Assembly: GCA_027292925.1 (NCBI GenBank)
Contig: JAPUGI010000202.1
Span: 1 to 34,093, forward strand
From: Gammaproteobacteria bacterium
GTDB lineage: Bacteria > Pseudomonadota > Gammaproteobacteria > Pseudomonadales > Azotimanducaceae
Direction of reading: 5' to 3'
Length of the DNA stretch: 34,093 nt
A program made the position numbers and the translations under genes. Every line of letters begins with the position of its first letter. The stretch's first letter is position 1. This document shows positions 1 through 34,093 of the stretch, piece after piece. Under the pieces are notes generated by a model that was not told where the DNA came from, did not search any database, and worked only from the letters and a program-made list of their open reading frames with translations.

Positions 1-291
1 TCGCAGCTTTCTTCACTTTAGTCGCCCGCACAAAACGATACACTGGAATTTTATGTGTTAACGTCTTAACGATCAATCCCAAATACAAATAATTTGTGAG
101 AGATTACTTACGCAAATTCATGATTTTATTAATTAAAACAGAGGATATTTAGCTGAAAAGGGCGGCCATCTCGAGTTTGCGACCGTTCGTCGGAGGTTGC
201 TTTTATGATAATTGAGGAGTTAGATCAGTTAAGATTTTCGCACGTTTCTTTAGTTCGTGTATGTTCTCTAGCAAAATTTTGTGAAAATAAT

Positions 292-981
292 TCATGTATT
301 TTTGCAAAAACGTGAAAATTGATCAGAATTGGGTAAATATGGACACACCATGGGTAGGAAGTTTTGCTTCTCCAATATCGCTGCCATTGTATTTCTGCGT
401 CCGGGTGCCCGGCTGAGCATGCCGCGAATTGCGGTATCGCGAACCAACTCTCGCATTTGACCAGACAACTGCGCCCAATTTCGAAGGCCGGTTCTAACAA
501 CAAGAATCTGCACCAGGGGCTCCCAGGGTCCTAGCCTCACCGATTGCACTAGTGCCTCTTCGAATTCCGGGTCCAATTCCCCTAACTGCGATTTAACCTC
601 GGCAATGATCGCCCATGAAACGGACCCAACTGGCCTCAGCTTACTAGCCTGGGTGTAGTGGTGGAGTGCCGACTGTAGATTCTCCTTTCGATTTTGTAAT
701 TTATCTAGAGCTCTGAATTCATAAAATCGACCAAGGTTCATGTATGTTGACGGATTACCAGAATTGAACTTGTGACTAATGGAGAGGTAAGACTCAACTC
801 TATTCCTGTTATCTTCTATTTTTTCGATTGCCTTTGGCCACTGATCTATTTCTGCTTCAGCCATTGCATCATATATTCCTGAAATGCCAATTCGGAATGC
901 GTTCCATGTTGAAACCAATAAGAAACCAGTTACAAAAACTATAGCCCCATATCTGATTAACAATTCAACTGGTGTTGCCAT
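292..981 (-). CDS. VpsP-like / TPR-containing polysaccharide biosynthesis-associated membrane protein
   Basis: 229 aa ORF with an N-terminal TM segment and TPR-like helices (NPSTYMNLGRFYEFRALDKLQ...ALHHYTQASKLRPVGSVSWAIIAEVKSQLGE); directly abuts the Wzz-like gene. Confidence 0.55.
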   Translation of the reverse strand: MATPVELLIRYGAIVFVTGFLLVSTWNAFRIGISGIYDAMAEAEIDQWPKAIEKIEDNRNRVESYLSISHKFNSGNPSTYMNLGRFYEFRALDKLQNRKENLQSALHHYTQASKLRPVGSVSWAIIAEVKSQLGELDPEFEEALVQSVRLGPWEPLVQILVVRTGLRNWAQLSGQMRELVRDTAIRGMLSRAPGRRNTMAAILEKQNFLPMVCPYLPNSDQFSRFCKNT

Positions 982-2223
982 CTAGGTCTCCGAAACCGAA
1001 ACATGCTCCTTCCAGTAAATCAATATAACCATCAGCAAGCCAGTTGTTAAAAAAAAGGAAAATAGAATCAGCGTCACTCTCGGCGTGGTTGGATCGTTGG
1101 GAACTGCCGCCGCAGAAAATCTAAATTCATTTTTTCTTGAGCCATCATTAGAATATCCAACTTCGAAGTTCCTTCGCGCGGTATCAACGTCCAAACGAAG
1201 GACTTTTGTTCGCGTGTCCAGCACATGGAGTGATTTCTGTCTATCTTTTTGATCAGATATCCTGAGGACCAGCGACTGCTCAACACGGATCATTGCCTGC
1301 AACTGATCTTCGAGTCGAGCCAACACGTTGGTAGTTTGCTGACTGAGTAGATAATCGGTTTCGGTTATCTCGGCGTTTAGTGCAATCATCTTAAGATGTT
1401 GACTGCCATATCGCGTCGCCATCTCCTTCCAGCGAATCGCTAGTTCCTCTTTTTTCTGCCGCGTTTTACTTAAGTCTGGATCCTGGATCATCACAGCGTC
1501 TTGAGCCATAAGTTCTGGATTTTCGATTCGCAATTGCTTGAGCCGTGTCAAAATTACTTTTTGTTCAGCTATTTCTATCCGCTGTGAGGTTAGCTCATTC
1601 TCCAGCCCCTCGAGTTCTGATTCCAAAGATAGCAGATGGTGTGCAGAAGACTCAGCGCCGGGTTTTTCTGATATATAATCGAGCAATTCTTGCTCAGCAA
1701 GTTCTAGCTCGCGTGATAATGCTAAAGTCCTTTCAATATTTTCCGGATAATCGAGACCTAAATAGGTACGCGCAACAAGATTAGCTACATTGGCTGAAAG
1801 TTGTTGATCCGGGGAATCAAAGCTGATGTCAATCCACATGGACTTTTCACCCTTTGCAACAGTTAGGTTCTCCTGAATTTGAGAAACAATATATTCACTG
1901 GTATATGCAAAACCTCCGTCATCCAGACGATCCGACCGGCCCGAGTAGAATTTTTCAAGACCCGGGATCCATGAGATAAACCCGAATCCTTGTGTAGCCG
2001 GATCGGGAATTTGCCTGGAAAAATCTATTTCCCCACTATCTACGATTTTCTGGATAAGATCTGCTGACCCGAGGTACAGGATGTCAGCTTGAATCTGTTC
2101 ACCGTTTGCCACAACTGTTGCAGTAGCTCGATAGATAGGAGTCTGGCTAAATACGAATATGGACGCTAAAAACGTTACCACTGTCGATGTAGCGAATATG
2201 TTCCAGGCGTAGCGTTTATACAT
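982..2223 (-). CDS. Wzz/GumC-type polysaccharide chain-length determinant protein
   Basis: 413 aa, N- and C-terminal TM helices, long coiled-coil centre, terminal PNDPTTPRVTLILFSFFLTTGLLMVILIYWKEHV typical of Wzz/GumC proteins. Confidence 0.8.
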   Translation of the reverse strand: MYKRYAWNIFATSTVVTFLASIFVFSQTPIYRATATVVANGEQIQADILYLGSADLIQKIVDSGEIDFSRQIPDPATQGFGFISWIPGLEKFYSGRSDRLDDGGFAYTSEYIVSQIQENLTVAKGEKSMWIDISFDSPDQQLSANVANLVARTYLGLDYPENIERTLALSRELELAEQELLDYISEKPGAESSAHHLLSLESELEGLENELTSQRIEIAEQKVILTRLKQLRIENPELMAQDAVMIQDPDLSKTRQKKEELAIRWKEMATRYGSQHLKMIALNAEITETDYLLSQQTTNVLARLEDQLQAMIRVEQSLVLRISDQKDRQKSLHVLDTRTKVLRLDVDTARRNFEVGYSNDGSRKNEFRFSAAAVPNDPTTPRVTLILFSFFLTTGLLMVILIYWKEHVSVSET

Positions 2224-2490
2224 GTTCTCTAGCCACTCAGGCTCATTGCACTGCTTGCTAATTTTGATCTTCGGATTATTGCAAAATTACCACAAGCTCA
2301 GGACAATCGTACTATAGGGCATAAGACGCAGACCAGCCTCGTTGAAATGGTGAACCATCGAGACTGTCTCAAGGCTTTCTCACAAGGAAAAACACCGGGC
2401 CTGCTTCGACAGCAGTCAGTCAAGTATTTCCCAGGTATTCATTGGCTTCATTGTTTCCTAACTATCCGATTTAAAATAAGCTTACAGTCA

Positions 2491-3636
2491 ATGAGCACAA
2501 ACATAAAAATCCTTCAGGTCTGCAACACCGACTTCTACCTTAAAAATTTTCTCACACCGCTTATTCTAGCGCTTCGGGATAGAGGCTACACAGTCGAGTG
2601 TTTAACAGAGGGAACATGCTGGATCGGACATCTGGTAGATCAAGGTATTCGGATTCACAACTTTCACTTTCCACCCAAGGCTTCACCCTGGCAGTTTCTT
2701 CTTGCGATACAGCGAATGAAATCCATTATCAAGGATTCAGGTTTCCATATCGTTAACGGTCACAATCGCAATTCCAGTATCGTATCTCGAGTCGCATCAT
2801 TGATGGCTGGGATCCCGATCAATCTGTATACCGCCAATGGCTTCTACTACCATGATAATCAATCGGCACTAGTCAACAAATTCTCTGAGTTGTTTGAAGG
2901 TGCTATGGCGAAATTTACTACTTACACACTCAGCCAGAGTGAAGAAGATACTATTCGTATGATTTGTAACGGGTGGATTCGGCCGGATAGAATTCGCACG
3001 ATTGGTAATGGGGTTGATGCACAACGGTTTTCACCGAGACCGAAAGCTAGCGTTTCCTTGAGCTCAGAAAAACTTCGTGTGTGCGCAAGCGGCAGGTTGG
3101 TTTCAGGGAAGGGATTCGAGGACATACTAAGAGCAATTTCAATTACTAAAAACCGCGAAAATATTGAGTTGGTTTTTATCGGAGGCAACATTGTTCAGGA
3201 CATTTCACCTTCACTAGAGGAGTTAACAGGTCTTATCTCATCACTTGGACTGAAGGATCAGGTCCGCATCACTGGTATGGTTGATAACGTAGAAGAATAC
3301 CTAAATAACTCTGACCTATTCATACATTCATCTTACGTGGAAGGTATGCCGCGGTCTTTGCTGGAGGCAATGAGCATAGGACTTCCCTGTATCGCTACAA
3401 GAATAAGGGGGGCAAGGGAGATAATTGATGATCGTACGAATGGATTCATTTATGAGTCTCATAACTTCCATGAACTAGCCGATGTGATTGATGAACTTTT
3501 TTTGGACAAAAATCTCAGAGGAAGCGCAGGTAAGAATGCTCGCGATACTGTTCTGGAAAAATTTCAAGAGAAAGACTACGTACAACGACAGGTTCAGGCG
3601 ATGGAAGATTTGTTGAAGGAGAAAGGATTTCTTTGA
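2491..3636 (+). CDS. Glycosyltransferase family 4
   Basis: GT4 features: LQVCNTDFYLKNFLTPLILALRDRGYTVECL, GNGVDAQRFSP, GRLVSGKGFEDILRAI, HSSYVEGMPRSLLEAMSIGLPCIATRIRGAREII. The ORF track start is 2347; the ATG at 2491 fits the fold better. Confidence 0.9.
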   Translation: MSTNIKILQVCNTDFYLKNFLTPLILALRDRGYTVECLTEGTCWIGHLVDQGIRIHNFHFPPKASPWQFLLAIQRMKSIIKDSGFHIVNGHNRNSSIVSRVASLMAGIPINLYTANGFYYHDNQSALVNKFSELFEGAMAKFTTYTLSQSEEDTIRMICNGWIRPDRIRTIGNGVDAQRFSPRPKASVSLSSEKLRVCASGRLVSGKGFEDILRAISITKNRENIELVFIGGNIVQDISPSLEELTGLISSLGLKDQVRITGMVDNVEEYLNNSDLFIHSSYVEGMPRSLLEAMSIGLPCIATRIRGAREIIDDRTNGFIYESHNFHELADVIDELFLDKNLRGSAGKNARDTVLEKFQEKDYVQRQVQAMEDLLKEKGFL

Positions 3637-3648
3637 GGGTAGGTAAAA

Positions 3649-3730
3649 TTACTTCACCCAATCCCCAACTAGTCATCCAGATTAAATGTCGGCTCGTAAG
3701 CCTTAGTCGGTTAGGATAGGCCTCAACCAC
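3649..3730 (-). pseudogene. Decayed C-terminal fragment of an NAD-dependent sugar epimerase/dehydratase
   Basis: The reverse strand reads VEAYPNRL / (frameshift) AYEPTFNLDD / (frameshift) GDWVK*. It aligns base-by-base with the fragment at 5149-5283 (GYEPTFSLEEGLRDWLK*). Confidence 0.5.
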
Positions 3731-3732
3731 CT

Positions 3733-5043
3733 GTGCAATCACCAATGTCGACACAACCAGCTATCTCTAACTTCTCAAATCCTGCAATATTTTCTATTTA
3801 TATCGTCGCGCTTTTTGTGATGCCTTTACCGTTTGGAAGCAATCGTGACTGGGCATGGCCTTTTATCACGGTTGTGTTTTGTTTGCTGGTTTTAATCCTG
3901 ATTGCTATGCCTGAAACAAGAAGGCTATTGATACGTTCGATGTCTTCGCGCATCAGCGTACTTGCGTTTCTTCTGCTGACGTTATGGATGACATACCAGT
4001 TGTTCGGCATACCCTACGTAGCTTCTCCCATTTCCATCGATCATTTTTCCACCTATAAGGATCTCCTGAAAACCGTAACCTATGGTTGCCTATTTGTAGC
4101 GACGATTGGATTCGCTGACAGCAGGACGAAAGTTTCTATTATCCTGTATACGATTGTTCTGGCTGGCATCCTTCAGGCGCTCATTGGTATCTACTCGATT
4201 TTGCTTGGTTATACACTCAATGCTCGGGGTACGTTTCCAAGTTACAACCACTTTGCCGGTTATCTGGAAATGGCACTGTCCCTGGGAGTAGGCCTGATGA
4301 TTGCCATGCAAACAAGTACTAACAACCCTGGTCACGCCAGGTGGATTGGATTCATAGACACAATCACGGGTCCCAAGGGCAGGCTGAGACTCGTGCTGGT
4401 CATTATGGTGACTGGCCTCGTGATGAGCACTTCGCGCATGGGCAATATCGCCTTCCTATCCAGCATCTTGATAACGGCGTTCCTTTCGATATCAATCACA
4501 CGACGTGTCAATAAAACAACTGCCATATTCCTGATCAGCATCCTGATTATTGATGTTGCGATTATCGGCAATTACTTTGGCTTTGAACGGATCAGCAGGC
4601 GTATCCAGCATATTGCAGTCGACGCTACTGCCCGGGCCGAGATCAATCAGTATAGTTGGCGAATTTTCGGCGATCATCCCTGGGTGGGAACAGGTGCAGG
4701 TACTTACGAATACATTTTCCCGCAATACAGACAGCAGGAAGTCGCTGCTCGGGTTACCAACGCTGAAAACGATTACTTCGAGTTTCTAGTCGAGCTAGGC
4801 ATCATCGGCACGTTGCCCCTTATCATGATCGTCTGTCTCGGGATCTCCATGCAGATTCGTTTGCTCAGGAACAGGGAGTCGCAATTTGTAAGAGGTATCG
4901 CCTTTGGTTGTCTAATGGGAACGGTTTCACTGTTAATACACTCCGCCGCTGATTTTAATCTGCAGATTCCGTCAAACGCGGCGTTGTTTGTATTGCTGCT
5001 GGCGTTACCCCAGGCCATGGGAGAACGGCTAAACGAATTTTAA
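3733..5043 (+). CDS. O-antigen ligase/polymerase family membrane protein (Wzy_C-like)
   Basis: About 10 hydrophobic segments; GTFPSYNHFAGYLEMALSLGVGL and WRIFGDHPWVGTGAGTYEYIFPQYR...AENDYFEFLVELGIIG are characteristic of Wzy_C. GTG at 3733 or ATG at 3745. Confidence 0.85.
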   Translation: MQSPMSTQPAISNFSNPAIFSIYIVALFVMPLPFGSNRDWAWPFITVVFCLLVLILIAMPETRRLLIRSMSSRISVLAFLLLTLWMTYQLFGIPYVASPISIDHFSTYKDLLKTVTYGCLFVATIGFADSRTKVSIILYTIVLAGILQALIGIYSILLGYTLNARGTFPSYNHFAGYLEMALSLGVGLMIAMQTSTNNPGHARWIGFIDTITGPKGRLRLVLVIMVTGLVMSTSRMGNIAFLSSILITAFLSISITRRVNKTTAIFLISILIIDVAIIGNYFGFERISRRIQHIAVDATARAEINQYSWRIFGDHPWVGTGAGTYEYIFPQYRQQEVAARVTNAENDYFEFLVELGIIGTLPLIMIVCLGISMQIRLLRNRESQFVRGIAFGCLMGTVSLLIHSAADFNLQIPSNAALFVLLLALPQAMGERLNEF

Positions 5044-5148
5044 CGATTGCTGCAAGAACACCTACGGATCCATCGATTCAGACTGAAACTGCCCGCCCGG
5101 CAGTCATCAGCTCACCTTCATGTAAAGTTTCGCTAACCCCACAACCGC

Positions 5149-5283
5149 TTACTTGAGCCAATCCCGCAACCCCTCTTCAAGACTGAATGTCGGTTCGTAA
5201 CCCAATAATTCGTTTACTTTCTCAATAGACGCCAGAGAGTAGCGAACATCTCCAGCTCTAAATGCCTTGTATATGGGGTCTGG
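5149..5283 (-). pseudogene. Truncated NAD-dependent sugar epimerase (C-terminal ~45 aa only)
   Basis: Reverse strand translation PDPIYKAFRAGDVRYSLASIEKVNELLGYEPTFSLEEGLRDWLK*, the typical C-terminus of UDP-sugar 4-epimerases. An in-frame TAA lies immediately upstream and no N-terminal part is present. Confidence 0.75.
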
Positions 5284-5340
5284 TTATTCTGCAAAAGCCA
5301 CCCTTGGCCGGACATCTATTCGGGACTCTATTTTGACCAC

Positions 5341-7179
5341 TCAGCTTCCCGCGCCGTCCGGGTTGAATATATTTTCCTTCAGTTCTTCTCGATCCAGAAA
5401 CGGATACATATCTTCCAGGCTCGGAGATACAATTGTACCGTCAGCTAACTGTCGGGAACTAATTCTTGGTTCCAGTCCCTGTTCGGGGTCGAGTATGACT
5501 TCCAATAGTCCAGGGCCATCGTGCGCTAAAAAGCGCTCCAGGTCCTCATCGAATTCATGTTCTTCAATGCGAGATGCGGGTATTCCATAGGCTTCTGCGA
5601 GTTTGGAAAAATCCGGGAAGCCTATTCCCGAATGCCGACTTTCACCAGATCGCCTGTTAAAAAAATTAGTCTGTGAGCTGCGAATTGAAAGATAACCATC
5701 GTTATTGAGTACAATAATTTTTATCGGTATCTGACCACTTGCGATGGTCTGAAGTTCCTGGGAATTAAGCATTATGCTTCCATCACCGGCCAGGCAAATT
5801 ACTCTCTTTTGCTGCCCCCGATCTGCGACAGCACCGTAGTAGCTACCGATGGCGGCAGGTAAATCGTAGCCCATGGATGCACTGCCCGAGTTAGAAAATA
5901 GGCGCTGACCAGCTTTAATCTCTGCAACCTGGAACGCTACGATGCAAGCTGTAGAGTTTCCAGTGACCACAATATCGTCACTCTCCAGTAACTCAAATAA
6001 CCTGGAGACAAAATGGTAAGCGTTGATGGGGCGTGATGAATCGCGTTGATGTGGCAGTACCGACGGATAACGTAAAGTTCGATTCCGGCACCAGCCTAAC
6101 CAATTTTCATGGTCGCTCGCATGGTGGTTACTTTTTTGCAATTGAATCGACAGTTCCCGGCAGAAAGAAGCCGCATCGGCAAGTAGTGGTTGATCGGGCT
6201 GGTATGTCGGTTTGGAGAATTCAGCAGAATCTATGTCAACCTGAATCACGAATGCTTTTTTTGCAAAGTTTTCCCAGTTGTAGCTGGTTTGCCTGATGTT
6301 AAGACGTGATCCGATGACGATTAACAGATCGGCGTTCTGCACAACGAAATTGCCGGGTCGCGTTCCGATGGTGCCTGGTCGTCCGCAATAAAGCGGGTGG
6401 TCCGATGCAATAATATCGTGAGTCCAGGCTGTCGTAACAGGGATGCCAGCAACATTGATGAGTTGACTAAAATCCGCAATGGCGTTAGCTAGACGAATAC
6501 CACTACCAGCCATGAACACGGGGCTTTTTGCGTTTCTTATTCTCTCTGCGATTTCGCCGCAGACCCTGGACAGGTCTTCTTCTGCCAAAACTTCATTCTC
6601 GGATGGGAATTCACCTGGATCAAAATGCGGTAGTAATTTCGTATCAACTAACGATGATTGGATGTCTATTGGGATATCTAGCCAGACTGGCCCCGGTCTG
6701 CCATGGTTGGTTAAAAACCAGGCTTTTTCCAATTCGTAAGCGACCTGTTCGGGATCCAGCAGCACCGATGAATACTTCGTTATTGGCGCGGCAATTTTTG
6801 TTATTTCTGCCTCCTGATCGCCTAATTGCCTGAGGTGTTCTACAGGATTGGCGGCGAGCAAGGTTTCTCGTTTTACCTGCCCGGACAGCACTAACATTGC
6901 AATGGAGTCGGTCCATGCACCAAAAACTCCGTTTAGTGCATTAATGCCACCAGGTCCAGCGGTGACGATGGCAACCCCGGGCATCCTCGATAATCTTGCT
7001 TCTCCTTCAGCCGACATTGCACATGCCTGTTCATGGTGTTGATAGACCACCTGGATTTTTGCGTGATGCCCGAACGCATCGTTGAGAAACATTGCGCCCC
7101 CACCTGTCAGCGAGAACACATGGGAAATACCCCACTCTGAAAGTCGGTCAGCTATATACTCTGAAACCCTTATGTTCAT
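5341..7179 (-). CDS. Thiamine pyrophosphate-binding, acetolactate-synthase-like enzyme
   Basis: GDGSIMLNSQELQTIASGQIPIKIIVLNN matches the GDG...NN TPP motif; HHEQ contains the catalytic Glu. Start taken at MNIRVSEYIADRLSEWGISHVF (the ORF track begins at 7239). Confidence 0.88.
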   Translation of the reverse strand: MNIRVSEYIADRLSEWGISHVFSLTGGGAMFLNDAFGHHAKIQVVYQHHEQACAMSAEGEARLSRMPGVAIVTAGPGGINALNGVFGAWTDSIAMLVLSGQVKRETLLAANPVEHLRQLGDQEAEITKIAAPITKYSSVLLDPEQVAYELEKAWFLTNHGRPGPVWLDIPIDIQSSLVDTKLLPHFDPGEFPSENEVLAEEDLSRVCGEIAERIRNAKSPVFMAGSGIRLANAIADFSQLINVAGIPVTTAWTHDIIASDHPLYCGRPGTIGTRPGNFVVQNADLLIVIGSRLNIRQTSYNWENFAKKAFVIQVDIDSAEFSKPTYQPDQPLLADAASFCRELSIQLQKSNHHASDHENWLGWCRNRTLRYPSVLPHQRDSSRPINAYHFVSRLFELLESDDIVVTGNSTACIVAFQVAEIKAGQRLFSNSGSASMGYDLPAAIGSYYGAVADRGQQKRVICLAGDGSIMLNSQELQTIASGQIPIKIIVLNNDGYLSIRSSQTNFFNRRSGESRHSGIGFPDFSKLAEAYGIPASRIEEHEFDEDLERFLAHDGPGLLEVILDPEQGLEPRISSRQLADGTIVSPSLEDMYPFLDREELKENIFNPDGAGS

Positions 7180-7239
7180 AGTCGTCCTGGTATTTCTAAT
7201 TCTGGGAGGTCTATAACTCAAAGCAGCGGGTTCATACAA

Positions 7240-8439
7240 TCAGACAATAATAATCTCTAATTGTGGTGCTGAACGCCTAATTTGATCCACAACTGTTGCA
7301 GCATTTAACGCTATGGCGACAACCATTGTCGCTCCTTGCTCCATGGCCATGCGCATGCCTGCTTGATCCGGATAGACCATGACATTGCCTATCGTTTTAC
7401 CCTGTTTCCCAGCATCGTTGTCGATTATTCCTATCAAGTTGGCCTGTGCCAACAGAGAATTTGCCAGCATTCTTCGCCCGTGGCTGCCTGCTCCCCAAAT
7501 GATAACAGGTGTTTGATGGTGCACTAAATCTCGCAAAAATTTGTTGTACGGCATTTTAGTCGAAACTTCACTACTTTGGTGTACATAGGTCCGAATTTTA
7601 TCCGCGGTCCTGATTGAAGGGCTTTGATCGGCAGGTTCTTTTTGCAAACCCAACCACACACCGAGCGCTGGATAAGATGATGTGGCTCCCACATCAAGGT
7701 ATTTCTGGTGCGACTTGATCACGCTCAGGCCGGTATGAAAGCCAAGCATTTTGATCGCGTCCAGGTCACAGTGGTTAATGTGCTCCGGGTCGAAGAAGTA
7801 AAATGGAGGAAAGCCATCTACCGAGTATTGCGAGGCATCAGGTACTTCAATATAAAGTTTTCCCGTAGCGGACAATCTTTTCGTTGCGGCTTTGGTGCAT
7901 TCGCGCATGTCATAGACATGTTCTAATACGTGGGAGAGTATGATCAGGTCACATACTCTTGGGTCCAAGTCCCATTCAGAGTCTTCCAACGTTGCGACGC
8001 AAGCTTCAATCCCCCGTGCCCGGATCGCCTCCACACAGGCTGGAGATGGGTCGATACCATACAGATTGGTATAGCCGCGTCGTTTGAATTCCACCAAAAC
8101 TCCACCCTTTGCCGCACCGATGTCTAGAATCGCTTGATCCTTCGGCACGCCGTCCGTCAGTTCATCCACAAGGCTGGCTATACGCTTTTGATCGAGGATA
8201 GTGTCTCCCGATCCGCTGGCATTTAAGCTCGATTCATACTTCGTTGCCTCTGCATAGTATTTACGGTAGTCAGACGCCCTGGCATGAGATCTTGCGAATA
8301 CGAAGCCGCATGCACTGCACGAAGCGATTGTTGTGTTGCCGGGTAGCGGGGAGCCCTCATCCAGGCAATACTTCTGGTTCCATATGTCGTTCGCTTCTGT
8401 ATGTGAGCAAACTGGACAGCCACGAAGTGAAGCTGTCAT
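7240..8439 (-). CDS. Class I SAM-dependent methyltransferase with N-terminal zinc-binding domain and C-terminal Rossmann-like domain
   Basis: N-terminal CPVCSH...CSACGFVFA; SAM motif ILDIGAAKGGVLVEF; DLIILSHVLEHV; C-terminal VIIWGAGSHGRRML...IIDNDAGKQGKTIGN. Confidence 0.82.
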   Translation of the reverse strand: MTASLRGCPVCSHTEANDIWNQKYCLDEGSPLPGNTTIASCSACGFVFARSHARASDYRKYYAEATKYESSLNASGSGDTILDQKRIASLVDELTDGVPKDQAILDIGAAKGGVLVEFKRRGYTNLYGIDPSPACVEAIRARGIEACVATLEDSEWDLDPRVCDLIILSHVLEHVYDMRECTKAATKRLSATGKLYIEVPDASQYSVDGFPPFYFFDPEHINHCDLDAIKMLGFHTGLSVIKSHQKYLDVGATSSYPALGVWLGLQKEPADQSPSIRTADKIRTYVHQSSEVSTKMPYNKFLRDLVHHQTPVIIWGAGSHGRRMLANSLLAQANLIGIIDNDAGKQGKTIGNVMVYPDQAGMRMAMEQGATMVVAIALNAATVVDQIRRSAPQLEIIIV

Positions 8440-9485
8440 GCGGGAACTGCATACAGGACTGTATCAAATCCATTACAGCCATGACTTCTGATGTAAAAGT
8501 GGTAGTTCAGATCAAACTGATGAATCATTAGTAAAAGAATCCATAGGTCATCCGGTTTGTGATACGTGCTGATAGCAAGAACAGGTTTATACTTGCTGAT
8601 CAAATTTTCAGCGCCTCTGATACTTGCTGCTTCCGCTCCTTCGACATCCATCTTGATCAAGGTAGGTGCAAAGTTTTTGCAGGCACTGTCCAGGCTTTCC
8701 ACCTTGATGGTAATTTCTCCGCGTTGATCTATATGAGAAGCTCCGGTGCCGAGATTCGAGAATCGAATTGTCCCCGTGCGATCATAAGTGCCGGTGTTTA
8801 TTGCTTCTCCCAATCCATTTGACTGAAGATAGTTATCCAACCTTGAAAAGCTCTCCGGGTCGGGTTCGAAAGCGATCACTTTTTCGAATTCATAACCCCT
8901 GGCGATTAAGTTTCGGATTGTATCGCCGTCATAGGCACCGCAATCGATCATTCTGATTGGTTGCGAATATGGGGGTAATCCGTCCGGTGCATACTGCCCG
9001 GAGGCATCAGGTGTGCTCAAACCAACGTAATCGCCGTGACTCCGTAAGGCGATTTGTTCGGCAAACAAGCGCCGACTGGTATCGTCATCCAACAAATTAT
9101 AAGCACTGTTGATTTCTGATTGTTTCGAGCGCCATTCGAAATGGGGTGATAGCCAGTAGGGTTCCTGGGGTAGCCATCTTTCCTGTTGACAGAACTGCCA
9201 CAGCGTAGCGATATTAGAGTAGCCTGATTGGTTGAGGATCTTCAGAATCTCGGCGATGGGTGATTGATAATTGTGAACCGCTATTACCACCTGATCTTCT
9301 GGATTTGAAAACCGTTCCCGAGCATCCTCTAACTGGTAGACGTTGACCCCGCAGACATTGTCCAGTTCGGCACCTCTTCGATCAATGAAACAAACCGGTT
9401 TTCTGTCGACGGAAATCAAATAGTTGAGTACTTCTACGCCCAATCCACCTGCACCGTAGATCAGAATTCGACGATTAATGGTCAT
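8436..9485 (-). CDS. FkbM family methyltransferase with N-terminal PglD-like Rossmann domain
   Basis: N-terminal ILIYGAGGLGVEVLNYL...FIDRRG; FkbM motifs MIDCGAYDGDTIRNL, VIAFEPDPESF, LIKMDVEGAEAASIRGAE. Confidence 0.85.
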   Translation of the reverse strand: MTINRRILIYGAGGLGVEVLNYLISVDRKPVCFIDRRGAELDNVCGVNVYQLEDARERFSNPEDQVVIAVHNYQSPIAEILKILNQSGYSNIATLWQFCQQERWLPQEPYWLSPHFEWRSKQSEINSAYNLLDDDTSRRLFAEQIALRSHGDYVGLSTPDASGQYAPDGLPPYSQPIRMIDCGAYDGDTIRNLIARGYEFEKVIAFEPDPESFSRLDNYLQSNGLGEAINTGTYDRTGTIRFSNLGTGASHIDQRGEITIKVESLDSACKNFAPTLIKMDVEGAEAASIRGAENLISKYKPVLAISTYHKPDDLWILLLMIHQFDLNYHFYIRSHGCNGFDTVLYAVPA

Positions 9486-9885
9486 GTAGTTTTCTCTCGG
9501 TCTTATAGACGAAGTGCTTCATTAAGAGGTAAACGATTGCAGCCATGGGTAATATCAGGATTAAGCCTGAGATATATGGATTCAAGCCTGCAAGATCCAG
9601 CAGCCAAAGAAAAAACACAGTGATCAGATATTGTAGGGAGTAGACCAGGAGAAATAGTTGTAGTTGCTTAATATTAATGGGGTTTGCATCAAAAACGAAT
9701 TTACTCGTGTTCACGAAATTGAATAAGACGCCCAGAATGGTTCCAAACAATGCAGCCCATGCGTAATGGAATCCCAGGAACAATAAGCCAGCATAGCAAC
9801 CGTAACCAAACAGCGTGTTAATGCCGCCTATGATGAGAAATCTTAGGGGACGGGGAAACTCCATCCAGCTTTGTTTGCTAGACAT
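9475..9885 (-). CDS. GtrA-like membrane protein
   Basis: 136 aa with four TM segments; RFLIIGGINTLFGYGCYAGLLFLG...FNFVNTSKFVF is the GtrA family signature. Confidence 0.82.
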   Translation of the reverse strand: MSSKQSWMEFPRPLRFLIIGGINTLFGYGCYAGLLFLGFHYAWAALFGTILGVLFNFVNTSKFVFDANPINIKQLQLFLLVYSLQYLITVFFLWLLDLAGLNPYISGLILILPMAAIVYLLMKHFVYKTERKLHDH

Positions 9886-9899
9886 GTAAACTTCAACCT

Positions 9900-10991
9900 C
9901 TAAAGACCTCGATCATAGATCAACTCTTGCAGCGTTTTATTTTTTGCATAAGGGCTATCAACATCATCAATGTGAATCGGGCTGTCTTTTTGTAAATCTG
10001 ACACAAGTCTCTCTCCATTCATTAGTTCGCGGCATGAAATCTGACCTTTCTGAAGAGGTATCGCAAGGTAGACGTTGTCGAGGGTTAATATAGATCCCTT
10101 CTTCAAATCTTTCTTTGCATAAACTCCGCGAACCAGCTGATCAAGATACTCAACTTCCCTTCTTTTAGGGATGCGCATCTGGTTACCCGATGCACCACAC
10201 ATGAGCACCGCAGTTTTCCATGCTTTGAACCAGGTATCCGCTTGTTGAGGTAATGTGCAGTAGGATGAAACGGGTATGCCATCAGCATCGATATCAATAT
10301 GTCTCTCAAAAGTGCGCGCACCTTTTGCATATGCCAGCATGACTGACGAGTGCCAGTCGTTTTGTTCGTGACTTGAAAATCCGATAACGGTATCTGGAAA
10401 TCGGTCCACCAGGAAATCGATTTGATTCAATTCCAGTTCATCATCATCAGAAGGGTAAAGGGAAACGCAATGGTTTATTGCAAGAGGAATGTTGCGGCGA
10501 GAGAAAAAAGTAACCAGATCGTCGATGTCCTTCAAAGATGAGCCGCCTGTCGAGACAATGACAGGTTTGCGGATAGTGGCTATTTTTTCAATCAGTATCC
10601 AGTCGTTTATGTCCGAACTCGCAATTTTTATGATATCAATACCAAGCTCGACGCAAAGATCTACCGAGCGATCATCAAACGGCGTGGACATAGTAATGCA
10701 TCCTGATGATCGAATCGCACGAACCAGGGTTTCGTAATCATCCCTGCTCAATTTTGTATCAAGCGTTTTCTTTATGTACTTGACGTCCTGCCGCTCGCGA
10801 AAGTCGGAATGAATGAAGGCATCTACATCGCGAAATTGTAGTTTGATGGCTGCCTTTATATTGTTGTAGCGAACTATTCGGGAGAATGCGGAAATTATTG
10901 CCATCCCTCGATTCACCTCTCCCCAATGATTGTTGGCCATTTCCAGCACAAACAAGTCGGTGAAGAGTTTTTCCCCGTTGTCCATAAACAT
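9900..10991 (-). CDS. N-acetylneuraminate synthase (NeuB/SpsE)-family protein with C-terminal SAF-like domain
   Basis: FVLEMANNHWGEVNRGM, STPFDDRSVDLCVELGIDIIKIASSDI, KPVIVSTGGSS, IGFSSHEQ, then RGVYAKKDLKKGSILTLDNVYLAIP (SAF domain). Confidence 0.85.
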   Translation of the reverse strand: MFMDNGEKLFTDLFVLEMANNHWGEVNRGMAIISAFSRIVRYNNIKAAIKLQFRDVDAFIHSDFRERQDVKYIKKTLDTKLSRDDYETLVRAIRSSGCITMSTPFDDRSVDLCVELGIDIIKIASSDINDWILIEKIATIRKPVIVSTGGSSLKDIDDLVTFFSRRNIPLAINHCVSLYPSDDDELELNQIDFLVDRFPDTVIGFSSHEQNDWHSSVMLAYAKGARTFERHIDIDADGIPVSSYCTLPQQADTWFKAWKTAVLMCGASGNQMRIPKRREVEYLDQLVRGVYAKKDLKKGSILTLDNVYLAIPLQKGQISCRELMNGERLVSDLQKDSPIHIDDVDSPYAKNKTLQELIYDRGL

Positions 10992-11219
10992 TTTGCCTTC
11001 TGCGACGACTTCCTCACATTATAACGGGTTTTGGCCTTCGCTCAGCCATTCGGTTTGTTCGATACTTGGCAAGTCGAGCCTGTATAATTGCTAGCTAACC
11101 TTCATGCTATGGCTTGCACCCGTGGGTCGAGAATCAAGTCTTTACCAATCAGGTCTTGAAGGTAAATGCGGGCGGGAGAATTCGGTGAAAACCAACGGTT
11201 GAAGAGGAACATATGACGG

Positions 11220-12164
11220 ATGAAAAAAATATCCATAGTTACGGCATGTTTTAACGAAGAGGAGAGCGTAGAGGAGCTATGTCGACGCATCAAAGAGGTC
11301 CTTGTTAATCTAGCGGATTACGATTACGAGCATATTCTGATTGACAATCATTCGACCGACCGGACTGTGTCAATCATCAAATCTCTTGCCGCAAAAGACA
11401 TGCGCATTAAACTCATCGTCAATGCTAGAAATTTTGGAGCCATCCGCTCCGGTTACTATGGATTTTTGCAGGCACAGGGTGATTGCGTTATCCCAATGGC
11501 GGCCGATCTGCAGGATCCACCCGAATTGATACCGGAGCTAGTTAAAAAATGGGAAGAGGGATTTAAGGTCGTTCTTTTCGTCAAGCCACAAAGCAATGAA
11601 AAATGGCCAATGTCAGCCATCAAACGCTATTACTACAAGTTTGTAGATTACATTTCGGATATCCCATTGGTAAGAAATGCAACCGGCGCCGGGTTGTACG
11701 ACAAACGGGTTGTTGAAATCTTACGAACCATTGATGACCCGTATCCTTACTTTCGTGGCCTAGTGAGTGAAATAGGTTTCCCAATAGCGACTATCCCATT
11801 CTGTCAGCCACTTCGACAACACGGGGTGACCAAAAGCAATTTTTATTCACTTTATGATATGGCGATGTTGGGGATAACTAAACATTCCAAAGTCCCTCTA
11901 CGGCTGTTAACCATGTCTGGATTTCTACTATCGCTTCTTAGCGTCTTACTGATGGTTTTCTATTTTTTTATGAAGTTGATCTACTGGGATAGTTTCACCC
12001 TGGGAATGGCGCCGATACTGTTAGGTATTTTCTTCTTTGCATCGGTGCAGCTGTTTTTTATGGGTATGCTTGGTGAGTACATCGGCTCGATACACACGCA
12101 TGTACGAAAACTGCCTTTAGTTGTTGAGATAGAGAGAGTCAACTTTGAAGAAGAGGCAAATTAG
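11220..12164 (+). CDS. GT2 family glycosyltransferase, GtrB/DPM1-like
   Basis: ISIVTACFNEEESVEELCRRI, IDNHSTDRTV, ADLQDPPELIPEL, two C-terminal TM helices ending in GMLGEYIGSIHTHV. Confidence 0.9.
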   Translation: MKKISIVTACFNEEESVEELCRRIKEVLVNLADYDYEHILIDNHSTDRTVSIIKSLAAKDMRIKLIVNARNFGAIRSGYYGFLQAQGDCVIPMAADLQDPPELIPELVKKWEEGFKVVLFVKPQSNEKWPMSAIKRYYYKFVDYISDIPLVRNATGAGLYDKRVVEILRTIDDPYPYFRGLVSEIGFPIATIPFCQPLRQHGVTKSNFYSLYDMAMLGITKHSKVPLRLLTMSGFLLSLLSVLLMVFYFFMKLIYWDSFTLGMAPILLGIFFFASVQLFFMGMLGEYIGSIHTHVRKLPLVVEIERVNFEEEAN

Positions 12165-13138
12165 GTGGGAACCGCATAAACTAACGGTAAAGGTAGACCA
12201 GCCTGTGGTATCACTTCACTGGAGTAACCGGCTTTTTCAAGCGCGTCACAAACAAGGTTCGTATTGATCTGGCCATTTATGAAGTGAGGTTCAATAATCA
12301 GACGTGGTTTATAACGGCGTAGAAAATCCGAAGCGGAGTCAAGTACTTCCACTTCAGATCCTTCGATATCCATTTTTATAAATTCGACGTGCGTTACCTC
12401 GTATTCCTGACACATATCATCAAGCGATATGACGTCGACTTCATAGACATTGGACTCCCTGCCGAGGATGGATTTTATTGCAGAACCCATATTCCCTTCA
12501 CCCTGAAAATACAGCTTCGTTGTGGATGACCAGATTCCTTTGTTTACGGGAGTGACGTTTTGCAATGAGTGCAGCTTAATGTTTTTATTGAGCGCCTGGA
12601 AATTCTCAGAGTCCGGTTCGAGAGAAATGACACGTCCTTGGCTTCCTACAGCCTTGGAAAAGGCCCATGACGATGCGCCACAATAAGACCCGAGGTCGAA
12701 TACAACATCTCCTGCTTTAAGCGCTGCTTTTTCGATGTAGATGTCTGTTGTATCGAGCGGTTCAGCGAACGATGTAAAGTAAAAAGCAAGATCCAGTTCG
12801 GTCAGTGTGTGCATCCCAGGTTTTGAATAATCTACAACCTGTATTCCATCCATGGTCTTGTTTTGTACTGCGGAAAAGTAATAGTCGAAGTTGTTCACGA
12901 TGTCGTAACAATATATGAGGTGCCGAAACGATACTCTCAGGTGTCGATTTCCTTCTATTAGCGTAATGGTCTCTACAGGCTTTTTTCCTTCGAGCTGCAC
13001 TTTTATTCCCTTACTTCTCGCGATTAGTTTCAGGAAACCGGGCATTGTCGCCAGCATGGTATCAACGCCTACAGACTTTACCAGGCGGTAAATTAGGGGC
13101 TGCTTCATTAGAGCGGAAAGTATGTTTTTTATAGCCAT
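12161..13138 (-). CDS. FkbM family methyltransferase
   Basis: VVFDLGSYCGASSWAFSKAVG, VISLEPDSENFQALNKNI, VEFIKMDIEGSEVEVL, YKPRLIIEPH. Confidence 0.85.
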   Translation of the reverse strand: MAIKNILSALMKQPLIYRLVKSVGVDTMLATMPGFLKLIARSKGIKVQLEGKKPVETITLIEGNRHLRVSFRHLIYCYDIVNNFDYYFSAVQNKTMDGIQVVDYSKPGMHTLTELDLAFYFTSFAEPLDTTDIYIEKAALKAGDVVFDLGSYCGASSWAFSKAVGSQGRVISLEPDSENFQALNKNIKLHSLQNVTPVNKGIWSSTTKLYFQGEGNMGSAIKSILGRESNVYEVDVISLDDMCQEYEVTHVEFIKMDIEGSEVEVLDSASDFLRRYKPRLIIEPHFINGQINTNLVCDALEKAGYSSEVIPQAGLPLPLVYAVPT

Positions 13139-13228
13139 GGCTCATGATATAAGACCTAGCGAAATCTTCAATTAACGGACCAGGGAGACGAGTCGTTAAC
13201 CAGAGGCACCCGGGTCTGAGGAAGTAGA

Positions 13229-15490
13229 TTGAACTACCTGCATGAAAGACAGGGCAGTCTCCTGTTATTTGGCCTGCTAATTATGGTTCCTCTTACCTGG
13301 TGGGCACTAATAGGTTGGCGGCCACCCTATTTGTTGGATCAACATGACAACCTGCAGATGGGATATATTTATTTCAGGGATTTGATTGACAAGGGTGGAA
13401 ACTGGCAGCAACTAATGTACTGGCCTGGACTCCAGGGAGGTGTGAAGGTACATGATGTGGTTGGAAGCCCGCCCTTCGCGCAGTTGCTCGCATATTTAGG
13501 GTTTTCAACTCTTAGCATAAGTAATCTTTCGATATTTTTTATTCAGGTGCTGTTCGCGTACTTTTCCACAATCTCGGTATTACGGTTGGCGACGCTTGTT
13601 TTTGGCAACACGGAGCAGACTCCTCTATTCGTTCTGATTGTGATTGGTTTGATTTTCGCTTTTCTCCCGCTCCTGGGCTGGCGTTTAACATACGGGCACA
13701 CCAATATCATTTTTGGACTGTTTGTATTCCTTTGTATGACTACGTTGTTACTGGAAGAAATTACACATTCACGTTCTCTGCTAACAGTGTTATTGAGTGT
13801 GCTCGCGCTTACGCATGCCTTTCAGTTCAATGGCTACCAGATGGTCTACTACAGCGTACTTTTTGGCGGACCTGTTGTTTACGCCGTACTATTCGCGAAA
13901 CCTAACATTCCAATCAAGGAACGCTTCGGCTTTCTGACATTTCCTGTACTGATTTTTTTTGTTGCTCTCCTGATCAGCCTGCCGAAATTCGCTGGAATCG
14001 CAGCCAATGCCTTTAGTCAAGATATGGGGCGATCCGCTTACAATGAGGTCATCTACGGTTACACTACCGCGACCCTGGCTGACTGGATCAGCTCTGTGTC
14101 CTGGAGCGCCAGTTTCATTTCAGACGAACGCCCCGCTTTCCTACACCAGGAAGTAAATTATCCACTGGGCCCGCTGATATTGATGTTGTTCCTGACTGGA
14201 TTCAACCAGGTGAGTTTTCGTCTTCTGATGGGCCTGGGAGCGTCCCTGGTACTAGCAATGATCGTCAGCATGAATATCACTCCTGTCTCGACGGTATTAG
14301 TAGACTATCTCCCGTTGCTGGAAAGCTTTCGAGTTCCAGCGAGAGCTATCATGCCGGTTATAATTTTCGCGACATTGTTGGGTGCTGCAGCCCTGTTAAC
14401 AGTTTTACTGCAAGCCAAGGGCGCAATCCACCTATGGTTATATCCAGTTCTCATCGCACTGATCGGAATTACTTCGTACAACGATTCAGTCCTTAATGAT
14501 TTGCTTCTATGTATGGCAATACTGCTCATTGCCATTTCGATCAGAGAGAACAGGTCGCGAAAAGATGTCGTTCTTGTTTGTCTGGTACTTTTTGTCGGTA
14601 GTGCGATCTCTGCCTTCCATGAAAGAATCAACCCACCTTTGAAAAACCCCATTAGCGAAGCTGTCAGCATCCCAATAAAGCAGACCGTCTTTGCACAAGC
14701 ACCAGTGCTATCTGATCCGCTTCACCGTGCTTATGTGAATTTCCAGTTACGTACCATGGGGTTTAACTCAGCCTATTACATTGGTATTTCCACGTTAAGT
14801 GGATACTGGTTTCCCCTGGGTCGTTTCGGTCGTCTTTATTCGGAGCTCAATGGGCTACGGTACAATCCAGCGGTGGCTGTATTCAATAATTCTCCGCAAC
14901 TTCGGAGTTTTCATCCGTTAAACCAGCTATATAACGTGGGCTGGTTAGTAGAGAGTGTTGCGGGTGAGTTGAGAGTACGCTCTCTTGAACCGACCCTGGG
15001 ACCGGCCTGGATTTCCGGGGAATTAAAGCCAGTTAAGTCTATCGGTGAAGTCGCTGAAACTTTAATCCAGGATGTTGATAAAACGATTGCAATACGTCGC
15101 TGGCAAGCTCTGGTAGACATAAATGATCCAGTCAATGCCGGATTTGACTTTGATACGATCCGATGTGAATCAGCCGATATCATGGATATTAGAACCAACC
15201 CGGATTCAACCGTCATCGAGATAAATCTTGCTAACAAGGGTACCTGTTTGCTCACGGTTGCGACCAATTTCGCGGGCAGCCTCAAAGCCTATGATGGGTA
15301 TGGTTTCTCGCTTGAAACTCTTGTTACCTACGGTTCCCTGTTGGGTGTGGTGTTACCGGATAACACGACGTTTGTAGCAATTCGGGCTGAAGCATGGATT
15401 CCTTTGTGGAGTAAGATCGCTTTTAACCTGGGCTGGATACTGCTCCTGATATTGATGTTCTTTTACAAATATTACCCGAGAATTTTCTAA
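13229..15490 (+). CDS. Large polytopic membrane protein, probable lipid-linked-sugar-dependent glycosyltransferase (YfhO/GtrC-like)
   Basis: 753 aa with a TTG start, many TM segments and a periplasmic-looking C-terminal domain before a final TM. The family call rests on topology and context. Confidence 0.6.
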   Translation: MNYLHERQGSLLLFGLLIMVPLTWWALIGWRPPYLLDQHDNLQMGYIYFRDLIDKGGNWQQLMYWPGLQGGVKVHDVVGSPPFAQLLAYLGFSTLSISNLSIFFIQVLFAYFSTISVLRLATLVFGNTEQTPLFVLIVIGLIFAFLPLLGWRLTYGHTNIIFGLFVFLCMTTLLLEEITHSRSLLTVLLSVLALTHAFQFNGYQMVYYSVLFGGPVVYAVLFAKPNIPIKERFGFLTFPVLIFFVALLISLPKFAGIAANAFSQDMGRSAYNEVIYGYTTATLADWISSVSWSASFISDERPAFLHQEVNYPLGPLILMLFLTGFNQVSFRLLMGLGASLVLAMIVSMNITPVSTVLVDYLPLLESFRVPARAIMPVIIFATLLGAAALLTVLLQAKGAIHLWLYPVLIALIGITSYNDSVLNDLLLCMAILLIAISIRENRSRKDVVLVCLVLFVGSAISAFHERINPPLKNPISEAVSIPIKQTVFAQAPVLSDPLHRAYVNFQLRTMGFNSAYYIGISTLSGYWFPLGRFGRLYSELNGLRYNPAVAVFNNSPQLRSFHPLNQLYNVGWLVESVAGELRVRSLEPTLGPAWISGELKPVKSIGEVAETLIQDVDKTIAIRRWQALVDINDPVNAGFDFDTIRCESADIMDIRTNPDSTVIEINLANKGTCLLTVATNFAGSLKAYDGYGFSLETLVTYGSLLGVVLPDNTTFVAIRAEAWIPLWSKIAFNLGWILLLILMFFYKYYPRIF

Positions 15491-15512
15491 ACTGAGCTTC
15501 GCTGTGAGGCAG

Positions 15513-16589
15513 TTACATCCAGTCGGAATGCGTCGCGGCCCATTTTGCAGTCTTATCTATTGCGGTCTCAAGGTTGATGTCAATGTCAAGATCAAGATCC
15601 CGCGCCCGCGAGACATCGGGGACATAATAGCTTCGATGTGATGATTTCTCTCTGTTTTGTATGCTTACTCCCCGTGAGTTACCGGTAACTTTAGCCACTG
15701 TATGGGCCAGCGCTGCAATGGTGGTTTCCATGCTTGAGCCTACATTATATGCGGTATCAGCTTCACCCTTAAGAAGGAGTTCCCACAACCAGATGACCAG
15801 ATCCGATGTATACATATAGGAACGCACTCCCAGACCGTCACCACGGATAATTGTTTTCCTGTTGTTGAGGCTGTCTGCGATAAAGTTACCGATGGCGAAA
15901 TTTTGATCAAGCGGAAGATAAGGGCCAACAAAAGCGAAGCACCGGGCGGATACCACGCTGATATTGGGGACGGAGTTCAACATGGTTTCTGATAGCTGCT
16001 TGGAGGTTCCATAATCGGTTATTTCGAGCCCGTGCTCCGGTGAGTTGAGTTGAGCCTCAAAAAAAGGTGTGTGCAAACCAAGATCATCATAAACAGCACC
16101 GGAACTCAGGAATAAAAGTCGATCAACGTTTGTGTTTGCAGCAAAACTTCCAATGTTCCTGGTGCCGCGAATAATGGCATTGCCTACCTCTTGTGGACTC
16201 AAGTAGGTGCTGGTATCGGCCGCCCCATGGATGACATAGTCGGGGTTGGAATCAAGCTCTAGCGGTTGGGTTATATCACCGGATATAAGGCGCAATTGTC
16301 CCTCTGCAAATTCTACCGGCCACCTGGCCAGGGTGAAATCGGGATTTCGTGTAAGAACATCAACGGAAAGCTTGACACCCGATTCAACCCGGGCATGAAG
16401 TAAACTGGCTAACAGCCACCTGCCGATAAACCCGGTACCCCCCGTAATAAAGATGCGTGAGCCATTCAATGAATGAAAAATATCTTCTGTACTGGCGAGG
16501 ATGTGATCTAAATCTTCTCGGGGGAGTTGGAACGGAATATCCACTATTTCAAAAATGGAGATTGAGATAGAGCGTTGTTCTTCATTCAA
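15513..16589 (-). CDS. NAD(P)-dependent extended SDR (nucleotide-sugar epimerase/dehydratase/reductase)
   Basis: IFITGGTGFIGRWL (GxxGxxG), FLSSGAVYDDL, DYGTSKQLSE (YxxxK), FVGPYLPLDQNFAIGNFI. Confidence 0.85.
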   Translation of the reverse strand: MNEEQRSISISIFEIVDIPFQLPREDLDHILASTEDIFHSLNGSRIFITGGTGFIGRWLLASLLHARVESGVKLSVDVLTRNPDFTLARWPVEFAEGQLRLISGDITQPLELDSNPDYVIHGAADTSTYLSPQEVGNAIIRGTRNIGSFAANTNVDRLLFLSSGAVYDDLGLHTPFFEAQLNSPEHGLEITDYGTSKQLSETMLNSVPNISVVSARCFAFVGPYLPLDQNFAIGNFIADSLNNRKTIIRGDGLGVRSYMYTSDLVIWLWELLLKGEADTAYNVGSSMETTIAALAHTVAKVTGNSRGVSIQNREKSSHRSYYVPDVSRARDLDLDIDINLETAIDKTAKWAATHSDWM

Positions 16590-16598
16590 GGCTCACGT

Positions 16599-17894
16599 TC
16601 AGGAATAGAAGTCATGAAAAGATTCGATCATATAGTCCAGCATGGCGGGTTGTAACCCGGGATAAACACCCACCCACAGGGCCCTTTGCATGGCAAGGTC
16701 TGTATTAGTCAGTTCGCCGTGTATTCGATATTCCCGACCTTTAAAGTAAGGTTGTTTGGTGAGATTCCCGCCAAATAACAGGCGAGTACCAATCTTTCGT
16801 TGCTCAAGAAATTCAATCAACGCCACTCTTTTATCCTCGCGCAAACAAAGCGGGAATCCAAACCAGGCCGGATCAGCGTCGGGCGTTGCTTCTGGTAACG
16901 TAAGGTGTTCTTGAAGGTCCTGCAAACCTGTTTTTAAAACTTCAAAGTTTTCTTTGCGCTGCTCAATAAATCCCGGGAGTCTTTGCAATTGCGCTGTGGC
17001 AATTGCTGCCTGCATATCGGAAATTTTGAGATTGAACCCCAGGTGGGTATAGGTGTACTTGTGGTCATAGCCGTATGGCAGGTCACCCAGTTGCCAATCG
17101 AAGCGTTGCTTACAGGTATTTGCTATGCCGGGTTCGCAATAGCAATCACGGCCCCAATCGCGGATAGATTGCATGATTCGATCAAGTTTTGATGAGCGCG
17201 TAAATACAGCACCGCCTTCTCCCATCGTAATGTGATGGGCAGGGTAAAAACTCAACGTGCCAATGTCGCCAAAATTGCCGACCAGTTTTCCTTTATAGGT
17301 TGATCCCAATGCATCGCAGCAATCTTCAATCAACCATAACTTGTGAGTCACAGCGATTTCCTTGACCACACCCAGGTTGAAAGGGTTACCCAGGGTATGT
17401 GCAAGCATAATGGCACGAGTCTTATCGGTAACTGCAGATTCGATCTGATCTGCATCAATATTGAATGTGGCGATGTCTATGTCAATGAAGACGGGAATCA
17501 TGCCGTACAGCAGCATTGGGTTCACTGTTGTAGGAAATCCCGCCGCCACAGTGATTACCTCATCACCCGGCTGCAGCGCTCTGTCATCCAACTTTGGAGA
17601 AGTTAGTGCTGCGAATGCGACCAGGTTTGCTGACGAGCCTGAATTGGTCGTTAGTACATGACGCGGCCCGATAAATGCAGCAAGATTCTTCTCGAATTCT
17701 TCGTTGAAACGCCCCGTTGTCAACCAACCGTCCAGGCAAGCATCCACCATTGAAACCATTTCACTGGCGCCGATGACTTTCCCGGATGGCGGGATGGGAG
17801 TTTCTCCTGGTGTGAAGTGCGCAGTTTGCGAGTACTTCAGCTCGGCGAACCCTTCAACCAGATCGAGAATTTTATTGCGTATAGGATCTTCCAT
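16599..17894 (-). CDS. rfbH: CDP-6-deoxy-L-threo-D-glycero-4-hexulose 3-dehydrase (E1, RfbH/DdhC family)
   Basis: DegT/AspC-type aminotransferase fold. [14 protein letters not shown] carries His in place of the PLP Lys. Cysteines are spaced C-X57-C-X1-C-X7-C (IEDCC...[14 protein letters not shown]), counted by hand. Confidence 0.95.
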
Positions 17895-17896
17895 GG

Positions 17897-18991
17897 TCAG
17901 GAGTTTCCTAGATAATTACTAATCTGAGATGACGTGAATGCCATCATATCATCACCCTGGTGCCAGGCGTCGTACCAGGAAAAGGTCTGCTGAACGGCTT
18001 CTTTTACATTCCACTTTGACTGCCAACTAAAGGCCTGCTTCGCTGCGCCCGGGTCAAGCATCAGGAGCACCGCTTCAGGAGGACCAGTATCTGCTCCGTT
18101 TTCGAATTTAAGATCCGGCCAGACTTCCGAGGCGAGTTTAAGTAATTCAGTCACCGAAATCACTTCCTCTTTTTCAGGACCGAAATTCCATGCCTTGCAC
18201 AGGTTCCGCTGTTCTCGCATTTCTTGGGCAAGTAGCAGATAGCCGGATAAAGGTTCCAGCACGTGTTGCCATGGGCGAACTGATTGCGGGTTTCGCACCT
18301 TTATAATGTCGTTGGCCAGCCAGGCTTTTATGGTATCAGGAATCAGCCGGTCTTCCGCCCAATCTCCACCACCGATGACGTTTCCCGCTCGGGCGCTTGC
18401 AACATGGATATTGGGATGGGAACCTGAAGCTGAGAAGTAACTGTGACGGAAACTGCTTGTAACAAGTTCTGCGCAGGCCTTGCTCGCACTATAGGGGTCA
18501 TTTCCACCAAGAGGATCGCTCTCCTCGTAATGGTGATGCTGCTCAACATTGAGATAGCATTTATCGCTGGTAACGATCACAACATCGCAATGGTGCTCAA
18601 GAGAACATACCGCCTGCAGCAGGTTTGCTGTGCCCATCACATTGGTTTGGAATGTTTCCATGGGACAGCTATAACTAACTCGAACCAGTGCCTGCGCGGC
18701 CAGATGGAATATGACGTCCGGCTCTGCGCGTAAGACCGCCTGTTCCAGTCTTTTCCGGTCATTGATGTCGGCGATTATCGATTCAACCCGATCTGAAAGC
18801 CTGATGATGTCGAACATGGAGCTAGCAGTAGTCGGAGCCAGGGCGTATCCAACTACATCTGCGCCCATCTGCGCGAGCCAATGACACAGCCAGCTTCCTT
18901 TGAAACCGGGATGCCCCGTGACCAGGACTTTTTTCCCGGACCAGTGACCGGGAACTACCATACCTTCCATGGTGCTTCGCCGGATCGCCAA
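17897..18991 (-). CDS. rfbG: CDP-glucose 4,6-dehydratase
   Basis: [82 protein letters not shown]. The true start may be MVVPGHW at 18961. Confidence 0.95.
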
Positions 18992-19725
18992 TATTCTTCG
19001 AGAAATTGTCTTTCCCGGATGGTGTCCATGGGTTGCCAGTAACCTTCGTGCCGGTAGGCGACGAGATTACCTTCTGCGGCAAGGGTGGTGAGGGGTTTGT
19101 CCTCCCAGAGCGTTGCGTCGTTTTCGATATAGTCAAAAATTCCATTGGACAGGACAAAAAAGCCTCCGTTTATATAGCTTCCCGGACCGACCTGCTTCTC
19201 ACGAAATTCTTTAACCATATCGCCCTCGAGGGACAAGGTGCCGAATCGCCCCGGCGGGGGTACCGCGCTGACGGTTGCCAGTTTTCCATGGGCATTGTGA
19301 AACGCCACCAGAGCGCCGATGTCGATGTCACCGACACCGTCACCGTAGGTAAAACAAAACGGCTCATCGTCATTGAGGTACTTTTTCACGCGTAACAATC
19401 TGCCGCCGGTTTGAGAATCCTCGCCGGTGTCGATAAGTGTCACCTTCCAGGGCTCAGCCTCGTTTTCGTGTACCTGCATTTCATTGGTTTGCATATCGAA
19501 GGTCACGTCAGAGTTATGAAGGAAATAATTCGCAAAGTATTCCTTGATGATATAACCCTTGTAACCAAGGCAAATCACGAACTCATTAACACCGTGAGCA
19601 CTGAAAATTTTCATGATGTGCCACAGGATGGGTTTGCCCCCAATGGTTACCATAGGTTTCGGGCGCACCTCGGTTTCTTCTGCCAGTCTCGATCCCCGAC
19701 CGCCAGCCAATATTACCGCTTTCAC
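18955..19725 (-). CDS. rfbF: Glucose-1-phosphate cytidylyltransferase
   Basis: MKAVILAGGRGSRLAEETEVRPKPMVTIGGKPILWHIMKIFS...FCFTYGDGVGDIDI...ATVSAVPPPGRFG; overlaps rfbG. Confidence 0.96.
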   Translation of the reverse strand: MKAVILAGGRGSRLAEETEVRPKPMVTIGGKPILWHIMKIFSAHGVNEFVICLGYKGYIIKEYFANYFLHNSDVTFDMQTNEMQVHENEAEPWKVTLIDTGEDSQTGGRLLRVKKYLNDDEPFCFTYGDGVGDIDIGALVAFHNAHGKLATVSAVPPPGRFGTLSLEGDMVKEFREKQVGPGSYINGGFFVLSNGIFDYIENDATLWEDKPLTTLAAEGNLVAYRHEGYWQPMDTIRERQFLEEYWRSGEAPWKVW

Positions 19726-19916
19726 TTTTTTTCCATCCTGGTCATCAACCCGAGTTGATCTGAAATATTAGCGAACATTATATTGTAAACAGCCAGGGCG
19801 GGTGATAATCACCGTTTGTCCTGTCAATGTGGCCATCCGTGAAGCCGTCGTCTGGCAAGCCCGATATAATAGTGGACCTCTGATCTTTTCAGTGCCTCTA
19901 AATTCGGCTCTTTTGG

Positions 19917-21869
19917 GTGATTATGACGTCTCGACGACTTGACGCCACGATTTGTTTGCTAGTTTCTGCAAGTTTGTTGTTGGCTTACTGGTTAACCATG
20001 CCGAAGGTGGTCACTTTCGAAGATTCAGGCTTGTTTCTACAGGTTTGTCACTTCAATGGTATTGCACACCCCCCTGGTTATCCTTTGTTTACTTTGCTTT
20101 GCGTTCCCTGGTTTTGGCTGCCAGTCGATCCTGTGATTCTGGGAAATTCACTGAGCGCCGTTTTCGCGGCGCTCACATGCATTGTTGTGTATTTCATACT
20201 GAAACAGCTCGGCGTTCATCGGTTCATTGCGGCTGTCACCTGCATACTCCTTGGATTGTCCAGGGATTTTTGGTCCCAGGCCATCATCGTCGAGGTTTAT
20301 TCGCTCAATACGTTGCTGGTATCACTCGAAATTTACCTGGCGATATGTTTTGCAAACAAACCACAAAAATGGCACCTGTTTACGATGAGTTTCATCTTAG
20401 GGCTTGGCCTATCAAATCACTGGCCAATCGTCCTTTTGTCGTTCCCTGGATTAGCACTCGTGTGTCTGGCTCGCGTGGAGGACCTGGGGAAAGTACTGCG
20501 ATCTCCTGCCAATTGCCTCATCTGTTTGCTGTTGTTGGTTTTTGGACTCGTGCCCTATTTGTCACTATTTCTAAAGTCAGATCCGATTTTCAGCTACTCG
20601 GGTCCAGTTACCACGGTTGCGGAATTCATCCCCTATTTGACACGTGAGGCCTATCAAGGCGTTGATCAATCAGCCACCGCTGACTTGATGGATAAAATTC
20701 AGTTCGTCGGCTGGCTGGCCACTCAATCACTTTTGCAATTTGGTTATGGTTTTGCCCTGGTTTCCCTCGTGGGTTTGGTGCGCGGGTTTGCTGTTGCTCG
20801 TCTGGTCAATGCAGGAATACTCATCATCTTCCTCAGTAATACGGTCGCACTCGCCTTTTTACTGGGTTTTGAGTTTGACTTTATTCACCGGGGTGTTTTC
20901 AAGCCTTATCCCCTTGTTGCATGGGTCTGTATGAGTCTGTGGATAGGTCTCGCGCTGCAGTGGGCCTCAGGTATTCCAGTCAGGAAGGTCATACCGGTTT
21001 TGATTGTTGCGGTGTTTGGATTGGTAATGTTTCTTGTGAACTGGCACCGGAATGACCGCAGCGAGGACAGGCTCGCCCATGACTACTCAAGTATTCTGCT
21101 ACAGAGTCTTGACCCTTCATCAAACCTGATCGTTACTTCAGATCCCCAGGTCGGCCCGGTTTCCTACCTCAACCAGGTAGTTGGCTTGCGCCCTGATGTG
21201 ACGTTATATGAAGCGGAAAACCTGTTTTTTAGCAATAAGTTACCAGGGAAAACTGTGGCGGAGAGAAAATCCTTTGTGCTGAACTTGTCATCCGTGTCCT
21301 CGGTTGGTATTCCCTGGTTAACAGATGGTCAGGATTATGGGTTGTACCTGAAGCACGGACCGGGTCTGGATGGCTATGAACTGATTCCGGGAATCGAGGA
21401 TTTCGTCTCTGCTCTTGTGGATGACTACATGGCCGGGGAATTTCGTGATCCAAATACGCTGTATTTTTCTCATCAGCTTCTTATCGCACTGGGGAACCAT
21501 CTCACCCACTATGTATTCACAGAAAGAGTCGGGCTGAAAGCAGCGGAGATGTTCCAATCCGTAAAGCAGACCTTCCCCGGTATGCTGGCCATCCTGTCGA
21601 CTTCGATCGCCAATCCTCGTTACCCCATGCCAGACGTTGTGTTGTTGGAAATCGCGTTGGCCTTTGATGAGTCGTTCGGCATTGAAACGCCGGACCATGA
21701 AATTGCTGCCTACTACTACTATATGGCTGTTTTGCTGGCTAACCCTGATGCCACACTCGAGAAAAATGAAGAACTTGCCTTGTATTACCTGGACAAAGGA
21801 CTGGCCGTCTTGCCAGGCAAAGATAACCCTGGTCTAAATTTACGCGATGAGTTGGTGTCATCAAACTAG
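19917..21869 (+). CDS. DUF2723 family membrane glycosyltransferase (protein O-mannosyltransferase/TMEM260-like)
   Basis: VTFEDSGLFLQVCHFNGIAHPPGYPLFTLL...GLSRDFWSQAIIVEVYSLNTLL...LGLGLSNHWPI matches the conserved DUF2723 N-terminal pattern. GTG start. Confidence 0.82.
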   Translation: MIMTSRRLDATICLLVSASLLLAYWLTMPKVVTFEDSGLFLQVCHFNGIAHPPGYPLFTLLCVPWFWLPVDPVILGNSLSAVFAALTCIVVYFILKQLGVHRFIAAVTCILLGLSRDFWSQAIIVEVYSLNTLLVSLEIYLAICFANKPQKWHLFTMSFILGLGLSNHWPIVLLSFPGLALVCLARVEDLGKVLRSPANCLICLLLLVFGLVPYLSLFLKSDPIFSYSGPVTTVAEFIPYLTREAYQGVDQSATADLMDKIQFVGWLATQSLLQFGYGFALVSLVGLVRGFAVARLVNAGILIIFLSNTVALAFLLGFEFDFIHRGVFKPYPLVAWVCMSLWIGLALQWASGIPVRKVIPVLIVAVFGLVMFLVNWHRNDRSEDRLAHDYSSILLQSLDPSSNLIVTSDPQVGPVSYLNQVVGLRPDVTLYEAENLFFSNKLPGKTVAERKSFVLNLSSVSSVGIPWLTDGQDYGLYLKHGPGLDGYELIPGIEDFVSALVDDYMAGEFRDPNTLYFSHQLLIALGNHLTHYVFTERVGLKAAEMFQSVKQTFPGMLAILSTSIANPRYPMPDVVLLEIALAFDESFGIETPDHEIAAYYYYMAVLLANPDATLEKNEELALYYLDKGLAVLPGKDNPGLNLRDELVSSN

Positions 21870-21964
21870 CCTCCGGTTTGAATCGCTTCAGTTACAAACT
21901 GTAGATTTGAATTAAGTAACTCTCTCTGATCTCGGGGCAGGATAAATCGAAGCTAATTTAGCAG

Positions 21965-23371
21965 CTAGGCGTTGTGTTCCTTCGCAACTTCCTCGACTGC
22001 GGCGACGAGATTGTCTGCCTGCCTAGTGGTTACCATAATGTGCATGGAAGCCCTGTTGGCATCCCAGTCAATGTCATCGTGGGTCACATTTCGGATATAG
22101 ATTCGATGTCGCTGCCATAGAGTCTCTGACAGCAGTTTCGGTTTCACACCCTTGATTCTGAAAGAAACCAGACCTGCGCACAATCTTGGATCTTCAGATG
22201 AGAAGATGGTGATGCCTGGGACGTTCTGTAGCCCTGACCGAACCCGTTCCACCAGATAGCGATCACGTGACTCGATGGCGTCTGGTCCAATCTGGTTGTG
22301 AAAATCCAGGGCAGCGTTAATCGTGATGCCCAGTGAGTAGTTGGTCGATCCATGCATCTCGTACTTTTGTGCAGTTTGCGAGCGGCCAAGGTAGGGTTCG
22401 CTCTGGGGTTTGCCATACAGGTTGATACCGTTGACAGGGCCGGAATAAACGGTTGGCCAGATGCGATCCAGCATAGATTCCCTGACGTAAAAAAATCCCG
22501 TCAGTTGACCCGCCAGCATCCATTTATGGCAGGCGCCAGCGTACATGTCGCAACCCAGGGAGGAAATATCGAGGTCTAACATGCCAGGCGGATGGGCACC
22601 GTCTACAAGCGTCAGGATGCCTTTTGACCGTGCAAGATCGCATATTTCCTTGATTGGGAGTACGCAGCCATCCGTATAGTTGACGTGACACAGGCTAATC
22701 ATTTTGGTTCTTGAGGTAATGGCCCGCTCATAGGCAGCAATAATGACTGATGGATCTTTTGGCGGGTGAAATTTCGGGGACGAGAGATCAACCATCACAG
22801 GGATAGTGCCTTGCCTGGCACAGCGAAGATTAATTGGTTGGCCGCCACTGGAATGATCATGATTGGTATAGATGATTTCATCACCTGGCCTCAGGTCAGG
22901 ACCAAAAGTACCCACCACCATCCCTTCGGTAGTGTTGTTGGTAAAGGCAATTTCGTTCGACTTACAGCCAACGAAACCAGCCAGTTTTGCCCGCACAGCA
23001 TCTTTAAATTCGGTGTTGTAGACATGTGAGGCGTAGCTGAACCTATCCGCGTTAGTCTGTTGGATTGAGTCAATCTGGGCCTGGTAAACAGAGCGTGGTG
23101 ATGGCCCCCCGGTTCCCGTATTCATATAGGAAACACCAGGGCGAAGCAGGAACTGATCTGCCACGTGATTCCAAAATGAGTCGTTGTCAGGCGCTATTGC
23201 TTTGCTGACGGTTGGTTTTTTGGACTGTTTTGCCAGGGCAAAATTTGGCAATAAACCGGTTGCGACAGTACCGGCCATTATCTTGCCGAGGAAGCCCCGG
23301 CGGGATAACAACCTGATGTCTTCGATCTGCTCATCCAGACCTTGTAAAGCTGTTGCCTTTTTCATGCACAA
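21965..23371 (-). CDS. Class V aminotransferase (isopenicillin-N epimerase-like) with Tat signal
   Basis: Tat-like LLSRRGFLGKIMAGTVATGLLPNFALA; PLP site region CDMYAGACHKWMLAGQ; FTNNTTEGMVVG; LVDGAHPPGM. Confidence 0.85.
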   Translation of the reverse strand: MCMKKATALQGLDEQIEDIRLLSRRGFLGKIMAGTVATGLLPNFALAKQSKKPTVSKAIAPDNDSFWNHVADQFLLRPGVSYMNTGTGGPSPRSVYQAQIDSIQQTNADRFSYASHVYNTEFKDAVRAKLAGFVGCKSNEIAFTNNTTEGMVVGTFGPDLRPGDEIIYTNHDHSSGGQPINLRCARQGTIPVMVDLSSPKFHPPKDPSVIIAAYERAITSRTKMISLCHVNYTDGCVLPIKEICDLARSKGILTLVDGAHPPGMLDLDISSLGCDMYAGACHKWMLAGQLTGFFYVRESMLDRIWPTVYSGPVNGINLYGKPQSEPYLGRSQTAQKYEMHGSTNYSLGITINAALDFHNQIGPDAIESRDRYLVERVRSGLQNVPGITIFSSEDPRLCAGLVSFRIKGVKPKLLSETLWQRHRIYIRNVTHDDIDWDANRASMHIMVTTRQADNLVAAVEEVAKEHNA

Positions 23372-23495
23372 TCCTATTCACGACTAGTCAAGGTCTTGTT
23401 TACAACGAGGTAATGGCGACAGCGGTCGGTTCCTCAAAACCCAGGTGTGAATCAAATACAGTCTTCGACCTGCTGCGTGGAGATGGGTTCGTTCG

Positions 23496-24350
23496 CTAAC
23501 CCAACACCAGGACGAAAAGTAGCGGCAATAATGGAATCAGGTAGGCGTAGCTGCGATTAACGTGAGCGCGCGTATAACGTGGTTTTATCTCTATCGCTTT
23601 CTTGTAGTCACGAATCGCCAGGTGGTCGGTGCCGGTCTTGCGGTATAGAAGCCCCCGATTGTAGAACGCCTGCGCGTGGTCTGGTTTAATTTCGATCGCC
23701 CGTGAGTAAGCAGCAATCGCGGCTTCGTTCTGCTTGTCCTTTTGGAACAGCAGGCCGCGTGAGAAATAGGCATCACTGTATTCGGGATTGATCTGAAGTG
23801 CCTGCCCGTAGTCTGCAAGGGCAAGTTCATTGTTACCTTTCTCTCGGTATACTAGTCCACGGCGGTAGTAAATCGTGGCAAGGTCTGACTGATCATCAAC
23901 ATGGACTAGCGCGCTGCTGTAGTCCCGGATAGCAAGATCGAATTTCCGATTCTTTTCATGAGCGTAACCCCGGAAGTAGTAAGCCTGCATATATTCAGGA
24001 TCCAGCTGCAGTGCTTTTTCAAAATCCTCGAGAGCTTGTTTGTAACTTCCTTTCATCGCGTGGCTTAAGCCACGATTGACATAAGCAGTGACATAGTCAG
24101 GCGCTGTTTCTATAGCCTTGGTGTAATCCTGCGTGGCGTTGCGATGTTTACCTTGCTCGTACTGTGCCAGACCCATTAGCAGATAGGTCCGTGCAACCTT
24201 ACTCAGCTCCTCGTCGAGGCACGCTCGTAGAATCGCCATCGATTCTTCAATTCGATTTTCCAGCCTGGCGGTATTTGCATCATCGTTACAAGTGGCGAGG
24301 GCCAGGGGAGACAGTAGTAAGCAGGTTGATAATAAAATATATCTCAGCAT
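23496..24350 (-). CDS. Secreted/periplasmic TPR-repeat protein
   Basis: About six 34-aa TPRs (AYVNRGLSHAMKGSYKQALEDFEKALQLDPEYMQAYYFRGYAHEKNRKFDLAIRDY...). Start reassigned to MLRYILLSTCLLLSPLALA (signal peptide); the ORF track begins at 24512. Confidence 0.82.
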   Translation of the reverse strand: MLRYILLSTCLLLSPLALATCNDDANTARLENRIEESMAILRACLDEELSKVARTYLLMGLAQYEQGKHRNATQDYTKAIETAPDYVTAYVNRGLSHAMKGSYKQALEDFEKALQLDPEYMQAYYFRGYAHEKNRKFDLAIRDYSSALVHVDDQSDLATIYYRRGLVYREKGNNELALADYGQALQINPEYSDAYFSRGLLFQKDKQNEAAIAAYSRAIEIKPDHAQAFYNRGLLYRKTGTDHLAIRDYKKAIEIKPRYTRAHVNRSYAYLIPLLPLLFVLVLG

Positions 24351-24463
24351 AAGACGTCCGGTTACGAAAAGAGTCCAGAAGATAATTTCACCGTTAAGGC
24401 TATTATGAACTTTACATCTGCTACTTATCAAGGGGTGATGGCCAGGTTCTCTCGGACAGTCTT

Positions 24464-25234
24464 CTAGGGTTTTAGGCGGGAAAATAGGCCTCCAAGACCA
24501 CGAATCAGCCATCTTGGCTGGTGTTGTGCCCAGGTAACAGCTGCCTGGTTGGCAAGTCCGGGTATGCGGATGACGTCCTTTGCCATCAGGGCATCAAATC
24601 CTTCTTTTGCCACGTCATCTGCTGATGACACTAGAAATGGAGGTGCATTTTGCGCAGCAAGAGAGTCAACCATCTCTGTTTGAGTCAATCCAGGGCAGAG
24701 GGCAGACACGGAAACTCCAGTTCCCCGGAGTTCTTCTGATAACGATTCAGTCAGCGACAATACATAGGCCTTACTGGCTGCGTACACGTTCATTGATGGA
24801 ACTGGCTGGAATGCTGCAACGGAGGCAACATTTAAAATGCGGCCGCTGCCCCTTTGTACCATCATCTCAGCATAGTGCCGGGTTAGGCGGGTGAGCGCGA
24901 GGATATTGAGGGAAAGCAGGTTATCGATGTCTTCTTGATCTAACTCGTCAAACTTACCACTTGCTGCGATTCCTGCGTTGTTAATGAGAATGTCGACGTC
25001 AATACTCTTGGCTTCAATTGCCTTTATCAGCTCATCGGGGCCGTTCGAATCAGTGAGGTCACATCTAACAACCTCTATGCTGATACCCGAATCGATAGAA
25101 TCCTTTAATTCCTGGAGACTTTTTTCCCTTCGGGCGGTGATAACAAGGTCATAGTCGTTTTTGGCGAACTGTCTTGCCAGGGCTGCGCCAATGCCTGACG
25201 ATGCTCCGGTGATAAGTACAGTGCCTTTACTCAC
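24464..25234 (-). CDS. Short-chain dehydrogenase/reductase
   Basis: VSKGTVLITGASSGIGAALARQF, NNAGIA, NVASVAAFQPVPSMNVYAASKAYV (YxxxK). GTG start at 25234 overlapping the upstream gene; the ORF track start is 25282. Confidence 0.9.
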   Translation of the reverse strand: MSKGTVLITGASSGIGAALARQFAKNDYDLVITARREKSLQELKDSIDSGISIEVVRCDLTDSNGPDELIKAIEAKSIDVDILINNAGIAASGKFDELDQEDIDNLLSLNILALTRLTRHYAEMMVQRGSGRILNVASVAAFQPVPSMNVYAASKAYVLSLTESLSEELRGTGVSVSALCPGLTQTEMVDSLAAQNAPPFLVSSADDVAKEGFDALMAKDVIRIPGLANQAAVTWAQHQPRWLIRGLGGLFSRLKP

Positions 25235-25490
25235 TGGAAGAATCCCCTTTCTCTCCTTTGTCTGCAGGTTTGGCATCGGCACCGGTCAACATGCGTTGAA
25301 CCCAGTTCTGGTAGGCAAACAAGGGTTGCATGGCTCCTGAGACCATATCGGCATATTGTGATTGCCCCGCATCTTGCAGGTATTCCTGTGCCCGCTTAAG
25401 CATCTGCTCTTGCAGCTTTCCTACATTGGGTAAGCCGAGGAAGCTTCTGAGCTCATCGGGTGTAATATCCACATCAATTGTTATTTTCAT
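25227..25490 (-). CDS. DUF6489-like small protein
   Basis: 87 aa: MKITIDVDITPDELRSFLGLPNVGKLQEQMLKRAQEYLQ...QPLFAYQNWVQRML, the family found next to PHA/SDR genes. Confidence 0.7.
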   Translation of the reverse strand: MKITIDVDITPDELRSFLGLPNVGKLQEQMLKRAQEYLQDAGQSQYADMVSGAMQPLFAYQNWVQRMLTGADAKPADKGEKGDSSSE

Positions 25491-25511
25491 CTGCTTCTCG
25501 TCCCCTGGTTG

Positions 25512-25703
25512 TTAAGCGATTTCTATTGGAAGCCTAAACAACTTCAGTTGCGAGCTCAATAAGGTTGATAAGTCGTTCCTCAGTGAATTTTCCAAGGGGG
25601 AGGTTTCCGGGTTATAGATGGCAATGCTGCCAACATGCATTGGTTGGTTGGGCGTTTCCAGATATAGGAATGAAGCATCCTGGGGACTTAGCTGTGTAAA
25701 CAT
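25512..25703 (-). pseudogene. N-terminal stub of a wax ester synthase/diacylglycerol acyltransferase (WS/DGAT)
   Basis: LSPQDASFLYLETPNQPMHVGSIAIYNPE is the conserved WS/DGAT N-terminus, but the ORF stops after 63 aa and DUF6489 begins ~20 bp later. Intact family members are several hundred aa. Confidence 0.75.
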
Positions 25704-25744
25704 GCATTGCGCCTCTGCTTTTGTTCAGTTGGTTTTGTCTGGGT

Positions 25745-25776
25745 AAAAAAAAGGCGCGTTCTATTCAAAACACGCC
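25745..25776 (-). terminator. Rho-independent terminator of the phasin transcription unit
   Basis: Reverse strand GGCGTGTT-TTGAATAG-AACGCGCC followed by TTTTTTTT (8 bp stem with one G-U pair). Confidence 0.7.
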
Positions 25777-25820
25777 CTTCATCAGTCATCCAAATTACTT
25801 AGGTCACGGACAGGAACTAA

Positions 25821-26126
25821 CTAGCTTTCAGTTGCAAAAACCTTGCGCACCGCATTGCCAGTTTCCTCAACGGCTGATTTAAGAATTTCAGCCTGTGAGA
25901 GCGTGGCCTCGCGCAGGTTGCTCCACAAGGTTTCACCATATTCCCGCTGTAGTTCCATGAACGTGGTAACGTCACGAACATCGGGAAGCTTCTGGCTGAA
26001 CTCGCTGTTAAGCTCAAAATACTCGGCGAAGTTTTTCTGTGTGGACTGGGATAGCTCCTGAAATGTGTTCTGGTTGATTTCAAAAAGTGTACGACCGAAA
26101 TCTGCTTGTCTTTCTAGGATACTCAT
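25821..26126 (-). CDS. Phasin family protein
   Basis: 101 aa helical protein MSILERQADFGRTLFEINQNTFQELSQSTQKNFAEYFE...LQREYGETLWSNLREA. Confidence 0.8.
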   Translation of the reverse strand: MSILERQADFGRTLFEINQNTFQELSQSTQKNFAEYFELNSEFSQKLPDVRDVTTFMELQREYGETLWSNLREATLSQAEILKSAVEETGNAVRKVFATES

Positions 26127-26161
26127 CGCTATTTTCCTGTCTGCTGGTTTGTTTTTAGGGA

Positions 26162-26545
26162 TTAGGCGGAAGCTTCAGAATTTGCCTTGGCTTTTGCCTT
26201 CGATTTTGGAGCAGGTTTCGCCACAATTTCTTCAACGACTTCTTCCGTTGTACTAAAAGCTTTCTCGAATGCCAGGCGAGTTTCCTTAAAAGCGCCGCTG
26301 AAGATGCCGTTTTGAGTTTCAACAGCGTCTCTAACATTGCTCCACAAAGTTTCACCATATTCACGCTGCAGGGAAACGAAACTTGAAACGTCGTTAACTT
26401 CAGGCAACTTCTCGCCAAAGGAGCGATTAGTTGAGAAGTACTTTTCAAAGTTTTCTCGTTGCAATGTGACCAATTCTCTCAGGGTACTGGTGTTAATCTC
26501 GACGATGGATCTTCCGAGTTCAGTTTGTCTTTCAATGATGCTCAT
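26162..26545 (-). CDS. Phasin family protein (tandem paralog)
   Basis: 127 aa MSIIERQTELGRSIVEINTSTLREL...SLQREYGETLWSNVRDAVE; shares phasin motifs with the downstream gene and has an Ala/Lys-rich tail. Confidence 0.82.
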   Translation of the reverse strand: MSIIERQTELGRSIVEINTSTLRELVTLQRENFEKYFSTNRSFGEKLPEVNDVSSFVSLQREYGETLWSNVRDAVETQNGIFSGAFKETRLAFEKAFSTTEEVVEEIVAKPAPKSKAKAKANSEASA

Positions 26546-26603
26546 GTATTTTCTCCGTATTCAGGTTGTTTTATTGGAGCAGTTCTTACCGCTCCATCAA
26601 TGA

Positions 26604-26672
26604 TGCAGTGCAGCATTATATATTGCAGTGCAACAAATTCAAGCTTTTTTTGAAAATATTTTGTGCAGCGCA
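26604..26672. promoter_or_regulatory. Candidate PhaR operator cluster
   Basis: Three TGC-N3-GCA dyads: TGCAGTGCA (26604-26612), TTGCAGTGCAA (26623-26633), TGCAGCGCA (26664-26672), upstream of the phasin gene and of the divergent hydrolase-phaR unit. Confidence 0.55.
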
Positions 26673-26785
26673 TCATTTTCGTCACACCACGTGATTGTTT
26701 GTGATTAAATCCTTGATTTCAAAGCAGAAGTTAGCGAAACTCGAATTTGTTCGTTGCAACATAAATTTGCTCTAGGTTCAAATAA

Positions 26786-27619
26786 TTGTCGGCGGAGGTG
26801 GTTTTGTACGAAGAATTTGAAGATGATGTACGCAGTTTCAGGCCTCCCTCCCTGTTTAATACTGTGACTGAACTACCCCGGACCCTGATGGAAATGGGCT
26901 CGTTGCTGGCAACCATGCCACTCCTGTCGATACTGCCCAAAGGTGATCAGCACCCGGTGTTGTTGCTCCCGGCATTCATGGCAAGCGATGATTCTACGAC
27001 TGTAATACGCCGCTATTTACTGCGAATGGGTTACGAGCCCTTGCCCTGGCAACTAGGTAGAAACACCGGCAGGATGTATTTGCTTGAGGAAAAGCTGGTA
27101 GACAGGTTCGAACAACTAAGGCGCACCTACCAGTGCAAAATTTCCATCATTGGCCAAAGCCTTGGCGGTGTGTATGCACGTGAAATTGCACGCCGGTTTC
27201 CGAATGATGTCCGTCAGGTGATTACATTGGGGAGTCCTTTTAGCACCAGAAAAGCCAGCTCAACAAACCTGCTTGTGGCAAAGTTATTCCACCAGCAATC
27301 AGGCATGACTATAGAAGAGATGCGAGACAGATTACCTGACGCGAAGATAGGATCCACCGTGCCAAGTACCGCGATTTTCTCCCGGGGAGACGGCATTGTT
27401 AACTGGCGTGTGTGCCAGGAAGTTGATGGGCCGATGGCGGAAAGCGTTGAAGTTATTGGGAGTCATTGCGGCATGGGCTTTAATCCGCTGGTTTACTTCA
27501 TTGTGGCGGACAGACTGTCTTTGCCAATCGGCAAGTGGCGCAAGTTTGATTATAGAAAATTACAAGGGTTCACTAATCCATGTTCATTCGGACGGGGATT
27601 AAGAGGATTCGCGAAATGA
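26786..27619 (+). CDS. Alpha/beta hydrolase (lipase/esterase-like)
   Basis: HPVLLLPAFMASDDST, ISIIGQSLGGVYAREIARRFP (GxSxxG nucleophile elbow), VIGSHCGMGFNP. Start uncertain (TTG 26786, or TTG near 26804 behind GGAGG). Confidence 0.75.
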   Translation: MSAEVVLYEEFEDDVRSFRPPSLFNTVTELPRTLMEMGSLLATMPLLSILPKGDQHPVLLLPAFMASDDSTTVIRRYLLRMGYEPLPWQLGRNTGRMYLLEEKLVDRFEQLRRTYQCKISIIGQSLGGVYAREIARRFPNDVRQVITLGSPFSTRKASSTNLLVAKLFHQQSGMTIEEMRDRLPDAKIGSTVPSTAIFSRGDGIVNWRVCQEVDGPMAESVEVIGSHCGMGFNPLVYFIVADRLSLPIGKWRKFDYRKLQGFTNPCSFGRGLRGFAK

Positions 27620-28059
27620 GAGAATTCAAGAAATATCCTAATCGGCGGCTTTACGATATAGAGCAGAGCCGATATGTGACGGTAGAAGACCTTCGTAAAG
27701 TTGTGCTTCATGGAGAATCCATTTCTGTGATTGATTCAAAAACTGAGAAAGACCTGACCAGAACAGTTCTGCTGCAGATTATCTCGGAGCAGGAAGGCGA
27801 GGGTCATGAACCGATTCTGACCAACCGTGTACTGGAGCAACTCGTTCGCTTCTATGGTGACACCATGCAAGGTGTAATGAGTCGATACATCGAACAAAGT
27901 ATCATGACCTTCCTGGAGCACCAGGAGCGATATCGCCAGCGAATGAGTGAATTTTCCGGGGCTGAACCCCTGGATCTAATGCGTAAGGCACTGGAACAAA
28001 ATATGGAATTTTGGAACCGGCTCGCCAGCAGCACTTTCGACAGAGATCGCAGGGACTAG
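27616..28059 (+). CDS. phaR: Polyhydroxyalkanoate synthesis repressor PhaR
   Basis: MREFKKYPNRRLYDIEQSRYVTVEDLRKVVLHGESISVIDSKTEKDLTRTVLLQII is the PHB/PHA accumulation regulator DNA-binding domain. Confidence 0.93.
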   Translation: MREFKKYPNRRLYDIEQSRYVTVEDLRKVVLHGESISVIDSKTEKDLTRTVLLQIISEQEGEGHEPILTNRVLEQLVRFYGDTMQGVMSRYIEQSIMTFLEHQERYRQRMSEFSGAEPLDLMRKALEQNMEFWNRLASSTFDRDRRD

Positions 28060-28129
28060 GTTCCCCGACCACCTCCAGATTCCGTCAACACTTCGTACTC
28101 ATGGAGTCAGCATCATACGGTGCATGTGA

Positions 28130-28801
28130 TTATTGCCATCTGGAGACAATCGGCAAAATTTCATCATAACTATCGATCACAATGTCCGCGTCTTTCAGGT
28201 CTTCCAATTCTACATAGGGACCGTTAACAGCAACTACCCGCATTCCAGCGGCCCGGGCAGCTTTGATCCCGGTGGGTGAATCTTCAAAAACAATGCAATC
28301 CCTGGCTGGCAACTCGAGGTCCGCAGCGCATACCAAATAAATATCTGGTTCAGGTTTACCTTTTTTCACCGCCGCGTTGTCGCCACAAACAATTGAATGG
28401 AAAGCAGATTTCCAGGCCTTGCTTGATAGTTTGATATCGCACAGATGTTTGTGTGAGCTGGTGGCGAGCCCTATCGTCAGTCGTTTTTCCATAAGAGTAG
28501 TAATAAATTCCCCGGCCCCCTGTATGTCTGGTGATGACGGGAACAATTCGAGCAGGTAGACTTCGCGGTCGGCCAAATACTGATCTACCGTCAATGGCAG
28601 GTCGTACTCATCGATGGTTAGTCTGGCACTGCGCCTCGAGTCTCCACCCATACACCTTTTTTTTAACTCAAGAGAATAGGTGTGCTTGTAGGGGTCGAGC
28701 AATTTCTGCGTTGCCTGGCTATAGAGTGGCTCTGTATCAAGTAAGGTACCGTCCAGGTCAAATATGATTCCTGCCGGTGGAAATTCAAGCAGGCTGCTCA
28801 T
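28130..28801 (-). CDS. HAD family hydrolase (beta-phosphoglucomutase/GS1-like)
   Basis: GIIFDLDGTLLDTEPLYSQA, GLATSSHK, KKGKPEPDIYL, CIVFEDSPTGIKAARAAGMRVVAV. Confidence 0.9.
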   Translation of the reverse strand: MSSLLEFPPAGIIFDLDGTLLDTEPLYSQATQKLLDPYKHTYSLELKKRCMGGDSRRSARLTIDEYDLPLTVDQYLADREVYLLELFPSSPDIQGAGEFITTLMEKRLTIGLATSSHKHLCDIKLSSKAWKSAFHSIVCGDNAAVKKGKPEPDIYLVCAADLELPARDCIVFEDSPTGIKAARAAGMRVVAVNGPYVELEDLKDADIVIDSYDEILPIVSRWQ

Positions 28802-29013
28802 GTGTCGTGAAGAAACTCATTGGCAATGGCTTCGATCACCTCGTGTGGAATCACGCCATCTTCGGTATTGATGGTATCGGCAGCTTGTTGGGCGAGATTG
28901 GTGAGATTGAACAGGGTGACCTGGTCAATTTTCATTTCCTGGCCTTTTTCGACGACTAGGTAGGTCAGTAAGAAAGAGAGAGTTTCCTCCTTGGTAATCT
29001 TGGATTTTTGCAT
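28798..29013 (-). CDS. Small conserved-looking protein of unknown function (71 aa)
   Basis: ORF overlapping the HAD start by 4 nt (ATGA), consistent with translational coupling; not recognised as a known family. Confidence 0.55.
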   Translation of the reverse strand: MQKSKITKEETLSFLLTYLVVEKGQEMKIDQVTLFNLTNLAQQAADTINTEDGVIPHEVIEAIANEFLHDT

Positions 29014-29104
29014 CGTTGTGGAGCGATAATCTTCTTATTCAATGATAGAGCGTTATTGGTATCAACATTGGCGCTAATCGTCAATGTGAACTGCTGGAAA
29101 AATT

Positions 29105-29317
29105 AGGGAGCCTCTGATCAAGTCGGAATGCCGCACCAATTCAATATCTCTGGCTGAAGGCCCCTTCGGGCGCGGCCCGAAGCGCACTTCTGCGTGTTGT
29201 TGCAACCCTTGCTAAGGACTATGGCCATTAGCTGCGAGTTGTGCCTACAGTAGCACGCTTCAGGTCACGCAGAGACATTGAATTGGTGCGGCATTCCGAC
29301 TTGATCAGAGGCTCCCT
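29105..29317. mobile_element. MITE-like non-autonomous element
   Basis: Near-perfect terminal inverted repeats AGGGAGCCTCTGATCAAGTCGGAATGCCGCACCAATTCAAT...ATTGAATTGGTGCGGCATTCCGACTTGATCAGAGGCTCCCT; ~213 bp, no ORF; TA dinucleotides flank GGGAGCC...GGCTCCC. Confidence 0.88.
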
Positions 29318-29445
29318 AGAATTGGCCGTAAATTGATGCCCTTCCCGGTCTTTCATTGAGGGGGAACACTAATTTACTATGTGGTGGAGAAGTTTTCATA
29401 CACTGCAACCAAAATCCTTTCGGGGGTTTGCAACAGAGGATCTGC

Positions 29446-30387
29446 ATGATAGAAGTTACACACCTGCAAAAACGTTTCGGTCAACTCCTGGCTGTCGATG
29501 ATATTTCCTTCAAGATTGTGCCTGGTGAAATTCTTGGATTTCTCGGACCCAATGGAGCGGGTAAATCGACAACCATGAAGATGCTCACTGGATTCCTCGC
29601 ACCTACCATGGGCAAGGTCAGTATCTGGGGCTGTGATATTGAAACCGATAAGCTCTCCGCGCAAAAACAGATCGGGTATCTGCCCGAAGGCACACCCGCC
29701 TATGAGGAGATGACACCGCGTAGCTTCCTTGATTTTATTGCGGAAGTTCGTGGTTACAATAAGTCGGAGCGAGTTGAACGCATCGCATTTGTAACTGAAA
29801 TCATGGCGCTCGAGAGTGTGCTGGACCAACGAATAGAAACCTTATCAAAAGGGTTCAAACGGCGTGTTGGCCTGGCACAAGCTATTATTCATGATCCCAA
29901 AGTGCTTGTTCTCGATGAACCGACAGATGGCCTCGATCCTAACCAGAAGTACCAGGTTAGAGAAATGATTCGCGGATTGTCGAAAGATAAAATCGTGATT
30001 ATATCTACTCACATCCTGGAAGAAATCGCTGCTGTGTGCACCAGGGTGGCGATTATTTCGAATGGTAAAATAGTATCGGATTGCACACCGAGAGAACTTG
30101 AGGAAAAATCCCGCTATCACCAGGCCGTTACGTTAAAAGTAAAAGTACAGGAAGATTTATCAAAGTTTGCTGGCAGGCTCAATGACCTGGATGTAGTGAG
30201 AAGTGTGGAAAAAAATGAATGGGAATTGTTGGTGATACCGGAACATAAGGATGGAAGTCTTCTACCTGCGATAGCCAACCTGGTAAAGGAGGAAGATTGG
30301 CAGCTTGCCGAGCTGTTCCAGGAAAAAGGACGGTTGGATGAAGTTTTCCGTTCAATTACTGAGGGAGGTCCCCATGTTGGGAGTTAA
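29446..30387 (+). CDS. ABC transporter ATP-binding protein (GldA-like)
   Basis: Walker A GPNGAGKST, signature LSKGFKRRVGLAQA, Walker B VLVLDEPTDGLDPNQ. Start at MIEVTHLQKRFG (the ORF track begins at 29356). Confidence 0.92.
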   Translation: MIEVTHLQKRFGQLLAVDDISFKIVPGEILGFLGPNGAGKSTTMKMLTGFLAPTMGKVSIWGCDIETDKLSAQKQIGYLPEGTPAYEEMTPRSFLDFIAEVRGYNKSERVERIAFVTEIMALESVLDQRIETLSKGFKRRVGLAQAIIHDPKVLVLDEPTDGLDPNQKYQVREMIRGLSKDKIVIISTHILEEIAAVCTRVAIISNGKIVSDCTPRELEEKSRYHQAVTLKVKVQEDLSKFAGRLNDLDVVRSVEKNEWELLVIPEHKDGSLLPAIANLVKEEDWQLAELFQEKGRLDEVFRSITEGGPHVGS

Positions 30388-31108
30388 TACAGTGTTGAAG
30401 CGGGAATTTGCCAGTTACTTTGCGACACCTATAGCCTATGTATTTATTTTCATATTCCTGGTCTTATCCGGGGTGTTTACGTTTTACCTTGGTAACTTTT
30501 ATGAACGACAACAGGCAGATCTCACTCCCTTCTTTAGTTTCCATCCCTGGTTGTACCTTTTCCTCGTGCCTGCTGTCTCCATGAGGTTGTGGTCAGAGGA
30601 AAGGAAATCCGGGACAATTGAATTGTTAATGACTTTGCCACTTACAAAACTCGAGGTAATCGTAGGCAAGTTCCTGGCCGCGTGGTTTTTTACGGGAATA
30701 GCACTGTTGCTAACATTTCCCCTTTGGATAACCGTTAACTATTTAGGGGAGCCAGATAACGGGGTCATCCTTGCCAGCTATCTGGGCAGCTGGCTGATGG
30801 CGGGTGGCTTTCTTGCCATAGGTTCATGTGCATCGGCGCTAAGTAAAAGCCAGGTTATCGCTTTCATCCTTTGTGGTGTCGTGTGTCTGTTGTTCATATT
30901 GGCAGGATTTCCTTTAGTCCTGAATGCGTTTAACGACTGGGTCCCGGCCATCCTTGTGGATACCATCGCCAGTCTCAGTTTCCTAACACACTTCACTTCT
31001 GTTTCCAAAGGAGTGCTGTCATTGCGGGATATTCTGTACTTCTTTTCCATGATCGTTTTTTGGTTATTTACGACCGCGGTCGTTCTAGAGCTTAAACAGG
31101 CGAATTAG
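30374..31108 (+). CDS. ABC transporter permease (GldF/ABC-2 type)
   Basis: MLGVNTVLKREFASYFATPIAYVFIFIFLVLSGVFTFYL...SMRLWSEERKSGTIELLMTLPLT; ATG at 30374 with GAGGG upstream. Confidence 0.88.
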   Translation: MLGVNTVLKREFASYFATPIAYVFIFIFLVLSGVFTFYLGNFYERQQADLTPFFSFHPWLYLFLVPAVSMRLWSEERKSGTIELLMTLPLTKLEVIVGKFLAAWFFTGIALLLTFPLWITVNYLGEPDNGVILASYLGSWLMAGGFLAIGSCASALSKSQVIAFILCGVVCLLFILAGFPLVLNAFNDWVPAILVDTIASLSFLTHFTSVSKGVLSLRDILYFFSMIVFWLFTTAVVLELKQAN

Positions 31109-31111
31109 GAG

Positions 31112-32968
31112 ATGAATATGAGTAGAAAAATGTATTCGACTTCCGGTTTGGGTTTGTTAATCATTGCTTTCCTTTTGTTCACTCTGATGAACAATACGTT
31201 GTTCAGCAATCTTCGCCTGGACCTGACTGAAAATAGTTTGTTTACGCTGTCAGATGGAAGCAAGGAGATTGTGCAATCCATTGATGAGCCCATCAATTTG
31301 TACTTCTTTTTCTCCGATAAGGCGAGCCGGGATCTGACGGCCCTCAGGGCGTACGCGGTAAGGGTGCAGGAGTTGTTGCAGGAATATGCACTTGCAGGTG
31401 CGGGGAAAATTCAATTGAAAGTCATAGACCCGGAACCATTCTCCGAATCTGAAGACCAGGCTGCAGGATTTGGATTGCAGAGTGTGCCTGTTTCTACAGC
31501 AGGTGATGAGCTTTATTTTGGACTGGTTGGAACCAATGCTCTGGATGACGTGGCTATAATTCCTTTTTTCCAACCGGACAAGGAAGAATTTCTGGAATAC
31601 GAGATCAGTAGACTAATACAGGGACTAATTCTCCACAAAAAACCAGTGGTAGGGTTACTCACTTCCTTGCCGGTGCAGGGCGATGTGAACATGCGCACTT
31701 TCCAAACTTCTCCTGCCTGGTTCGTCATTCAACAACTTGAACAACTCTTTTCAATCGAGAAGATTGAAGATGATGCCACTGAACTATCAGACGAAATCGA
31801 TCTTCTACTTGTGATTCATCCTAAAAACCTATCGGATGCGCTTTTGTTTTCTATCGATCAGTTCATTATGACCGGAGGCAAGATGCTGGCCTTTGTTGAT
31901 CCGTTGGCAGAAACGGACCGACCGGCACAGGCTAATCCGATGATGCCTGCCCCGCCCACTGGACAGGCTTCAGACCTGAATAAACTCATGGAGCCTTGGG
32001 GGATTCAATTGCGGGACAATATGGTGCTTGGTGATTCGCAAACAGCCTTGTCTGTCGGCGGACCCGATGGAATGCCAGTACGCCATCTTGCAATCGTTGG
32101 CATGGGACCGGACAACTTTTCTTCTGACGATGTTGTAACGGCTGATTTGGAAAATATTAATTTTGCAACTGCAGGAATAATAGATATTAATGAAGAAAGT
32201 TCCGTTCAGGTTGATCCTTTAATTCAATCAAGCGAATACTCAATGCCATTGGATAGCTTGCAATTCCAGTTCCTCAGTAATCCGGAAGATTTACAGAAGA
32301 CATTTTCGCCAACCGGTGAGCGATATTTAGTCGCAGTCAGGCTGTCCGGCAAAGCCCGGTCAGCATTTCCGGATGGTATCAATGCCTATGATGGGGAGCT
32401 GGTTTCTGAGACGGAGGACTTGAATGTTATCCTGGTGGCTGATACCGATATCCTCTCTGATCGACTTTGGGTTCAGGTTCAGAACTTTTTTGGTCAGCAG
32501 ATTGCGACTCCCTGGGCCAACAATGGCGACCTCATCGTTAATGCGCTGGATAATCTTGGTGGCAGTTCAGCGCTTATCAGTATACGAAGCAGGGGCAGGT
32601 TTACCCGACCATTTGATGTGGTACAGAAACTGCGGAGAGAAGCGGAGACACGCTACCTGCAAAACGCCAATGATTTGCAGGCGCGCTTAGCGGAAACAGA
32701 GCGCAAACTAGGTGAATTGCAGTCAACAACCGGTAACGAAAACATTCTTAGCCTCAGTCCGGAACAAGAGACTGCAATTATGCAATTTCAAGACGAAAAA
32801 TTACGAATCCGAAAGCAGCTACGAGATGTTCGCCACCAGTTAAATAAGGACATTGATACCCTGGGATCTACTTTAAAGTTCCTGAACATTGCACTCGTGC
32901 CGTTGCTGCTTACGATGCTGTTGCTGGCCGTGAATTTTCTGCGTATGAGTCGAAGCAGGGAGGGCTGA
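31112..32968 (+). CDS. GldG family protein
   Basis: 618 aa: N-terminal TM, LRLDLTENSLFTLSDGSKEIVQSIDEPINLYFFFS, DPLAETDRP, C-terminal TM; follows the GldA/GldF-like genes. Confidence 0.88.
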   Translation: MNMSRKMYSTSGLGLLIIAFLLFTLMNNTLFSNLRLDLTENSLFTLSDGSKEIVQSIDEPINLYFFFSDKASRDLTALRAYAVRVQELLQEYALAGAGKIQLKVIDPEPFSESEDQAAGFGLQSVPVSTAGDELYFGLVGTNALDDVAIIPFFQPDKEEFLEYEISRLIQGLILHKKPVVGLLTSLPVQGDVNMRTFQTSPAWFVIQQLEQLFSIEKIEDDATELSDEIDLLLVIHPKNLSDALLFSIDQFIMTGGKMLAFVDPLAETDRPAQANPMMPAPPTGQASDLNKLMEPWGIQLRDNMVLGDSQTALSVGGPDGMPVRHLAIVGMGPDNFSSDDVVTADLENINFATAGIIDINEESSVQVDPLIQSSEYSMPLDSLQFQFLSNPEDLQKTFSPTGERYLVAVRLSGKARSAFPDGINAYDGELVSETEDLNVILVADTDILSDRLWVQVQNFFGQQIATPWANNGDLIVNALDNLGGSSALISIRSRGRFTRPFDVVQKLRREAETRYLQNANDLQARLAETERKLGELQSTTGNENILSLSPEQETAIMQFQDEKLRIRKQLRDVRHQLNKDIDTLGSTLKFLNIALVPLLLTMLLLAVNFLRMSRSREG

Positions 32969-32970
32969 AA

Positions 32971-34093
32971 ATGAATCAGAAGACTATCGTGCTGCTCGGC
33001 ATCGCAATCCTATCCATGGCGATATTGATCTGGGGTCAACGGGATGCTGGGTCAACGAATGAGAGCAAGTTGCTGCTCGCGTCACTTAAGGAAAACTTGA
33101 ATCACCTGGAAAAGGTCGAGATAAAAACTGCAACAGAATCAATTTCCTTGGTCAGGCTCGACAGTGGGTGGGGTGTTTCAGAGAAACATCTTTATTCCGC
33201 AGACTTATCCCAGTTGTCGGAATTGCTGGATGAGTTAAGCAAAGCGAAGCTAGTTGAGAAAAAAACTTCCAGGCCGGAAAACTTTGCAATTCTGGAAGTT
33301 CGTAATATCGACGTTAAGGGTAGCAAGGCGAGCCTTGTATCTGGTTATGCGAGTGACTATAGCTTCTCAGTCCTCATTGGAAAGTCAGCACAAGGTCGGG
33401 ATGGCCATTTCGTGAGAAGACCGGATGAGAGCCAGGTCTGGTTGACGGACAAATCGTTTGAACTTGGCGAATCGACACTGTCCTGGCTTGATCCGGTAAT
33501 TGTAAATATTGACTCTGAAAAGATCGTTAAAGTTGATCAATTTGATGCATCCGGAGTGGTCAAGATATCGGTCGAACGTATCGCGGATGAGGAAAATTTG
33601 GTGCTGCGAAACCTGCCTGAAGGTCGGCGTCTGCGATATCCGTCAGTGGCCAATACACTTGCGAGATCGCTTGTCAATGTGAGACTGATTGATGTAGCAC
33701 CTCACGCACCAGAGAAATGGCACTCATCGTCTCGTTCGGAATACAGCCTTGATGATGGTGGAAAAATTACAGTAAGAGCGGTTGAGCTTGCTGAAAAGAA
33801 ATGGCTCCATGTATCTTCACTAGAGTTAACGGAAATCGAAAATGTTGGACAGCTCGACAAATGGGATTTTCAAGTGGCAGATTATGTCTACGATGATTTC
33901 GTCAAAAATCTCGATGACCTGTTGGATAAAGAGCCCTCAGCTGTTCTTGATAAAGAGCCCTCAGCTGTTCTTAGTAAAGAGCCTTCAGCTGTTCTTGATA
34001 AAGAGCCTTCAGCTGTTCTTGATAAAGAGCCCTCAGCTGTTCTTAGTAAAGAGCCTTCAGCTGTTCTTGATAAAGAGCCTTCAGCTGTTCTTG
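32971..34093 (+). CDS. DUF4340 domain-containing protein (partial, runs off the window)
   Basis: ATG at 32971: MNQKTIVLLGIAILSMAILIWGQRDAGSTNESKLLLASLKENLNHLEKVEI...; DUF4340 typically follows GldG. Open to position 34093 with no stop, so absent from the supplied ORF track. Confidence 0.82.
   Translation, partial: MNQKTIVLLGIAILSMAILIWGQRDAGSTNESKLLLASLKENLNHLEKVEIKTATESISLVRLDSGWGVSEKHLYSADLSQLSELLDELSKAKLVEKKTSRPENFAILEVRNIDVKGSKASLVSGYASDYSFSVLIGKSAQGRDGHFVRRPDESQVWLTDKSFELGESTLSWLDPVIVNIDSEKIVKVDQFDASGVVKISVERIADEENLVLRNLPEGRRLRYPSVANTLARSLVNVRLIDVAPHAPEKWHSSSRSEYSLDDGGKITVRAVELAEKKWLHVSSLELTEIENVGQLDKWDFQVADYVYDDFVKNLDDLLDKEPSAVLDKEPSAVLSKEPSAVLDKEPSAVLDKEPSAVLSKEPSAVLDKEPSAVL
33925..34092 (+). 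repeat. In-frame 24 bp tandem repeat (>=7 units, DKEPSAVL/SKEPSAVL)
   Basis: Seven consecutive units GATAAAGAGCC[C/T]TCAGCTGTTCTT or AGTAAAGAGCCTTCAGCTGTTCTT. Units 2-4 (33949-34020) equal units 5-7 (34021-34092), giving a 72 bp higher-order period; continues past the window edge. Confidence 0.97.

Follow-up and report, generated by a model that had tools for sequence, protein, structure and literature searches.

The window, that is, the whole 34,093-nucleotide stretch analysed (contig C116 of a draft genome of 3.5 Mb in 401 contigs, 89% complete), probably carries one biosynthetic cluster, split into two gene sets, for a CDP-linked 3,6-dideoxyhexose with a long branch of four or more carbons at C4, resembling caryophyllose and erwiniose. 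The genes under discussion, with the evidence for each assignment, are as follows.

5341..7179, minus strand: YerE-like ThDP-dependent C-branching carboligase, putative (Pfam TPP_enzyme N/M/C, PDB matches, trees and AU tests, rfbFGH co-location in relatives)
7240..8439, minus strand: methyltransferase (Methyltransf_23) with a C-terminal PglD/NeuD-like Rossmann region; presumed decoration role (profile matches)
8436..9485, minus strand: FkbM-type methyltransferase with an N-terminal PglD-like Rossmann region; presumed decoration role (profile matches)
9475..9885, minus strand: GtrA-like small membrane protein (PF04138)
9900..10991, minus strand: NeuB-like synthase, PEP-dependent, carrying a SAF domain; proposed to supply the ThDP enzyme with a 3-deoxy-2-oxo acid as donor (PF03102 and SAF)
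11220..12164, plus strand: GT2 glycosyltransferase (PF00535; homologues in many related loci, a frequent neighbour)
12161..13138, minus strand: another FkbM-type methyltransferase, of uncertain connection with the pathway (PF05050)
15513..16589, minus strand: extended SDR; proposed branch-ketone reductase with a YerF-like role (profile match, motifs, co-occurrence with the ThDP gene)
16599..17894, minus strand: RfbH/E1, CDP-4-keto-6-deoxyglucose-3-dehydrase (NF011936, PDB 3bcx, Fe-S motif)
17897..18991, minus strand: RfbG, CDP-glucose 4,6-dehydratase (TIGR02622)
18955..19725, minus strand: RfbF, glucose-1-phosphate cytidylyltransferase (TIGR02623)

The original prediction had correctly placed rfbF, rfbG, rfbH and an extended SDR in one minus-strand set (15513-19725) and the ThDP gene (5341-7179) in a second about 8 kb away. 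This second set is an operon of nearly touching or overlapping genes that runs from the ThDP gene to the NeuB-like gene (5341-10991, minus strand); the ThDP gene has an ATG start at 7179, in a reading frame that stays open to a TTG at 7239. The NeuB-like synthase (9900-10991) and the GtrA protein of the same operon had been left out of that prediction. The methyltransferase at 7240-8439 is kept in loci L008, L009 and L036 and is weaker in others; a role as a TylC3-like sugar C-methyltransferase was considered and rejected, as the PDB search gave no such match. The FkbM-type methyltransferase at 8436-9485 is kept in L008, L009, L010 and L080.

To place the arrangement among its relatives, we used 80 related loci from named genomes, each anchored on the ThDP gene. 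Of the 80, 60 had one or more of the genes rfbF, rfbG and rfbH in the examined stretch, several of the others being shortened by contig ends. Two loci, L008 and L009, carry the same genes in one contiguous run, in the order rfbF-G-H-SDR-FkbM-MT-ThDP-NeuB, which bears out the earlier proposal that the two sets form one pathway; judged by gene content, the window arrangement is a split version of the L008/L009 cluster. The nearest relatives of the window are betaproteobacterial MAGs, and no relative was found in a plasmid collection.

The sugar nucleotide genes were readily assigned. RfbF, RfbG and RfbH all passed the cut-offs of curated NCBIfam equivalogs (433 bits against 300 for TIGR02623, 475 against 278 for TIGR02622 and 704 against 423 for NF011936, respectively); RfbH also matched the solved E1 (PDB 3bcx) with 624 bits and shows the Fe-S cysteine signature of E1 enzymes, CxC-x7-C. 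Enzymes of these families have a known chemistry, RfbF and RfbG giving CDP-4-keto-6-deoxyglucose and RfbH with a reductase giving CDP-4-keto-3,6-dideoxyglucose, and those of the window would act likewise, the reductase being unlinked. No dedicated E3 reductase was recognised among the five FAD_binding_6 proteins of the 89%-complete genome. Taken with the ThDP enzyme described next and the contiguous L008/L009 clusters, these genes make a pathway for C-branching of a CDP-3,6-dideoxy-4-keto-hexose well supported.

We turned to the ThDP protein, which has all three domains of such enzymes (Pfam TPP_enzyme N, M and C), a GDG...NN ThDP motif and an HHEQ catalytic-Glu motif. It fell under the cut-off of every acetolactate synthase (ALS) equivalog among the matches listed (best 320 versus 538 bits). 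Its closest solved relative was 8rph (382 bits), which we take to be JanthE, backed by a CDG motif that a review names as unique to that enzyme; 5ahk (244 bits) and E. coli AHAS I (214 bits) followed. We identify 5ahk as PpYerE because the published Val479 (PMC12247030) falls, with a 20-residue offset, on the Val of its NNHSLGMV motif. In a tree of 37 proteins, with YerE represented by PpYerE 5ahk, a topology that groups the window protein with the ALS set (IlvB of E. coli, Arabidopsis AHAS and the ALS of this genome) was rejected (AU p=1.4e-8), and so was one that groups it with PpYerE plus the two proteins closest to PpYerE (AU p=4e-39); the protein is therefore YerE-like and lies outside PpYerE's pyruvate/yersiniose branch. 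The phylogeny that the original prediction had proposed as a check thus agrees with its view of a YerE-like enzyme that does not group with true acetolactate synthases. That this enzyme would add a donor acyl unit to C4 of the CDP-sugar is strongly supported by family and context.

We wondered which genes accompany this enzyme. Partner families were found by neighbour clustering and Pfam, with DmpG added for some loci. Exactly one of an HpcH/HpaI aldolase (41 loci), an HMGL-like aldolase (20) or a NeuB-like synthase (9) lay within 4 kb of the ThDP gene in 70 of the 80 loci, on its strand in 69 of these 70. Five more loci had the partner at 5-6.3 kb, giving 75 of 80 within 7 kb; the other five, of the same clade, had no partner in the examined stretch, contig ends cutting some of these short. 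The gene beside the ThDP gene thus varies, yet by family it would nearly always be of the same chemical type, 2-oxo-acid-forming. Partner type was clustered on the ThDP tree (15 changes over five groups, against a shuffled mean of 35) and changed several times. A HAD phosphatase accompanied HpcH in 24 of 41 loci and HMGL in 14 of 20, and NeuB in 1 of 9; this rarity would fit a donor role, because NeuB would need no phosphorylated aldehyde with later phosphate removal.

A further partner pair also points to supply of the donor. DmpG (4-hydroxy-2-oxovalerate aldolase) and DmpF (acetylating acetaldehyde dehydrogenase) were matched at the curated level in L149 and in L112, the locus with the ThDP protein sister to JanthE; L115 has the pair by Pfam. 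Together, DmpG and DmpF yield 4-hydroxy-2-oxopentanoate. ErwE, a YerE-like ThDP enzyme, takes 4-hydroxy-2-oxo acids, not pyruvate (PMC12247030), and the DmpG product belongs to this donor class, which argues that the partner supplies the donor.

As a control that avoids ThDP anchoring, we collected RfbH-anchored loci in a class and a phylum sample. Stretches of 10 kb or longer numbered 47, and a YerE-like ThDP gene was present in 20 and absent from 27. Family models built here for NeuB, HpcH and HMGL matched in 8 of the 20 versus 0 of the 27 (p=4e-4, optimistic like the other p-values for loci, which share ancestry, so that the counts are not fully independent). With DmpG (L112 and L115) and a NeuB gene just beyond the L127 stretch, the numbers became 11 of 20 versus 0-1 of 27 (p=1e-5 to 9e-5), the doubtful stretch, L118, carrying a DmpG-like gene and stopping at a contig end. 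The partner was found on the same stretch in 11 of 14 loci on the JanthE/window side of the tree versus 0 of 6 in the pyruvate-type clades (p=0.002), namely that of PpYerE (L113 and L114) and that of L122, L124, L135 and L138, the latter called pyruvate-type from partner absence and shared pocket residues, not from assays. These six were the loci without any partner sign; two more JanthE/window-side loci had a NeuB gene on another contig. No aldolase was found among the unclassified neighbours in the partner-less loci, two of these neighbours having no Pfam match.

The donor pocket differs along the same line. Next to PpYerE Val479, the alignment shows Ser for 95 of 96 window-side relatives, against Met or Ile for the pyruvate-type clades. 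At the position that we take to be equivalent to the AHAS specificity Trp, the window side mostly has Thr, or Ser, and all seven pyruvate-type sequences have Phe. The window protein has Ser518 and Ser522 (632-aa numbering), versus Met478 and a Phe at the AHAS Trp position in PpYerE. Such a smaller, more polar pocket would fit a longer hydroxylated donor.

The candidate partner in the window is the NeuB-like gene, three genes away from the ThDP gene and not adjacent to it. Its product has a NeuB barrel (PF03102) and a SAF domain and keeps the PEP and metal catalytic motifs; the closest solved relative was 3g8r (241 bits), with sialic acid synthase at 95 bits, and it missed both TIGR03569 (125 bits, cut-off 400) and TIGR03586 (119 bits, cut-off 340). 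We rejected its assignment as a sialic-type synthase (NeuB/PseI), the equivalog scores being poor and no CMP-sugar synthetase lying nearby. The NeuB family condenses PEP with an aldehyde to give a 3-deoxy-2-oxo acid. Of 397 other phylum-sample genomes, 12 had this subfamily; ten of the 12 also had RfbH versus 27 of the remaining 385 (p=8e-10), and the same ten carried a YerE-like ThDP gene, which in seven lies on the NeuB contig, adjoining NeuB or close to it. Several of these genomes have NeuB fused to a cupin domain, which in two resembles D-lyxose isomerase and suggests an aldose as NeuB substrate; no enzyme making the aldehyde was recognised. We hold with fair confidence that the NeuB-like enzyme makes the ThDP donor, whose identity we infer from the family chemistry.

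The protein of 15513-16589 is an extended SDR with a TGGTGFIG cofactor motif and a YGTSK (YxxxK) motif. Window-type SDRs, scored at 230 bits or more, occurred in 9 of 20 RfbH-anchored loci with the ThDP gene versus 1 of 27 without (p=9e-4), and from this co-occurrence we infer that the SDR acts as reductase of the newly formed ketone on the branch. Family membership, co-location and clade placement are read directly from the sequence; the later steps would run as follows. The NeuB-like enzyme would condense PEP and an aldehyde to a 3-deoxy-2-oxo acid, which the YerE-like enzyme would decarboxylate, placing the acyl unit onto C4 of the CDP-sugar; reduction by the SDR would then give the branch pattern C(OH)-CH2-CH(OH)-R known from erwiniose and caryophyllose. 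Decoration of the branched sugar may fall to the methyltransferases, at presumed sites, and glycosyltransferases and a ligase may carry it onto a surface glycan.

The original prediction had called the pathway yersiniose-like: the ThDP enzyme would add the two-carbon unit of pyruvate and the SDR would play the part of YerF. The NeuB gene would then be an unrelated neighbour. We consider this unlikely, although the CDP-sugar genes would be the same and the ThDP enzyme is of the YerE-like family, because the window protein lies outside the PpYerE clade, the two pocket positions differ, 2-oxo-acid-forming partners are present in its clade and absent from the pyruvate-type clades, and genomes with the NeuB subfamily mostly also have RfbH and the ThDP gene. 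L113, a PpYerE-clade locus, does have a window-type SDR (375 bits), and partner genes need not exclude pyruvate, because JanthE, with DmpG in its sister locus, takes pyruvate in vitro (PMC12247030). Of the YerE- and YerF-like roles, a YerE-like ThDP enzyme with a co-occurring SDR is supported; the pyruvate-derived unit is not supported.

It is also conceivable, at quite low probability, that the glycan also contains a nonulosonic acid, made by the NeuB-like enzyme on a route separate from that of the branched sugar. Sialic, legionaminic and pseudaminic acids are the usual products of the NeuB family, and such sugars may share loci with dideoxyhexoses; against this, the window contig encodes no CMP-sugar synthetase, no NeuB-bearing locus searched gave a NeuA-like match, and a separate NeuB lies together with a CTP_transf_3 protein on contig C332. 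The subfamily's distance from the sialic acid synthases and its alternation with aldolases as partner likewise favour donor synthesis. We consider it highly improbable that the ThDP gene encodes an ordinary acetolactate synthase and lies beside sugar genes by chance: the Pfam domains are common to both and many ALS models match weakly, but none of those listed reached its cut-off, grouping with IlvB was rejected, rfb genes accompany 60 of 80 relatives and the genome has its own ALS (L002, above an ALS cut-off).

Returning to the long-branch pathway, we think it reasonably probable that it is modular, with a constant core (RfbFGH, the YerE-like ThDP enzyme and the SDR) and an exchangeable enzyme that provides the donor of the branch; one NeuB subfamily, which carries a sialic-type synthase annotation, would have been recruited several times for this task, and the partner gene would predict branch length and pattern. 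If this rule is true, the donor, and hence the branch structure, could be read from the cluster, the NeuB subfamily would count as donor-making and no longer as sialic-acid enzymes, and chiral tertiary alcohols could be made with enzyme pairs from the clusters. Literature searches gave no mention of the NeuB link and, for an aldolase in clusters of this kind, at most the review cited above; aldolases of some clusters, or the link itself, may already be noted in the primary literature on ErwE, JanthE and KbDH.

Among known systems, erwiniose formation by ErwE of Pectobacterium atrosepticum shares the acceptor, CDP-4-keto-3,6-dideoxyglucose, and the preference for longer hydroxylated 2-oxo acids (PMC12247030); the window differs in having the NeuB-like synthase, ErwE being compared by description, not by sequence. 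Caryophyllose has a 1,3,4,5-tetrahydroxyhexyl branch with a CH2 adjoining C1' (PMC5706390), as a 3-deoxy-2-oxo acid (aldol-derived) donor would leave it. The MMAR_2332/caryophyllose system of Mycobacterium marinum, likewise compared by description and not by sequence, is alike in its long 4-C branch, its 2'-deoxy position and its ErwE-like donor preference (PMC12247030, PMC5706390), although its glycan is an LOS. JanthE (8rph), the closest solved relative, is a YerE-like ketone carboligase on the window's side of the tree; it differs in its CDG motif, unique to it (PMC12247030), where the window protein has GDG, and in its separate clade, with DmpFG and not NeuB in the sister locus. YerE and YerF of yersiniose A share the pathway logic and acceptor, but PpYerE (5ahk in the tree) belongs to a separate clade, without a partner 2-oxo-acid enzyme and with other pocket residues. 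Finally, 3g8r and the NeuB/PseI sialic-type synthases share the fold family, SAF domain and PEP and metal motifs with the window NeuB; the differences are its low score of 95 bits against sialic acid synthase, its lack of a CMP-sugar synthetase partner and its pairing with a ThDP enzyme.

RfbH of the window bears an Fe-S motif of the kind that requires an E3 reductase; no AscD/RfbI-like E3 gene was recognised in the window (1-34093) or in the rest of its own genome. The rfb genes are flanked by two large membrane proteins (13229-15490 and 19917-21869), one of which has no Pfam match, the other being TMEM260-like, that is, protein O-mannosyltransferase-like. Adjoining the glycan genes, a PHB accumulation regulator gene and two phasin-like genes occupy 25821-28059.

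Contig C332 of the same genome (loci L088 and L091) encodes a second NeuB adjoining a CTP_transf_3 protein, a pair that likely constitutes a separate nonulosonic acid pathway. Among the related loci, three encode NeuB proteins of about 500 aa that extend into a further domain:

L155, 9605-11182: NeuB with C-terminal cupin domain
L157, 2197-3741: NeuB with C-terminal cupin domain
L105, 8925-10400: NeuB with C-terminal cupin domain

Two of the three show similarity to D-lyxose isomerase, and we read these proteins as a synthase joined to what is likely a sugar isomerase. The YerE-like ThDP gene is absent from two genomes bearing the NeuB subfamily, G588 (L157) and G407 (L151); in L157, the neighbour of NeuB is a GFO/IDH/MocA oxidoreductase gene.

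Some clusters (L068, at 8308-10046, and L016, L018, L043, L053, L073, L078, L085, L125 and L131) carry a gene for an AroB-related ‘cyclizing sugar phosphate phospholyase’, whose TIGR04425 score of 393.5 falls just below the cut-off of 400. There, the AroB-related gene adjoins an SDR gene, with an aldolase or NeuB gene close by, a combination hinting at a carbocyclic branch donor.
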